Part shown: positions 1-64,000 of the stretch, piece by piece | How the letters are laid out: every line of letters begins with the position of its first letter | How positions within the stretch are numbered: position 1 is the first letter of the stretch | The notes under the pieces: model-generated | Database searches by the model: none | Told to the model about the DNA's origin: nothing | What the model saw: only the letters and a program-made list of their open reading frames with translations | Made by a program: the position numbers and the translations under genes | Source of the DNA: Myxococcota bacterium | Lineage (GTDB): Bacteria; Myxococcota; B64-G9 | Assembly (NCBI GenBank): GCA_022710975.1 | Contig: JAKLGA010000003.1 | Coordinates: forward strand, 434,001-498,000 | Length of the DNA: 64,000 bases | Direction of reading: 5' to 3'

Positions 1-217
1 CATGAGCCTTGATCCCGTGAAGACCAAGGTCCACCAGTTCGGCGGGGGAAGCTTCGAAGTGGATCTCGACGGCGATGGAAACCAGGATTTCGCGTACCTG
101 GCGACTGGCAATGAGTGCGTGGAAGATAACACCTACTGCTGCACGGGGTTCCTCGTGGTCAACATCGGTGGCGCCTGGCACCTGGCGGCGGAGATGTGCA
201 CGGAAGTCTGCACCTGA
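1..217 (+). CDS. C-terminal end of an FG-GAP/VCBS-like protein (5' partial)
   Basis: Only the last 71 residues or so are in the window; the start lies to the left. One Asp/Gly calcium-binding-type signature, VDLDGDGNQDFAYL, sits at about residues 20-33 of the visible part and resembles the repeat unit of FG-GAP/VCBS beta-propellers. The tail holds several cysteines (CVEDNTYCC, EMCTEVCT), which suggests an exported disulfide-containing protein. The whole-protein function cannot be told from this fragment. The next gene converges on it, with 18 bp between the stops. Confidence 0.6.
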   Translation, partial: MSLDPVKTKVHQFGGGSFEVDLDGDGNQDFAYLATGNECVEDNTYCCTGFLVVNIGGAWHLAAEMCTEVCT

Positions 218-235
218 AGTCTGGTGCGTGGCTCG

Positions 236-844
236 TCAGGCAGCGTCGAGGAGGCTCCCGGCCAGCAGGGCCGCCGCGGCGCAGGGCTCCAGGATGTCCT
301 CGACCGCGTGCCAGGTCTCCACCGGCAGGAAGAGGTCGAAGGCGAGCGCCAGGCCGCCCAGGCCGAGGCCGACCAGCCAGCAGACGCGCGGCGCGAGCCG
401 CGGCGTCCTCCAGGTGAGCCACAGGAAGAGCCCGCCGCCCAGCGCCGCGAAGGCCGCGAGCGGCAGGTCGCCCACGATCCCCATGCCCCTGAGGTCGCCG
501 CCGTAGGCGCCGAACAGGATGCGCTCCTTGAGCGCCTCGTGGAGCATGAACCACTCGTCGAGCGCCGCGGCCGCGCACCACGCCCCGACCAGACCGTGGA
601 GCCAGGGCCGCGCGCCGCGCGCGGCGGGGATCAGCGCCAGCGCCGCGGTCATGCAGAACAGGGCGCTCGTCAGCCAGGCCACCGGGGAATCCTCGCGCTG
701 CAGCACGGCCTCGAGCTCCGCGCCGGCGTCGACGAGCACCCAGGCCAGGAACGCGGCGACGGCCAGGCCCAGCCCGCCGAGGACGAGCCACGGGGCCGCG
801 CGCCCTGTCCTGGCCGCCGGGCTCTGGGGGGCCTTGTCTTCCAT
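236..844 (-). CDS. Hypothetical multi-pass membrane protein
   Basis: The 202-residue product has five or six hydrophobic segments (about residues 18-38, 54-74, 80-100, 125-146, 153-172 and possibly 180-200) separated by short loops, so it should be an integral inner-membrane protein. The loop HEALKERILFGAYGGDLRG carries most of the charge. No family motif was recognised. It starts at ATG with GAGG a few bases upstream. It lies 25 bp downstream of the Sel1-repeat gene on the same strand and may be co-transcribed with it. Confidence 0.65.
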   Translation of the reverse strand: MEDKAPQSPAARTGRAAPWLVLGGLGLAVAAFLAWVLVDAGAELEAVLQREDSPVAWLTSALFCMTAALALIPAARGARPWLHGLVGAWCAAAALDEWFMLHEALKERILFGAYGGDLRGMGIVGDLPLAAFAALGGGLFLWLTWRTPRLAPRVCWLVGLGLGGLALAFDLFLPVETWHAVEDILEPCAAAALLAGSLLDAA

Positions 845-869
845 GGGACCTCGACTCCGGCCCGGCCGC

Positions 870-2384
870 CTAGCGGCCGATCTTGTCGCAGGCCTTCTGC
901 AGCTTGTCGTTGCAGGCGCGGCCGAAGTAGCCGCGGGCCCGGTCCGGGTCGGCCGGGCCCAGCGCCCCGGACTCCATGAACAGCCCGAGCTGGTGGCAGG
1001 CCAGCGCGAAGCCGCCGTCGCAGGCCCTGTCCAGCGCCGCGCGCGCGGACACCGCGTCCCGCGCTCCGCCCGAGCCCTCGGCCGCGGCCAGCCCGAAGCG
1101 GTAGCAGGCCGGGGCGTTGCCCATGCCGCAGGCCTGCTCGTCGCTCGCGCGGGCCGCCGCCGCCGCGTCCGCCGGGGGCGGGGCGCGGCCGTCGGCCGGG
1201 CGCAGCTCGGGCGAGGCGCGCTCGACCCCCTCCTCCTCGAGCTTCAGCCGGGAGCGCTTGGGCGGTCGCGGCTTGCCGCCCGGCCTGGCGCCTGGCCGGG
1301 CCGGCGGCTCGTCGACGGGCTGCACCAGCACAAGCGCGAGCCCGTCCCGGGTCGGATCCCCGTCGGGCGTCGAGGTGAGCAGGACGACCTCGCGCGGCTC
1401 GGTCCGCCTGGGCAGGGGCTCCGCGGGGTGGAGCAGCACCCGGGCGGGCCGGCCGCCCAGGACGCGCTGCTCGGCCCGGACCTTGGCCAGGGCCTGCTGG
1501 CGCGCGAGGCGGTCCGCGGCGAGCTCTGCCAGCCCGTCGAGCGCAGCGAGCAGGCGTGCCTCCGCCTCGCCGCGGCGCGCGGCCAGGGCCGCGTCCAGGG
1601 GCGCCTGCTCGGGCGCGGGACGCCGCTCGCGGGCCAGCTTCCGGCGGAGCTCCTCCAGCCGGGAGAGCTCCTCGAGCGCGCCCGAGAGCTCCCCGGCGGC
1701 CCGCGCGAGCCCCAGGGCGTGCCCCAGGAGCTCGAGCTCGAGGGCCTTGGCGTCCGCGGCCAGCTCGGCCTGGCGCTGCGCCCGCTGCCGGGCGTGCCCG
1801 TCGGCGAAGGCGCGGGCCGCGCGGCCGGCCTGCTCGCGTAGGCCCTCGTCAGCCGTTGCCGTCAGGCAGGGTAGCCACAGCACCTCAGCGTCCGGGCCCG
1901 CGGGCTTGGCGCGCCTGGCGAGGGCGCGCAGGCCTGCCGCCAGACCCTGCGGATCGCCCGGCTCCACGCTCCGCCACTGCGCCCCCTGGCCGAGCAGCAG
2001 GAAGGCCCCCAGCCCGGCCGCGACCGCCTCCTTCTGCTGCCAGGCCCGCTGCCAGGCGCGCAACACCTTGGCCTCCACGGAGTCCGGGTTCGTCCCGACC
2101 TCCTCCGGGGGGACAGGCTGGAGCAGGGCCTCGACCGCCGGCGCCGCGGGGACGCAGGCGCCCTGGTCGAGCCGCTTCAGGGCGCGCTCGAGCAGGGGCA
2201 GGTTGTGGCGCAGGCGCGCGCGCTGCTGCTGGAACTTCGGGGGGTAGGCGAGACGCGCCTCGCCGAGCGCCAGGCCGTCCCTGCAAAGCTGCAGGCCGGG
2301 CCGCGCGGGCGCGGCCTGGGCCGGCCCGCCGGCGACCGCTCCGGCCAGCAGGCCGACGAGCGCCACGAGTGTGAGGGTTCGCAT
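870..2384 (-). CDS. Exported Sel1-repeat protein
   Basis: The 504-residue product starts with a signal peptide (MRTLTLVALVGLLAGAVAG, with likely cleavage near AQA-AP). The long middle region, about residues 50-390, is rich in Ala, Arg, Glu and Leu and is probably alpha-helical or coiled coil. A proline/lysine-rich stretch follows, then two Sel1-like repeats at the C-terminus, recognisable from the pattern CxxGxxxACxxxGLxxExGxG followed by A--YF-RACN. Such repeats bind proteins in the periplasm or on the surface. It follows the PDZ gene by 46 bp on the same strand and may belong to the ECF operon. Confidence 0.7.
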   Translation of the reverse strand: MRTLTLVALVGLLAGAVAGGPAQAAPARPGLQLCRDGLALGEARLAYPPKFQQQRARLRHNLPLLERALKRLDQGACVPAAPAVEALLQPVPPEEVGTNPDSVEAKVLRAWQRAWQQKEAVAAGLGAFLLLGQGAQWRSVEPGDPQGLAAGLRALARRAKPAGPDAEVLWLPCLTATADEGLREQAGRAARAFADGHARQRAQRQAELAADAKALELELLGHALGLARAAGELSGALEELSRLEELRRKLARERRPAPEQAPLDAALAARRGEAEARLLAALDGLAELAADRLARQQALAKVRAEQRVLGGRPARVLLHPAEPLPRRTEPREVVLLTSTPDGDPTRDGLALVLVQPVDEPPARPGARPGGKPRPPKRSRLKLEEEGVERASPELRPADGRAPPPADAAAAARASDEQACGMGNAPACYRFGLAAAEGSGGARDAVSARAALDRACDGGFALACHQLGLFMESGALGPADPDRARGYFGRACNDKLQKACDKIGR

Positions 2385-2430
2385 GTCCGCCAGGGTAGCA
2401 GGGCGGGCGGCGGGGCGCCAGGCGGCGGGC

Positions 2431-3231
2431 TCAGGTGGGCGCGGCCGCGGGTCGCGGGCCCTTCGCCCGGCCCTGGAGCTTCTCCTCGAGCTTGCGCAGC
2501 TTCTCCTCCATCTCCCGGAGCCGCAGCTCGAGCTGCTCGGTGCGCTCCTCGTCCTCCTGCCCGCGGAAGATGAGCAGCTTGCGCGGTCCGCGGTCCGGGC
2601 CGGTCATCCCGGGTGGGCCGGGTGGGCCGGGTGGCCCGGGCGGGGCGGGCGGCTCGGGGGGCCACATCCCCTCGAAGGGCTCGAGGTCGAGATCCAGCTC
2701 CAGCTCCCCCTCGTCCCCTTCGCCCTCCCGGAAGACCTGCAGGTACTTGCTGAGGTCCACCTGGGCGCGTTCGCGCACCTCGATCTCGGCCGTGAGCTCC
2801 CGCGGCTTGCCGTCCCGCACCAGCTCGACGCGGGCCTTGTGCCCGGCCGGCTTGTCACCCACCAGGCGGATGGCGTCGTGGGTGGAGGCCACGCGTTCGC
2901 CGTCGAGCGCGGTCACCACGTCGCCCACCCGGAGGCCCGCCCTGGCCGCGGGGCTGTCCGGCTCCACCCGGCGCACGAGCACCCCGCGATCCTCGGGCGC
3001 CTTGAAGAACACCCGCAGCTCGCGGTTGAGCCCGGTGAGCTCGATCCCCAGGAAGCCGCGCTTGGCCGACCAGGAGGGCGCGCGCACCTTGACGATGCGC
3101 TTCACCACCTTGCCGGCCCGCTCCTCCGCGGCCTTGGCCGCGGGCTCCTCCGCCAGGGCCGCGCCCTGCGCGCCGAGCGCCGCCAGGGCCATGGCCAGCA
3201 CGCCGCACACGGTCTGCGTCAGTCTCCTCAC
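2431..3231 (-). CDS. Secreted PDZ-domain protein of an ECF sigma operon
   Basis: The start is GTG at 3231; its GTGA overlaps the stop of the anti-sigma gene, so the two are translationally coupled. The 266-residue product has an N-terminal signal peptide, a PDZ domain at about 48-135 (GFLGIEL, then DSPAARAGLRVGDVVTALDG), a collagen-like proline/glycine stretch (GPPGPPGPPG) and a C-terminal Glu/Arg coiled coil. There is no serine-protease or site-2 protease domain, so unlike DegS or RseP it cannot cut by itself. Inference: it binds C-termini of misfolded envelope proteins or the anti-sigma factor's periplasmic part. Confidence 0.8.
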   Translation of the reverse strand: MRRLTQTVCGVLAMALAALGAQGAALAEEPAAKAAEERAGKVVKRIVKVRAPSWSAKRGFLGIELTGLNRELRVFFKAPEDRGVLVRRVEPDSPAARAGLRVGDVVTALDGERVASTHDAIRLVGDKPAGHKARVELVRDGKPRELTAEIEVRERAQVDLSKYLQVFREGEGDEGELELDLDLEPFEGMWPPEPPAPPGPPGPPGPPGMTGPDRGPRKLLIFRGQEDEERTEQLELRLREMEEKLRKLEEKLQGRAKGPRPAAAPT

Positions 3232-3638
3232 AGCACACCTCCTTGGCTCCCGGCGGTGAGCGGCACGGGCAGCACCCCGCCCGCGGCCTCCACCTGCCCG
3301 AGGTCCATCACGTAGTCGGCCCGCTCGTCCTCCCCCAGGTAGACCAGGCGCTCCCGGGGCCGCGCGAGCGCCCGCTCGAGCGCCTGCGTCTCCCGGCGCA
3401 GGGAGTCGAGCTCCGCCCGGAGCTCGCTGCGGCGCGCGGCCTCGCGGCCCGTCCACAGGAGCAGCGCCGCGGCGAGCACCCCGGCCGCGAGCAGCCCGAG
3501 CGCCAGCCGGCGCCGCAGCCGGGTTGATCCGGCGCCGGGGCGCGCGTCGAGCCGCGCCAGCACCCGCCCGGTGAAGTCCGCGGGCGCGCGCTCCGCCGGC
3601 AGCCCGCGCAGCAGCTCGCCCAGCCTGTCCTCGCCCAT
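3228..3638 (-). CDS. Putative membrane-bound anti-sigma factor
   Basis: The 136-residue product has a cytoplasmic N-terminus of about 42 residues, one membrane segment (about 45-62, LALGLLAAGVLAAALLLW) and a periplasmic coiled coil (LRAELDSLRRETQALERAL). This is the topology of an RseA-type anti-sigma factor. No zinc-binding HxxxCxxC motif is present. It lies 12 bp after the ECF sigma gene and overlaps the PDZ gene by 4 bp. AAGGAGG is well placed before the ATG. The role is inferred from topology and position, because the family sequence is weakly conserved. Confidence 0.7.
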   Translation of the reverse strand: MGEDRLGELLRGLPAERAPADFTGRVLARLDARPGAGSTRLRRRLALGLLAAGVLAAALLLWTGREAARRSELRAELDSLRRETQALERALARPRERLVYLGEDERADYVMDLGQVEAAGGVLPVPLTAGSQGGVL

Positions 3639-3650
3639 GGCTCGCCTCCT

Positions 3651-4202
3651 TCACCGCTCGAGCAGGGGTCCGAGCGCCTGCGCGAGCGCGGCCCTGGCGC
3701 GGTGGATGCGCGACTTCACCGTCCCCACCCGCACCCCCAGGGCCACGCCCGCCTCGCCGCAGGACAGCCCCTCGAGCTCGACCAGCAGCAGCGGCGCCCG
3801 CAGCCTCGCCGGCAACCCCTGGAGCCCGGCCCGGATCGCTCGCTGCACCTCGCCGCCGTCCTCGGGCGGCCCGACCGCCGCGTGGCCGTCCCCGTTCCCC
3901 AGCCACAGGCGGGCCAGCCACCGCCTGCGCGCCTCGCGCCGCAGCTCGGTCAGCGCCAGCCGGGTGGCCACCTTGAGCAGGTAGGCCCGCAGGCGGCCCC
4001 GCTCCTGGTAGCCCGCCCCGGCCTGGCGCCACACCCGGAGGAAGGTGTCCTGGGCGAGGTCCTCGGCCCGGGCGCGCTCCCCGGTCAGCCGCGCCAGGTA
4101 GGTCAGCACGCCGTCCTGGTGGCGGGCGACCAGGGCCCCGAAGGCGGCCCGGTCACCGGCCTGGATCCCGACCATCAGCTCGGCGTCGCTGGCTGCGTCC
4201 AT
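3651..4202 (-). CDS. ECF-type RNA polymerase sigma factor
   Basis: The 183 residues are a typical length for a group 4 sigma factor. Region 2 is visible at about 20-60 (AEDLAQDTFLRVWRQ) and region 4 at about 128-175, with the helix-turn-helix LSCGEAGVALGVRVGTVKSR. It should direct transcription of an envelope-stress regulon and its own operon: a GGAAC-N17-CGTT promoter lies just upstream (4220-4245). It heads the minus-strand set sigma factor, anti-sigma factor, PDZ protein, possibly followed by the Sel1 protein. The NtrC-type gene ends 54 bp upstream. Confidence 0.93.
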   Translation of the reverse strand: MDAASDAELMVGIQAGDRAAFGALVARHQDGVLTYLARLTGERARAEDLAQDTFLRVWRQAGAGYQERGRLRAYLLKVATRLALTELRREARRRWLARLWLGNGDGHAAVGPPEDGGEVQRAIRAGLQGLPARLRAPLLLVELEGLSCGEAGVALGVRVGTVKSRIHRARAALAQALGPLLER

Positions 4203-4219
4203 GCCCGCTCCGCCCTATC

Positions 4220-4245
4220 AACGCGCGAGGGGGCGGGCGGGTTCC
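4220..4245 (-). promoter_or_regulatory. ECF-type promoter, probably autoregulatory
   Basis: Read on the minus strand, GGAAC (4245-4241), 17 bp and CGTT (4223-4220) match the common ECF sigma -35/-10 pattern. It sits between the NtrC gene and the ECF sigma gene. Transcription would start about 10 bp before the sigma ATG. It is most simply read as the sigma factor driving its own operon. Confidence 0.6.
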
Positions 4246-4256
4246 CGGCCGGCGGG

Positions 4257-5581
<1,325 letters not shown>

Positions 5582-5585
<4 letters not shown>

Positions 5586-6880
5586 CGCGCCTCCCGGGGG
5601 AAGGTCAGGGTGATCTCGGCCCCGCCCGCGGGGTGGTTGCGGGCCCGGGCGCGGCCGCCGTGGCCCTCCACCACCCGCCGCACGACGGCCAGGCCCAGGC
5701 CGCTGCCGCGCGCCTTGCGGGTGAAGAAGGGCTCGAAGGCCCGCTCCTCCTCGCCGGCGGGGAAGCCGGGGCCGTGATCCCGCACCCGCACCACCAGGCC
5801 GCCCTCACCCGGCTCCAGGCCGAGCTCGATCGCCCCCGGCGCCGGGGCCGCCTGGAGCGCGTTCTCCAGCAGGTTGGCCAGGGCCTGGCGCACCAGGGGC
5901 GCGTCCAGGGCGAAGGGCGGCAGCCCCGGCGCGAGCGCCAGGGACACGCGCGCCGCGTCCGCCGGCCCGAGGGCGGCCACGGCCTCGGCCAGCAGCCCCG
6001 CCGCGTCGACCGGGGCGCGCTGCACCTCCCCGGTGCGGACGAAGTCGAGCACCTGGCGGGTGAGCGCCTCCAGGCGCACCGCCTCGCGCACCACGGTCTC
6101 GGCCCCGCGCCGGCCCGGGTGGTCCGGGGGGAGCTTCTCGACCAGGAGCTGGGCGTGGCCCTTGAGCGCGGTGAGCGGGTTCTTCAGCTCGTGGCCCAGC
6201 ACCGCGCTCATCTCGCCCAGGGCGGCCAGCTGACGGTTGCGCTCGCGCTCGCGCTCGGCCGCCTCGGCCCGGCGGGAGAGGCGCCAGAAGACCAGCCCGG
6301 CGGCCCCCACCGCCAGGCCGGCCAGCGCGCCCAGCAGGGAGCCAAGCAGGGCCCGGCGCAGGATGTCGTCCTCCAGGCTGGGCTCGAACTCCACCACCAG
6401 CCGGCGGCCGGCCATGCCCTCCATGCGCGCCATCAGCCGCCTGCCGAAGCGCGGGCCGTGGCGCGGCCCGAGCAGCATGACCGCCCGGGCGCGGTCCGCG
6501 GCCACGCGCTGCACCGCGGGCGGGTCGTCCGGCCCGGGCTGCGGCAGCGCGTCCAGGGGGCCGCTCGGCGCGCCCGCCTGGAGCATCACCCGGCCGTGGC
6601 AGTTCAGCATGGCCGCGAAGCGCACGTCCTGGGAGGCCAGATCCTCCACCACCTCCTCCAGCGCGTCCCGGCTCGGCTCGCCCTGCTGCGCCTGGGCCTG
6701 CATGCCGCGCAGCACCGCGGCCAGCGCGGCGCCGGCCCGCGCCTGGAGCACGGCCTCGGCCGTGGCGGCGGCGGTCAGGTAGGTCTGCAGGGAGAGGGCG
6801 AGCAGGAAGATCATGGTGACCAGGCCGAGCAGCGGCAGGCCCCAGCGGACGAGCGGGATGGCGCGGAGGCTCTTCGTCAT
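5582..6880 (-). CDS. Sensor histidine kinase (ZraS/NtrB-like)
   Basis: The 432-residue product has a membrane segment at about 13-34, a periplasmic sensor region of about 140 residues, a second membrane segment at about 178-200, a dimerisation helix with phospho-acceptor His230 (LGHELKNPL) and an HATPase_c domain ([24 protein letters not shown]). The sensor contains HGRV and HGPRF, possible metal contacts but not proof. The ATG at 6880 is chosen over an upstream GTG at 6892 because GGAGG lies 5 bp before it. It is coupled to the NtrC regulator and preceded by a Spy-like gene, as in Zra systems. Confidence 0.9.
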
Positions 6881-6913
6881 GGCGCCCTCCACTCAAGCAC
6901 ACTTGGCAGCAGA

Positions 6914-6944
6914 AAGGCACCCGGCCTCCACGGCCGGGTGCCTT
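6914..6944 (-). terminator. Hairpin between the Spy-like gene and the sensor kinase gene
   Basis: A perfect inverted repeat has 13-bp arms (AAGGCACCCGGCC and its complement) around a 5-nt loop. It begins 20 bp after the Spy-like stop and is followed on the minus strand by the pyrimidine-rich run TTTCTGCTGCC rather than a clean U-tract. It could be a partial terminator or a processing stem that keeps the Spy-like mRNA more abundant than the kinase/regulator mRNA. Confidence 0.65.
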
Positions 6945-6964
6945 CCGGGGAGGGAGCGGGCTCC

Positions 6965-7513
6965 TCAGTCGCCCGCGCCGGCGTAGGGGCAGCCGGCGTG
7001 GCCGCCGCGGCCGTGCTTCCCGCGGCCGAACTTGCCGCGCCCCGGCCGATCCTTCTGCAGCTCCGCGGCCTTCGCGCGCTGCTCCGGCGTCAGCAGCTTC
7101 TGGATCGAGAGGCGCAGGTCCACGCGGGCCTCGCGCAGCAGCGCGCGCTGCTTCTCCATCTCGTCCTGCTTGGCCAGGATGGCGCCGCGGTCGGGCCGCT
7201 CCGCCTGCCACAGCGCCTGCATCTCGGCGCGCAGGGCGTCGAGCTTCGCCCGCGCGGGCTCGACCGCCTTCTGGTGGTCGGCGCGCAGCGCCTCCACCTG
7301 CTTCTGCTGGGCCTCGTCGAGCCCGAGCCGCTCCTGCATGCGCAGCCCCAGGCCCGCGCCCGGCCCGCGGCCCTGGCCCATGCCCGGCCCGTGGCCCATG
7401 CCCATGCCGCAGCGGCAACCGCCGTCGCCCGGCCCGCCCGCCCAGGCCGCGCCCGTCACCAGCAGCAGCGCCAGCCCCAGCCCCATCGCCTTCCACGCGT
7501 TCTTCCGGTTCAT
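6965..7513 (-). CDS. Spy/CpxP/ZraP-like periplasmic protein, Met/His-rich
   Basis: The 182-residue product has a signal peptide (NAWKAMGLGLALLLVTGAAWA). A Cys/Met/His/Gly-rich stretch follows (CRCGMGMGHGPGMGQG, about residues 30-45), then an alpha-helical Spy-type core with two LTxxQ-like motifs (LGLDEAQQKQV and LLTPEQRAKA) and a basic Gly/His/Lys tail. Members of this family are envelope chaperones, and ZraP binds zinc. The ATG at 7513 is used because AAGGAGG lies 8 bp upstream; the ATG at 7519 is too close. A sigma54 promoter precedes the gene. Confidence 0.88.
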   Translation of the reverse strand: MNRKNAWKAMGLGLALLLVTGAAWAGGPGDGGCRCGMGMGHGPGMGQGRGPGAGLGLRMQERLGLDEAQQKQVEALRADHQKAVEPARAKLDALRAEMQALWQAERPDRGAILAKQDEMEKQRALLREARVDLRLSIQKLLTPEQRAKAAELQKDRPGRGKFGRGKHGRGGHAGCPYAGAGD

Positions 7514-7560
7514 GTCCATGACCTCCTTGGTTCGTGCGTCCATCGGTCGAACCGGGACAT

Positions 7561-7576
7561 CGCAAGGCGTGTGCCA
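7561..7576 (-). promoter_or_regulatory. Sigma54 (-24/-12) promoter for the Spy-like gene
   Basis: On the minus strand TGGCACA-cgcc-TTGCG matches the sigma54 consensus TGGCACG-N4-TTGCW, with exactly 12 bp from the GG to the GC. The predicted start near 7550 gives a leader of about 37 nt before the ATG at 7513. The adjacent NtrC-type activator carries GAFTGA, the loop that contacts sigma54. Confidence 0.8.
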
Positions 7577-7686
7577 GGTCGCGCGACCGGCGCCGGGGGC
7601 GGGGGCTTGTGCTGGCGCCGCGCGGGCTTGGGCGCCGTCCGCTCCGCCGGGCGCGCGTCCCGGGCAGCCGCCCGGGCCGGGTCCGG

Positions 7687-7701
7687 ATGCGGAATCCGCA
7701 T
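7687..7701. promoter_or_regulatory. Inverted repeat, candidate activator site or operator
   Basis: ATGCGGA-A-TCCGCAT is a perfect 7-bp inverted repeat. It lies about 140 bp upstream of the predicted sigma54 start, a usual place for an NtrC-type activator site. It is also about 25 bp upstream of the -35 box of the thiolase promoter, so it could instead be that gene's operator. Confidence 0.45.
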
Positions 7702-7724
7702 GTGGCGAGGTGCGAACTTCGCGC

Positions 7725-7753
7725 TTGAGCACCCCCGGGCCGGGTGGTATGTT
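7725..7753 (+). promoter_or_regulatory. Sigma70-type promoter for the thiolase genes
   Basis: TTGAGC (7725-7730), a 17-bp spacer and TATGTT (7748-7753) match the -35/-10 pattern four of six each. The start near 7760 would give a leader of about 44 nt to the ATG at 7804. Confidence 0.5.
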
Positions 7754-7803
7754 GCCGGCGCTGACACCGGAATCAACCCGCGTCCGAAACCGGAGGAAGA
7801 TCC

Positions 7804-8985
7804 ATGCGCGAGGCCGTGATCGTGTCCGCCTGCCGTACCGCCATCGGCGACTTCAACGGGGCCCTGAAGGACGTGCCCGCCCGCAAGCTCGGCGCGGTCG
7901 TGCTCACCGAGGCCCTCCGGCGCTCGGGCTTCGCGCCCGGGGAGGTGGACGAGGCCATCCTGGGCTGCGTGCTGCCCCACGGCCAGGGCCAGAACCCGGC
8001 CCGGCAGGCGGTGATCGAGGCCAAGCTGCCGCTCGGGATCGAGAGCCTCACCATCAACAAGGTGTGCGGCTCGGGGCTCAAGGCCGTCATGCTGGCGGCC
8101 CAGGCCGTGCAGTGCGGGGACGCCGAGGTGGTGCTGGCCGGCGGCATGGAGAACATGAACCAGGCCCCCTTCCTGCTGCCCAAGGCCCGCTACGGCTACC
8201 GCATGGGCGCCGGGAAGATGCTCGACGGCATGGTGTGGGACGGCCTGTGGGACGTGAACAACGACATGCACATGGGCATGACCGCGGAGCACGTGGCCGA
8301 GAAGTTCGGGGTGAGCCGGGAGGACATGGACCGCTTCGCGGCCGAGTCCTACGTCCGTGCGCTGGCCGCCCAGAAGGCCGGCAAGTTCAAGGCCGAGATC
8401 GTGCCCGTCCCGCTCGAGGGCGGCAAGAAGGGCCCGGCGGCCTTCGACACCGACGAGATCCCGCGCGAGACCCCGCTCGAGACCCTGGCCAAGCTGCGGC
8501 CGGCCTTCAAGAAGGACGGCGGGGTGGTGACCGCGGGCAACTCCTCGAAGATCGCCGACGGCGCCGCGGCCCTGGTGGTCACCACCCCCGAGCGCGCCGC
8601 GAAGGCCCGGGCCACGGTGCTGGCGCGGGTGGTGGCCCAGGGCGCCGCGGCCCAGGACCCCATGGACGTCCTGGTCACTCCCATCCTCAGCATCCCCAAG
8701 GTGCTGAAGAAGGCCGGCTGGCGGGTGGAGGACGTGGAGCTGCACGAGGTGAACGAGGCCTTCAGCGTGTCGACCGTGGCCGTGCAGCGCACCCTCGGCA
8801 TCCCCCTGGAGCGGCTGAACGTGCACGGCGGGGCCATCGCGCTCGGGCACCCCATCGGCGCCTCGGGCGCGCGGCTGCTGGTGACGCTGCTCCACGCGCT
8901 GGCCGGGCGCGGGCTCCGGCGCGGCATGGTGTCCCTGTGCCTGGGCGGCGGCGAGGCGGTCAGCCTGTGCGTGGAGCGCCCCTGA
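7804..8985 (+). CDS. Thiolase (acetyl-CoA acetyltransferase) 1
   Basis: The 393-residue product is full length for a thiolase. The acyl-binding Cys88 (NKVCGSGLK), His349 ([14 protein letters not shown]) and Cys379 (LCLGGGEA) are all present, so it should be active. It condenses two acyl-CoA units or cleaves 3-ketoacyl-CoA in the cytoplasm. The first cysteine box and overall pattern suit the biosynthetic (PhaA/AtoB) type, but substrate length cannot be read from the sequence. GGAGGA precedes the ATG. A second thiolase follows 31 bp later. Confidence 0.93.
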
Positions 8986-9016
8986 GCGGGCGGAGCGGAC
9001 GAGAGGAGAGGCGGCC

Positions 9017-10195
9017 ATGGCGACGAACGAGGCGGTGATCCTGTCGGCGGTGCGGACGGCGGTGGGGACCTTCGGCGGCGCGCTCAAGGACGTGCCCGCG
9101 GTGAAGCTGGGCGAGATCGCGGTGCGCGAGGCGCTGGCGCGGGCCAGGGTCCAGCCGGAGGCCGTGGACGAGGTGGTGCTCGGCTGCGTGCTGCAGGCCG
9201 CGCTCGGGCAGAACCCGGCCCGCCAGGTCGCGCTGGCGGCCGGGCTGCCCCACGCGGTGCCGGCCATGACCCTCAACAAGGTGTGCGGCTCGGGGCTGCA
9301 GGCGGTCATGCTGGCCGCCCAGGCGGTGCGCGCCGGCGAGGCCGAGCTGCTGGTGGCCGGCGGCATGGAGAGCATGAGCGCCGCGCCCTTCGCGGCCCCG
9401 GCCGCCCGCTGGGGCGCGCGCGTGGGGGTCAGCCCCTTCGTCGACTGCATGATCAAGGACGGCCTATGGGACGCGATGAACGACTACCACATGGGCATCA
9501 CCGCCGAGAACGTGGCCGCGCGCTACGGCTTCACCCGCGAGCAGCAGGACCGCTTCGGGCTGCAGAGCCAGACCCGCGCCCGGGCGGCCATCGCCGCCGG
9601 CCGCTTCAAGGACGAGATCGTGCCTGTGCCGCTGGCCTCGAAGAAGGGCCCGGCCGCCTTCGACACCGACGAGCACCCGCGCGAGACCAGCCTGGAGGCC
9701 CTGGCCAAGCTGAAGCCGGCCTTCAAGAAGGACGGCACGGTGACCGCCGGCAACGCCTCGGGGCTGAACGACGGCGCGGCCGCCCTGGTGGTGGCCAGCC
9801 GGCGCATGGCCGAGAAGCTGGGGGTGGAGCCCCTGGCCAGCGTCCGCGCCTACGCCTCGGTGGGGGTGGATCCGGCCGTCATGGGGTTGGGCCCCATCCC
9901 CTCCTCGCGGAAGGCCCTGGAGCGGGCCGGCCTGCAGGTCAAGGACATCGATCTGTTCGAGGCCAACGAGGCCTTCGCCGCCCAGGCCCTGGCGGTGGTC
10001 AAGGAGCTGGGCCTGCCCGCGGACACCACCAATCCGAACGGCGGGGCGATCGCGCTCGGGCACCCCATCGGCGCCTCGGGCGCCCGCATCCTGACCACGC
10101 TGCTGCACGAGATGAAACGCCGGGGCGCGAAGCGCGGCCTGGCCACGCTGTGTATTGGTGGAGGTATGGGCTGTGCCTTGATCGCCGAGCGCTGA
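9017..10195 (+). CDS. Thiolase (acetyl-CoA acetyltransferase) 2
   Basis: The 392-residue paralogue of the preceding gene shares its architecture, including Cys90 (NKVCGSGLQ), the [14 protein letters not shown] histidine box and the closing CIGGGMG cysteine box. Both contain the same GLWD/NDxHMG(I/M)T segment. The gene sits 31 bp downstream with its own strong ribosome site (GAGGAGAGG), so the two form a tandem duplication in one operon. Divergence suggests different chain-length preference, but that is inference. A heptamer repeat and a convergent KAS III-like gene follow. Confidence 0.93.
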
Positions 10196-10205
10196 GCTTC
10201 TTCAA

Positions 10206-10233
10206 CCAGACACCCGACACCAGACACTCGATA
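10206..10233. repeat. Intergenic heptamer repeat (CCAGACA type)
   Basis: Four consecutive 7-bp units, CCAGACA, CCCGACA, CCAGACA and CTCGATA, fill most of the 48-bp gap between two convergent genes. The same CCAGACA heptamer occurs at 60130-60150. Confidence 0.7.
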
Positions 10234-10243
10234 CCGATCTCCT

Positions 10244-11275
10244 TCAGGCCCGCATCCAGGTCACCGCGAACGAGTACCCGCCCCCGCCCGTGTAGCACAC
10301 GATCAGATCGCCCTTTTTCACCAGCCCCTCGTTGCGGGCGCGCTCCAGGTTGTAGAACACGTCGCCGGTGCCCAGGTGACCGACGTCCTCGATGTAGCGG
10401 GCCGTGTTGCGCCGGCCCTGGAGGCCGACCGCCTCGAGGAAGAGCTGCAGGTGGCGCGCGGAGCTGTTGATGAGCAGCACGAAGGTGGCGTCCTCGGCCT
10501 TGACCCCGGCCTTCCGCGCGCCCTCCTCGATCATCTCGCGGGCGGTGTCGTTGATGCGCTTGGAGAACGCCAGCACCGCCTCGCGGCTGCCCTGGTGCTC
10601 GACCACGAGCTGGAACAGGTGCCCCTTCCTGGCCAGCACCTCGGGGGTCAGCTTGTTGGCCGCGCCCAGCTCCGGGCAGCAGTAGGAGTCGTGGTGCTCG
10701 CCCCAGGTGCGGCAGGCGGTGGACAGGAGGCGGAAGGTCGGGTGATCGCGCTTGAGCACCGCGGCCGAGGCGCCGTCGCCGAAGATGAACGAGCTGCCCA
10801 TGACCGGGTGCTCGAGGGTCGTGTCCCAGCGCTCGGCCGCGCACAGCAGCACGTGGCGGATGGCCGGGTCGTCCTGCATCAGGCCCCAGGCGATGCGCAG
10901 CGACATGTTCTCGCCGTTGCAGCCCTGGTACAGGTCGAAGGCGAAGGAGCGGTCGCTCTTGAGCTCCGCCTGGACCTTGGCCGAGGCCATCCAGCGGGCG
11001 TGGTCCTTGTGCGAGCCGCTGTAGATGATGAGATCGAGGTCCTTGGCCTCGACCTGCGCGTCGGCGAGCGCCCGGCGCGAGGCCTCGATGGCCATGTCCG
11101 AGGGCCGCTCGTGCGGCGCGCACACGTGGATGCGCTTGGCCCCGATGCGCTCGAATCGCTCGCGGGTGATGCCCGAGGGCGCGACCGCCTCCCAGGCGTC
11201 CACCACCTTCGCCGGGAGAAAGGAGCCCACGCCCGCGATGCCGACCTGGACCTTCCTGGGGTTGCTTTCGCTCAT
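10244..11275 (-). CDS. 3-oxoacyl-ACP synthase III-like enzyme with altered active site
   Basis: The 343-residue product has the KAS III (FabH/CerJ) fold pattern. The nucleophile Cys119 sits in FDLYQGCNGE, there is a GDGASAAV segment at about 167-174, and a C-terminal CYTGGGGYSFAV. The usual HQANxR histidine box reads LINSSARH, with Asn270 where the His is expected. The usual GNTSAAS Asn box reads GHLGTGDVF (His300, Asp305). That pattern is closer to CerJ-like acyltransferases than to FabH. It probably works on acyl-CoA or acyl-ACP, with unknown substrate. It is convergent to the thiolases. Confidence 0.82.
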   Translation of the reverse strand: MSESNPRKVQVGIAGVGSFLPAKVVDAWEAVAPSGITRERFERIGAKRIHVCAPHERPSDMAIEASRRALADAQVEAKDLDLIIYSGSHKDHARWMASAKVQAELKSDRSFAFDLYQGCNGENMSLRIAWGLMQDDPAIRHVLLCAAERWDTTLEHPVMGSSFIFGDGASAAVLKRDHPTFRLLSTACRTWGEHHDSYCCPELGAANKLTPEVLARKGHLFQLVVEHQGSREAVLAFSKRINDTAREMIEEGARKAGVKAEDATFVLLINSSARHLQLFLEAVGLQGRRNTARYIEDVGHLGTGDVFYNLERARNEGLVKKGDLIVCYTGGGGYSFAVTWMRA

Positions 11276-11372
11276 GCCCGCTAGCTAGCCAGCCGGGGCG
11301 GGATCGATCAAGGGCTTTTTGGGGTCGGGGCGCGCGGGCGGTGCGCCGCATGCCGCGGTGCGTCGAGGTGCG

Positions 11373-12005
11373 TCAGGGCGCCGGGGCCGGAGCGGGCTCC
11401 GCGGCCTTCTTGTGATGCGGGCAGTCGGCCTTGTCGCAGTGGCCGCAGCCCTTGGGCTTGGCGCCATCGTCGGCCGCCGGCGCCGCCGGCTCGGCCGCCG
11501 CCGGCGCAGCCGCCTCGCCCTTCTGGCAGTTGCAGCCGCCCTCGCCCTTCTGGCAGTCGCAGCCGCCCTCGCCCTTGTGGCACTTGCAGCCGCCCTCGCC
11601 GTGCTTGGCGGCCATCATCTCCTTGACCTTGGCCTTCTGCTCGGGCGTGAAGAGGGCCAGCATGCCGAACTTGAACTCGACCTTCAGCGCCGCCAGCTCG
11701 CCCTTGGCCTTGGCCTTGGCCGCCATGGCCTTCAGCACGGCCTTCTTGTTCGGCTTGTCCGCGGCCCAGGCCTTGTCCAGGGCCTCCTTCGCGGCCTGGA
11801 GCTTCTTCACCTGCAGGTCGGCCTTCTTCTGGAGCTTGGCGGCCAGGGCGTCGATCTTGGTCTGCTGCTCCGGGCTGAAGCCGAGCGCCTCGGCCATCTT
11901 CGGGCACGCGCCGATCTTGCCGTCGTCGTGGCCGCAGGCCAGGACGGCGGGCGTGGCGAGCAGGAACGCGATCAGGACGGTCACGGCGATCAGGATTCGA
12001 TGCAT
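11373..12005 (-). CDS. Spy-like periplasmic protein with Cys-rich, metallothionein-like tail
   Basis: The 210-residue product has a signal peptide (ILIAVTVLIAFLLATPAVLA) and a helical Spy-type core at about 25-135, with LGFSPEQQTKI and LFTPEQKAKV motifs. The tail holds three tandem nine-residue units of the form GGCxCxKGE followed by an Ala/Pro linker and GCGHCDKADCPHHKK, which gives at least nine Cys and several His near the end. The tail should bind soft metals such as copper or zinc. A 27-bp DNA repeat encodes the units. GAGGAGG lies before the ATG. Confidence 0.85.
   Translation of the reverse strand: MHRILIAVTVLIAFLLATPAVLACGHDDGKIGACPKMAEALGFSPEQQTKIDALAAKLQKKADLQVKKLQAAKEALDKAWAADKPNKKAVLKAMAAKAKAKGELAALKVEFKFGMLALFTPEQKAKVKEMMAAKHGEGGCKCHKGEGGCDCQKGEGGCNCQKGEAAAPAAAEPAAPAADDGAKPKGCGHCDKADCPHHKKAAEPAPAPAP
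11513..11593 (-). repeat. Three tandem 27-bp coding repeats
   Basis: Units at 11513-11539, 11540-11566 and 11567-11593 differ by a few bases and encode the nine-residue CxC motif repeats of the Spy-like protein; a fourth partial unit follows. The tandem arrangement suggests copy number can change. Confidence 0.85.
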
Positions 12006-12041
12006 GGTCGGCCTCCTCGGGCGGGTGGTTTTCGGCGGGGG

Positions 12042-12070
12042 ATGATACCCAGAACCTCCCCGGCCGGCAA
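12042..12070 (-). promoter_or_regulatory. Sigma70-type promoter for the Cys-rich Spy-like gene
   Basis: On the minus strand TTGCCG (12070-12065), a 17-bp spacer and TATCAT (12047-12042) form a good promoter, about 37 bp before the ATG. Unlike the Spy-like gene at 6965, no sigma54 site is visible here. Confidence 0.55.
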
Positions 12071-12104
12071 GCAAACCGAGCAGGCCGGGCGGTTCTTCCG
12101 GCTG

Positions 12105-12133
12105 TTGGCGCTGGCGCCTTGCTGTGGTACAAG
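12105..12133 (+). promoter_or_regulatory. Possible sigma70-type promoter for Ser/Thr kinase 1
   Basis: TTGGCG (12105-12110), a 17-bp spacer and TACAAG (12128-12133) precede the ATG at 12141 by only 7 bp, so the transcript would be nearly leaderless. Only AAGG resembles a ribosome site. Confidence 0.35.
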
Positions 12134-12140
12134 GCCTGCC

Positions 12141-13784
12141 ATGGCCAAGCTGCAGGCCCTCGGAAAGTACCAGCTCATCAAGCGCATCGCCGTGGGCGGC
12201 ATGTCGGAGATCTTCCTGGCCTCCCAGGGAGGGCTCGAGGGCTTCGAGCGCGCGGTGATCGTCAAGTGCGTGCGGGCCGACCTGGAGACGGACCGCGAGG
12301 TCCTGGACATGTTCCTGGACGAGGCGCGCACGGCCGCCTGCCTCAAGCACGCCAACATCGTGCACCTGTACGACGTGGGCGAGGATCGCGAGATCCCCTA
12401 CCTGGCCATGGAGTACATCTTCGGGCGGGATCTGCTGCAGATCAGCGAGCGGGCGCGCCAGCTCGGCCAGGAGCTGCCCATCTGGTTCATGATCAAGGTG
12501 CTGAGCGACACCCTGAGCGCGCTGCACTACGCCTACGAGGTGGCCGAGTTCGAGGAGCGGCCGCTGCGGGTGGTGCACCGCGACATCAGCCCGCAGAACA
12601 TCATGGTGTCCTTCGACGGGGTGACCAAGGTGGTGGACTTCGGCATCGCCAAGGCCGAGGCCCGCCTGAGCCGCACCCAGGCCGGCATCCTCAAGGGCAA
12701 GTACGCCTACATGTCGCCCGAGCAGGTGCGCGGCAAGACGCTCGACCACCGCTCGGACCAGTTCTCGCTGGCGGTGGTGGCCTACGAGATCCTGTCCGGG
12801 ACCCGGCTGTTCCAGCGCGACACGGACTACAGCACCATGGAGGCGGTCGACGCCTGCGACGTCCCGCCGCTCAAGGTGCTGCGCAAGGACGTGCCGCGGA
12901 AACTGATCGGCGTGCTGCGCAAGGCGCTGCGCAAGCTGCCCAAGCGGCGCTACGGCTCCCACGCCGAGATGGAGCAGGACCTGGCCAAGCTGCTCAAGGG
13001 CTCGAGCGTGGAGCAGAGCACCCAGGTGGCCCGCTACATGGCGTCCCTGTTCGCCACCGAGCTGCGGGCGCGCGATCGCGCCATCGCCGACGCGGAGGAC
13101 AGCCGGCGCGAGCTCATCCGCCAGACCGGCTTCCTGATGCTGGACCGGAGCGCGGACACGCGCGGGCACGAGCCCACCCCGCTGCCCCAGGCCCACCACC
13201 GCTACCAGCAGCTCGTCTCCTCCAAGGGGGGAGAGGAGACCTCGGCCCGCGGCCCGATCCTGGACGCGGGCGAGGCGGAGGGAGAGCCGGAGGCGGAGGC
13301 GGCGGACGAGGTCACCGATCGGGGCGTGGGCGGCACGGCCCAGCGCCCCCGGCGGCGGCGCCCGGCGGCGGTGAACACGGGCCGGGACACCCTGGTCCGC
13401 GGCCAGCCCTTGACCGGCGGCAAGCGCGGGAAGCTGGCCAACATCGGCCTGTTCCTGGCCGTGTTCGCCGCGGTGCTGGTGCTGGGCCTGCTGGCGGTGC
13501 GCTGGTTCTCGGCCGACACCGCCCCGCGCCCCGACCCGGGCCGGTCCGAGGCCATGGGCAGCACCGCCCGGGAGGGCGTGGACGGATTCCTGTCCGTGAG
13601 CGTGCGCGGGGGCGTGCAGGTGACCGTCGACGGCGAGAGCCTGGGCCACGGCTCCTTCCAGAAGCACCCGCTCGAGGCCGGGCCGCACACGGTGATCCTC
13701 AAGGAGGGCCCGCAGCGGCAGACCTTCAAGGTGAGGATCGAGGCCGACGCGGAGGCCACGCTGGCCCCGGCCGACTGGCAGTGA
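12141..13784 (+). CDS. Membrane-anchored Ser/Thr protein kinase 1
   Basis: The 547-residue product has a Hanks-type kinase domain at about 10-285. The glycine-rich loop is IAVGGMSEIF, the ATP lysine is Lys42, the catalytic loop is HRDISPQN (146-153), with DFG at 166-168 and SPE at 192-194. A linker of about 150 residues, one membrane segment (434-456) and a short PEGA-like beta domain (VTVDGESLGHG) outside follow. All catalytic residues are kept, so it should be active. The partner substrate is not evident from its neighbours. Confidence 0.92.
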   Translation: MAKLQALGKYQLIKRIAVGGMSEIFLASQGGLEGFERAVIVKCVRADLETDREVLDMFLDEARTAACLKHANIVHLYDVGEDREIPYLAMEYIFGRDLLQISERARQLGQELPIWFMIKVLSDTLSALHYAYEVAEFEERPLRVVHRDISPQNIMVSFDGVTKVVDFGIAKAEARLSRTQAGILKGKYAYMSPEQVRGKTLDHRSDQFSLAVVAYEILSGTRLFQRDTDYSTMEAVDACDVPPLKVLRKDVPRKLIGVLRKALRKLPKRRYGSHAEMEQDLAKLLKGSSVEQSTQVARYMASLFATELRARDRAIADAEDSRRELIRQTGFLMLDRSADTRGHEPTPLPQAHHRYQQLVSSKGGEETSARGPILDAGEAEGEPEAEAADEVTDRGVGGTAQRPRRRRPAAVNTGRDTLVRGQPLTGGKRGKLANIGLFLAVFAAVLVLGLLAVRWFSADTAPRPDPGRSEAMGSTAREGVDGFLSVSVRGGVQVTVDGESLGHGSFQKHPLEAGPHTVILKEGPQRQTFKVRIEADAEATLAPADWQ

Positions 13785-13800
13785 CGCCCAACCTGGGCCG

Positions 13801-15933
13801 CTAGAACTCCCAACCGAATTCCAGGTCGCCGAAGAAGCCGTGGGCCGGGGCGTAGTAGCGGTACCGGTCCAGGTACTCGTCGCCGGTCAGCTCCTCCTCG
13901 CCCTCGCTGAAGTGCAGCGTGTGCTGGTACTGGAAGTTGATGAACAGGAAGGGGAACACCCGCAGGCGCACGGCCGCGAAGATGATGCGGTTGCCCATCT
14001 CGGAGGCGAACAGCTCGCCCAGCCCGTCCATCGAGCGGTGGTGGTAGCTGGCGAAGAACTGCAGCCAGGAGAGGGCCGGCACCTCGATGTGCGCCAGGAA
14101 GTTGGTGGAGCGGTCCGCGTTCGAGCCCTCCAGCGCCAGGGTGAGGGTCAGGTTCTCCACGATGGAGTAGTTGAACTCCACGTAGTAGCCGTAGCGCTGG
14201 TCCTGCCCCTTGCGCTCCACGAACACGTCCTCGAACTTGGTCGGCGGCAGCCGGCCGTGCGAGGTGTAGTCGGCGTAGTTGAGGTTGCTGAGGTACTTCT
14301 GCACCTCGTAGAAGGTGTCGAAGTAGCCCGGCAGGTAGGTCGGGGTGAAGCTGCGGAACTCGGCGATCAGCCGGAAGGCGTGCACCGGGTCCTGCCCCAC
14401 GTTGAAGCGCCCGAGCAGACCGGCGGTGAAGCCCCAGCCCCACTCCGGCTCGAGCGGCACCTCGCCGGACGGATCACCGGGCAGCATGAAGGAGAAGTCC
14501 ACGAAGGGCTTCAGATCCACGCTCTCGGTCTTGAGGACCTTGATCTCCATGTCCACGCCCATGCCCTGCAGGAAGGAGGTGGACAGGGAGTCGGGGTGGT
14601 TCTCGCCCGAGAGGTAGAAGGGGTTCGCGACCGGCGGCAGGCCGAAGGCCGACTTCTCGAGCGTCACCGGGGCGTGCCGGTCGGCCAGCCAGGTGAAGCC
14701 GATCGACCACGAGCGGGCGATGGGGCTGTCCAGGAAGAAGCTGAGCGGCTTGATGAAGGCCAGGGCGCCGAACACGTCCCAGTCCACGATGCTGTTCGAC
14801 ATCAGCTCGAAGCCCGCGTAGTCGTTGTACATGTCGAACTGCAGGGCCACGCGCACCGAGTTGGGATCGATGTTGGCGCTGTAGCGGCGCATGAGCGCGC
14901 CGTGGCCCAGGCTGTTGTTGCCCACCTGGCTCAGGGAGGCGAAGATGTGGTCCTCCTTCTTGCCCCAGGTCGCGTAGCGGATGAAGCGGATGTACTCGCT
15001 CGGCTCGTCCCAGTCCTCGGTGCGGAAGCGGCCCGCGTTGCCGAACCCTTCGGTCCAGTCCACCTCCTCGCCCTCGCCGACCGACAGGTTCTCGAAGTTC
15101 ATGTCGTAGATCTCGATGGCCAGCGGCACGCCCAGGCCGAACTGGAACTGGCCGAAGCGCAGGTCCAGCTCGGGGTTGAAGGTCTGGTAGAAGATGCCGT
15201 CCACCAGCTCGGCCCCCAGCCGGACGCCGATGCGGTTGTTCTTGGTGACCAGCTTGCTCGAGCCGATGAAGCTCGACAGCTCGCCCTTGATGAAGGCCTG
15301 CGGCGGCGGAGGCGGCTCCTCCTCGCCCTCGGCGGCCTTGTCGCCCTCGGCGGCCTTGTCGCCCTCGGCGGTCTTCTCACCTTCGGCGGTCTCGGGCTCT
15401 GCCGCCCCGGGCTTCTCCGGGGTCGAGCCCTCGGCGGCCTTCTCCCCCACCACCTCCGCGGGCTGCGCCGCCGGAGGCGGCACCAGCGGCGGCCGGGCCG
15501 CGGCGCCCTCGGCCGGCGCGGGGGCCGGCTTCTCGCCCGCCGGCTCCGCGGCCTTCTCCCCGGGGGCGGGCGGCAGCGGCGGCCGGGCCGCGGCGCCCTC
15601 GGCCGGCGCGGGGATCTCCTCGACCTCGCCGGGCTCGGCGGGCTTCACGGGTTCCGCTGGCTTCTCCACCTCGGCCGGCTTATCTGGCTCGGCCGCCTTC
15701 TCCGGCGCGGCCGGTTTCTCTGGCTCGGCCGGCTTCTCTGCTTCCGCGGGCTTCGCGGCGCCCGGGATCGGAACGCACTTGCCGAAGCCGTCCCGCTGCT
15801 CCCCGGCGGGGCAGGGCTTGGCCTTCATCTCCTCCGGCATCTCCCAGTCGTCCTGGGCCTGGCTCGCGGCGCCGGCCAGCAGCACGAGCAGCCCCACCCC
15901 AAGCGCCCCCAGCCTCGCGTTCCGCCATCGCAT
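13801..15933 (-). CDS. Outer-membrane beta-barrel protein with Pro/Ala/Glu-rich N-terminal region
   Basis: The 710-residue product starts with a signal peptide (about residues 1-28) and a short CPAGEQRDGFGKC segment. About 150 residues dominated by Pro, Ala, Glu and Lys follow, with repeated EKPAEPEKPA-like units. The remaining 490 residues alternate polar and aromatic residues and end in FGWEF, the aromatic C-terminal signature of outer-membrane barrels. The linker may span the periplasm or peptidoglycan. The ATG at 15933 is favoured because GAGGAG is 6 bp upstream. The family is not recognised. Confidence 0.75.
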   Translation of the reverse strand: MRWRNARLGALGVGLLVLLAGAASQAQDDWEMPEEMKAKPCPAGEQRDGFGKCVPIPGAAKPAEAEKPAEPEKPAAPEKAAEPDKPAEVEKPAEPVKPAEPGEVEEIPAPAEGAAARPPLPPAPGEKAAEPAGEKPAPAPAEGAAARPPLVPPPAAQPAEVVGEKAAEGSTPEKPGAAEPETAEGEKTAEGDKAAEGDKAAEGEEEPPPPPQAFIKGELSSFIGSSKLVTKNNRIGVRLGAELVDGIFYQTFNPELDLRFGQFQFGLGVPLAIEIYDMNFENLSVGEGEEVDWTEGFGNAGRFRTEDWDEPSEYIRFIRYATWGKKEDHIFASLSQVGNNSLGHGALMRRYSANIDPNSVRVALQFDMYNDYAGFELMSNSIVDWDVFGALAFIKPLSFFLDSPIARSWSIGFTWLADRHAPVTLEKSAFGLPPVANPFYLSGENHPDSLSTSFLQGMGVDMEIKVLKTESVDLKPFVDFSFMLPGDPSGEVPLEPEWGWGFTAGLLGRFNVGQDPVHAFRLIAEFRSFTPTYLPGYFDTFYEVQKYLSNLNYADYTSHGRLPPTKFEDVFVERKGQDQRYGYYVEFNYSIVENLTLTLALEGSNADRSTNFLAHIEVPALSWLQFFASYHHRSMDGLGELFASEMGNRIIFAAVRLRVFPFLFINFQYQHTLHFSEGEEELTGDEYLDRYRYYAPAHGFFGDLEFGWEF

Positions 15934-16122
15934 GCGCATCTCCTCGGTTACTCCTCGGGCTCTGGGGGAGGATACACCGGATCCTCCCGTCCGTGCCACC
16001 TCCGGGCGTTGCCTCGCGGGGCCCCGGCGTGCTAACCATGGACCGGGCTGCGCCGGGTGAATGGCACGCGGCGCAGGTGCGTCTCTCCCTGAGGGGTGGG
16101 GGCTCCCCGAGGAGGCCAGTCC

Positions 16123-16965
16123 ATGTCGCTGCGTGTGCGTTCGCCGTGGGTCCTCGCGTTCGTGGCGCTGCCGCTGACCGCGCTGGCCGGTCCGTCGGCC
16201 GAGGTGCTGTACGCCCGCTCGAACGGGGATCTCGACCAGAACGAGGACCCGGCCAGGTACAGCGCGCTGCACGTGCTGGACGGCAAGCCCGAGACGGTGT
16301 GGTGCAGCGAGGGCTCGGGCCAGGACGCCATCCTCGAGGTGCAGTTCCTCAAGCGGGTGAGCATCGACAAGCTGGAGGTGGCCTCGGGCCACCAGGCCGG
16401 CGGCAAGTTCAAGGCCTACAACCGCCCGCGCCGGCTCGAGGTGACCGAGGCCGACATGGTCCACCCGCTCGAGCTGCGCGACAAGCCCGGGCGCCAGACG
16501 CTCGAGTTCGATCCGCCCCTGTCCACGGACCGGGTCATCTTCAAGTTCAAGTCCGGCTACAAGGGCGAGAACCGCCACCTGTGCATCGCCGACCTGGTCT
16601 TCATCCAGGGCAAGAAGCCGCTCAACGGGCCCAAGCTGAACCCCATCGGCAAGGGCGCCGTCGACAAGCGGCCGATCATGGACGCCTGGGTGTGTGGGCC
16701 GTCCTACTCCCCCAACCGCGAGCTCATCTTCGGCCTGGGCGAGACCTTCCGCTTCACCTACCTGCCCGCCGAGGACTCCGACGAGGCCATCCAGAAGACC
16801 GGCGCCTGGCGGGTGGAGGGCGGGGCGGTGCAGCTGAAGGAGGGCAAGGAGTGGCTCCCGGTCGAGGTGACGAAGGACGACGCCGGCCGGGTGGAGAAGG
16901 TCAGCCTCGAGGCCGAGCCCTTCAGCTGCTCCTACTCCCGCCGCACCCCCAGCTTCTTCCACTGA
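16123..16965 (+). CDS. Exported protein with NADase-type glycan-binding (discoidin-like) domain
   Basis: The 280-residue product has a signal peptide (about 1-22, ending TALA-GPSAE). The region 35-150 reads like a discoidin-type module: LHVLDGKPETVWCSEGSG, then ILEVQFLKRVSIDKLEVASGHQ and NRPRRLEV. This is the form called the NADase-type glycan-binding domain; no NADase catalytic domain is attached. Four cysteines (WCSE, HLCIAD, WVCGP, FSCSYS) could form disulfides. The remaining 120 residues are unassigned. Likely a carbohydrate-binding envelope or secreted protein. GAGGAGG lies before the ATG. Confidence 0.75.
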   Translation: MSLRVRSPWVLAFVALPLTALAGPSAEVLYARSNGDLDQNEDPARYSALHVLDGKPETVWCSEGSGQDAILEVQFLKRVSIDKLEVASGHQAGGKFKAYNRPRRLEVTEADMVHPLELRDKPGRQTLEFDPPLSTDRVIFKFKSGYKGENRHLCIADLVFIQGKKPLNGPKLNPIGKGAVDKRPIMDAWVCGPSYSPNRELIFGLGETFRFTYLPAEDSDEAIQKTGAWRVEGGAVQLKEGKEWLPVEVTKDDAGRVEKVSLEAEPFSCSYSRRTPSFFH

Positions 16966-17000
16966 GCCCGCCCCGCGCCGGCGGTCCCTCACCCCACCCG

Positions 17001-17030
17001 TTGTTCGCCGCCCGCGGCTCGTGGTAAGGT
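17001..17030 (+). promoter_or_regulatory. Possible promoter of pepT
   Basis: TTGTTC (17001-17006), an 18-bp spacer and TAAGGT (17025-17030) are a moderate sigma70 match 40 bp before the pepT ATG. Confidence 0.35.
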
Positions 17031-17070
17031 GCGCCCGGTCCGGTCGAACGCGGCCGCCAGGAGGTTCCCC

Positions 17071-18339
17071 ATGGACGTGCGGAAGGACGTGCTGGAGCGT
17101 TTCCTGCGCTACGTGAAGGTGGACACCCAGTCCAAGGACGGGGTCGAGGATCGCTACCCCTCCACCCCGGGCCAGCTCGAGCTGTCGCGCCTGCTGGCCG
17201 GAGAGCTCGAGGCCCTCGGGCTCGAGGACGTGGAGCTGGACAGGAACGGCTACCTGTTCGCCACCCTGCCCGAGCGCGTGCCCGCGGGGGTGAAGCGCGC
17301 CGCCCGCGTCCCCACCGTGGGGCTGCTGGCCCACGTGGACACCTACCACGAGGTGAGCGGCAAGGACGTCTCGCCCATCATCCACCGCGACTACCGGGGC
17401 GGGCCGATCCAGCTCCCCAAGGCCCCGGACAAGACCCTCGAGCCGGCCGCGAACCCCGAGCTCCTGGCCTTCGTGGGCGACGACATCGTCACCTCGGACG
17501 GCTCCACCCTGCTGGGCGCCGACGACAAGGCCGGGGTGGCCGAGATCATGACGCTGCTGGCGCTCTACCGCGCCGATCCCGCGCTGCCGCACCCGCGCCT
17601 GCGCGTCGGCTTCACCCCCGACGAGGAGGTGGGCGGCGGCACGAAGTTCTTCGAGGTGAAGAAGTTCGCCGCGGACGTGGCCTACACCCAGGACGGCAGC
17701 GGCGTGGGCGAGGTGGAGGACGAGACCTTCTGCGCCGACACGGCCGTGGTGAGCTTCGAGGGCACCGACGTCCACCCGGGCTACGCCCGGGCGAAGATGG
17801 TCAACGCCGCGCGCCTCGCCGCGGCCTTCGTGGCCCGGCTGCCCGGGGACGCGGTGCCGGAGACCACCGACGGGCGCCAGGACTACCTGCACCCCTTCCA
17901 GGTGACCGGCAACGTGTCGAGCGCCCGGGTGACCTGCCTGGTGCGCTCGTTCAGCGAGGACGGGCTCAGGCGCATGGAGCGGGTGCTCGAGGCGGTCCGG
18001 GACGAGCTGCTGGCCGCGGAGCCCAGGGCGCGCATCCGCGTGGAGATCAAGGAGTCCTACCGCAACATGAAGGTGGTGCTGGATCGCCACCCCGACGTGG
18101 TGACCTACGCCGAGGACGCCATGCGCGCGCTGGGGGTGAAGCCCGCGCGCAAGGCCATCCGCGGCGGCACCGACGGCGCCCGGCTCTCCTTCCTGGGCCT
18201 GCCCACCCCGAACCTGTCGGCCGGCGGCTACAACTTCCACTCCGTGCAGGAGTGGGTGCCGGTGGGCGGCATGCAGCGCGCCGTCGAGGTGCTGGTGGCG
18301 CTCATGCGCCTGTACGTCGAGCGCGGCCTCGGCGCCTGA
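17071..18339 (+). CDS. pepT: Peptidase T (tripeptide aminopeptidase, M20B)
   Basis: The 422-residue product has the expected length. Zinc-site residues are present in order: His88 and Asp90 (LLAHVDTYHE), Asp151 (GADDKAGVAE), Glu185/Glu186 (TPDEEVGGG), Asp208 (YTQDGSG) and a C-terminal His (YNFHSVQEWVP). The substrate-binding GGTDGARLS segment is also there. It removes the N-terminal residue from tripeptides in the cytoplasm. AGGAGG is placed 7 bp before the ATG. The next gene begins 36 bp later. Confidence 0.95.
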   Translation: MDVRKDVLERFLRYVKVDTQSKDGVEDRYPSTPGQLELSRLLAGELEALGLEDVELDRNGYLFATLPERVPAGVKRAARVPTVGLLAHVDTYHEVSGKDVSPIIHRDYRGGPIQLPKAPDKTLEPAANPELLAFVGDDIVTSDGSTLLGADDKAGVAEIMTLLALYRADPALPHPRLRVGFTPDEEVGGGTKFFEVKKFAADVAYTQDGSGVGEVEDETFCADTAVVSFEGTDVHPGYARAKMVNAARLAAAFVARLPGDAVPETTDGRQDYLHPFQVTGNVSSARVTCLVRSFSEDGLRRMERVLEAVRDELLAAEPRARIRVEIKESYRNMKVVLDRHPDVVTYAEDAMRALGVKPARKAIRGGTDGARLSFLGLPTPNLSAGGYNFHSVQEWVPVGGMQRAVEVLVALMRLYVERGLGA

Positions 18340-18374
18340 GCCCCGCGGCCGTCCCCCGGGGCCAGGAGCCCGAC

Positions 18375-20210
18375 ATGCCGGATCCCGTCAACAGCCTGGA
18401 CGACTTCCTGGGCAACGTGCTGCGGGGGGTGAACAAGATCGTCGGCTGCAACTCCACCAACCTGGTGGTGATCAACGAGCGCACCCAGGAGGTGCGCGTC
18501 CGGGTCGGGGTGAGCGCCGAGCAGTACGCCGCGCTGGGCGAGGTGGAGCGGGCGCTGGGCGAGACCCTGCGCGGCCTGAGCGTGCCCCTGCTGCGCGCGG
18601 CCGACAGCCTGGTCTACCGCTCCTGGCGGGAGGGGGCCGTGCTGGAGACCGGCTCGCTGGCCGAGATGGTCGGCGGCGCCTTCCCGGCCGAGGTGCTGGC
18701 CCAGTTCGAGCCGCTGATCGGCCCCCGCCGCTTCCTGCTGGCCCCGGCGGCCGGCGCGCACCGGCACTACGGCGTGCTGCTGTTCGAGAAGCCCGGCACC
18801 ACCCCCTTCAGCCGCCAGCAGCGCGAGCTGCTGATGCGCTACGCCCGGCGCATCGGCGAGATCATCGAGAACGACATGCGCGGCCAGCTCCCGCTGGCCT
18901 CCTCCGGCTCCCGCGAGGCGCACCTGCTGCTCGACGCGCAGGGCGAGCTCGAGGGCTTCGGCCCGGGGCCGGAGCCGCCCCTGTCCGGCCCGGCCCTCGA
19001 GCGGCTGCGGGCCGAGGCCAGGGCCTTCCTGGCGCCCGGCGAGGCCAGCCTGGCGCGCGAGCTCGTGCTCGAGGGCGGCACCCGCCTGCAGCTCCAGCGC
19101 TTCCGCTGCGGGGTGCGGACGCTGGCGCTGGCCGAGCTGGGGCAGGCGGCCGCGGCCGATCCGGCCGGGCTGGAGAGCCACCTGCTGCTGCTGACCCTGG
19201 GGGTGCCCGCCCCGGCCCTGTTCCTCGACCCGGAGCTGAACATCACCTCCTGCAACCCGGCCTGCGAGCGGCTGCTCGCCCGGGATGCGCGCGCGCTGGC
19301 CGGCCGGCCCATCCGCGAGCTGTTCGGCGCCCCGGAGGAGATCGTCGAGCTGCTCCGACGGCAAGCCTCCTCGCCCGAGGGCGTCAGCCAGCAGGAGACC
19401 GTGGGCCTGCGCCGCCGGGACGGCAGCCTGATGGCGGCCCGCCTGGAGAGCCTGCTGCTGGCCGACGATCACGACCGGGCGGTGGGCTTCCTGGTGCTGC
19501 TGCACGAGGCCGACAGCGACGAGCGCCTGGCGCCCGACCGGCTGGTGCAGCAGGAGCGCATGGCCACCATGGGCGAGATGGCCGCCCAGCTCGCCCACGA
19601 GGTGCGCAACCCCCTGGTCGCCATCGGCGCCACCCTGGAGGGCCTCGGCCGCGAGAGCCTGCCCGAGGAGCCCCGCCGGCTGGTGGCGGCAGCGCTGCGC
19701 GAGATCGGCCGGGTGGACATGATCCTCAAGAAGCACCTGTCGCCGCCCCGCGATCTCAGCTCCCGGCCGCTGCGGCTCGGCGAGGTGGTCCAGGAGGTGC
19801 AGCGCCTGCTCGAGGGCACCCGGCGCATGGGCGGCAAGCGCATCCGGCACGAGATCGACCCCGGGCTGGTGGTGCTGGCCGACTTCGACGCCCTGAAGCA
19901 CGTGCTGTTCAACCTCCTGCTCAACGCGCTGGAGGCCTCCCCGGCCGGCGGGGAGGTGGTCTGCCGGGTCGAGCTGCGCGAGCGCGAGCTGAGCATCCTG
20001 GTCGAGGACCAGGGCCCCGGCCTGGCCGCCCCGGTCGAGGACTGCCTGCGGCCGTTCTTCACCACCAAGCCCAACGGCACCGGCCTGGGGCTGGCGGTGA
20101 GCCACAAGATGGCCCAGGCGCTGGGGGGGCTCCTGCGCCTCAGGAACCGGCCCGCGGGCGGTTGCCTGGCCGAGCTGGTGCTGCCCCGGCGGGAAGGGAC
20201 GATCCCATGA
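18375..20210 (+). CDS. Soluble GAF-PAS sensor histidine kinase (NtrB-like)
   Basis: The 611-residue product has no membrane segment. A GAF-like domain lies at about 15-170, a linker follows, then a PAS domain at about 275-378 (FLDPELNITSCNPACERLL), a HisKA helix with His408 (LAHEVRNPLVAIG) and an HATPase_c domain (NLLLNALEA, DQGPGL, GTGLGLAVS). It should sense a cytoplasmic or membrane-derived signal and phosphorylate the NtrC-type regulator whose ATG overlaps its stop (ATGA). The closeness to a sigma54 operon for envelope transport suggests what it controls. Confidence 0.92.
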   Translation: MPDPVNSLDDFLGNVLRGVNKIVGCNSTNLVVINERTQEVRVRVGVSAEQYAALGEVERALGETLRGLSVPLLRAADSLVYRSWREGAVLETGSLAEMVGGAFPAEVLAQFEPLIGPRRFLLAPAAGAHRHYGVLLFEKPGTTPFSRQQRELLMRYARRIGEIIENDMRGQLPLASSGSREAHLLLDAQGELEGFGPGPEPPLSGPALERLRAEARAFLAPGEASLARELVLEGGTRLQLQRFRCGVRTLALAELGQAAAADPAGLESHLLLLTLGVPAPALFLDPELNITSCNPACERLLARDARALAGRPIRELFGAPEEIVELLRRQASSPEGVSQQETVGLRRRDGSLMAARLESLLLADDHDRAVGFLVLLHEADSDERLAPDRLVQQERMATMGEMAAQLAHEVRNPLVAIGATLEGLGRESLPEEPRRLVAAALREIGRVDMILKKHLSPPRDLSSRPLRLGEVVQEVQRLLEGTRRMGGKRIRHEIDPGLVVLADFDALKHVLFNLLLNALEASPAGGEVVCRVELRERELSILVEDQGPGLAAPVEDCLRPFFTTKPNGTGLGLAVSHKMAQALGGLLRLRNRPAGGCLAELVLPRREGTIP

Positions 20211-21637
20211 GCGCGACCTTCCGCGTGCTGGTCGTGGACGACGAGGAGCTGTACGCCCGCGCCATCGGCGCCGAGCTGGGCCGGCGGGGCATCGCGACGG
20301 AGCTCTGCTTCAGCGCCCGCGAGGCGCTGGCCCGGGTCGAGGCCGCCAGCTTCCAGGTCATCCTGCTGGACCACCGCCTGCCCGACGAGGACGGCCTGCG
20401 CCTCATCCCCCAGCTGCTGGCCCGCCAGCCGGGCGTGTCGCTGGTGATGATGACCGCCTACCACACCATCCCCAACGCGGTGGCGGCCATCCGCCGCGGC
20501 GCCGAGGACTACGTGGTCAAGGAGACCAGCATCCAGCCGCTGGTGGAGCGGGTGCTGGAGCTCGGGCGCCGGCTGGAGGCGCGCGCCGCCATGGCGGGCC
20601 CGGAGGGCTGGCAGGAGCACCGCAAGGGCGGGCTGCTGGGCCGCTCGCCGGGCGTGCTGCGGGTGCTGGAGCAGCTGCAGAAGGCCAGCCGCTCGCCCGA
20701 GACCACCGTGCTCTTGACCGGCGAGACGGGCGTGGGCAAGGAGGTGGCCGCGCGCCACCTGCACCAGCTCACCCGCCCGAAGAGCCCCTTCATCGCCGTG
20801 GACTGCGTGGCGCTGCCCACGAACCTGGCCGAGAGCATCCTGTTCGGGCACGAGAAGGGCGCCTTCACCGGCGCCGACCAGGCCCGGGCCGGGGCCTTCG
20901 AGGAGGCCGACGACGGCACCGTGCTGCTGGACGAGATCGGCGACATGGCCGATGAGCAGGGCAAGCTCCTGCGGGTCATGGAGAGCCGGGCCTTCACCCG
21001 GGTGGGCTCGGTGCGCGAGATCCCCCTCAAGGCGCGGGTGGTGGCGGCCACCAACCAGGACCTGGGCGAGCTGGTCAAGCAGGGCCGCTTCCGGCACGAT
21101 CTGTTCCAGCGCCTGTGCGTGTTCCCCATCCACATCCCGCCGCTGCGGGAGCGGGGGGAGGACGCGCTGCTGCTGGCCGAGCACTTCCTGTCGTTCTACG
21201 CCGGCAAGCTCGGCCGCGCGCTCGAGCCCCTGTCGGACGAGCTGCGCGAGCGGCTGCGCGACTACCCCTACCCGGGCAACGTGCGCGAGTTGAAGAACAT
21301 CATCGAGCGCGCGGTGATCATGGCCGACGGCGGGCGGCTCGAGCTCAGGCACCTGCCGGCGCGGGTGCTCGAGGCCAGCCCGGAGGGCGGCGCCAGGCCG
21401 GGGGCCGTGCCGGTCGACTTCCGCCCCGGGGTCGACACGCTCGAGTCCCTGGAGAAGCGCATGATCGAGCACGCCCTCAAGCAGGCCGGCGGGGTGAAGG
21501 CGGAGGCCGCCCGCATCCTGGGCATCAGCCGCTTCCAGCTCCTGCGGCGCCTCGAGCGCCACGGCCTGCTGCCCCCCCGGGAGGGGGCGGACAGCGGGGA
21601 CGGAGCCGAGCCCGGGACCGAGGATGGGGAGGGCTGA
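20207..21637 (+). CDS. NtrC-family sigma54-dependent response regulator
   Basis: The 476-residue product has a receiver domain (phospho-acceptor Asp55 in ILLDHRLPDEDG), an AAA+ domain (Walker A GETGVGKE about 172-179, GAFTGA at 218-223) and a Fis-type helix-turn-helix (KAEAARILGISRFQLLRRL). In the receiver the helix-4 region reads VVKETSIQP, with the conserved Lys kept. It is coupled to the GAF-PAS kinase by an ATGA overlap. The first sigma54 promoter after it is 139 bp downstream, ahead of the MMPL transporter, which makes that operon the most likely target. Confidence 0.94.
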   Translation: MSATFRVLVVDDEELYARAIGAELGRRGIATELCFSAREALARVEAASFQVILLDHRLPDEDGLRLIPQLLARQPGVSLVMMTAYHTIPNAVAAIRRGAEDYVVKETSIQPLVERVLELGRRLEARAAMAGPEGWQEHRKGGLLGRSPGVLRVLEQLQKASRSPETTVLLTGETGVGKEVAARHLHQLTRPKSPFIAVDCVALPTNLAESILFGHEKGAFTGADQARAGAFEEADDGTVLLDEIGDMADEQGKLLRVMESRAFTRVGSVREIPLKARVVAATNQDLGELVKQGRFRHDLFQRLCVFPIHIPPLRERGEDALLLAEHFLSFYAGKLGRALEPLSDELRERLRDYPYPGNVRELKNIIERAVIMADGGRLELRHLPARVLEASPEGGARPGAVPVDFRPGVDTLESLEKRMIEHALKQAGGVKAEAARILGISRFQLLRRLERHGLLPPREGADSGDGAEPGTEDGEG

Positions 21638-21666
21638 CCGGCCGGCGCGATCGTTCGGATTCGAAC

Positions 21667-21688
21667 GCGCGTGCGGTTCCGCACGCGC
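21667..21688. promoter_or_regulatory. Palindrome, candidate NtrC-type activator site
   Basis: Arms GCGCGTGCGG and CCGCACGCGC flank TT, a perfect 10-bp inverted repeat. It lies about 115-135 bp before the predicted sigma54 start, typical for an upstream activator site. A second inverted repeat, CGTTCG-N4-CGAACG, abuts it at 21652-21667. It begins 30 bp after the regulator stop with no T-run, so a terminator reading is possible but weaker. Confidence 0.55.
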
Positions 21689-21724
21689 CTCCCGACGCGC
21701 GCCCGGCCCGCCCCCCTGACGCCA

Positions 21725-21740
21725 TTCCAGCCGGCTGGAA
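21725..21740. promoter_or_regulatory. Perfect 16-bp palindrome near a sigma54 promoter
   Basis: TTCCAGCCGGCTGGAA is fully self-complementary and lies about 60-77 bp upstream of the predicted start, followed by an A/T-rich stretch (AAAAGAAGGTTAAATT) that could aid DNA bending. It may be a second activator or co-regulator site. Confidence 0.5.
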
Positions 21741-21775
21741 AAGAAGGTTAAATTCGCGATTTCGGCCGGGCCGCC

Positions 21776-21791
21776 TGGCATGTCCCTTGCT
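21776..21791 (+). promoter_or_regulatory. Sigma54 (-24/-12) promoter of the MMPL/LolA-like operon
   Basis: TGGCATG-tccc-TTGCT matches the consensus TGGCACG-N4-TTGCW with one mismatch in the -24 box and the exact 12-bp GG-to-GC spacing. The predicted start near 21802 gives a leader of about 50 nt to the ATG at 21850. Confidence 0.85.
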
Positions 21792-21849
21792 ACCTGCCAT
21801 CGAGCCCCCAGCTTCCCGGACGGTCCGGGCGGAATCGAGCGGGTGAAGG

Positions 21850-24735
21850 ATGCGACCCATGCACGTGCTGTCACAGTTCATCTCGAACAAGTGGGCGGCC
21901 TGGACCCTGATCCTGGCGGTCCTGGTGGTCTCGGGCGTCGGGGGCTTCCTGGCCTCGCGGGTCGAGCAGGACGACGACCTGCTGGCCTTCCTGCCCCAGG
22001 GCAACCCGGAGGTGGCCACCTTCAACGAGCTGGCCGAGCAGTTCGGCTCGCTCGACGTGGCCATGATCGGCGTCCCGACCGAGGACCCGTTCGACGCCGA
22101 CTTCCTCACCCGCCTGTCCGCCGCGACCACCGAGATCAAGGAGACGCGCGGGCTGAGGTACGCCCTCAGCCTGACCAACGTGGTGGACTTCACCGCCGAC
22201 GAGGTGAACGGCGGCGTGGTGACCGCGGCGCTGGTGCGCGAGATCCCGCGCACCCCCGGCGAGAAGGCCGAGCTCCAGGCCCGGGTCATGTCGCGCGACC
22301 ACGTGGTCGGCAACCTGGTCTCCCGCGACGGCAAGGCGGTCATGATCTACGGCTTCCTGGCCCAGGGCGCCGATCCGCGCGGCACGACCGCCCAGCTCCA
22401 GGCCATCGCGGCCAGGCACTTCCCGGATCGCGAGCTGCAGTGGGGCGGCAACCCCTTCATCTCGTCCTACATCTACGACACGGCGCAGAACGACCTGCGC
22501 CGCCTGACCCCCTGGGCGGTGCTGGTGATCACCCTGCTGATGCTGGTGGCGCTGCGCGACGTGGTGGGCACGCTGCTGGGGCTGTTCTCGACCGCGCTGG
22601 CCATCGGCGTCGGCATGGGGGTGATGCAGGTCTTCGGGGTGAAGCTGAACGTCATGCTGGGCTCGGTGCCCATCGTGCTGTTCGCCATCGGCTCGTCCTA
22701 CGCCATCCACATGCTGTCGCGCTTCTACGATCTGCTGCAGCGCCACGACGGCAACGAGGCGGTGGCGCGCACCCTGACCGGCACCGGGCCGGTGGTGCTG
22801 ATCGCCGGGGTGACCTCGGCCGCGGCCATCATGTCGTTCCTGGCCATGGACATCGTCCCCATCCGCGAGTACGGCCTGTTCACCGGCATCGGCATCCTGA
22901 TCACCATGGTCTTCGCGCTCACCTTCATCCCCGCGGCGCTCAGGCTCTGCAACTTCAAGCGGCGGCCGCTGGGCAAGCCCAGCGCCGCCCGCCGCTGGAT
23001 GGTGCGCGTGGCGGTCTTCTGCCAGTCCCGGCGCCTGCCGGTGGGCGCCAGCCTGGCGATCACCGCGCTGGTGTTCGGCCTGCTCATCTCCCGCGTGCAG
23101 ACCGGCGTCGATCAGCGCACCTTCTTCCACGACGACAGCTCGCCCGCGCGCGCGGACCGCTTCCTGCGCGATCACTTCGGCGCGGCGCAGTTCGTCCAGG
23201 TGCTGGTCAAGGGCGACATGACCGACCCGGCCGTGCTGGCCGAGGTGCAGGCGCTGGCCGATCGCTTCGAGACCGTGCCGCACGTCACCGGGGTGCAGCA
23301 GGTGGCCCAGCTCGTCGCCATCCTCAACGAGGCCATGACCGGCGAGCTCCGCATCCCGGACACGGCGGCCCAGGTCTCCAACCTGTACCCCTTCACCCTG
23401 GGCGATCCCTCGGCCGGCCAGATGGTGACCGAGAACCGCAAGCAGGCGCTGCTGCAGGTCAAGGTGGACACCAGCGACGCCCGCGAGGTCGGCCGGGTGC
23501 TGGCGGACATCGAGCGCCTGGTGGCCGAGACCGGCCTGGCGCGCTTCGAGGCGGTCGAGGTCGGCGCCGGCCCCCGGGACGCCGAGGCCCGCGCCCGACG
23601 CGAGGCCCACCTGGTGGCCCGCCTGGCCCGCCTGGCCACCGCGGCCGGGCTGACGCCACCGGCCGACGCCGCCCCGCGCGTGGCGGGCTTCCTGGCCGGG
23701 GACGGGGCGGCGATCGACACCGCGCCCGTGGCCCGCAACCTGGAGCGCTTCCTGCGCTCGGGCGAGAGCGCGATCGAGCTGCCCGCGGCCAGGGACGGCG
23801 TGGACGTGGCCAGGGAGCTGGCCCGGGCGGTGATCGCCCTGGGGCCCAGGCCGGCCGAGGAGCCGCTGCGGGCCGCGGTCGTCCAGGCCCTGGCCGTCCC
23901 GGCGGACGACCCGTCGGTGGACGACCTGCTGCTGTCGCTCGAGACCGCCGTGCGGGACGCGTGGCGCCGGGAGGGCGCCAGCCAGCGGGCCGAGCGCCTG
24001 CTGGGGGCCCTGGCGCTCTCGCCGCGCCCGGGCCCGACCGCGGAGCGTCTGCGCTCCCGCACCGCCATGGCGCTGCTGTCCCTCGAGCGGCCCGGGGTGC
24101 TGCTGCCCGCCTCCGGCGCGCAGCCCGAGGGGCCGGGGCTGGACATCCAGGTCAGCGGCATGCCGGTGCTGAACCGGGGCCTGGCCAAGAGCGTGGAGCA
24201 CAACCAGATCCGCAGCCTGGTGGTGGCGGTGGCCCTGGTGTTCGTGCTGCTGGCGCTCATGTTCCGCTCGGTGCTGGCCGGGCTGCTGGCCATCGTGCCG
24301 ACGCTGTTCACCCTCGTGGTCATCCACGGGGTGATGGGCGGTTGGCGCATCCAGCTCGATCTGGGCACGTCGCTCCTGGGCAGCCTGATCCTGGCCAACG
24401 GCGTGGACTTCGCCGTGCACCTGCTGGCCACCTGGCAGGCGGGCGAGTCCGGCAAGCTCTCCCGCGCGGCGGCCACGGCCGCCGACCGCACCGGGCCCGC
24501 GATCTGGACCACGGCCCTGGCCATGTTCGTGGGCTTCTTCGTGCTGACGCTCGGCGACGCCAAGCCGCTGCAGAACGTGGTCGCGCTGAAGGCCACCGCC
24601 ATGATCGTCGGCGCGGCCGCCTCCTTCCTGCTGGTGCCGGTGCTCGCCCGGCGCAAGCGCTACCCGCTGCTCAACGAGCCCGCCGAGGCCGCCGAGGAGT
24701 CGGAGGCCGTGGAGTCCGCGCTGCAGGAGAGCTGA
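21850..24735 (+). CDS. MMPL/RND-family transporter (putative lipid exporter)
   Basis: The 961-residue product has the two-fold RND/MMPL layout: a membrane segment near the N-terminus, a periplasmic domain, a block of membrane segments at about 215-365, one near 400, a large second periplasmic domain of about 370 residues with a helical insertion, and a final membrane block at about 790-935. Family members move lipids or hydrophobic molecules using the proton gradient. A second ATG at 21859 has better spacing from GAAGG and may be the true start. It is the first gene of a sigma54-driven operon with a LolA-like protein and a barrel. Confidence 0.9.
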   Translation: MRPMHVLSQFISNKWAAWTLILAVLVVSGVGGFLASRVEQDDDLLAFLPQGNPEVATFNELAEQFGSLDVAMIGVPTEDPFDADFLTRLSAATTEIKETRGLRYALSLTNVVDFTADEVNGGVVTAALVREIPRTPGEKAELQARVMSRDHVVGNLVSRDGKAVMIYGFLAQGADPRGTTAQLQAIAARHFPDRELQWGGNPFISSYIYDTAQNDLRRLTPWAVLVITLLMLVALRDVVGTLLGLFSTALAIGVGMGVMQVFGVKLNVMLGSVPIVLFAIGSSYAIHMLSRFYDLLQRHDGNEAVARTLTGTGPVVLIAGVTSAAAIMSFLAMDIVPIREYGLFTGIGILITMVFALTFIPAALRLCNFKRRPLGKPSAARRWMVRVAVFCQSRRLPVGASLAITALVFGLLISRVQTGVDQRTFFHDDSSPARADRFLRDHFGAAQFVQVLVKGDMTDPAVLAEVQALADRFETVPHVTGVQQVAQLVAILNEAMTGELRIPDTAAQVSNLYPFTLGDPSAGQMVTENRKQALLQVKVDTSDAREVGRVLADIERLVAETGLARFEAVEVGAGPRDAEARARREAHLVARLARLATAAGLTPPADAAPRVAGFLAGDGAAIDTAPVARNLERFLRSGESAIELPAARDGVDVARELARAVIALGPRPAEEPLRAAVVQALAVPADDPSVDDLLLSLETAVRDAWRREGASQRAERLLGALALSPRPGPTAERLRSRTAMALLSLERPGVLLPASGAQPEGPGLDIQVSGMPVLNRGLAKSVEHNQIRSLVVAVALVFVLLALMFRSVLAGLLAIVPTLFTLVVIHGVMGGWRIQLDLGTSLLGSLILANGVDFAVHLLATWQAGESGKLSRAAATAADRTGPAIWTTALAMFVGFFVLTLGDAKPLQNVVALKATAMIVGAAASFLLVPVLARRKRYPLLNEPAEAAEESEAVESALQES

Positions 24736-24771
24736 ACCTTACCTGGCCCTTCAACCTCTGAGAGGTCCCCC

Positions 24772-25530
24772 ATGCACAAGAGTCTCGCTGTGTCCCTCTT
24801 CCTCGGCCTGCTGGCCTGCGCCGCCCTGCCCGGGCCCGCCGCCGCCGAGGAGCTCGACGGCGACGCGATCCTGGCCCTGATGGACAAGGCCCACACCCAG
24901 GCCAAGGATCAGTTCTTCGTGTTCGACGTGGTCACCGAGGAGGCCGGCAAAGCCGCCCGCTCCCTGCGCTTCCAGGTCACGCTGAACAACAAGAGCTGGC
25001 GCATGGTGCACTTCCTCGACCCCGGAGACGTGAAGGACATGCGCGTGCTGACCATGGACACCAGCCGCATCTGGCTGTGGCTGCCGGCCTTCAAGAAGGT
25101 GCGCAAGATGGCCTCCCACGCCAAGGCCCAGGGCTTCATGGGCACGGCGCTGTCCAGCGAGGACACCTCCATGGTGACCTACGGCGACCTGTTCCAGGGC
25201 AAGCTCCTGTCCCAGGACGACAAGATCTGGACCGTGGAGGGCACGCGGCGGGAGGGCGCGGACGTGGCCTACGCCAAGATCGTGTTCGAGATCCGCAAGG
25301 ACATCAAGATGCCCCCGGCGCTGCACTACTTCAACGACAAGGGCGTCGAGGTGAAGACCGAGACCCGCACCTCCTACGAGTGCAAGGACGGGCTGTGCAA
25401 CCCCCGGGTGATGACCATGATCGACCACACCCGCGGGGACATCAAGTCCACCATGGTGCGCCGTGACTGGAAGTACAACCAGGGCGTGGACGACTCGTTC
25501 TTCACCGTGCGCGCGCTCCAGCGCGGCTGA
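24772..25530 (+). CDS. LolA-like outer-membrane lipoprotein-sorting protein 1
   Basis: The 252-residue product has a signal peptide (VSLFLGLLACAALPGPAAA) and a LolA/LppX-type half-barrel sequence: ALMDKAHTQAKDQFFVFDV, VTLNNKSWRMVHFLDPGDVKDMRVL, then the hallmark RIWLWLPAFKKVRKM. Proteins with this domain carry lipids or lipoproteins through the periplasm and often sit next to MMPL transporters. Two cysteines in YECKDGLCN may pair. It follows the transporter by 36 bp. A close paralogue lies at 27559-28299. Confidence 0.88.
   Translation: MHKSLAVSLFLGLLACAALPGPAAAEELDGDAILALMDKAHTQAKDQFFVFDVVTEEAGKAARSLRFQVTLNNKSWRMVHFLDPGDVKDMRVLTMDTSRIWLWLPAFKKVRKMASHAKAQGFMGTALSSEDTSMVTYGDLFQGKLLSQDDKIWTVEGTRREGADVAYAKIVFEIRKDIKMPPALHYFNDKGVEVKTETRTSYECKDGLCNPRVMTMIDHTRGDIKSTMVRRDWKYNQGVDDSFFTVRALQRG
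25057..25127 (+). repeat. 71-bp exact repeat, copy 1 (inside LolA-like gene 1)
   Basis: This segment is identical to 27829-27899 in LolA-like gene 2 and encodes DTSRIWLWLPAFKKVRKM and following residues. Identity over 71 bp, including third codon positions, exceeds what the flanking sequence shows. Confidence 0.85.
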
Positions 25531-25557
25531 TCCGGCACCCGTGCGGAGGCTCCCGTG

Positions 25558-27459
25558 ATGAAGACGACCCAGGGCTGGCTCTCTCTCCTCGCCTGCCTGC
25601 TCGCCGCCTCGGCCTGCCCGGCCTGGGCCCAGGACGAGGACACCCCCTCCGATCTGGACGAGCCGTTCGTCGATCCCCTGGCCGGCAAGCTCCAGCCCGC
25701 GCCCATGCCGGGCAGCGAGCCCGCGGCCGAGGAGGGCGTGCCCAGCTTCGACACCGACAAGTTCCAGCTCACCTGGGGCGGGCGGGTGCAGACCGATCTG
25801 CGCTTCCGGGTGATCGGCAAGCGGATGGGCAGCTACTACACCCGGCCCGAGGCGCCCTACGGGCCCTTCGAGGCGCCCACCGGCGTGTCGCGCAACGAGA
25901 ACACCTTCAAGCTGAAGCTGGACGCGGTCTATGGCCGCTTCGGCGCCAAGCTGGACATGGACTTCGTCTACCTGGGCATGCCGGACAAGGTGAACGGGGT
26001 CGAGGACCTGTCCGAGCGTGGCAAGGTGGATCCGTTCTACCTGCAGGCCCACGCGGCCTACATCGAGGCCACGGATCTGTTCTTCGACGGCCTCGACCTG
26101 CGGGTCGGCCAGCAGCTCGTGCAGTGGGGCATGGCCGACCAGTTCAACCCCACCAACAACCTGAACTCGGCCGACATGGAGGACATCCTGCTGTTCGGCG
26201 AGCAGATGGCCAACCTCATGGTCAAGCTCGACTACAGCCCGCTGGACTCGCTGACGCTCTCCGGCGTGCTGGTGCCCATCTACAAGCCCGCGCTGCTCCC
26301 GCGCACCGGCCCCCTGGCGCTGGCCGCCAGCGACCGCATGCCCATGTCCGAGACGAGGCTTCGCCACAGGTTGATCTTCGAGAAGGCGCTGGGCTCGGAT
26401 CTGGCCGGTTACGAGACCGTGGTGGCCACCGCCTCGCCCATCCTGCCCGACACCTCTTTCGAGAACATGCAGGCCGGCGGGCGCATCGGGCTCAGCACCG
26501 ACTGGATCGACGCGGCGCTGTCCTACTACTACGGCCGCAACGACTTCCCGGTGCCCATGCGGAACTACACGGTGCAGGACGCCACGATCATCTGCGACCC
26601 GGACAACGGCGCGGACTGCATCTCCGGACGCCTGATGACCGAGGTCTCGCTCACCTACCCGCGCCAGCACGTGTTCGGGCTGAACGCGGCCGGCGAGATC
26701 CCCCTGGACTGGATGGTGGATCAGCTCGGCGGCATCGGCTGGCGCCTGGAGCTGGGCGTGTACCTGCCCGAGAAGATCCGCATGGAGCTCAGCCAGGCCG
26801 AGATCACCCTGGCCGGCCAGGTCCAGCCGGCGGGCGAGTACGACTACGACGGCGACGGGCAGCCCGGCGGGCCGCGGCCCACCGTGGTGGACGACCAGCC
26901 CTTCGTCAAGTGGACGCTCGGCCTGGACTACAGCTTCGGCCGCTGGGTGTACCTGAACCTCATGTGGGTGCACGGCATGGTGGACGAGTTCGGGGCCGGG
27001 GACTTCTTCTCCGAGGGCTGGAACGTGCGCCAGAGCGGGCTCATGGAGGGCACCGAGGGCGAGATCCTGCCCTGCCTGCTGGCGAACGCGCGCGAGGTGT
27101 GCGGCGAGCGCATGGCCCACGAGGTGTTCCGGCCCAAGATCGGCGACTACCTGGCGGTGGTCATCGACACCAAGTTCCTCGAGGACCGCGGCCTTTTCCG
27201 CCTGTTCTTCATGTGGGACCTCAGCGGCTACTACGAGAGCTTCTACGACGAGGCGCAGGGCAAGCGGGTGCAGAAGTACCTGAGCCTGTTCGGCGACGGC
27301 TTCTCCGCCATCCTGTACCCCGAGCTCGACTACAACTTCGGCAACGGCCTCGAGCTCAGCGTGGGCGCGCTGTTCCAGTTCGGGAAGGACTACACCAAGT
27401 TCGGCGATCCGGCCGCGGGCGGCTCGCTGGTGTGGACCCGCGCGCGCTACTCCTGGTGA
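25558..27459 (+). CDS. Outer-membrane beta-barrel protein, DUF1302-like
   Basis: The 633-residue product has a signal peptide ending CPAWAQ and an acidic linker. A long series of alternating aromatic/polar strands starts at FQLTWGGRVQTDLRF. The segment GQQLVQWGMADQFNPTNNLNSAD is like the DUF1302 family signature (WGxxDxFNPxNxLNP). The last residues, TRARYSW, end in an aromatic as barrels do. DUF1302 proteins often accompany MMPL transporters. ATG 25558 is preferred to GTG 25555 because GGAGG is 8 bp away. It could be the outer-membrane end of the transporter-LolA path. Confidence 0.7.
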   Translation: MKTTQGWLSLLACLLAASACPAWAQDEDTPSDLDEPFVDPLAGKLQPAPMPGSEPAAEEGVPSFDTDKFQLTWGGRVQTDLRFRVIGKRMGSYYTRPEAPYGPFEAPTGVSRNENTFKLKLDAVYGRFGAKLDMDFVYLGMPDKVNGVEDLSERGKVDPFYLQAHAAYIEATDLFFDGLDLRVGQQLVQWGMADQFNPTNNLNSADMEDILLFGEQMANLMVKLDYSPLDSLTLSGVLVPIYKPALLPRTGPLALAASDRMPMSETRLRHRLIFEKALGSDLAGYETVVATASPILPDTSFENMQAGGRIGLSTDWIDAALSYYYGRNDFPVPMRNYTVQDATIICDPDNGADCISGRLMTEVSLTYPRQHVFGLNAAGEIPLDWMVDQLGGIGWRLELGVYLPEKIRMELSQAEITLAGQVQPAGEYDYDGDGQPGGPRPTVVDDQPFVKWTLGLDYSFGRWVYLNLMWVHGMVDEFGAGDFFSEGWNVRQSGLMEGTEGEILPCLLANAREVCGERMAHEVFRPKIGDYLAVVIDTKFLEDRGLFRLFFMWDLSGYYESFYDEAQGKRVQKYLSLFGDGFSAILYPELDYNFGNGLELSVGALFQFGKDYTKFGDPAAGGSLVWTRARYSW

Positions 27460-27558
27460 AGCGGCCTGTTTGAAGCGATCAGTTTGTATTATTCTTAGAT
27501 ATCAACCACTTGCGTGTCTGGGCCGGTCGGGCTACGCTCCTCGGCAGGAGGGCGAGCC

Positions 27559-28299
27559 ATGCGGACATGCCTGTGGCTCCTCGCGGCGGTGCTGCTTCTC
27601 TGCGGGGCGGCGCGCGCGCAGGCGCCGGACGGAGACGCGCTCATCGCGCGCATGGACCGGATCCACACCACCGCCCAGGACCAGTACTTCGAGTACGACC
27701 TGGTCACCGAGGAGGCCGGCAAGCAGCCCCGCGGCCTGAGCTTCGCGGTGACCCTCAACTCGAAGAAGTGGCGGCACGTCCAGTTCCTGGCGCCGGGCGA
27801 CGTGAAGGGCATGCGCGTGCTGACCCTCGACACCAGCCGCATCTGGCTGTGGCTGCCGGCCTTCAAGAAGGTGCGCAAGATGGCCTCCCACGCCAAGGCG
27901 ACCAGCTTCATGGGCACGGCCATGTCCAGCGAGGACGGCTCGGTGGTGACCTACGGGGATCTGTACGCCGGCAGGCTGGTGGGGGAGGACGCCGAGAGCT
28001 GGAAGGTCGAGGGCACGCGGCGCGAGGGCGCGGACATCAGCTACGCGCGCATGCTGTTCGAGCTGCGCAAGGACATCGGCCTGCCCTCCGCCTTGCACTA
28101 CTTCAACGACCAGGGCGTCGAGGTGAAGACCGAGCTGCGCCAGTCCTACGACTGCCGGGACGGCCTGTGCAACTCGCGCGTGTTCGTGATCACCGACCAC
28201 CAGCGCGGACTGAAGACCACCATGGTCCGGCGCACCTGGAGGTACAACCAGGGGGTCGAGGACGCCTACTTCAGCGTGCGGGCGCTGCAGCGCGGCTAG
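27559..28299 (+). CDS. LolA-like outer-membrane lipoprotein-sorting protein 2
   Basis: The 246-residue close paralogue of the gene at 24772 has the same signal peptide plus LolA-like half-barrel layout, the same RIWLWLPAFKKVRKM core and the same YDCRDGLCN cysteine pair. The two share 71 identical base pairs. It lies 100 bp after the barrel gene across an AT-rich stretch, so it may be the last gene of the sigma54 operon or have its own promoter. AGGAGGG precedes the ATG. Its stop overlaps the convergent DUF1648 gene by 4 bp (CTAG). Confidence 0.88.
   Translation: MRTCLWLLAAVLLLCGAARAQAPDGDALIARMDRIHTTAQDQYFEYDLVTEEAGKQPRGLSFAVTLNSKKWRHVQFLAPGDVKGMRVLTLDTSRIWLWLPAFKKVRKMASHAKATSFMGTAMSSEDGSVVTYGDLYAGRLVGEDAESWKVEGTRREGADISYARMLFELRKDIGLPSALHYFNDQGVEVKTELRQSYDCRDGLCNSRVFVITDHQRGLKTTMVRRTWRYNQGVEDAYFSVRALQRG
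27829..27899 (+). repeat. 71-bp exact repeat, copy 2 (inside LolA-like gene 2)
   Basis: This is identical to 25057-25127. See that entry; together they point to recent duplication or gene conversion. Confidence 0.85.
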
Positions 28300-28889
28300 C
28301 CTTCCCCCGGCGCCCTCGCCAGCGCCCTCCGCATGGCCCGCATCAGGCAGAGCCCCGCCACCACCAGCACCCCGCCCTCGACCGCCAGGAAGAGCCACAC
28401 CGGCGGCACCTCGTACCCGGGCCCGCCCTCGATGGCCGCCTTGTAGATGGTGGCCTGGGCCCAGCAGATGAGCCCCTGGGGCGGCAGGGCGAGCCAGGCC
28501 GGCAGGGCCTCGAGCTGGCGCCAGACCGGCTCCTGCCGCCCGGGCGGCAGGGCCAGGAGCTCGGCCTTGCGGGGCAGGTTGAGGTAGCGCGGGTGGCGCC
28601 GGGCCGAGCGCATGATCGCCAGGCCGCCCAGCGCGATCAGCACGAAGATCCCCACCGCGGTCAGCGGCATGGCCAGGGCGGTGAGCCAGCTCGTCTCGGC
28701 CCAGCCGTTGGGCGTCCCGTCCGAGAGGAAGTGGATGGGCAGCCGCTCGGGCAGCCGGTGGCGCCGGACCAGCGACCACACGAACAGCCCCACCAGCGTC
28801 AGCGCGTGGAGCGCGAGCGCGATGGCCAGCGGCGAGACGCCGCGCGGCACGGCGGCGGGCTCGCCGGGCCGGGCCAGAGTCGCGCGCAT
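28296..28889 (-). CDS. DUF1648-domain membrane protein
   Basis: The 197-residue product has four hydrophobic segments (about 19-40, 67-90, 125-145 and 158-180). Between the first two lies the DUF1648 signature LPERLPIHFLSDGTPNGW, found in SdpI-like and related membrane proteins. The function is unknown. The ATG at 28889 is chosen because GAGGAGG lies 7 bp upstream. It diverges from the NAPRTase gene. Confidence 0.8.
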   Translation of the reverse strand: MRATLARPGEPAAVPRGVSPLAIALALHALTLVGLFVWSLVRRHRLPERLPIHFLSDGTPNGWAETSWLTALAMPLTAVGIFVLIALGGLAIMRSARRHPRYLNLPRKAELLALPPGRQEPVWRQLEALPAWLALPPQGLICWAQATIYKAAIEGGPGYEVPPVWLFLAVEGGVLVVAGLCLMRAMRRALARAPGEG

Positions 28890-28984
28890 GGATGGCCTCC
28901 TCGGGTGTCCGGACAGCGCCGGTCCGGCCCAGCATAGCAAAGCCCCCCGGTCGGCGGTAGGCTCGGCGGGCAGGAGGAGGGCGG

Positions 28985-30457
28985 ATGCAACCACGGGACT
29001 CGGGCGGGCTGGGGCTGCTGACCGATCTGTACCAGCTCACCATGGCCTACGGCTACTGGAGGCTCGGGCGGCAGGAGCAGGAAGCGGTCTTCCAGCTGTG
29101 CTTCCGCCGGAACCCCTTCGGGGGCGGGTACGCGCTGGCGGCCGGGCTGGAGGACGCGCTCGCCTTCCTGGAGGGCTTCGGCTTCGCCCGCGACGATCTC
29201 GACTACCTGGCCACCCTGACCGGCAACGACGGCGCGCCGCTCTTCGAGCCGGGCTTCCTCGACTACCTCGGGGGGCTCCGTTTCGGCTGCAGCGTGGAGG
29301 CCGTCCCGGAGGGCAGCGTGGTGTTCCCGCACGAGCCGCTGCTGCGGGTGCGCGGCCCGGTGCTCCAGGCCCAGCTCGTCGAGAGCGCGCTGCTGTGCCT
29401 GGTGAACTTCCAGACGCTCGTCGCCACCAAGGCCGCGCGGGTGTGCCAGGCCGCGCGCGGCGAGCCGGTGCTGGAGTTCGGCCTGCGCCGGGCCCAGGGC
29501 GTGGACGGGGCGCTGTCGGCCTCGCGGGCGGCCTACCTGGGCGGCTGCGCGGCCACCTCCAACGTGCTGGCAGGCAAGCGCCTCGGCATCCCGGTGCGCG
29601 GCACGCACGCGCACTCCTGGGTGATGCTGTTCGACGGCGAGCGCCAGGCCTTCGAGGCCTACGCCGACTGCCTGCCCAACAACTGCGTGTTCCTGGTGGA
29701 CACCTACGACAGCCTGGCGGGCGTGCGCCAGGCCATCGAGGTGGGCCGTGCGCTGCGCGCGCGCGGGCACGAGCTGGTCGGGGTGCGCCTGGACTCCGGG
29801 GACCTGGCCTACCTGAGCCAGGAGGCGCGGAAGCTCCTGGACGCGGCCGGCTTCCCCCGGGCGGTGGTGGTCGCCTCCAACGATCTCGACGAGCACACCA
29901 TCCAGAGCCTCAAGGGCCAGGGGGCGGCCATCGCGGTCTGGGGGGTCGGCACCCGCCTGGTGACCGGGCACCCCGACGGGGCGCTGGGCGGGGTGTACAA
30001 GCTCTCGGCCGTGCGCGCGCAGGACGGCAGCTGGCAGCCGCGGGTGAAGCTCAGCGAGCAGGCCGTCAAGGTGACCAACCCGGGCATCCTCCAGGTGCGC
30101 CGCTTCCGCGGGCCCGCGGGCTTCGAGGCGGACGCCATCTGGGACGAGTCGCGGCCCCCGCCCGCGGAGTGGGAGATCGTCGACCCGCTCGACCCCACCC
30201 GGCGGAAACGCCTGCCGGTCGACGCGCCGTACGCGGATCTCCTGGTCCCGGTGCTGGCTGGCGGGCGGCGGGTGGGCGCGCCCGGCACGCTCGAGGAGGC
30301 CCGCGCGCGGGCGGCCGCCGAGCTGGCCTCGTTCCACGCCGGGGTGAAGCGCTTCCTGAACCCGCACCGCTACCCGGTCGGGCTGGAGCGCGGGCTGCAC
30401 GAGCGCAAGACCGAGCTCGTGCTCCAGGCCCGGGGGCTCCCGCTTCACACTTCGTAA
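28985..30457 (+). CDS. pncB: Nicotinate phosphoribosyltransferase
   Basis: The 490-residue cytoplasmic enzyme joins nicotinate and PRPP to nicotinate mononucleotide in NAD salvage. Family motifs in order are [15 protein letters not shown] at the start, [15 protein letters not shown] with the conserved His-free loop, [12 protein letters not shown] (catalytic His region), [12 protein letters not shown] (ribose-phosphate binding) and [17 protein letters not shown] stands before the ATG. It is not linked to other NAD genes here and appears to be a single-gene unit. Confidence 0.95.
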
Positions 30458-30557
30458 CCCGCGGCACACACGCCGGACGGGCCGGTCGGGCAGGCTCAGG
30501 GGTGACGGAGGCCAGCGCATCGTGCCAGCGCCTCCGCGAACCTGGAAGGAGGACGTC

Positions 30558-31034
30558 ATGAAGTGCGGCAAGAAGGGGCTGTGGATCGGCGTGGCGAGCC
30601 TGGCGCTGGTGGCCTTGGCGGCCGGGGTGGCCTTCGGCGGGCCGTTCGGCGGGAAGCAAGCCGGCGAGCGCCTGAACCAGATGATCACCTGGCACCTCGA
30701 CGACGTGCTGGACGAGCTCGAGGCCAGCCCGGACCAGCGCGCCCAGCTCCTGGCCCTCAAGGACCGCGCCTTCGCGCGCCTGCAGGCCGTGCACGAGAGC
30801 CACGCGCGGGACAAGGCCGAGCTCGTGGCCGAGCTGTCCAAGGACCAGCCGGATCCGGACAAGCTGCACAAGCTGCTCGACCAGAAGCTGGACGCGCTCC
30901 GGCCCGAGCTGCACGAGGGGCTGGACCTCCTCCTCGAGGCGCACGCGGTGCTGACCCCGGCCCAGCGCGCCGAGCTGGCCAGGCGCATCCAGGAGCGGCA
31001 CGAGCAGCACCGGGGGTTCTTCGGGCATCACTGA
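30558..31034 (+). CDS. Spy/CpxP-like periplasmic protein of a Cpx-like locus
   Basis: The 158-residue product has a signal peptide (LWIGVASLALVALAAGVAFG) and an all-helical Spy/CpxP-like body. The first LTxxQ-type motif reads ASPDQRAQL and the second LTPAQRAEL; the C-terminus ends in HEQHRGFFGHH, a possible metal or proton sensor. In Cpx systems this protein binds the sensor kinase and misfolded envelope proteins. It stands 78 bp before an OmpR-type regulator, which is followed by its kinase. A heptamer hairpin separates it from the regulator. AAGGAGG precedes the ATG. Confidence 0.85.
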   Translation: MKCGKKGLWIGVASLALVALAAGVAFGGPFGGKQAGERLNQMITWHLDDVLDELEASPDQRAQLLALKDRAFARLQAVHESHARDKAELVAELSKDQPDPDKLHKLLDQKLDALRPELHEGLDLLLEAHAVLTPAQRAELARRIQERHEQHRGFFGHH

Positions 31035-31042
31035 GATAGAAT

Positions 31043-31104
31043 CGTGCGGCGTGCGACGTGCGGCGTGGGTCCTGCGCCGCACGCTGCACGCAGAACGCCG
31101 CACG
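31043..31104. repeat. Inverted heptamer array (CGTGCGG type)
   Basis: Four 7-bp units (CGTGCGG, CGTGCGA, CGTGCGG, CGTGGGT; 31043-31070), a 6-nt loop, then four units of complementary type (CCGCACG, CTGCACG, CAGAACG, CCGCACG; 31077-31104). The array can fold into a long imperfect hairpin in the leader of the response-regulator gene. The layout of four units, 6 nt and four units is the same as at 60089-60150. Confidence 0.8.
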
Positions 31105-31112
31105 AGGGGCAC

Positions 31113-31820
31113 ATGGCTGATTCAACCTCCATCCACGTCCTGCTCGTCGAGGACGACCGCCGCCTGGCCGAGCTGACCCGGGAGTACCTCGAGCGCCACG
31201 GCGTGGTGGTCTCCTGGGAGAGCGACGGCGCGCGCGGACTGGCGGAGGCGCTGCGCCACCGCTTCGACGCGGTGCTGCTCGACCTCATGCTGCCCGGGCT
31301 GGACGGGATCGAGGTCTGCCGGCGCCTGCGCGAGCGCTCCGACGTGCCCATCCTGATGCTGACCGCCAAGGGCGAGGAGGCCGACCGGGTGCTGGGGCTC
31401 GAGCTGGGGGCGGACGACTACCTGCCCAAGCCCTTCTCCCCGCGCGAGCTCCTGGCCCGGCTGCGGGCCGCGGTGCGCCGGGCGCGCGGCCAGGCCGGCC
31501 CGGCCCGGCCGGCCCTCGAGCTGGGCGACCTGCGGCTCGACCCGGGCGATCGCTCGGTGCGGGTGGGGGGCCGGGCGGTGGAGCTGACCGGCTACGAGTT
31601 CGAGCTGCTGCGGGCGCTGGTCGAGCGGGCCGGGCGGGTGCTCGGCCGCGAGCAGCTCATCGAGCTGGCCGGCGGCGATCCGGCCGAGGCCTTCGACCGC
31701 TCGGTGGACGTGCACATCTCGCGGCTGCGGGCCAAGCTGGGCGACGACGCCGCCCAGCCGCGGCGCATCAAGACCGTGCGCGGGGCGGGCTACCAGTACC
31801 TCCGGCCGGAGGACGCATGA
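31113..31820 (+). CDS. OmpR-family response regulator (CpxR-like)
   Basis: The 235-residue product has a receiver domain with acidic pocket Glu13/Asp14/Asp15 (LVEDDRRL) and phospho-acceptor Asp57 (LLDLMLPG), plus a winged-helix DNA-binding domain (ELTGYEFELLRALVERAGRVLGREQL; RSVDVHISRLRAKLGD). It should regulate envelope genes, probably including the Spy-like gene upstream. Its stop overlaps the kinase start (ATGA). No CpxR box (GTAAA-N5-GTAAA) was seen, so the binding site must differ. The heptamer hairpin lies 8 bp before its start. Confidence 0.92.
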   Translation: MADSTSIHVLLVEDDRRLAELTREYLERHGVVVSWESDGARGLAEALRHRFDAVLLDLMLPGLDGIEVCRRLRERSDVPILMLTAKGEEADRVLGLELGADDYLPKPFSPRELLARLRAAVRRARGQAGPARPALELGDLRLDPGDRSVRVGGRAVELTGYEFELLRALVERAGRVLGREQLIELAGGDPAEAFDRSVDVHISRLRAKLGDDAAQPRRIKTVRGAGYQYLRPEDA

Positions 31821-33178
31821 GGCGCCGCTCGCTCTTCTGGCGGGTCTACCTGCACGGGCTTTTGCTGCTGGTGCTGGTGAGCGTCGCGCTGCTGGCCCTG
31901 GGCCTGGCGTTCGGGCACGACGCCCCCTGGCGCGGCGCCCCCGCGCGGCTGGCCGAGCTGGTGGCCGCCGACCTGCGCGCCCCGGGCGGCGCCGACGCCC
32001 TCGGGCGGCGGCTGGCCGAGCTGCACGGCCTGCTGGGGGTGGACCTCGAGGTGCTCGCGCCGGACGGCCGCTCGCTGGCCCGGGCCGGCGGCGCGATCGA
32101 TGCGCTGCCCGGCGAGCTGCGCCGGGAGCTGCTGGGTGAGGACGGGGACCGGCTGCGGCACGCGCCCGGGCGGGCCTTCGCCCTGGGGCTGGGGCCGGCG
32201 CACGCCCGGCTGGGCCTGCTGCTGCTGCGCTGGCCCATGCAGCACGGCCTCCAGCGCCTGCTGCTCCTGGTCGGGCTGGTGCTGGGGCTGCTGGTCCTGG
32301 TCTCGGCCCCGGTCGCCCGCGCCATCACCCGCCCGCTGGAGCGGCTCACCGCCACCGCCCGGGCCCTGGCGGCCGGGGATCTGACGGCCAGGAGCGGCAT
32401 CTCCGGCCGGGACGAGGTGGGCGAGCTGGCCCGCACGCTCGACGACATGGCGGCCCGCCTCGCGGCCCGGCTGCAGGCCGAGCGCGAGCTGCTGGCCGGC
32501 GTGTCCCACGAGCTGCGCACGCCGCTGGCCCGCCTGCGGGTGGCGCTCGAGCTGGCCGGGGAGGGCCCGGCCGAGGAGCTGCGCGCCCGCCTGGACGGCA
32601 TGGGCGCGGATCTGGCCGAGCTGGAGGCCCTGGTGGAGAACGTGCTGCTGGCAGTGCGCCTCGAGCGGGACGCGGGCCGCGGGCCGGCCGCCCTGCCGCT
32701 GCGGCCCGCGCGCCTGGCGCCCGGCGCCTTCCTGGAGGAGTGCGCCGAGCGGTTCCGCCGCCACCACCCGGGCCGCGCCCTCGAGCTGCGCCTGGACGGG
32801 GACGCGCCGGAGGTCGAGGCCGATCCGGCCCTGCTGCGGCGGGTGCTGGACAACCTGCTCGCCAACGCGGTCGCCTACGCCCCCCCCGGGCCGCCCATCG
32901 AGCTGTGGGCCGGCCGGGCGCCCGAGGGCCTGGCCTGGGAGGTGCGCGACCGCGGCCCGGGCGTCGGGCCGGACGAGCTCCCGCGCCTGTTCGAGCCCTT
33001 CTTCCGCGCGGACGCCAGCCGGGCCCGCGGCCAGGGCGGCGTCGGCCTGGGGCTGACCCTGTGCCGGCTCATCGTCGAGGCCCACGGCGGGCGCATCCAG
33101 GCGCTGGCGCGGGACGGCGGCGGGCTGGTGGTGCGGGCCTGGCTGCCGGCTCAGCCGGGCGGCGGCGCGGGCGGTTGA
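31817..33178 (+). CDS. Sensor histidine kinase (CpxA-like)
   Basis: The 453-residue product has an N-terminal membrane segment (about 10-31), a periplasmic sensor of about 105 residues and a second membrane segment (about 145-168). A HAMP linker (RPLERLTATARALAAGDLTAR) follows, then HisKA with His231 (GVSHELRTPLARLRV) and HATPase_c (NLLANAVAYAP; DRGPGV; GVGLGLTL). It is coupled to the OmpR-type regulator by a 4-bp overlap. The end of the gene overlaps the convergent DUF2062 gene by 28 bp. Confidence 0.93.
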   Translation: MRRRSLFWRVYLHGLLLLVLVSVALLALGLAFGHDAPWRGAPARLAELVAADLRAPGGADALGRRLAELHGLLGVDLEVLAPDGRSLARAGGAIDALPGELRRELLGEDGDRLRHAPGRAFALGLGPAHARLGLLLLRWPMQHGLQRLLLLVGLVLGLLVLVSAPVARAITRPLERLTATARALAAGDLTARSGISGRDEVGELARTLDDMAARLAARLQAERELLAGVSHELRTPLARLRVALELAGEGPAEELRARLDGMGADLAELEALVENVLLAVRLERDAGRGPAALPLRPARLAPGAFLEECAERFRRHHPGRALELRLDGDAPEVEADPALLRRVLDNLLANAVAYAPPGPPIELWAGRAPEGLAWEVRDRGPGVGPDELPRLFEPFFRADASRARGQGGVGLGLTLCRLIVEAHGGRIQALARDGGGLVVRAWLPAQPGGGAGG

Positions 33179-33621
33179 CGGCGGGCGTGCCAGCGGCCGA
33201 GGGCCGCGAGCAGCCGGGCCGAGGTGAAGTACAGCACCACCGCGCCGACCAGCCCCACGGCGGTGGTGCCCACCAGGATGGCGAGCAGGAAGGCCGGACC
33301 CGCGGCCCACAGCGCCTCCCAGCTCTGGAGGTTGGCGAAGTCGAGGGGCGCGCCGGCGTCGCCGACCAGCAGCCGCCCCACCAGGTAGCACAGGCTGTAG
33401 AGCGGCACGGTGGTGAACGGGTTGGAGACCAGGGTCATCAGCGCGCCGATGACCTTGTTGCCGCGCACCAGGTAGCAGACCCCGACCGCCAGGGCGATCT
33501 GCAGCCCCCAGAAGGCGCTCACCCCGAAGAACCAGCCGACGGCCAGGCCGCGGGCCTGGGCCTCCGGGGTGTCGCGGATGGTGAGCAGCTCGGCCAGCCA
33601 GGCGCGTACGTTGGCCTTCAT
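33151..33621 (-). CDS. DUF2062-domain membrane protein
   Basis: The 156-residue product has a hydrophilic N-terminal helix and about three membrane segments. The DUF2062 pattern is visible as GLAVGWFFGVSAFWGLQ and LVSNPFTTVPLYSLCYLVGRL. The biochemical role is unknown. It is the last gene of the minus-strand unit that holds the MMPL transporter, 14 bp downstream of it. The start is ATG at 33621. Confidence 0.85.
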   Translation of the reverse strand: MKANVRAWLAELLTIRDTPEAQARGLAVGWFFGVSAFWGLQIALAVGVCYLVRGNKVIGALMTLVSNPFTTVPLYSLCYLVGRLLVGDAGAPLDFANLQSWEALWAAGPAFLLAILVGTTAVGLVGAVVLYFTSARLLAALGRWHARRQPPAPPPG

Positions 33622-33635
33622 CGGGGCGGGCCGCC

Positions 33636-36221
33636 TCAGGCCTTGGACTTGGGCCCGGGCCGGTCCCGGTAGATCATCCACAGCGCGCCCGGCAGCGCGG
33701 TGAAGTCGGCGATCATCGACAGGCTGAAGGCCACCGCGGCCAGGATGCCGAACTGGCGGATGGGCGGGAGATCCGACAGCGCGAAGGCCAGGAAACCCAC
33801 CGCGTTGATCAGCGTGGCGAAGAAGATCGAGCGCCCGGCGATGAGCATGGTGTGCCGCAGGCCGTCCTCGGTGGTGCCGTCCTTCTTGCGCTCGAGGAAG
33901 TGGTAGAAGAAGTGGATCTGATCGTTCTCCGAGGTGCCCAGCACCGTCGAGGCGATCAGGATGGTGGCCACGTTGAGGCTCATGCCCACCCCGCGCATGA
34001 CCGCGAACATCACCAGGATGGCGAACAGGGAGGGGATCATCGCCATCAGCCGCGCCGCGCCGTTGCGGAAGACCAGCAGGAAGACGCTGAAGATGATGGC
34101 CACGGTCAGCAGGAACGACTCGGTCAGCGTGGGCACGAGGTTGTGGGCCACCTTGGACTGGAGCCGCCCGAGGCCCACCATGGTGGGCGGCTCGACCCCG
34201 TCCACCAGCGCGCCGAAGCCGCGCGCCAGCCCGCCCCACAGGGCGTGGGCCTCGGCGGCCGGCAGCTCGCCGAGGGCCTCGAGCTCCTCGCCGGCCTCCT
34301 CGCCGAGCGCGGCCCAGCGGGCGTCGCCCTCGGGTGGCAGCTCCCGCAGCGCCGCGTGGCGCGGCACGAGCGTCCGCCACAGGCGGAAGGCGTCCCCGGG
34401 CGCGACCGACGCCAGCGCGGGGTGCCCCGCGCTCTGGCGCTTCCACAGCTCGGCCCAGCGCTGCTCGCCTGCGGGCACGAGCTCGAGCAGGGCCGGCTCC
34501 CGGCGCAGGGCGGCCCGCCACAGCTCGCCCACGCGCCGGGTCAGCGCCAGGTGGGTGGGGTAGTCGTTGATGCGGGTCACCAGCGTCACGTGGGTCTGGG
34601 CCAGATCCTTGGGCTCGATGAAGCGGCCGAGCAGGGCCTCCTGCTCCATCAGCCCCTCCAGGCCGTCGGCCACCTCCTCGAGCTCGTCGAGGTCGGCGGG
34701 CAGGGCGTCCCCGTGCCCGCCGAGGTAGCGCAGCATGCGCAGGGTGGTGGTGGGCCCCACGGCCGAGCCCACCAGCGGCTCCGCCTCGAGGGCGCTCTGG
34801 AACGCGTCCAGCCCGCGCAGCACCTCGGGCTGGCCGAGCGTGCCCACCTTGCCCGAGAGCCACACGTCCGCGATGCTCAGCCCGGGCATGAGCTGCTCGA
34901 CGCGCCGGGTGTCGGCGTACAGCTCGCTGGCGGGGTTCACGTACTCGATCGGATCGGTCAGCATGCGCATGGGCTCGACCACGCCGGGCAGGCCGAACAG
35001 GGTCACTGCGCCCAGCCCGCACAGCAGCAGCGAGGCCGGCACCGTGACCCAGCGCCAGCGGTGGGAGGCCCGGGGCAGGTAGTCCGCCACGCGCTGGAAC
35101 CACTGGGCGGCGGTCTTGCGCTCGACCTGGGTGGGGGTGCGCAGGATCTTCTGCAGGGCCGGGAACAGGGTGAAGGCGATCAGCCAGGTGAACACCAGGC
35201 CGACGGCCACCCACACGCCCATCTCGCGGATGGGGCGGATGTTGGAGACCACCAGGGCGGCGAAGCCCGCCGCCGTGGCGAAGATCGAGGCGGTGCAGGC
35301 CAGGAACTTGTTGGCCAGGGCGAACACCTGGTGCTCGTCCACGTCCCGCTCGGGCGGGCGCTCGACGAAGCGCGAGTGGATGTAGACCAGGGTGGCCAGG
35401 CAGGTGATCAGGATGGTCATGGGTACCAGGGCCGAGACGATGCTGAAGTTCCCTCCCACCAGCCCGATCCAGCCGACCGCCAGGACCACGTTGACCAGCA
35501 GCGACACCACGAAGGCGCCCAGGGCCCGCAGCGAGCGGTACAGGCCCAGGACCAGGATGACCACGAACAGGCCGAAGACCGGGAACAGGCGCATGCCGCC
35601 TTCGCTGGTCTTGCGGTTGAGGTAGTCGCTCACGTAGGGCTCGCCCACCCGGCGCAGCGCCGAGAGGGGCGCCGGCCTGGCCACCAGGTCGGCCACCGCC
35701 GCCTCGATGGCCGTCAGGGTGGCGAGGCGCTCCTCGGTCGAGGACACGTCGAGGATCAGCGGCAGCCCGTAGAACTTGTCGCCGATCAGCCCCTGCTTGG
35801 AGAACAGCGTCGTGCCCGTGGCGAAGGCCTTGAAGTCCTCGGCCGCGGCCACCGGATCGGCGCCCGGGTGGGCGCGCAGGTAGATCGAGAACAGCGAGGT
35901 GCACTGGACCCTGGGGATGGCCTGCAGCCGCTTGTCCAGGGCCGCGACCGTGGCGATCACCTCCGGGGAGAAGGGCCGCTCGGCCTCGGCGAACAGCACC
36001 ACGTACTCGCCGGAGCCGAACACCTTGCCGAAGTCGTGGGTCAGGATGTAGTCGGGGTCGTCCTGGACGATCAGCCGGTCGATGGCGTTGTCCTGCTCGA
36101 CCTGCAGGGCCAGCGGGATGGCGCCGGCCGCGAGCAGGGCGTAGAGCCCCACGACCCACCAGCGCCGGGCCAGGATGAAGCGGAACAGGGGGTACAGGCT
36201 CGACTCGTGCAGTCCGCTCAA
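33636..36221 (-). CDS. MMPL/RND-family transporter 2
   Basis: The 861-residue product has a membrane segment near the N-terminus (RRWWVVGLYALLAAGAIPLAL) and two periplasmic domains, each followed by a five- to six-segment membrane block. The second periplasmic domain carries a helical insertion rich in Glu, Leu and Trp. It likely exports or flips a lipid. TTG at 36221 is favoured because ACGGAGG lies 4 bp upstream; GTG at 36257 has no ribosome site. The upstream genes encode a PhnD-like binding protein and a lipoprotein, so it works with a different partner set from the first MMPL protein. Confidence 0.88.
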   Translation of the reverse strand: MSGLHESSLYPLFRFILARRWWVVGLYALLAAGAIPLALQVEQDNAIDRLIVQDDPDYILTHDFGKVFGSGEYVVLFAEAERPFSPEVIATVAALDKRLQAIPRVQCTSLFSIYLRAHPGADPVAAAEDFKAFATGTTLFSKQGLIGDKFYGLPLILDVSSTEERLATLTAIEAAVADLVARPAPLSALRRVGEPYVSDYLNRKTSEGGMRLFPVFGLFVVILVLGLYRSLRALGAFVVSLLVNVVLAVGWIGLVGGNFSIVSALVPMTILITCLATLVYIHSRFVERPPERDVDEHQVFALANKFLACTASIFATAAGFAALVVSNIRPIREMGVWVAVGLVFTWLIAFTLFPALQKILRTPTQVERKTAAQWFQRVADYLPRASHRWRWVTVPASLLLCGLGAVTLFGLPGVVEPMRMLTDPIEYVNPASELYADTRRVEQLMPGLSIADVWLSGKVGTLGQPEVLRGLDAFQSALEAEPLVGSAVGPTTTLRMLRYLGGHGDALPADLDELEEVADGLEGLMEQEALLGRFIEPKDLAQTHVTLVTRINDYPTHLALTRRVGELWRAALRREPALLELVPAGEQRWAELWKRQSAGHPALASVAPGDAFRLWRTLVPRHAALRELPPEGDARWAALGEEAGEELEALGELPAAEAHALWGGLARGFGALVDGVEPPTMVGLGRLQSKVAHNLVPTLTESFLLTVAIIFSVFLLVFRNGAARLMAMIPSLFAILVMFAVMRGVGMSLNVATILIASTVLGTSENDQIHFFYHFLERKKDGTTEDGLRHTMLIAGRSIFFATLINAVGFLAFALSDLPPIRQFGILAAVAFSLSMIADFTALPGALWMIYRDRPGPKSKA

Positions 36222-36312
36222 GGTGCCTCCGTGGCTGGGCGCCTCACTCGTTAGCACCGTTCGAGGTCGGGGGCAAGGCGGTCAGGGGCGCCCGCGCCGG
36301 GGCCCGGCGGGC

Positions 36313-37143
36313 TCAGCCGCCGTACTTCTTCTCGGCGGCCCCGAACAGGGCGGCGTCCACGGGCACGATGCGGGTGAGGTGCATCTCGGCGCAGATGGCC
36401 TTGCCCTTCTCCCCGTCGCACACCTGGAGCAGCCCCTTGACCAGGGCGTCCCGCTCCGCGGCCGGGAGGGCGTCGCCGAGGACCACCACCGGGATGGGGG
36501 GCAGGGGCGCCGAGGCGTGGATGGAGCGCAGCTCCTTCCCCCCGGTCATCTCGCGCGCCTTGGCGAGCTGGCTGTCGTCGAGCGTGGTGGCGTCGCACTC
36601 GCCGCGCAACACGCCCCGCACGCCCTTGAGGGCCTGGCGCACGGGCTTGAGCTTCCAGGCCTTGGCGGCGTCCACCTGGCCATCGAGCACCACCGCCGTC
36701 AGGTAGCGGGGGTACTCCCCGAGCGTCGAGCACACCCGCTTGCCGGCCAGGTCGGCCAGCGCCTTGAGGGCCGGGTCCTTGACCACCACGTGCAGCCGCG
36801 GGGTGATGAGCTCGGCGCTCTCGACCTGCAGCACGGGCTTGAGCTGGAGCTGCTGGCGGAGCTCGAAGTACAGCGGCGGCTCGAGCAGGGCCAGACCCGG
36901 CTTGACCTCGGCCAGGTAGCCGGTGGTGGCCTTCCTGGAGGTCAGGAACTTCCCGGCCAGCGAGCTGGCCGGCCAGCCGATGGCCCCCTCCAGGTGGCGC
37001 AGGAAGCGATCGAGGAAAGGCTGGGCCGTGGCGGTGTCCCCGCCGAGGCGGGTCACGTGGATGGCCACGTCGTGGGGACCGGCCTGGGCGGCGCTCGCCC
37101 ACAGGCCGAGCAGCGCAGCGGCGGCTAGCAAGCCAGCTCGCAT
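36313..37143 (-). CDS. PhnD-like periplasmic substrate-binding protein
   Basis: The 276-residue product has a signal peptide ending SAAQA-GPHD and the layout of phosphate/phosphonate-type (PhnD, PF12974) binding proteins. FLDRFLRHLEGAIGW is followed by the lysine-rich first lobe and the hinge segment DLAGKRVCSTLGEYPRYLTAVVL, which includes the typical AGKRV motif. No ABC permease or ATPase gene is nearby. Within this operon it may bind a small ligand or lipid headgroup for sensing or transport. AGGAGG precedes the ATG. Confidence 0.7.
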   Translation of the reverse strand: MRAGLLAAAALLGLWASAAQAGPHDVAIHVTRLGGDTATAQPFLDRFLRHLEGAIGWPASSLAGKFLTSRKATTGYLAEVKPGLALLEPPLYFELRQQLQLKPVLQVESAELITPRLHVVVKDPALKALADLAGKRVCSTLGEYPRYLTAVVLDGQVDAAKAWKLKPVRQALKGVRGVLRGECDATTLDDSQLAKAREMTGGKELRSIHASAPLPPIPVVVLGDALPAAERDALVKGLLQVCDGEKGKAICAEMHLTRIVPVDAALFGAAEKKYGG

Positions 37144-37168
37144 GGGAGTCCTCCTGGGTGGGGATCGT

Positions 37169-38005
37169 TCAGTCGAGGTGCAGCTCGCCCTTCTCGGCGA
37201 CGTTCTTGAGCTCCTTCAGCCAGCGCCCGCGGGCGTCGCCGTAAGGGCCCTGCTCGATCATGGCCTTGGCCCGCTTCAGCAGCATGGTGGCGTCCGCGGA
37301 CTCGGCCTCCTCCTCGGCGTCCACCAGGGCCAGGGCCAGGAAGATGAGGTTCAGCGGGTGATCCGGGTACTCCTGCACCGCGCGGCGCAGGTACTTCATG
37401 GCCTTGTCGCTGTCCCCGATGCCGTCGGGCCAGGGCGGGGCCAGCAGGTAGAGGGTGCCGAGCATCCGCAGCGGCCCGCCCTGCTCCTCCTCCGGCGCCA
37501 GCGCGACCGCCTCGAGCAGCGCCTTCTCCAGGACCCGGACGTTCTTCAGGGCCAGGGCCGCGTGGTCGCGGGCGGCCAGGCCCAGGTTGATGGACAGGTA
37601 GTACTGGACCCGGCCAGGCTCGGGGCTGCCGTGCTCGTAGGCGATCTCGGCCCAGCGCACGCCCTCGGTCGCCAGCCGGTCGCGGTCGTCCGGGTTGGAG
37701 GTCCGGTCGGCCAGCAGGTAGCAGATGCGGGCCGGGGTCCCGGTCCAGTGCACCTCGTACGGGATGGGCGAGGTGCGCAGCTTGTGGAGCGCGCAGCGCA
37801 GCTCGTCCGACGAGGTGGTGTGGTCGAAGGCGCTGGCGTGCTCGGCCAGGTCCAGCATGCCGTAGTCCGGGCAGCTGTCCATGGTGGACAGCACGACCAG
37901 GTCCTTGGGCAGGTTCCAGATGCAGCCCGCCTGGAGCAGGCCGACGGCCACCGCCAGCAGCGGACCGAGGAGGCGGGCGTTGTGCACCTTCGGCCTTGAC
38001 GGCAT
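37169..38005 (-). CDS. TPR-like lipoprotein similar to TRAP-associated TatT
   Basis: The 278-residue product has a lipobox (LLQAGC, Cys27). The body is helical and TPR-like: EKALLEAVALAPEEEQGGPLRMLGTLYLLAPPWPDGIGDSDKAMKYLRRAVQEYP resembles the TatT (T-component) core, shown here in parts at about 150-215. TatT proteins pair with ligand-binding proteins in the periplasm. The neighbouring PhnD-like protein could be its partner. It is the first gene of the minus unit and has a good promoter at 38053-38081. AGGAGCG lies before the ATG. The family call is tentative. Confidence 0.65.
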   Translation of the reverse strand: MPSRPKVHNARLLGPLLAVAVGLLQAGCIWNLPKDLVVLSTMDSCPDYGMLDLAEHASAFDHTTSSDELRCALHKLRTSPIPYEVHWTGTPARICYLLADRTSNPDDRDRLATEGVRWAEIAYEHGSPEPGRVQYYLSINLGLAARDHAALALKNVRVLEKALLEAVALAPEEEQGGPLRMLGTLYLLAPPWPDGIGDSDKAMKYLRRAVQEYPDHPLNLIFLALALVDAEEEAESADATMLLKRAKAMIEQGPYGDARGRWLKELKNVAEKGELHLD

Positions 38006-38052
38006 GTTGGGGTCGCTCCTGAGACTCCCCTCCAGCGGCCACGGGCGGAGTC

Positions 38053-38081
38053 ATTGTGTTATGCAACCAACCGGATGTCAA
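38053..38081 (-). promoter_or_regulatory. Sigma70-type promoter of the TatT/PhnD/MMPL operon
   Basis: On the minus strand, TTGACA (38081-38076), a 17-bp spacer and CACAAT (38058-38053) give a perfect -35 box and a fair -10 box, about 48 bp before the ATG. The region is locally AT-rich compared with its surroundings. Confidence 0.65.
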
Positions 38082-38184
38082 TGTCTTTTCCATCCATTTC
38101 GCCCCGGGAACACGCCCTGGGTTCCGCCGGTTGGACGGGGCGGTGCGCGCCGGGCTTCATCCGCCGCGCGGCCGACGGGCGGGC

Positions 38185-38212
38185 TTGCATCCCCCAGCAT
38201 CGCCTGTAGAAT
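38185..38212 (+). promoter_or_regulatory. Sigma70-type promoter of exbB/exbD
   Basis: TTGCAT (38185-38190), a 16-bp spacer and TAGAAT (38207-38212) precede the exbB ATG by about 38 bp. Confidence 0.6.
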
Positions 38213-38249
38213 GCCGGTGCGGCTCGAGCCGCCAGAAGGGACGCGCCTC

Positions 38250-38903
38250 ATGTTCGAGGGCAAGTCGGTCCTGGACATCGTCAACATGGGCGGCTTCACC
38301 ATGTACATCCTGCTGGTGTGCTCGGTGATCTCGCTGACCATCGTCCTGGAGCGGGTGATCCACTACCGGCGCAAGCGCGTGGATCGGCTGGAGTTCATGG
38401 GGCGGATCCGCGCCGAGGTGGAGAAGGGCGCCTACGACGTGGCGGTCACCATCTGCGCCATGCAGGACAAGCCCGTGGCCAACGTGGTCGAGGCGGGCCT
38501 GAAGCGCCACGCCCGCTCCCCCGAGGAGGTGAGCCAGGCCATGGAGCGGGAGATCCTGGCCGAGACCACCCGGCTGGAGCAGTTCACCGGGGCGGTGGGG
38601 GTGATCGGCTCGACGGCCGTGTACATCGGCCTGTTCGGCACCGTGCTGGGCATCGTCAGCGCCTTCCACAACATCTCGGTCACCGGCTCGGGCGGCCTGC
38701 CGGTGGTCATCTCCGGGGTGGCCGAGGCCCTCATCTGCACCGCCACGGGCCTGCTGGTCGCCGTGCCCGCGGTCATCGCCCACAGCTACCTCAACCGCCG
38801 GGTCGACCGCTTCGTCGTGGACATGGAGTACTGCTCCTCCGAGACGAAGGAGTTGCTGCTGGGCAGGAGCGGCGCCGATGCCAGCCAAGACGCGGCGAAG
38901 TAG
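38250..38903 (+). CDS. exbB: ExbB/TolQ/MotA-family proton-channel protein
   Basis: The 217-residue product has three membrane segments (about 14-34, 125-145 and 160-185) and the family core GVIGSTAVYIGLFGTVLGIVSAF followed by GVAEALICTATGLLVAVPAV, which lines the proton path. With ExbD it turns the proton gradient into work on a TonB- or TolA-like protein. The partner gene exbD overlaps by 26 bp. The nearest TonB-like gene is 7 kb away at 46542-47579. ExbB and TolQ are hard to tell apart by sequence alone. Confidence 0.88.
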   Translation: MFEGKSVLDIVNMGGFTMYILLVCSVISLTIVLERVIHYRRKRVDRLEFMGRIRAEVEKGAYDVAVTICAMQDKPVANVVEAGLKRHARSPEEVSQAMEREILAETTRLEQFTGAVGVIGSTAVYIGLFGTVLGIVSAFHNISVTGSGGLPVVISGVAEALICTATGLLVAVPAVIAHSYLNRRVDRFVVDMEYCSSETKELLLGRSGADASQDAAK

Positions 38904-39309
38904 GGTCGTCTCCGAGATCAACATCACACCGTTCACCGATGTGGTGCTGGTCCTGCTGATCATCTTCATGATCACCACCCCGCTGATGCTGGACGCGGAC
39001 CACAACAAGGGCGCCAGCGAGGCGGGCTTCGACGTCAGCCTGCCCCAGGCCAAGGGCAACGCCCTGCCCGCGGCGTCCGGCCACGTGGTCATCTCGGTGC
39101 TCGACGACGGGCGCGTGGTCATGGGCGGCGAGGTGGTGGAGCCCGAGGCGCTGCGGGAGAAGCTGGAGCGCATCAAGCACCGCGATCCCGACACGCTGGT
39201 GATCATCCAGGCCGACCGGATGGTGTACCACTGGCACGTGGTCCAGGTCATGGATCAGGCCTCGGCGGTGGGCCTGCGGCGGATCGCCGTGGCGACCGAG
39301 GAGAAGTGA
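38878..39309 (+). CDS. exbD: ExbD/TolR-family biopolymer transport protein
   Basis: The 143-residue product has one N-terminal membrane segment with the channel aspartate in [18 protein letters not shown] (Asp21), followed by a periplasmic domain ending in [19 protein letters not shown]. This is the standard ExbD/TolR pattern. It overlaps the exbB gene by 26 bp, which indicates coupled translation. Confidence 0.9.
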
Positions 39310-39403
39310 GCCCGGGCCGGCGCCTGGAGGTGGCACGCCGCCGGGCCCTCCGGTAGAATGGGCTGCCGCCGGCGGACTCCGATCCGGCGGGAGGGGAGCG
39401 AGC

Positions 39404-41884
39404 ATGCTGCGCTGGCGCCTGGTGTGGCTGTGCGTCGGATTGGCCGTGGCCCTGCTGGGCTGCGGGAACGAGGGCTCGACCAGGGTGCCCTGCACCGAGG
39501 TGGACGGGGGCACGGGTTGCCACCCGGGCTACTCGTGCATCGAGGGCGCCTGCGTGTGCAACATCGACTGCCCGCCGCGCCAGCACTGCGAGGTGGATCC
39601 GGTCTACGGCCTGGCCGCCTGCGTGGACGACGACGTCCCGGACGGCGGCACGGCCGACTCGGACGGCGACGGCGTGGTGGACTCCCGGGACAACTGCCCG
39701 GCCACGGCCAACCCGGGCCAGGACGACATGGACCTCGACGGGCGCGGCGACGCCTGCGATCTCGACAACGACAACGATGGGGTGCCGGACGCGACCGACA
39801 ACTGCTGGGACGGCGACCCCGCCCACGCCGACAACTGGAACCCCGTCCAGTCGGATCTGGATCACGACGGCTCCGGCGAGAGCTGCGACTGCGACGACGA
39901 CGGCGACGGGCTGTGCGACCCCCAGCCGCCCGCGCTCGGCTGCCGCGCGGACGAGAGCTGCCAGGGCGCGGACAACTGCCCGCTGCGCTCGAACCCCGAT
40001 CAGGCCGACCTGAACGGCAACGGCGTGGGCGACGCGTGCGAGACGGATCAGGACGGCGACGGCGTGGACGACGGGGAGGACAACTGCCCGGCGGTGCCCA
40101 ACGCCGACCAGGCCGACGCGGACCACGACGGGCAGGGGAACGCGTGCGACCCGGACGACGACGGCGACGGCGTGGGGGACGGCGTGGACAACTGCCCGCA
40201 GGCCTCGAACGCCAGCCAGACCGACACGAACGGCGACGGCCAGGGGGACGCCTGCGACACCGACGACGACGGCGACGGGCTGGCGGACGGGCAGGACAAC
40301 TGCCGGCGCACCCCCAACGCGGACCAGGCCGACGCCAACGTGGACGGCGTGGGGGACGCCTGCGACCCGGACGGCGACGGGGTGGACAGCCTGGACGACA
40401 ACTGCCCGGCGGTCGCCAACCCGCGCCAGACCAACAACGACCGCAACCTCTGGTGCCAGGACCCGAACGGCGGCGGCTTCCCCTGCGGCGACGGGCAGGG
40501 CGACGCCTGCGACCCCGACGACGACAACGACGGCGTGCCGGACGCCAGCGACAACTGCCCGCTGGTGCCCAACTTCGAGCAGACCGACACGGACGGGGAC
40601 GGGCGCGGGGACTCCTGCCGCACCGATCTCGACGGCGACGGCTGGCCGGACGAGAACGACAACTGCCCGGCGGTGGCCAACGACCAGCAGCAGGACAGCG
40701 AGCGCGACGAGGCGGGCCAGGAGGTGGGCGACGGGGTGGGCGACGCCTGCGACAACTGCCCCGGGCACATCAACGCCGGCCAGGGCGACCTGGACGGGGA
40801 CGGCTACGGCAACCCCTGCGACCCGGACGCGGACGCCGACCGGGTGCCGGACAGCCTGGACAACTGCGATCGCGCGGCCAACCCGGACCAGCTCGACACC
40901 GACCACGACGGCGAGGGGGACGCCTGCGACGACGACGACGACGGGGACGGGGTGGACGACGGGGAGGACTCCTGCCCCCTGCAGGCCAACCCGCGGCCGG
41001 TGTGCGCCGCCGACGCGGACTGCGCCACCGCCTCGGCCGGCACGGTGTGCGTGAAGGATCCGCCGGAGGCGCCCGAGGGCGTGTGCGACGGCCAGCCGCC
41101 CTGCAACCCGGACACCGACGGCGACGGCATCCCCAACGACACCGACAACTGCCCCCAGGTGGCCAACAACGGCCAGGCCGACGGGGACGGGGACGGCGCT
41201 GGCGACGCCTGCGACAACTGCCCGGCCATCGCCAACGCGGGCCAGGCCGACGGGGACGGGGACGGCGACGGCGACGCCTGCGACAACTGCCCGGCCATCG
41301 CCAACCCGGCCCAGACCGACGGGGACGGGGACGGGCCGGGCGACGCCTGCGACAACTGCCCGGCCCTGTCCAACCCCGGGCAGGAGGACGGGGACGGGGA
41401 CGGCGTGGGCGACGCTTGCGACGCGCCGGACGACGCGGACAGCGACGGCGATCCGGACGCCACCGACTGCGCCCCGGCCGATCCGCTGGTCTACCACGGC
41501 GCCGCCGAGGCGTGCGACGGCGTGGACAACAACTGCGACCTGGCCACGGACGAGGGCTTCCCGGACACGGACACGGACGGCCAGGCCGACTGCGTGGACC
41601 CCGACGACGACGGCGACGGGTCGCCGGACGGGGACGACTGCGCGCCGCTCGACCTCGCCGTGTACCCGGGCGCCGCCGAGGCGTGCGACGGCGTGGACAA
41701 CAACTGCGACCTGGCCACGGACGAGGGCTTCCCGGACACGGACACGGACGGCGAGGCCGACTGCGTGGATCCAGACGACGACGGCGACGGCGTCCTGGAC
41801 GGCGACGACAACTGCCCGCTGGTGGAGAACCCCGGCCAGGAGGACGCGGACGGGGACGGGATCGGGGACGCCTGCGACGTGTGA
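39404..41884 (+). CDS. Lipoprotein with thrombospondin type 3 and MopE-type repeats
   Basis: The 826-residue product has a lipobox (ALLGC, Cys22). A short Cys-rich module (about 30-65) precedes more than a dozen calcium-binding thrombospondin type 3 repeats of the form DxDGDGVxDxxDNCPxxxNxxQxDxDxDGxGDACD. Two MopE-type copper-binding-like units, [17 protein letters not shown], lie near the end. It should be an outer-membrane-anchored, Ca2+-stiffened rod on the cell surface or in the periplasm. TAGAAT at 39354-39359 is a likely -10 box; GGGAGGGGAG precedes the ATG. Confidence 0.93.
41144..41419 (+). repeat. Four tandem 69-bp coding repeats
   Basis: Units starting at 41144, 41213, 41282 and 41351 each encode a 23-residue thrombospondin type 3 unit ([23 protein letters not shown]). 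High base identity suggests recent expansion. Confidence 0.85.
41498..41768 (+). repeat. Duplicated MopE-type segment, 171-bp offset
   Basis: Segments 41498-41597 and 41669-41768 are nearly identical: the first 84 bp match exactly, then one mismatch is followed by further identity. They encode the [14 protein letters not shown] motif and the next residues. Confidence 0.85.
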
Positions 41885-41894
41885 GCGTGAGCGG

Positions 41895-42779
41895 ATGACC
41901 ACGGACGACACCGAGCGCACCGACGAGATCCCGCCCGTGGTCCCCGCGCCTGCCGGGCCCACCCCGCCCGCCCAGACCGCGCCGCCCCTGGCCGGTCCGG
42001 AGGACTTCCAGGAGGGCCCCACGACCCTCAACCCGGCCCTGTCCGAGGCCCTGGCGGCGCAGACCGCGGAGCCCGGCGAGGCCCGGCGCGAGGCCATCTA
42101 CCGGGACATCGTCAAGCAGGAGATCTCCTTCTCGCGGGCCACCGGCTACGACCGCGAGTGCACGGCGGTGGTGTCGCTGGCGGAGCTGGCCCGGCGGGAG
42201 GAGGCCCGCCTCGAGGCCGAGCGCGCGGGCCTGGCGCCCGAGGCCGCGTTCCCCGACGACGACGACGACGAGCCCACCACCGAGATCCACTCCCCGGTCC
42301 TGTCGGTCGGCCAGTTCATCGACGTGCTCCGGGCGGCCGAGACGGTCGAGGAGGTGGCCGGGGTGCTGGTGGAGGTGGTGGCCCGGCTGGTGCCGCGGGT
42401 GCTGCTGCTGTGGGAGCGGCGCGGGCGGCTGTACGGCTTCGCCTCGCGGGGCATGGGCCTGAGCGAGGTGAAGCTGCTGACCATCGAGCTGCCCAAGGGG
42501 GTCATGCAGCAGATGACCGCCTGCGAGCTGGAGCTCGACTCCTTCGTCGGCCCGCCCTGCAGCGAGGGCATGATCCCCAGGTTCTTCGAGCTGTTGGGAG
42601 AGGTCCCCAGGGAGGTCCTGCTGATCCCCGCCCAGGTCACGCCCGACGATCGCTGGCTGCTGTACGCCGACAACGGCGACGCGCCCCTGCCGGCCCTCGA
42701 GCTGCGCATGCTGGAGGTGCTGGCCGCCCGCGCCGGGGCCCGGGCGGACTGGCTGCTCGACCGCCGGTCGCTCTGGTAA
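41895..42779 (+). CDS. Hypothetical cytoplasmic protein, possibly GAF-like
   Basis: The 294-residue product has no signal peptide or membrane segment. Residues 1-50 are Pro/Thr-rich and probably disordered, a poly-acidic stretch (DDDDDEP) follows at about 117, and residues 135-290 look like one alpha/beta domain (FIDVLRAAETVEEVAGVLVEVVARLVPRVLLLWERRGRLYG resembles the start of a GAF fold; quoted in part at 138-175). It starts 10 bp after the TSP3 gene. It is followed by Ser/Thr kinase 2 and might be its substrate, but that is a guess. Confidence 0.7.
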   Translation: MTTDDTERTDEIPPVVPAPAGPTPPAQTAPPLAGPEDFQEGPTTLNPALSEALAAQTAEPGEARREAIYRDIVKQEISFSRATGYDRECTAVVSLAELARREEARLEAERAGLAPEAAFPDDDDDEPTTEIHSPVLSVGQFIDVLRAAETVEEVAGVLVEVVARLVPRVLLLWERRGRLYGFASRGMGLSEVKLLTIELPKGVMQQMTACELELDSFVGPPCSEGMIPRFFELLGEVPREVLLIPAQVTPDDRWLLYADNGDAPLPALELRMLEVLAARAGARADWLLDRRSLW

Positions 42780-42800
42780 ATCGTTGCGGCGTCCGGAGAT

Positions 42801-42829
42801 TTGACCCTCCAGGATCCATCCCCTACAAT
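42801..42829 (+). promoter_or_regulatory. Strong sigma70-type promoter of Ser/Thr kinase 2
   Basis: TTGACC (42801-42806), an exact 17-bp spacer and TACAAT (42824-42829) match five of six positions in each box. The predicted start near 42836 leaves about 22 nt of leader with GGGAGAG before the ATG. Confidence 0.75.
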
Positions 42830-42857
42830 CGCCCCGGGGTCGTGTGCGGGAGAGTGC

Positions 42858-45086
<2,229 letters not shown>

Positions 45087-45117
45087 GGCGGAACCCCCAC
45101 GGGGGTCTGGAGCGCCC

Positions 45118-46541
<1,424 letters not shown>

Positions 46542-46545
<4 letters not shown>

Positions 46546-47579
46546 TCCCCGAGGCTCCCGCGGAAGCGCTCGAAGGCCACGTGCACCGGCACCCAGCCCT
46601 GCACCACGGGGAAGGGCTCGGCCAGGTGCAGCACCTCGTTGATGTACGTGTCCAGGCAGTAGCTGCCGGTGGAGCGGACGAGCTGGTAGCCGAGCGCGTA
46701 GCCCCGGGGGCCGATCAGGAAGCGCAGCTCCGCCCGGCCCTGGGCCTCGCGGCAGCCCCAGGCGGTGTCGTGCACCAGCGGGGTGACCGCGTCGAGGCGC
46801 GCCTGGATGCTGTCGATGAGCGGCTGGCGGTCGCCCTCCACCGGGATGGGCGGGCCCTCGAGCGCGGCCCGGACCAGGGCGGCCTCGGCCGGGCTCAGCC
46901 CCTCCAGCCCGTGCGTGTGGGCCACGAAGGGCAGCCCGGCGGGCGGCGCGGCGGCCGGGTCGGCGCGCTCCGCGAGCGACGGCGCCGGGGGCTGCGCGGT
47001 GGGCGAGCCGGGCGCCGCGAGCGCGTACCGGTCCTGGAGGGGCTCCGCCCGGAACGCCTCGGCGGCGGCGTCCGCGCGGACCTGCAGCCAGGCGGGTCGC
47101 TCGAGCCGGGGCCGCTCGATCTCACGCGAGACCAGGCGCACCCGGCACTCCACCACGGGCTCCAGGGCGGCCAGGGCCTCGGAGGAAGTGGGGGCGGGCG
47201 GACGCGACGAGGGCGCGGCCAGGGCCAGGCGCGCCGGAGGGGCGGGGCGGGGCGCGACCGTCCGGGACGGGGCCAGGCGCTCCGGCCCGGGCACCGCGGG
47301 CGCGCTCGCCGCGGGCCGGGCCGCGTCCGCGCGGGCGGGCTCGGGTGCGCTGGGCGCGAGCGGGCGCGGCGCATCCACCGGGGCGGCCGGACGCTCCGCG
47401 CGCACCAGCTCCACCTCGACCACGCGGGGGGGCTCCACGGGTTGCTCCCGGGGCGGCGGGGCGGTCCAGAGCACGGCCGGCAGGCCGATCAGCACGAACG
47501 CGTGCACCAGCGCCGAGAGCGCCAGGCTCAGCGCCTCGCGGTGTCTGCGCTCCGCCGGGCCGCGCACGCGCCACCTCAC
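46542..47579 (-). CDS. TonB-like energy-transducing periplasmic protein
   Basis: The 345-residue product has one N-terminal membrane segment (about 15-37, LSLALSALVHAFVLIGLPAVL), a long Pro/Ala/Arg-rich periplasm-spanning region and a C-terminal domain (about 270-345). There, GRAELRFLIGPRGYALGYQLVRSTGSYCLD and PFPVV resemble the TonB C-terminal fold (quoted from 275-310). GTG at 47579 overlaps the previous stop (GTGA); GTG at 47567 with GAGGTG upstream is an alternative. The ExbB/ExbD pair at 38250 may energise it. Confidence 0.7.
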
Positions 47580-48601
47580 TTGCCGCGCGCGCGCTGGCAG
47601 TCCGCGGCCAGGGCCGAGAGCGCCTCGGCGTGCACGGCGGAGATCACCTCGCCCACGAAGGGCTCGGGCATGAAGTCGTTGAAGGCCGCGTAGGAGCCCG
47701 CCTGGAGCATGCTGGTCCGCAGCCACAGGAGCCCGCGCTGGGCGGCCTCGCGCTCGTCGGCCAGCGGGCTGGCGCCGAGCGCCATGACCGCGTAGGCCGA
47801 GGGCTGGGTCTCGTTGGCCAGCCAGGCGCCCGAGGGCTGCTGCGCCTGGAGCAGGTCGCGCCGGAAGCGGGCCACCACCGGGGCGTGGCGGGCGGCGTCC
47901 AGGCGCTCGAGGGCCGGCACCAGCGCCGCCGCGGACACCAGCGAGAAGCGCGGGTCCTTGGCCGGCAGGTACCACTCGGCCGAGCGGCGGATGACCTCCT
48001 CGGCCAGCTGCTGGGCGTAGGCCTGCTCCCCGAGCGCCAGCGCGGCCCGCAGGGTGAGGGCGACGTCGAAGCCCACCAGCGCGGGCGCGCCCGCGCGCGC
48101 CCTGGCGATGCGGGCCACCTCGGCCCGGCCGTCGGGCGAGACCGCGACCACCCGGCTCCACAGCTCGCGGGCGGCGGCCAGGTAGACCGGGTCGCCGGTG
48201 GCCTGGGACAGCCGCGCCAGCAGCTCCACGTCGGGCTTGAACGGCGTGGCCAGGTCGGCCTCCGCGGCCAGGCGGCCCTCGGCGTACCGCCAGGCGGCCC
48301 GCAGGGCGGGCTCGTTCCCGGCGGCCTGGTGGGCCTCGAGCAGGGAGAGCGAGATGAGCCCGGTCAGGTTGGGCGCCACCTGGTTGCCGCCCACCACCCA
48401 GCTCCAGCCCAGGGACTCCTCCCCGCCCGCGCGCACCTGGCTCGCGACCAGGAAACCGGCCGCGCGCGAGGTGGCCTCGCAGCTGTCCATCGCCAGGTTC
48501 GGCTGGTACTGGGAGGCGAGCGGCGGCTCGGCCCGGGCGAGCGCCGGGAGGGTCAGGGCAGCCGTCCACACGATCGTCCAGCTCATCGTTCCTCTCGGCA
48601 T
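47576..48601 (-). CDS. Exported alpha-helical protein, possibly terpenoid-cyclase/six-hairpin-like fold
   Basis: The 341-residue product has a signal peptide (TIVWTAALTLPALARA). The mature protein is made of paired helices with repeated small-residue turns and QQPSGAWLANETQPSAYAVMALG, reminiscent of alpha/alpha-toroid proteins such as prenyltransferase-like repeats. No catalytic motif (for example DXDD) is present, so an enzyme name is not justified. AGGAG precedes the ATG at 48601. It overlaps the TonB-like gene by 4 bp and probably acts with it. Confidence 0.65.
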   Translation of the reverse strand: MPRGTMSWTIVWTAALTLPALARAEPPLASQYQPNLAMDSCEATSRAAGFLVASQVRAGGEESLGWSWVVGGNQVAPNLTGLISLSLLEAHQAAGNEPALRAAWRYAEGRLAAEADLATPFKPDVELLARLSQATGDPVYLAAARELWSRVVAVSPDGRAEVARIARARAGAPALVGFDVALTLRAALALGEQAYAQQLAEEVIRRSAEWYLPAKDPRFSLVSAAALVPALERLDAARHAPVVARFRRDLLQAQQPSGAWLANETQPSAYAVMALGASPLADEREAAQRGLLWLRTSMLQAGSYAAFNDFMPEPFVGEVISAVHAEALSALAADCQRARGK

Positions 48602-48713
48602 GGTCCCTCTCCTGGGTTTCAGAAGATATACTTTGTCCGTTAGAGTACCATGCCGCCTTACGGCGCGCCAGGGGCGGCTCGACCGGGTTTTTGACGCGCC
48701 GCGAAAAAAGTCC

Positions 48714-48742
48714 TTGACAACCATGACGCGATGCGTTACCTT
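48714..48742 (+). promoter_or_regulatory. Sigma70-type promoter of the phasin-like gene
   Basis: A perfect TTGACA (48714-48719), an exact 17-bp spacer and TACCTT (48737-48742), preceded by an A-tract (GCGAAAAAAG). The leader to the ATG at 48812 would be about 63 nt. This is the best sigma70 -35 box on the plus strand of the window. Confidence 0.7.
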
Positions 48743-48811
48743 GCCGGCTGTCGATGACGGAAATGCTTCCGCCGGCCGAGCCGAGCGGAACCCAAGGGGA
48801 AGGAACGCGCC

Positions 48812-49222
48812 ATGAACCCGAAGCAGATCGCCGAGAACGTGCCGAATTTCGTCAAGCAGACCATGGGGATGGCCCAGATGCGGCTCACCCGCATCCAGGG
48901 CGACGCCCGCAAGGTGGTCAAGGGCACCTGGAAGAAGCTCCTTGCGACCCCCTCGCTCAAGCGGGTGGAGAGCACCGTGGAGGGCTGGCGCCGCGACTAC
49001 CAGAAGAGGATGGACCTGGCCAAGATCCGCAAGCAGGCCGAGCGGGTGGGCCACGACGCGTTCCGCACGGTGGGCATCGCCACCCAGGCGGATCTGAAGA
49101 ACGTGATGCGCCAGCTCGACAACCTGCGCTCCGACGTGCGGAAGCTCAGCAAGAAGGCCGATCACCGCCGCTCGCACAACCGTAACCACAACCGCAACCA
49201 GGCCCAGAAGCCCACGGCCTGA
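48812..49222 (+). CDS. Small basic coiled-coil protein, phasin-like
   Basis: The 136-residue, strongly basic, helical product has no signal peptide. The segment VGIATQADLKNVMRQLDNLRSDVRKLSKK (about 92-121) resembles the C-terminal coiled coil of polyhydroxyalkanoate granule-associated proteins, which read GxPTRxDVxAL followed by a heptad helix. The tail RRSHNRNHNRNQ is His/Asn/Arg-rich and could bind nucleic acid. No PHA synthase is in the window, though two thiolases are. A strong promoter suggests high expression. Assignment tentative. Confidence 0.6.
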   Translation: MNPKQIAENVPNFVKQTMGMAQMRLTRIQGDARKVVKGTWKKLLATPSLKRVESTVEGWRRDYQKRMDLAKIRKQAERVGHDAFRTVGIATQADLKNVMRQLDNLRSDVRKLSKKADHRRSHNRNHNRNQAQKPTA

Positions 49223-49266
49223 TCCGTCCCCTGGTTCGTTCGATTCGGGCAGTCCACCCTGACCCG

Positions 49267-49285
49267 CCCCGGAACTCTCCCGGGG
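49267..49285. terminator. Short GC hairpin between convergent genes
   Basis: CCCCGG, a 7-nt loop and CCGGGG lie in the 74-bp gap between the phasin-like gene and lgt, without a T-run. It may act as a weak two-way terminator. Confidence 0.35.
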
Positions 49286-49296
49286 AGGGCTGCGCC

Positions 49297-50361
49297 TCAA
49301 GACGGCGACGGCGATCCGGATGGCTGGGTCGGGGTCTGTCCGGCGTCCGCCGGGGGGGCCGTCTCGCGGCGCTCCTGCCCGGCGCGCCTGCGGACCAGCG
49401 CCACGAGCAGCACCACGCCCACGAGCGCCACGCCCATGGAGATGAGCTGGCTGGTGGACAGGAGCTCCGGCCGGGCGTCGCCGAACAGATCGAGCCGCAC
49501 GAGCATCCCGCGCTCGACGTCGCCGCGGAACATCTCGCCGACGCTGCGCAGGATGGGGTAGAGGATCAGGTAGCTGATCAGCACCTGGCCGTGGAAGCGC
49601 TTGCGGGTGCGGATGAGCAGCAGGGCGAAGAAGATCAGCAGCTCGCCGACGGACTCGTACAGCTGGGTGGGGTGGAGCGGGATGCCGAGCATGTTGCTCT
49701 TGGCCACCACCGTGCCGGTGGCGGTGAAGATCGCACCGAAGGACTCGCTCCCGGTGGGGTAGCCGTGGCAGCAGCCGGCCGAGAAGCAGCCCAGCCGGCC
49801 GAAGGCGTGCCCGATGGCCACCGAGGGGATGACGATGTCGGCGATGCGCAGGAACGAGACGCCCTTGCGGCGGCAGAACCAGAGCGAGGCCAGCACCGCG
49901 CCGATGAAGCCGCCGTAGAACACCAGCCCGCCCTGCCACACCTTCAGCACCAGCCACGGATCGGCCGTGTAGTCGTCGAGGTTGACGATGATGAACAGCA
50001 CCCGGCTGCCGATCATGGAGGCGATCAGCACCCAGAAGCTGAGGTCCAGGACCACGTCCGGGGACAGGCCCTCGCGGCGCGCCTGGCGGGCGCCCAGGTA
50101 GATGCCCACGGCGAAGCCGAGCGCGATCATCACCCCGTAGGTGTGCAGCTTGAACTCGTAGCCCGGGCCGGCCGCGTAGGCGAGCCCGCGGGCCAGCAGG
50201 TACAGCCCGGCCCAGAACAGGAACCCGCGCGGGTCGAAGCCGGGCCGCCGGAAGCGCCACAGGTAGAGGCCGCCGAGCGCCAGCGCGGTCAGGCCGAGCT
50301 CCAGCCACCCCAGGTGCCCCAGGAACTCGGGGAAGCGGAACTCGAGCAGCACCGGATGCAT
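49297..50361 (-). CDS. lgt: Prolipoprotein diacylglyceryl transferase, longer paralogue
   Basis: The 354-residue membrane enzyme adds diacylglycerol to the lipobox cysteine of prolipoproteins. The Lgt signature is present as GHAFGRLGCFSAGCCHGYPTG, with LVFYGGFIGA before it and LHPTQLYES after it. It is about 80 residues longer than its neighbour because of an extra N-terminal region with two hydrophobic segments. The C-terminus is a hydrophilic Ala/Pro/Thr tail. GAGGG precedes the ATG, 8 bp after the second lgt gene. Last gene of the ileS-lspA-lgt-lgt unit. Confidence 0.92.
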   Translation of the reverse strand: MHPVLLEFRFPEFLGHLGWLELGLTALALGGLYLWRFRRPGFDPRGFLFWAGLYLLARGLAYAAGPGYEFKLHTYGVMIALGFAVGIYLGARQARREGLSPDVVLDLSFWVLIASMIGSRVLFIIVNLDDYTADPWLVLKVWQGGLVFYGGFIGAVLASLWFCRRKGVSFLRIADIVIPSVAIGHAFGRLGCFSAGCCHGYPTGSESFGAIFTATGTVVAKSNMLGIPLHPTQLYESVGELLIFFALLLIRTRKRFHGQVLISYLILYPILRSVGEMFRGDVERGMLVRLDLFGDARPELLSTSQLISMGVALVGVVLLVALVRRRAGQERRETAPPADAGQTPTQPSGSPSPS

Positions 50362-50369
50362 GTGTTCCC

Positions 50370-51188
50370 TCAGCCGGGCGCGGAGCGGGCCCGCCGCGCG
50401 GCGCGGCGCTGGAGCCACACCAGGCCTGTCAGCGCGGCGAGGAGCAGCGGGATGGAGATCACCTGGGAGGAGGACAGCGCGCCGCCGAACCAGGCGCCGC
50501 GGTTGTCGCCGCGCAGGAACTCTAGCAAGAAGCGCGCGGACGAGTAAAGCGCCAGGAAGCTCAGGAACACCTGCCCCTCGAAGCGCCGCCAGCGGCGCTT
50601 CTGCACCCACAGCAGGCCGAACAGCAGCAGCGCCACGCCCGCCTCGTAGAGCTGGGTGGGGTGCAGCGGGACCCCCAGCGGCCGCGCCAGGCTGGCCGGA
50701 TCGTCGAACACCACGCCCCAGCCCGCGCCCGACGGCGTGCCGTGGCAGCAGCCGGCCAGCAGGCAGCCCAGCCGCCCGAACGTCAGCCCCAGCGGCATGA
50801 ACACGCCGATCAGATCGAAGGTGCGCCCCACGCCCAGGCCGGGCCGGCGGGTGAACCACAGCGCCACCGGCAGCGACAGCAGCAGCGCCCCGTAGTAGGC
50901 CAGGCCGTTCCACAGCTTGAAGATGTCCAGCGGGTGCGCGAGGTAGTAGGTCAGGATGGGCTCGCCCGGCGCGAGCGGGTTGTCCTCCGCCAGCACGTGC
51001 ATCAGCCGCGCGCCCAGGATGCCGGTCAGCAGCATCAGCAGGCACAGGTCGAGGAAGCGGTTGCCGTCCAGGCCGTCGCGGCGGGCCTCGCGCCAGGCCA
51101 GGTAGAAGGCGGCCATCAGGCCGATCATCAGGAACGCCCAGTAGGACGGGACGCGGAGCTCGCCGAAGGCGAACAGCCAGGGCCGCAA
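50370..51188 (-). CDS. lgt: Prolipoprotein diacylglyceryl transferase, shorter paralogue
   Basis: The 272-residue product has the usual Lgt length. The signature FGRLGCLLAGCCHGTPSG, the LAYYGALLLSLP segment and LHPTQLYEA are all present, with about seven membrane segments. It starts at TTG, 7 bp after the lspA stop, with GTGAGG upstream. Having two lgt genes side by side is unusual; either could be the main enzyme. Confidence 0.92.
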   Translation of the reverse strand: MRPWLFAFGELRVPSYWAFLMIGLMAAFYLAWREARRDGLDGNRFLDLCLLMLLTGILGARLMHVLAEDNPLAPGEPILTYYLAHPLDIFKLWNGLAYYGALLLSLPVALWFTRRPGLGVGRTFDLIGVFMPLGLTFGRLGCLLAGCCHGTPSGAGWGVVFDDPASLARPLGVPLHPTQLYEAGVALLLFGLLWVQKRRWRRFEGQVFLSFLALYSSARFLLEFLRGDNRGAWFGGALSSSQVISIPLLLAALTGLVWLQRRAARRARSAPG

Positions 51189-51195
51189 GCGGGCC

Positions 51196-51777
51196 TCACT
51201 TCTTGCGGCCGGGGGAGGCCCCGGCCTGGGCAGGTTTCTTGGCGAACAGCAACTCGAGGAACAGCAGCGCCACCCCGACGCTGATGCCGATGTCCGCGAT
51301 GTTGAAGGTCGGCCAGTGGTGCTCGCCGGCCGACAGGGTGGTGAGCCCCAGATCGAGCGGCGAGTCGAAGCGCACGTACCAGTCGATGAAGTCGACCACC
51401 CGCCCCTGGTAGATGCGGTCGATCAGGTTGCCCACCGCCCCGGCCAGCACCAGCGCGAAGGCCACCGGCAGCAGGCGCTTGTCCTCCTCCATGCGCCGCA
51501 CGAAGTAGAGGATCAGCCCGATGGCCAGCAGGGTGACCACGATGAAGAAGGGGATGCGCACGGCCGGGGACCAGGCGTTGCCCAGGCCCCAGGCCGCGCC
51601 GGCGTTCTCCGCGTACTTCAGGCGGAAGAAGCCGTCGATCACCGTCAGGAAGCGCTCGCCCGGGTCGGGCGCGGAGACCAGCGGCTGCAGGCCGATCTTG
51701 GCCGCGATCTTGGTGGCCTGATCGGCCAGCACCACCGCCGGGACGGTGATGGCCAGGATGAGGTACTTGGTCTTCAC
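51196..51777 (-). CDS. lspA: Lipoprotein signal peptidase (signal peptidase II)
   Basis: The 193-residue product is slightly longer than usual (about 160). It has four membrane segments and the family motifs DQATK (19-23), NAGAAWGL (about 58-65), GNLIDRIYQGRVVDFIDW with the first catalytic Asp, and FNIADIGISVG with the second. It cleaves the signal peptide of diacylated prolipoproteins in the inner membrane. The start is GTG, 7 bp after the ileS stop. Its position between ileS and lgt gives a compact lipoprotein-maturation operon. Confidence 0.96.
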   Translation of the reverse strand: MKTKYLILAITVPAVVLADQATKIAAKIGLQPLVSAPDPGERFLTVIDGFFRLKYAENAGAAWGLGNAWSPAVRIPFFIVVTLLAIGLILYFVRRMEEDKRLLPVAFALVLAGAVGNLIDRIYQGRVVDFIDWYVRFDSPLDLGLTTLSAGEHHWPTFNIADIGISVGVALLFLELLFAKKPAQAGASPGRKK

Positions 51778-51784
51778 CGCGCCC

Positions 51785-54598
51785 TCACTTCCCGGCCCGC
51801 GCCAGGGCCTCGGCGCAGCGGGTGCACAGCTCGGGCGCGCGCGCGTCGCGGCCCACGTCCGCGCGCCGGTTCCAGCAGCGCGGGCACTTGGGATCGGGCG
51901 AGGCCTCGACGTGCACCCGCAAGCCCGGCACCAGCTCGGAGGCGGTGGCGCCCTCGGGCAGCGGGGCGTCGAGCTCCAGCCGGCCCACCTTGAGCAGATC
52001 GAGCAGGTCCGCGCCGAAGGAGTCGAGCAGCGCGCGGGTCTCGGGCGGGGCCGCCAGCCGCACCAGCGCCTCCAGGCTGTCCTTCACCCGGCCCGCCTGG
52101 CGGGCCTCCTCGAGGGCCTTGTTCACCTCGGCCCGCAGCTTGCGCAGCTCCGCGAAGCGCTGCAGCAGCCCGGCGTCGCCCGGCCGCTCCTCGCCGGTCG
52201 GCAGCGGGCAGAGCAGCACGGAGGTGGGCCGCCCGGCCTGGGCGGGCAGGTAGCCCCAGGCCTCCTCGGCGGTGAAGCTGAGGATCGGGGCCAGCATGGC
52301 CAGCAGCTCCTCGAGCGAGGCGTGCATGGCCGTCTGGGCCGAGCGCCGGGCGCGGTCGCCCGGGGCCATGGCGTACAGCCGGTCCTTGGTCACGTCCAGG
52401 TAGAAGGCCGACAGATCCACGGTGCACAGGTCCAGCAGCAGGTGGTAGATGGCGTGGAACTCGTAGTCCAGGTAGGCCTGGCGCACGCGGGCGCTGGCCT
52501 GGCGCATGCGCGCCCGCACCCAGCGGTCCACCTCCGCGAGCTCCGCCTCCGCGACGGCGTCGCGGGCCGGGTCGAAGTCGGACAGCACGCCCAGCATGAA
52601 GCGCACGGTGTTGCGGATCTTGCGGTAGGCGTCGGTCATCGGCCCCAGCATGCCGCGGGTGAAGCAGATGTCGGCGGTGTAGTCCACCGAGGAGAACAGC
52701 AGCCGCAGCACGTCCGCGCCGTGCTGCTGGATGACCTGCTCGGGCGCGATCACGTTGCCCAGCGACTTGCTCATCTTCTTGGCCTTCTCGTCGAGGATGA
52801 GCCCGTGGGTGAGCACCTGCCGGTAGGGCGCCTTGCCGCGCGTGCCGACCGCGGTCAGCAGCGACACCTGGAACCAGCCGCGGTGCTGGTCGGTGGCCTC
52901 CAGGTACAGGTCGCAGGGCCAGCCGAGCTCGGGCCGATGCTCCAGCACCGCCCGCTGGCTGACCGAGGAGTCGAACCACACGTCGAGGATGTCCTCCTCC
53001 TTCTCGAAGCGGGTGCCGCCGCACCGTGGGCAGGCCTGGCCAGGGGGCAGGAAGGACTCGACCGGCTCGGCGAACCAGGCGTCGCTGCCCGCCTCGCGCA
53101 CCCGGGCCGCGACGCGCTCGAGCACCTCGGGCGAGAGCCAGGCCTCGCCGCAGCCCTGGCAGTACAGGGCCGGGATGGGCACGCCCCAGGCGCGCTGGCG
53201 CGACAGGCACCAGTCGGGCCGGCCCGCGACCATGTTGTGCATGCGCGCCTGGCCCCAGGCGGGGATCCACTTCGCCTGGGCGATCTCCTCGAGCGCCCGC
53301 TGCCGCAGCCCGTGCGTGTCCACCCCCAGGAACCACTGGTCGGTGGCGCGGAAGATCAGCGGCGACTTGCAGCGCCAGCAGAACGGGTAGGAGTGGGAGA
53401 TCTCCTGGCTGCCCGCCAGCGCCCCCAGGCGCTCGAGGTGCTCGGTGATCGGCTTGTTCGACTCGAACACCGTCTTGCCCTCGTAGCCGGGCACCTGGGC
53501 GGTGAAGCGCCCGGCGTCGTCCACCGGCGAGAGGATCTCCAGCCCGTGCTTGCGGCCGCTCTCGAAGTCCTCCGCGCCGTGGCCCGGCGCCGTGTGCACG
53601 CAGCCCGTGCCGGCGTCGAGGGTCACGTAGTCGGCCAGGATGAGCAGCGAGTCCCGCTCCAGCATGGGGTGCCTGCAGCGCAGCCCCGCGAAGCGCGCGC
53701 CCGGGAGCTTCCGCCCGGCGGGCTCGGCGTCGGTCCAGCCGAGCGCCTCGCACACAACCGGCCGCAGGAAGTCGGCCATCAGGCACAGCTCGCCCGCGTG
53801 GCGCACGAACACGTACTCGTGCTCCGGGTGCAGCGCGATGGCCAGGTTGGCCGGGATGGTCCAGGGCGTGGTGGTCCAGATCAGCACCTTCGCCCCGTCG
53901 AGCGCCAGGCCGACCGCGTCCGCGAGCGCCCCCAGGCCGGGGTCGTCCGCGCGCAGGGCGAACTTCACGTAGATCGAGGGCGAGGTGTGGTCGTGGTACT
54001 CCAGCTCCGCCTCGGCCAGCGCCGTGCGGCAGGTGGCGCACCAGTGGATCGGCCGCTGGCCGCGGTAGACGTACCCGCCGCGCACCAGGTCCCCGAGCGC
54101 CGCCACGGTCTCGGCCTCGTAGGGGTAGCTCATGGTGATGTAGGGGTGGTCCCAGTCGCCCACGCAGCCCAGGCGCTTGAACTCCTGGCGCTGGGTGTCG
54201 AGCCACTTCTCGGCGTACGCCCGGCAGCGCTTGCGGATCTCGAGCTTGGGCAGCTCGCGGCCCTGGGCCCCCAGCTCCTTGACCACGTTGTGCTCGATGG
54301 GCATGCCGTGGCAGTCCCAGCCCGGCACGTAGGGCGCGTCGAAGCCGCTCATGGAGCGCGATTTGACGATGAAATCCTTGAGGATCTTGTTGAGCGCGGT
54401 GCCGAGGTGGACGTGCCCGTTGGCGTAGGGAGGCCCGTCGTGCAGCACGAAGCGGGGCGCCCCGCGGGTGCGGGCCACCATGCGCCCGTACACGTCCTCG
54501 GCCAGCCAGCGCTCCAGGACGCGGGGCTCGAGCTGGGCCAGCCCGGCCTTCATGGGGAAGTCGGTCCTGGGCAGGTTCAGCGTGCTCTTGTAGTCCAC
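51785..54598 (-). CDS. ileS: Isoleucyl-tRNA synthetase
   Basis: The 937-residue class I synthetase has the HIGH box as GHVHLG (about 61-66), the editing domain with WTTTPWT, the KMSKS loop (about 602-606, KKMSKSLGN) and a C-terminal zinc-binding region CPRCWNRR followed by CTRC. It charges tRNA-Ile in the cytoplasm. The GTG start at 54598 has AGAGGAG upstream. It is the first gene of the operon, with a promoter at 54622-54650; no T-box leader is visible. The ileS-lspA pairing is common in proteobacteria. Confidence 0.97.
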   Translation of the reverse strand: MDYKSTLNLPRTDFPMKAGLAQLEPRVLERWLAEDVYGRMVARTRGAPRFVLHDGPPYANGHVHLGTALNKILKDFIVKSRSMSGFDAPYVPGWDCHGMPIEHNVVKELGAQGRELPKLEIRKRCRAYAEKWLDTQRQEFKRLGCVGDWDHPYITMSYPYEAETVAALGDLVRGGYVYRGQRPIHWCATCRTALAEAELEYHDHTSPSIYVKFALRADDPGLGALADAVGLALDGAKVLIWTTTPWTIPANLAIALHPEHEYVFVRHAGELCLMADFLRPVVCEALGWTDAEPAGRKLPGARFAGLRCRHPMLERDSLLILADYVTLDAGTGCVHTAPGHGAEDFESGRKHGLEILSPVDDAGRFTAQVPGYEGKTVFESNKPITEHLERLGALAGSQEISHSYPFCWRCKSPLIFRATDQWFLGVDTHGLRQRALEEIAQAKWIPAWGQARMHNMVAGRPDWCLSRQRAWGVPIPALYCQGCGEAWLSPEVLERVAARVREAGSDAWFAEPVESFLPPGQACPRCGGTRFEKEEDILDVWFDSSVSQRAVLEHRPELGWPCDLYLEATDQHRGWFQVSLLTAVGTRGKAPYRQVLTHGLILDEKAKKMSKSLGNVIAPEQVIQQHGADVLRLLFSSVDYTADICFTRGMLGPMTDAYRKIRNTVRFMLGVLSDFDPARDAVAEAELAEVDRWVRARMRQASARVRQAYLDYEFHAIYHLLLDLCTVDLSAFYLDVTKDRLYAMAPGDRARRSAQTAMHASLEELLAMLAPILSFTAEEAWGYLPAQAGRPTSVLLCPLPTGEERPGDAGLLQRFAELRKLRAEVNKALEEARQAGRVKDSLEALVRLAAPPETRALLDSFGADLLDLLKVGRLELDAPLPEGATASELVPGLRVHVEASPDPKCPRCWNRRADVGRDARAPELCTRCAEALARAGK

Positions 54599-54621
54599 GG
54601 CGGGCTCCTCTCGCGCCGCAG

Positions 54622-54650
54622 AAACTACGGGCCCATGCCAGCAAAGTCAA
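54622..54650 (-). promoter_or_regulatory. Sigma70-type promoter of ileS
   Basis: On the minus strand, TTGACT (54650-54645), a 17-bp spacer and TAGTTT (54627-54622). The start would be about 17 bp before the GTG. Confidence 0.6.
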
Positions 54651-54679
54651 GCTTTTCCGCCAGTTGGAGCGTCGTTTGC

Positions 54680-54709
54680 TTGCCCGGCCGCGGCGCGGCG
54701 TGCTAGCAT
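54680..54709 (+). promoter_or_regulatory. Sigma70-type promoter of the Cys-rich lipoprotein genes
   Basis: TTGCCC (54680-54685), an 18-bp spacer and TAGCAT (54704-54709), divergent from the ileS promoter. Confidence 0.45.
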
Positions 54710-54745
54710 GAGCCGTCGGCGGCCGCGCTGGCCGCGAGGGTGGAC

Positions 54746-55534
54746 ATGCGCTCCGGACTCCTCCTGCCCGTCGGATCGCTGGCCGCGTGCCTGTGGGGCG
54801 CGGGGCTGGGCTGCGGGCCCGCGCCCGAAGCCGAGCTCGGGGTGCGGCTGGTGCGGGCCGAGGGTGCGCTGGGCCCCCTGGCGAACGGGTTCGACCGGCT
54901 GCGGGTGGCCCGGGCGGTGTGCCAGATCGCGCTCCAGGACGGGACCCTGGTGGCCGCGGCCGAGGCGGACCTCGACGTGTCCACCGCGCCCGGGGGGCAG
55001 GCCCTGGCGCTCCGGCGGGTGCCGCCCGGCGGCGGGTACTTCGCCCGGGTGCTGGGGCTCGGGCTGGACGGGAGCGTGGCCGAGTGCGGCGCCAGCGGAC
55101 CGTTCTCGCTCGTGGCCGGGGAGCGCCGGGTGGTCACCATCGAGATCGGCGCGCCCGCGGCCGCCGATCCGGTCTGCGAGCGGCTGTGCACGGCGGACGC
55201 GGACTGCTCCGCGGGTCAGCTGTGCCCCTCGCCCTGCGCCCGGCTCGACCCGCCCGGGGAGTGCCTGCGGGCGCTGTGCGCGCCGTTCAACGTCGGGGCG
55301 GCCTGCGCGGCGGAGGCCGACTGCGCCGGGTTGCGCTGCCTGACGCCGGCCGAGAGCTACCCGGACGGCTACTGCACCGCGCGCTGCGCCGAGGACTCGG
55401 GCTGCCCGCCGGGCAGCCACTGCAAGGTCCTGGGCGGGTGGTGCCTGAAGGACTGCGCCGGCGCGGCCGACTGCCGCGCCGGCTACGCCTGCGCCCAGGT
55501 CTCGGGCGCCGCCCTGGGCTGCTTGCCCGAGTGA
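54746..55534 (+). CDS. Cys-rich lipoprotein 1
   Basis: The 262-residue product has a lipobox (GAGLGC, Cys near 23), a beta-rich domain at about 28-145 and then a Cys-rich module with the spacing CxxxxDCxxGxxC repeated several times (ERLCTADADCSAGQLCPSPC is one unit). These modules resemble Dickkopf/EGF-like repeats and should be disulfide-bonded outside the cytoplasm. The ATG at 54746 is used rather than GTG 54740 because GAGGG lies 5 bp upstream. It is followed 9 bp later by a larger Cys-rich protein, then Ser/Thr kinase 3. Confidence 0.85.
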   Translation: MRSGLLLPVGSLAACLWGAGLGCGPAPEAELGVRLVRAEGALGPLANGFDRLRVARAVCQIALQDGTLVAAAEADLDVSTAPGGQALALRRVPPGGGYFARVLGLGLDGSVAECGASGPFSLVAGERRVVTIEIGAPAAADPVCERLCTADADCSAGQLCPSPCARLDPPGECLRALCAPFNVGAACAAEADCAGLRCLTPAESYPDGYCTARCAEDSGCPPGSHCKVLGGWCLKDCAGAADCRAGYACAQVSGAALGCLPE

Positions 55535-55543
55535 GGGAGCGCC

Positions 55544-57370
55544 ATGCGCGCCGCCAGCCCAGCCAGCGCAGGTCCACGGTCGGGCGCCCTGCTGCTCGCC
55601 CTGCTGGCCGCGGGCTGCGGCGGCGACACCGCGCCCGGCGCGTGCAGCACGGATCGCGACTGCCCCACCGGGGCCTACTGCCTGTCCAGCCGCTGCCGGC
55701 CCTTCTCGGACGCCTGCGCCGTGGATGAGCACTGCCGGCCCGGGCAGGTCTGCCAGGAGGGCGTGTGCGTGGCGGGCTGCCGGCTGGACGACGAGTGCCC
55801 GGCGGGCCAGGCCTGCGTGCAGGGCGACTGCGTGGACGGGTGCCGCCAGGACGCCGAGTGCGGGCTGGGCGAGGTGTGCGACCCGGCCAGCCGCCAGTGC
55901 GCCGCGCCGGCCTGCGCCTCGGACGCGGGCTGCCCGATCGGTTTCGTCTGCCTGGAGGGCCGCTGCGCGCCCGAGGGCTGCCGCGTGGACGCGGACTGCC
56001 TGCCCGGGTGGAGCTGCCAGCCCGACGGCTCGTGCCTGCAGGGCGCCCGCTGCCTCACCGACGCGGAGTGCGTGGCCCCCGCGCGCTGCCTGGACGGCGC
56101 CTGCCAGGAGGTGGCCTGCCGGGTGGACGCCGACTGCGCGGCCGGGGCGGTGTGCCTGCCCGAGGGCTGCGTCGTGGGCGGGTGCCACTCGGTGGTGGAC
56201 TGCGCGCTCGGCGAGGTGTGCAGCCAGGGGCGCTGCCTCCGGCCCCAGTGCCAGGACGACGCGGGCTGCCCGGCCGGGTTCGTGTGCCGGGACCAGGCCT
56301 GCGTCGACACCCGCTGCCAGACGGACGCGGACTGCGCGGCCGGCCAGCGCTGCCTGGACGCGGGCTGCCACGAAGAGGAGTGCCTGCGGGACGAGCACTG
56401 CCCGGCGGGTTTCGTGTGCGCGGCGGGCGCCTGCCTCGATCCGCGCTGCCAGGTGGACGCGGACTGCCCGGCGGGCCAGCGCTGCCTGGACGCCGTCTGC
56501 CACGCGGAGGAGTGCCTGCGGGACGAGCACTGCCCGGCCGGGGAGAGCTGCGAGGCGGGCCGGTGCGAGCCGGGCACCTGCGATCTCATCGCCCAGGACT
56601 GCCCGGCCGGCGACAAGTGCAGCGTGGACGGGGACGGGCAGCCTGCGTGCGTCGCCGCCGGGGACGGCAGCCAGTGCCTGGACGGCACGGCGGACGACTG
56701 CCCGGCCGGCGAGCTGTGCACGGGCTACAGCGGCTACGCCTGCCACGACCTGTGCTCCACCCAGAGCGGCGCCGGCTGCGGCCAGGGCTCGGCCTGCGAG
56801 GGGCTGGACGGGCTGCCCGGCTACGGCACCTGCCAGTGCTCGCCGCTGTCCCAGACCTGCCCGGCGGGCGAGCGCTGCACGTTCGACCCCTCCGACACGC
56901 CGGTGTGCGCCGAGGCCGGCTCGGGCGCGGCCTGCTTCCAGGGCACCACGGACGACTGCCCGGTGGGCTACATGTGCGCCACCGCCGACGGGAGCACCTT
57001 CGACTGCTACGCCCTGTGCCTGGCCTCCTCGGGCGCCGGCTGCCCCGCCGGCGTGGACTGCTACGGCATGGCCGGCCTGAACGGCTATGGGCTGTGCGCC
57101 GGGGAGTGCAGCCCGGTGCGGCAGGACTGCGGCTACGGCTGGAAGTGCTCGCTTGCCGGCGCGGCCCCGGTCTGCTATTCCGACGATGGCTACTCGGGGC
57201 TGTGCGACGCGGGTTACAGCGACGACTGCCCGGCCGGGTACCAGTGCGTGGGCGACGGAACGGGTTACGCGTGCTACCGGCTGTGCAACATGTACACGGG
57301 CATCGGCTGCAGCGTGGGTGAGACCTGCGGCGGGCTGGTGGGCGTCGATCAGTGGGGAGTGTGCCTCTAG
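55544..57370 (+). CDS. Large Cys-rich repeat lipoprotein 2
   Basis: The 608-residue product has a lipobox (LLAAGC, Cys about 25). About a dozen copies of a 30-residue module follow, of the form CRxDADCPAGxxCxxGxC, then three or four longer 50-60-residue Cys modules (DDCPAGELCTGYSGYACHDLC type) in the C-terminal third. More than 80 cysteines make it a rigid, disulfide-stabilised extracellular or surface protein. Similar arrays are common in Myxococcota lipoproteins of unknown role. It lies 42 bp before Ser/Thr kinase 3. Confidence 0.9.
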   Translation: MRAASPASAGPRSGALLLALLAAGCGGDTAPGACSTDRDCPTGAYCLSSRCRPFSDACAVDEHCRPGQVCQEGVCVAGCRLDDECPAGQACVQGDCVDGCRQDAECGLGEVCDPASRQCAAPACASDAGCPIGFVCLEGRCAPEGCRVDADCLPGWSCQPDGSCLQGARCLTDAECVAPARCLDGACQEVACRVDADCAAGAVCLPEGCVVGGCHSVVDCALGEVCSQGRCLRPQCQDDAGCPAGFVCRDQACVDTRCQTDADCAAGQRCLDAGCHEEECLRDEHCPAGFVCAAGACLDPRCQVDADCPAGQRCLDAVCHAEECLRDEHCPAGESCEAGRCEPGTCDLIAQDCPAGDKCSVDGDGQPACVAAGDGSQCLDGTADDCPAGELCTGYSGYACHDLCSTQSGAGCGQGSACEGLDGLPGYGTCQCSPLSQTCPAGERCTFDPSDTPVCAEAGSGAACFQGTTDDCPVGYMCATADGSTFDCYALCLASSGAGCPAGVDCYGMAGLNGYGLCAGECSPVRQDCGYGWKCSLAGAAPVCYSDDGYSGLCDAGYSDDCPAGYQCVGDGTGYACYRLCNMYTGIGCSVGETCGGLVGVDQWGVCL

Positions 57371-57412
57371 CCCCCCGCGGGGCTCGGTCAGGGTCGGGAG
57401 AAAGGCGGAGTC

Positions 57413-60085
<2,673 letters not shown>

Positions 60086-60088
60086 CAG

Positions 60089-60208
60089 TGTCTAGTGGCG
60101 GGTGGCGGGTGGCGAGTTTAAACCAGCCACCAGACACCAGACACCAGACATCCCCTTCGGGGACTGCTCCGCGGCGCTCGCAGGGCTCGCTTGCTCCGCT
60201 GCCAGATA
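60089..60208. repeat. Composite heptamer element (CCAGACA type) between convergent genes
   Basis: Four heptads (TGTCTAG, TGGCGGG, TGGCGGG, TGGCGAG; 60089-60116), a 6-nt loop TTTAAA, and four heptads of inverse type (CCAGCCA, then CCAGACA three times; 60123-60150). A GC-rich core of about 51 bp with a CCCCTTCGGGG hairpin follows, then one more heptad CCAGATA (60202-60208). It fills the whole gap between kinase 3 and the dipeptidase gene. Confidence 0.8.
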
Positions 60209-61222
60209 CTAGGCTTCCCACTCCTGCAGGATCCGTAACGCCGTCTTCCCCAGGATGTTCTTCACGTCCTCGTCCGAAAATCCCCGCGCCAGCATGGCGG
60301 CCGTGAGCCGCGGCATGCCCGCCACGTCCCCCAGGTCGCGCGGCAGCCAGGTGTAGCCGTCCATGTCCGAGCCGATCATGAGGTGCTCGCTGCCGACCAG
60401 CGCCGCCAGCTCGGCCAGGGTGTCCACCACCAGGGACAGGCCGCCGAGCACCGAGTTGGCCAGGTACCAGGGCCACAGGATGACCCCGATGGCGCCGCGC
60501 CGGTCGGCCACGGCCTTGGCCTGCTCGGGCGTCAGGTAGCGCTGGCTCGAGCGCGCGCCGCGCAGCGCCGTGTGGGTCACCACCGGCGGCTTGCGGAGCA
60601 GATCCAGGGCCTGGTCCAGGGTGCGTTCGCTGGCGTGCGCGAGATCCACGGCCACGCCCTGCTCCTCGCAGGCCCGCAGCACCTCCCGGCCGAAGGCCGA
60701 CAGCCCGCCGTGGACCTCGGGCGGCAGGTGGGCGTCGCAGATGCGGTTGGAGATGAAGTGGGTGAGGGTGAGCAGGCGCACCCCGCGCCGCCGCAGCTCG
60801 GCCACGCGCTCGAGCCGCTTGCCGAGCACGTGCCCGCCCTCGACCGCCGGCAGCACCGCGAGCTTGCCCTCGGCGTGGGCCGCGCGCACGCCCGCCGCCG
60901 TGTCCACCTTGACCAGCTCCTCGGGCGCCTGGGCCACGATGCGCTCCAGGGTGTCCAGCATGCGCTGGCAGGCGCTCCAGGCGCTCCAGCGCAGCGGGGG
61001 CGGGGGCACGTACACGGTGAAGGTGGAGCAGCTCACCCGCCCCTCGCGCAGGCGCGGCAGATCCAGGGTGTTGCGCAGCGGGTTCCACAGCCAGGGCTTG
61101 CCGTGGCGGGCGGTGAAGTCCTTGCCCAGGTAGTGGCCGTTGATGAGGAAGTGGCTGTGGACGTCCACCACGGGCGTGGACTCCATGAGCAGGGTGGCGC
61201 GCTCCAGCAGCTGGCGGTCCAT
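60209..61222 (-). CDS. M19-family (renal-type) dipeptidase-like protein
   Basis: The 337-residue product has an amidohydrolase-type TIM barrel. Expected metal ligands appear in VVDVHSHFL (HxH where most M19 enzymes have HxD), the bridging Glu in LPAVEGGHVLG, and His in VAVDLAHAS and PVVTHTALRG. GSDMDGYTW is the usual C-terminal loop (GSDFDG). It has no signal peptide, so it is cytoplasmic. It may cleave dipeptides or a related amide; the HxH box makes the substrate less certain. GGGAGGAG precedes the ATG. Confidence 0.82.
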   Translation of the reverse strand: MDRQLLERATLLMESTPVVDVHSHFLINGHYLGKDFTARHGKPWLWNPLRNTLDLPRLREGRVSCSTFTVYVPPPPLRWSAWSACQRMLDTLERIVAQAPEELVKVDTAAGVRAAHAEGKLAVLPAVEGGHVLGKRLERVAELRRRGVRLLTLTHFISNRICDAHLPPEVHGGLSAFGREVLRACEEQGVAVDLAHASERTLDQALDLLRKPPVVTHTALRGARSSQRYLTPEQAKAVADRRGAIGVILWPWYLANSVLGGLSLVVDTLAELAALVGSEHLMIGSDMDGYTWLPRDLGDVAGMPRLTAAMLARGFSDEDVKNILGKTALRILQEWEA

Positions 61223-61273
61223 GCGATCTCCTCCCGGCCGGGAGGGTAGCCTCGCCCGCCCCCGGGCGCAACC

Positions 61274-61302
61274 TTGACGGCTCCGGGGCCGGCGGCTACC
61301 AT
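61274..61302 (+). promoter_or_regulatory. Sigma70-type promoter of the PEGA protein gene
   Basis: TTGACG (61274-61279), an exact 17-bp spacer and TACCAT (61297-61302). The start would be about 12 nt before the ATG. Confidence 0.6.
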
Positions 61303-61320
61303 CGACCCCGGAGCCACCTC

Positions 61321-62760
61321 ATGCACATCCGCGTCCGGCTGTCCCTCGTCTGCGCGCTTCTCCTCGGCCTGGCCCTGGACCCCGGCCTCGCGGCCGCCAG
61401 GCCCGCCAAGCCCGGCAAGCCCCCGAAGATCGCCCGGGCCCAGGTCCTGGTCATCCCGCTGCCCGCCCAGGACGTCCCGCCGCCCCTCCAGGACCAGATC
61501 CTGGCCAGCATCGCCCGCCACCTGCGCGAGCAGTTCCGGGTCGGGGCGGTGGCCGGCCGCTCGGTGGGCCGGGCCATCTTCGGGGCGGAGACCAGCGGCA
61601 TGGAGGAGGCGGTCGAGCGCTTCAAGGCCAGCGTCCGCGAGGGCCGCTCGGCCTACGACACCATCAAGATCCAGCGCGCGATCAAGGTGTTGAGCGACGC
61701 GCGCGAGCTGGGCTCCCTGGTGGGCCCGGAGCTGACCGAGCCCGGCCTGCTGACCCAGATGCACCTGTACATGGGGCTGTCCTGGCTGGCGACCGGCAAG
61801 AACGAGGCGGCCGCGGCCGAGTTCCGCCAGGCCATCACCATGGGCGACGAGCTGAAGCTCGACCCGCGCAAGTTCCCGCCGGACGTGGTGGGCGCCTTCG
61901 AGAAGGCCAAGCGCGAGCTGCGCTCCGGGCGGCCCGCCCAGGTGGAGTTCGTCTCCAAGCCGGCCGGCGCCACCGTCTACCTGGACGGCCGGCGCCTGGG
62001 GGTCACGCCGCTCAAGGACCAGCCGGTCTACCCCGGCTACCACTTCGTGCGCATGGAGCTGCAGGACCACGCGGCCTGGACCCTCAACCTGCCCGACGGC
62101 GTGGCGCCCGGCTCGGTCCGCGCGCTCATGACGCCGCTGTGGACCGGCCAGCCGCCCGAGCGCCTGGTGGAGGCGGCCATCTCCACCGAGCCGGCCGACG
62201 AGAGCATGCTGGCTCTCTTGCGGCTGCTCAGCGGCTTCTACCGGGCCGACGCCCTGCTGCTGGTGTCGCTCAGCCGCGAGGACCAGGCCATCCACCTCGG
62301 GGCGCGCCTGTTCGTGAGCCGGCCGGAGGGGCTGACCCCCGCGCGCCTGTTCAACCTGGGCAGCCGGCCCGAGGGCTTCGACAAGAAGCTCAAGGGCATC
62401 GTCGGCACGCTGAAGCAGCTCGACGGCCTGCGCCCGGCCGGCGCCGGCGCGCGCGCGCCCGAGCCCGACGCCGTGGCCAGGCCCGAGACCGAGCCGGAGA
62501 CGCCCGTCTGGGCGCGCCCGCCGAGCGCGGCGGGCAAGCCCGAGAGCGACCCGGGCGTGCGGGCGGTGGCCATCCCCACCGAGCAGCCGCCGGTGCCGCC
62601 GCCCGAGGACGACGAGGAGGCGGTCTGGTACGAGAGCTGGTGGTTCTGGACGATCGCCGGGGTGCTGGTGGTCGGCGGCGCCACGGTCGGCGCCCTGTAC
62701 GGCACGGGTGTGCTGGGCGAAGAGGGGAGCTGGACGCTGGTGGTCCAGCCCAACCAGTGA
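61321..62760 (+). CDS. Exported PEGA-domain protein with C-terminal membrane anchor
   Basis: The 479-residue product has a signal peptide (LSLVCALLLGLALDPGLAAA) and a helical TPR-like region at about 45-195 (MHLYMGLSWLATGKNEAAAAEFRQA). A PEGA domain follows at about 205-270 (VEFVSKPAGATVYLDGRRLGVTPL), then a mixed domain, a Pro/Glu linker and a single membrane segment near the end (about 443-462) preceded by the aromatic patch YESWWFW. This end is typical of Myxococcota PEGA proteins. It is co-directional with a lipoprotein gene 20 bp downstream. Confidence 0.85.
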   Translation: MHIRVRLSLVCALLLGLALDPGLAAARPAKPGKPPKIARAQVLVIPLPAQDVPPPLQDQILASIARHLREQFRVGAVAGRSVGRAIFGAETSGMEEAVERFKASVREGRSAYDTIKIQRAIKVLSDARELGSLVGPELTEPGLLTQMHLYMGLSWLATGKNEAAAAEFRQAITMGDELKLDPRKFPPDVVGAFEKAKRELRSGRPAQVEFVSKPAGATVYLDGRRLGVTPLKDQPVYPGYHFVRMELQDHAAWTLNLPDGVAPGSVRALMTPLWTGQPPERLVEAAISTEPADESMLALLRLLSGFYRADALLLVSLSREDQAIHLGARLFVSRPEGLTPARLFNLGSRPEGFDKKLKGIVGTLKQLDGLRPAGAGARAPEPDAVARPETEPETPVWARPPSAAGKPESDPGVRAVAIPTEQPPVPPPEDDEEAVWYESWWFWTIAGVLVVGGATVGALYGTGVLGEEGSWTLVVQPNQ

Positions 62761-62780
62761 GCCGGGAGAGGGTGGCGGGC

Positions 62781-63521
62781 ATGGCCTCGGCGCGGCAGGT
62801 GCGGACGGGCGGCAGGGCGGCGGGCTGGCTGGCGCTCGCGCTGCTCGTGGGCGGATCGGCGGGCTGCGGCTCCGAGGTCAGCGAGGTGCGCCTCGACCTG
62901 CAGGAGGACGGCTCCTCGCCCTGCATGGGCGCGGCCCACCTGGTGTTCCAGGTCCTGTCCAGCACCGGGGTCAAGGAGTTCCACGAGTTCGGCGAGTTCT
63001 TCCGGGCCGACACCTCGGCCTGCGTCAGCGGGGAGTTCCGCTTCGAGGGGCTGGACTTCTCGTCCTCCGTCCAGCTCGCCGTCAAGGTGTACGACTCCAC
63101 CGTCGACGATCTGGGCATCCTGGCCATGGGCACCTCGCAGCCGCTCGACATCCACGCGGGCTCGCCCACCATGCAGCTCGTGGTCACCCTGGCCCGCACC
63201 GACGCCAGGCTCGGCACCATCCGCATCCGCACGGCGCCCGCGGACTTCTACCAGTACGCCAACATCGACCACCTGCTGTTCAGCGTGACCCCCGAGGGCG
63301 AGGTCGCGCCGCTGCGCTCGGGCTACTTCGCCTTCGCGCCCGAGCGCGCCCTCGACCCGTTCCCGCTGCTGGTCTCCAACCTGCCGGTGCCCGCGATCAC
63401 CACCCAGATGAACGTGCGGGTGGACGCCCAGGACGCGGCCAGCCAGCCGGTGCACACCTGGACCGGCGCGGCCTACCTGGGCGGCGCGGCCACGAACCCG
63501 GCGGACGTGCTACTGCAATAA
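62781..63521 (+). CDS. Putative lipoprotein, hypothetical
   Basis: The 246-residue product has a hydrophobic N-terminus and a lipobox (GGSAGC, Cys about 29). The rest is beta-rich with no recognised domain; features include VRLDLQEDGSSPCMGA and a segment YQYANIDHLLFSVTPEG. It follows the PEGA gene by 20 bp and is likely translated from the same mRNA. The gene ends 3 bp before a heptamer element. Confidence 0.75.
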   Translation: MASARQVRTGGRAAGWLALALLVGGSAGCGSEVSEVRLDLQEDGSSPCMGAAHLVFQVLSSTGVKEFHEFGEFFRADTSACVSGEFRFEGLDFSSSVQLAVKVYDSTVDDLGILAMGTSQPLDIHAGSPTMQLVVTLARTDARLGTIRIRTAPADFYQYANIDHLLFSVTPEGEVAPLRSGYFAFAPERALDPFPLLVSNLPVPAITTQMNVRVDAQDAASQPVHTWTGAAYLGGAATNPADVLLQ

Positions 63522-63524
63522 GGC

Positions 63525-63690
63525 GTTCCACGTTCCTGGTTCCTTGTTCCTGGTTGAGGATCCGCACCCGGAACCAGGAACCCCGCTCGCAGTGGGTACC
63601 AATCGGCTCGGTGGCGCATGAGGCGGGGCTGCTCGCTGCGCTCGCTGCCAGGAACCAGGAACCAGGAACCAGGAACCAGGAACCAGGAAC
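63525..63690. repeat. Composite heptamer element (CAGGAAC type)
   Basis: Left array GTTCCAC, GTTCCTG, GTTCCTT, GTTCCTG (63525-63552) plus an imperfect unit, 8-15 nt, inverse units CCGGAAC and CAGGAAC (63568-63581), a core of about 67 bp ending CGCTGC, then six perfect CAGGAAC units (63649-63690). The core end resembles that of the element at 60089-60208. Confidence 0.8.
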
Positions 63691-63698
63691 AGAGCTCC

Positions 63699-64000
63699 CT
63701 ATCGGATCACGCTGATCTCCCCCGAGCCCGCGTGCGTCACGTAGGCCGCCTTGCCGCTGGGGTGGAAGACCACCTTGGCCGGGCTGGCCGGGACGGTCAG
63801 GGTGCCGCGCACGCGGTCGCACAGGTCGGGCAGGCAGGCCGCCTCGAAGGTCGCCAGGTCGAGGATGATCGGCGCGCTGCCCGCCGGGCAGGTGCCCTCG
63901 CCGGTGCGCGTGCACAGCCCGAAGCGGCAGGCCCGGCCGTCCGGGCACGGGCTCGCCGGGCTGCACTCGGCCGCGGGCAGGCAGTCGGTCTCCAGGATGG
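63699..64000 (-). CDS. C-terminal part of a Cys-rich, YVTN-repeat-like protein (5' partial)
   Basis: Reading the minus strand from the right edge gives 100 codons without a stop until TAG at 63701-63699; the start lies beyond the window. The visible part has a Cys-rich module (CLPAAECSPASPCPDGRACR, then CTRTGEGTC) like those in the other Cys-rich lipoproteins, then a domain ending AAYVTHAGSGEISVIR, which resembles one blade of a YVTN/NHL-type beta-propeller. It converges on the lipoprotein gene across the heptamer element. Probably an exported binding protein. Confidence 0.7.
   Translation of the reverse strand, partial: ILETDCLPAAECSPASPCPDGRACRFGLCTRTGEGTCPAGSAPIILDLATFEAACLPDLCDRVRGTLTVPASPAKVVFHPSGKAAYVTHAGSGEISVIR

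Follow-up and report, generated by a model that had tools for sequence, protein, structure and literature searches.

The window analyzed here is a 64 kb stretch of DNA (G000:C23:434001-498000) from a genome of 7.13 Mb (G000), whose named relatives, by sequence, are Myxococcota/'Deltaproteobacteria'. Open reading frames and profile matches placed every part named in the original prediction at its reported position: on the forward strand, a histidine kinase and an NtrC-type regulator are followed by a sigma54 promoter and four genes for predicted envelope proteins. Upstream of the kinase is a PepT-like M20 peptidase gene (17071-18339, + strand; Pfam Peptidase_M20), which occupies the same position in family relatives and which we do not consider part of the system. 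The relatives compared were mostly metagenome-assembled genomes, and one relative, G001, is only 70% complete.

The kinase, HK1 (18375-20210), is a protein of 611 aa with a GAF_3 domain (~7-166), a PAS domain (~277-378), HisKA and HATPase_c. No clear transmembrane helix was found in its sequence, and the start of the NtrC-type sigma54 activator gene, RR1 (20207-21637; Response_reg, Sigma54_activat, HTH_8), overlaps the HK1 stop in an ATGA, so the description of a soluble kinase paired with an NtrC regulator was borne out. The recognition helix of RR1, in a Fis-type HTH, reads GISRFQLLRRL, and rpoN is present in a single copy in the genome. Orthologues of HK1 were found in G004-G008 and also in G001, where the end of the contig cuts the gene. 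Among the loci examined, an HK1-RR1 pair adjoining the transport cassette is confined to the window's family. Genome-wide searches of two members of that family, G002 and G003, revealed no close RR1 orthologue, the best full-length match having 37-40% identity.

The four genes that follow (21850-28299, all + strand) were confirmed as MMPL, LolA-like, barrel, and LolA-like by their reading frames, Pfam matches, and structural models. The first (21850-24735) encodes an inner-membrane transporter of the MMPL/HAE3-type RND class, 961 aa long with 12 hydrophobic segments (MMPL PF03176, E 7e-39; TIGR00921 HAE3, E 1.8e-66, under the curated cut-off). The second, LolA1 (24772-25530; LolA_like PF17131, E 7e-34), is a putative periplasmic carrier of the LolA_like/DUF1329 type with two conserved cysteines, C204 and C209. 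The nearest folds to its model (pLDDT 92) are 4z48, 3bk5, and 9tp6 (TM ~0.8), as against a TM of ~0.36-0.49 for lipoprotein-carrier LolA. The third gene (25555-27459) has a marginal match to DUF1302 (PF06980, 23.8 bits with a cut-off of 23.2), and AlphaFold models its product as a large outer-membrane beta-barrel (pLDDT 82) with weak similarity to porins and AlgE. The fourth, LolA2 (27514-28299, with a start that may be the ATG at 27559; PF17131, E 1e-30), is 66% identical to LolA1 and is a lineage-specific duplicate of it. Both LolA-like proteins belong to the DUF1329/LolA_like branch and not to that of lipoprotein-carrier LolA. The operon should end at 28299, because the fourth gene is overlapped at its end by the next ORF (28296-28994), which lies on the opposite strand.

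Upstream of the MMPL gene is a -24/-12 promoter, TGGCATGTCCCTTGCT (21776-21791, + strand), with a predicted start near 21802. As it matches the sigma54 consensus at 11 of 12 positions and none of 2000 dinucleotide shuffles produced an equally good site, we accept the proposed promoter near 21776 as real; it is also the sole -24/-12 site of at least 11/12 in the window. Alignment of the upstream DNA of seven regulator-bearing genomes revealed a putative enhancer composed of two 14-bp palindromes in tandem (GTKCG-N4-CGMAC). In the window these sites, UAS1 GTTCGGATTCGAAC (21653-21666) and UAS2 GTGCGGTTCCGCAC (21671-21684), are the only two perfect (10/10) enhancer sites. Their 18 bp spacing, start to start, is exact in five of the seven genomes, while G008 has a weaker pair spaced at 19 bp and G006 a single well-scoring site. 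The tandem precedes the predicted start by ~100-145 bp, within DNA that has otherwise diverged, and the locus has, in this enhancer, the -24/-12 promoter, and a bEBP gene, the elements that mark a sigma54/NtrC operon. A perfect palindrome, TTCCAGCCGGCTGGAA (21725-21740), was also considered as an NtrC site and was dropped as it is not conserved.

A promoter of at least 10/12 was found upstream of the MMPL gene in all seven genomes with the kinase-NtrC pair and in none of the seven comparisons without it, which comprised G002, G003, and five more distant cassettes. This distribution supports the promoter and the pair having been gained or lost together. Relatives of the MMPL gene were retrieved with an alignment query, as a single-sequence contig search returned nothing. 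The gene order put forward in the original prediction is conserved for its first three genes, which recur as MMPL, LolA-like, and barrel at dozens of loci, most of them in Myxococcota including Polyangium and Minicystis rosea. The second LolA-like gene is not part of that conserved order; it was seen beside the cassette in no relative whose downstream DNA was compared, only in the window's genome. In M. rosea, a cultured producer of cholesterol, the cassette is present without the regulator (L140). Distant versions of the three-gene order occur in other phyla, and the window's genome itself has further, more distant MMPL/LolA_like cassettes.

Searches for the combined enhancer and promoter pattern gave 24 matches in nine genomes, compared with five for the reversed control, and none in two genomes without the regulator. 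Enhancer-promoter pairs were likewise absent from 1,384,226 bp of other loci that served as background and from ~148 kb of control loci of the window's genome. In that genome, the predicted targets were the cassette, an operon with radical-SAM and glycosyltransferase genes (L121), a lipase-like gene with a weak Pfam match (L120), and a gene for an EGF-repeat lipoprotein (L228). The EGF lipoprotein and radical SAM genes were targets again in G005 and G007. Matches in G004 and G005 fell in an isoprenoid cluster encoding FPP synthase, a DAHP synthase/chorismate mutase, a U32 protein, and an oxidosqualene-type cyclase, with HMG-CoA synthase among those of G004. A further match in G005 (C49) has a weaker promoter, found with the relaxed pattern only. 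Another in G006 (C72) points into genes unrelated to this theme and may be due to chance, and an enhancer-like match in G007 (C48) was dropped, as it has two mismatches and lies inside a predicted ORF with no promoter nearby.

As the enhancer motif was derived from the cassette promoters, the strongest independent test is provided by a cluster on contig C7 of the window's genome. There, an HMM search that does not depend on the motif located an oxidosqualene-type cyclase gene (C7:111192-113081). The cluster contains genes for HMG-CoA synthase; for the cyclase, the U32 protein, the DAHP synthase/chorismate mutase, and FPP synthase; and for IDI2, mevalonate kinase, HMG-CoA reductase, a squalene-synthase-like protein, and a second NtrC regulator, RR2. 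Three enhancer-promoter units were found in its 32 kb, of which the + strand unit between the FPP synthase and IDI2 genes is less sure, as it overlaps the predicted IDI2 start. The cyclase carries DCTAE and classes as OSC over SHC, scoring 746.7 bits against TIGR03463 (short of the curated cut-off of 851) versus 230.7 for hopene cyclase; its homologue in G004 scores 577 bits for lanosterol synthase versus 155 for squalene-hopene cyclase. Within the family the cyclase is present in G000, G004, and G005, and in all three the enhancer and promoter precede the mevalonate-FPP-cyclase cluster. No oxidosqualene-type cyclase was found in G006, G007, or G008, though these have the cassette and regulator.

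Control of the cyclase cluster may fall to RR2 and not to RR1. The two regulators have 60% identity, and RR2 shares the helix GISRFQLLRRL in the window's genome, with L to M changes in some relatives. Within the family it is found only in G000, G001, G004, and G005, and it lies inside the cyclase cluster in G000 and G005. In the clusters of G005 and G020, a second GAF-type kinase adjoins its regulator. A regulator tree with outgroups gave poor resolution among the RR1 copies.

Genes similar to those of the bst sterol transporter are located 8-10 kb downstream of the cassette, on the reverse strand. These encode a BstC-like outer-membrane lipoprotein (37169-38005; NF045602, 232.6 bits with a cut-off of 350), which matches the solved BstC structure (PDB 7t1s) with E 7e-45, and a BstB-like periplasmic binding protein (36313-37143; NF045601, 114.6 bits, cut-off 350). 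The last gene of this bst-like operon (33636-36257) encodes a second HAE3/MMPL RND transporter (TIGR00921, with a weak HpnN match) that had no match to the BstA model. The cassette of G003, G005, and G006 faces a full bstABC operon in convergent orientation (BstA 1094-1158 bits, cut-off 1400; BstB 319-343 and BstC 280-290 bits, cut-offs 350), and the MMPL gene of G025 and of G031 is immediately preceded by a BstB-like gene. A check of the DNA preceding the bst operon of the window and those of G003, G005, and G006 revealed no enhancer-promoter unit; upstream of the operon in the window, a TTGACA-type promoter was recognized by eye. The enhancer, the wider regulon, the link to the cyclase cluster, and the bst-like operon were not part of the original prediction.

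The cassette has features in common with several characterized systems. AmeABCD of Castellaniella defragrans likewise combines an HAE3 RND transporter, a DUF1302 protein, and a DUF1329/LolA protein in one cassette for hydrophobic cargo, and its deletion lowered monoterpene tolerance and raised Nile Red accumulation (PMC6394551). All of these part types are found in the window, with the DUF1302 match marginal. The window differs in its gene order, with MMPL first, and in having a sigma54/NtrC regulator pair and a second LolA copy, and it has no gene for AmeC (COG4447) between 21850 and 28299. BstABC of Methylococcus capsulatus, whose cargo is sterols, also joins an MMPL-family inner-membrane protein to periplasmic and outer-membrane partners (PMC10942540), but the cassette has a LolA/DUF1329-type carrier instead of the PhnD-type BstB and a barrel instead of the BstC lipoprotein. 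Against the Bst models, the MMPL protein at 21850 had no match to NF045600, and the LolA-like and barrel proteins matched no NCBIfam model whatever. The HpnN hopanoid transporters belong, like the cassette pump, to the HAE3 branch of RND proteins and carry a polycyclic triterpenoid, but the match of the pump to HpnN is weak (85 bits, cut-off 752), and HpnN has been described as working with no partner for the periplasm or outer membrane encoded in its operon (PMC6394551). In P. putida, DUF1302 and DUF1329 proteins (PP_0765/PP_0766) act together with a transporter (PP_2018/PP_2019), but from two loci, tied to Tween 20 use, and with no sigma54 regulon described (PMC10866462).

We hypothesize that the four genes form a sigma54-dependent operon for a lipid path across the envelope whose cargo is most likely a cyclic triterpenoid (sterol-type) lipid, either as such or in glycosylated form, a reading to which we give about an even chance. 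HK1 would control RR1, and RR1 would bind the tandem enhancer (21653-21684) and activate the promoter at 21776. The MMPL pump would then lift a hydrophobic molecule out of the inner membrane, the DUF1329/LolA-type proteins would ferry it across the periplasm, and the barrel would bring it to the outer membrane or pass it through. The regulation of the cassette, as predicted from sequence, is well supported; its cargo, the direction of transport, and the DNA binding itself are what we infer. The comparisons above support the gene content, the promoter, the enhancer, joint inheritance with the kinase-NtrC pair, the enhancer in common with the cyclase cluster, and the bst neighbors. A sterol-type cargo appears most likely because the same enhancer-promoter unit precedes both the mevalonate-FPP-oxidosqualene-type cyclase cluster and the radical-SAM and glycosyltransferase operon. 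It cannot be the only cargo of this family of cassettes, as the regulator and cassette occur in the cyclase-free G006-G008, and many Myxococcota and members of other phyla have the cassette by itself. The characterized relatives of the cassette, which have been linked to the export of monoterpenes and the use of Tween 20 and not to sterols, count against a sterol; functions have been reported in the literature on DUF1302 and DUF1329, and no sterol link was found there. The system is a testable candidate for how bacteria might jointly control the making and the traffic of sterols, with the regulator pair, enhancer sequence, promoter, and transport cassette now named and open to testing.

That AmeABCD is built of the same part types (HAE3 RND, DUF1329/LolA superfamily, DUF1302 barrel), and that the cassette occurs in genomes without the cyclase, would both be accounted for if its role were the general export of toxic hydrophobic compounds, with the common enhancer marking a regulon for membrane stress that has lipid synthesis among its several responses. 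We consider this unlikely, since alone it leaves unexplained the presence of so rare an enhancer-promoter unit on mevalonate, FPP, and cyclase genes, as well as the bst neighbors. The presence of regulator and cassette in cyclase-free genomes, in one of which (G007) the radical SAM gene is also a target, could instead reflect another isoprenoid or glycolipid cargo common to all carriers (e.g., a hopanoid, carotenoid, or polyprenyl glycoside), the cyclase cluster having joined the enhancer later in the cyclase-bearing lineages. Apart from those of the cyclase cluster, however, no candidate synthesis genes were found to be preceded by the enhancer, and this reading seems rather improbable to us.

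Transport might also run inward, with external lipids (fatty acids, alkanes, or sterols) taken up via the barrel and LolA-type proteins in a step driven by the MMPL pump or its proton gradient. Precedents exist, as P. putida needs PP_0765/0766 and the pump PP_2018/2019 to grow on Tween 20 (PMC10866462) and an MMPL-LolA fusion protein of Thalassolituus was up 42-fold on n-C28 (PMC6304351). The lipase-like gene in the regulon, with its weak Pfam match, would fit uptake, but the regulon holds genes for synthesis and not for breakdown. RND/MMPL pumps of known direction are exporters, which also counts against uptake, and we regard it as quite doubtful. The least probable reading by far is a private lipoprotein-sorting route replacing LolCDE-LolA, for which the name of the PF17131 family, 'outer membrane lipoprotein-sorting protein', speaks. 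The fold is nearest to DUF1329/LolA_like and not to carrier LolA, the operon contains no LolCDE-type ABC transporter or carrier LolA, and known relatives handle small hydrophobes. The path across the envelope that the original prediction proposed for a lipid or hydrophobic compound fits the conserved gene order, the co-inherited promoter, and the enhancer, but its suggestion of action without the usual Lol proteins is not supported, as the periplasmic proteins are of the DUF1329/LolA_like branch, as in AmeABCD, and nothing indicates a lipoprotein cargo.

The cyclase clusters also raise the question of how an oxygenated triterpenoid might be made. Squalene epoxidase (PF08491) was absent from the G000, G004, and G005 genomes, which leaves the product of the cyclase uncertain; the same model does find this enzyme in G025, and in four further genomes it does so close to the cyclase. 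In G000, G004, G005, and G020 the cyclase gene is close to those for the U32 protein and the DAHP synthase/chorismate-mutase fusion, and the latter would make prephenate. Hydroxylation by U32 oxidases proceeds without O2, and in anaerobic ubiquinone synthesis the oxygen has been reported to come from prephenate (PMC11574389, PMC10470549). Cysteines 181, 185, 211, and 215 are invariant in the four U32 sequences, spaced CX3CX25CX3C as compared with the CX6CX15CX3C-like arrangement by which U32 oxidases are recognized, and the match to PF01136 is partial. Synthesis free of O2 may be possible because these cyclase-bearing genomes lack squalene epoxidase and have the U32 and prephenate-making enzymes in the cluster, and the gene content suggests an O2-independent route to an oxidosqualene-like substrate. 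We view as a long shot the full combination, in which a sterol-type lipid is made without O2, with U32 and prephenate replacing squalene epoxidase, under paired sigma54 regulators and with a dedicated MMPL-LolA-barrel route to the outer membrane. A search short of the whole literature found no paper joining U32/prephenate to an O2-independent oxidosqualene-type route, and a survey of sterol-making bacteria reported no anaerobe with the cyclase and left open an alternate anaerobic pathway (PMC4919349). If the epoxidase-free cluster did make oxygenated triterpenoids without O2, it would matter for how fossil steranes are read as evidence of oxygen. Near the cyclase and squalene epoxidase genes of other myxobacterial cyclase clusters there is an MMPL gene. 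The cyclases of the epoxidase-free, U32-associated type group together in the cyclase tree (83/96 support).

The enhancer of the cassette (the MMPL / LolA-like / barrel / LolA-like genes), a tandem pair of predicted NtrC sites, was found to be shared with a radical SAM and glycosyltransferase operon (locus extract L121:5230-7607, minus strand), and the orthologue of that radical SAM gene is likewise an enhancer target in the relatives G005 and G007. Mutually related EGF-repeat lipoproteins from three genera (L228:9281-12211, minus strand; L122:2230-4272; L125:86-3400, minus strand) are also preceded by the enhancer and a sigma54 promoter.

Approximately 5 kb past the cassette is an operon resembling the sterol-transporter genes bstABC of Methylococcus capsulatus, comprising BstC-like, BstB-like and HAE3 RND genes (window 33636-38005, minus strand), with a predicted promoter that is sigma70-like, not sigma54. 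In further Myxococcota genomes, MMPL-family genes (L275:14599-16851 and L273:14204-16480, both minus strand) were observed near squalene epoxidase and cyclase genes. Contig C7 of the window's genome carries an oxidosqualene-type cyclase cluster (L253:13172-18558 and L254:3805-5241) that also encodes a U32 protein and a DAHP/chorismate mutase. That this cluster occurs in a genome in which a search found no squalene epoxidase points to possible O2-independent triterpenoid oxidation.

An MMPL gene of 56% identity (L164:722-3515) is split over two frames, with LolA and barrel genes both absent alongside, and is possibly an assembly error or a decaying copy.

Upstream of the PepT-like peptidase gene, window ~13800-17030 encodes two proteins: one, on the minus strand, contains PAEKPAEP-type repeats, and the other, at 16096-16965, is of secreted type; the genes of this region have similar-looking counterparts, unchanged in position, in G005 and G006. 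AT skew was strong (0.25-0.46) at window 40001-42000, 50001-52000 and 58001-60000, and fairly even over the remainder.
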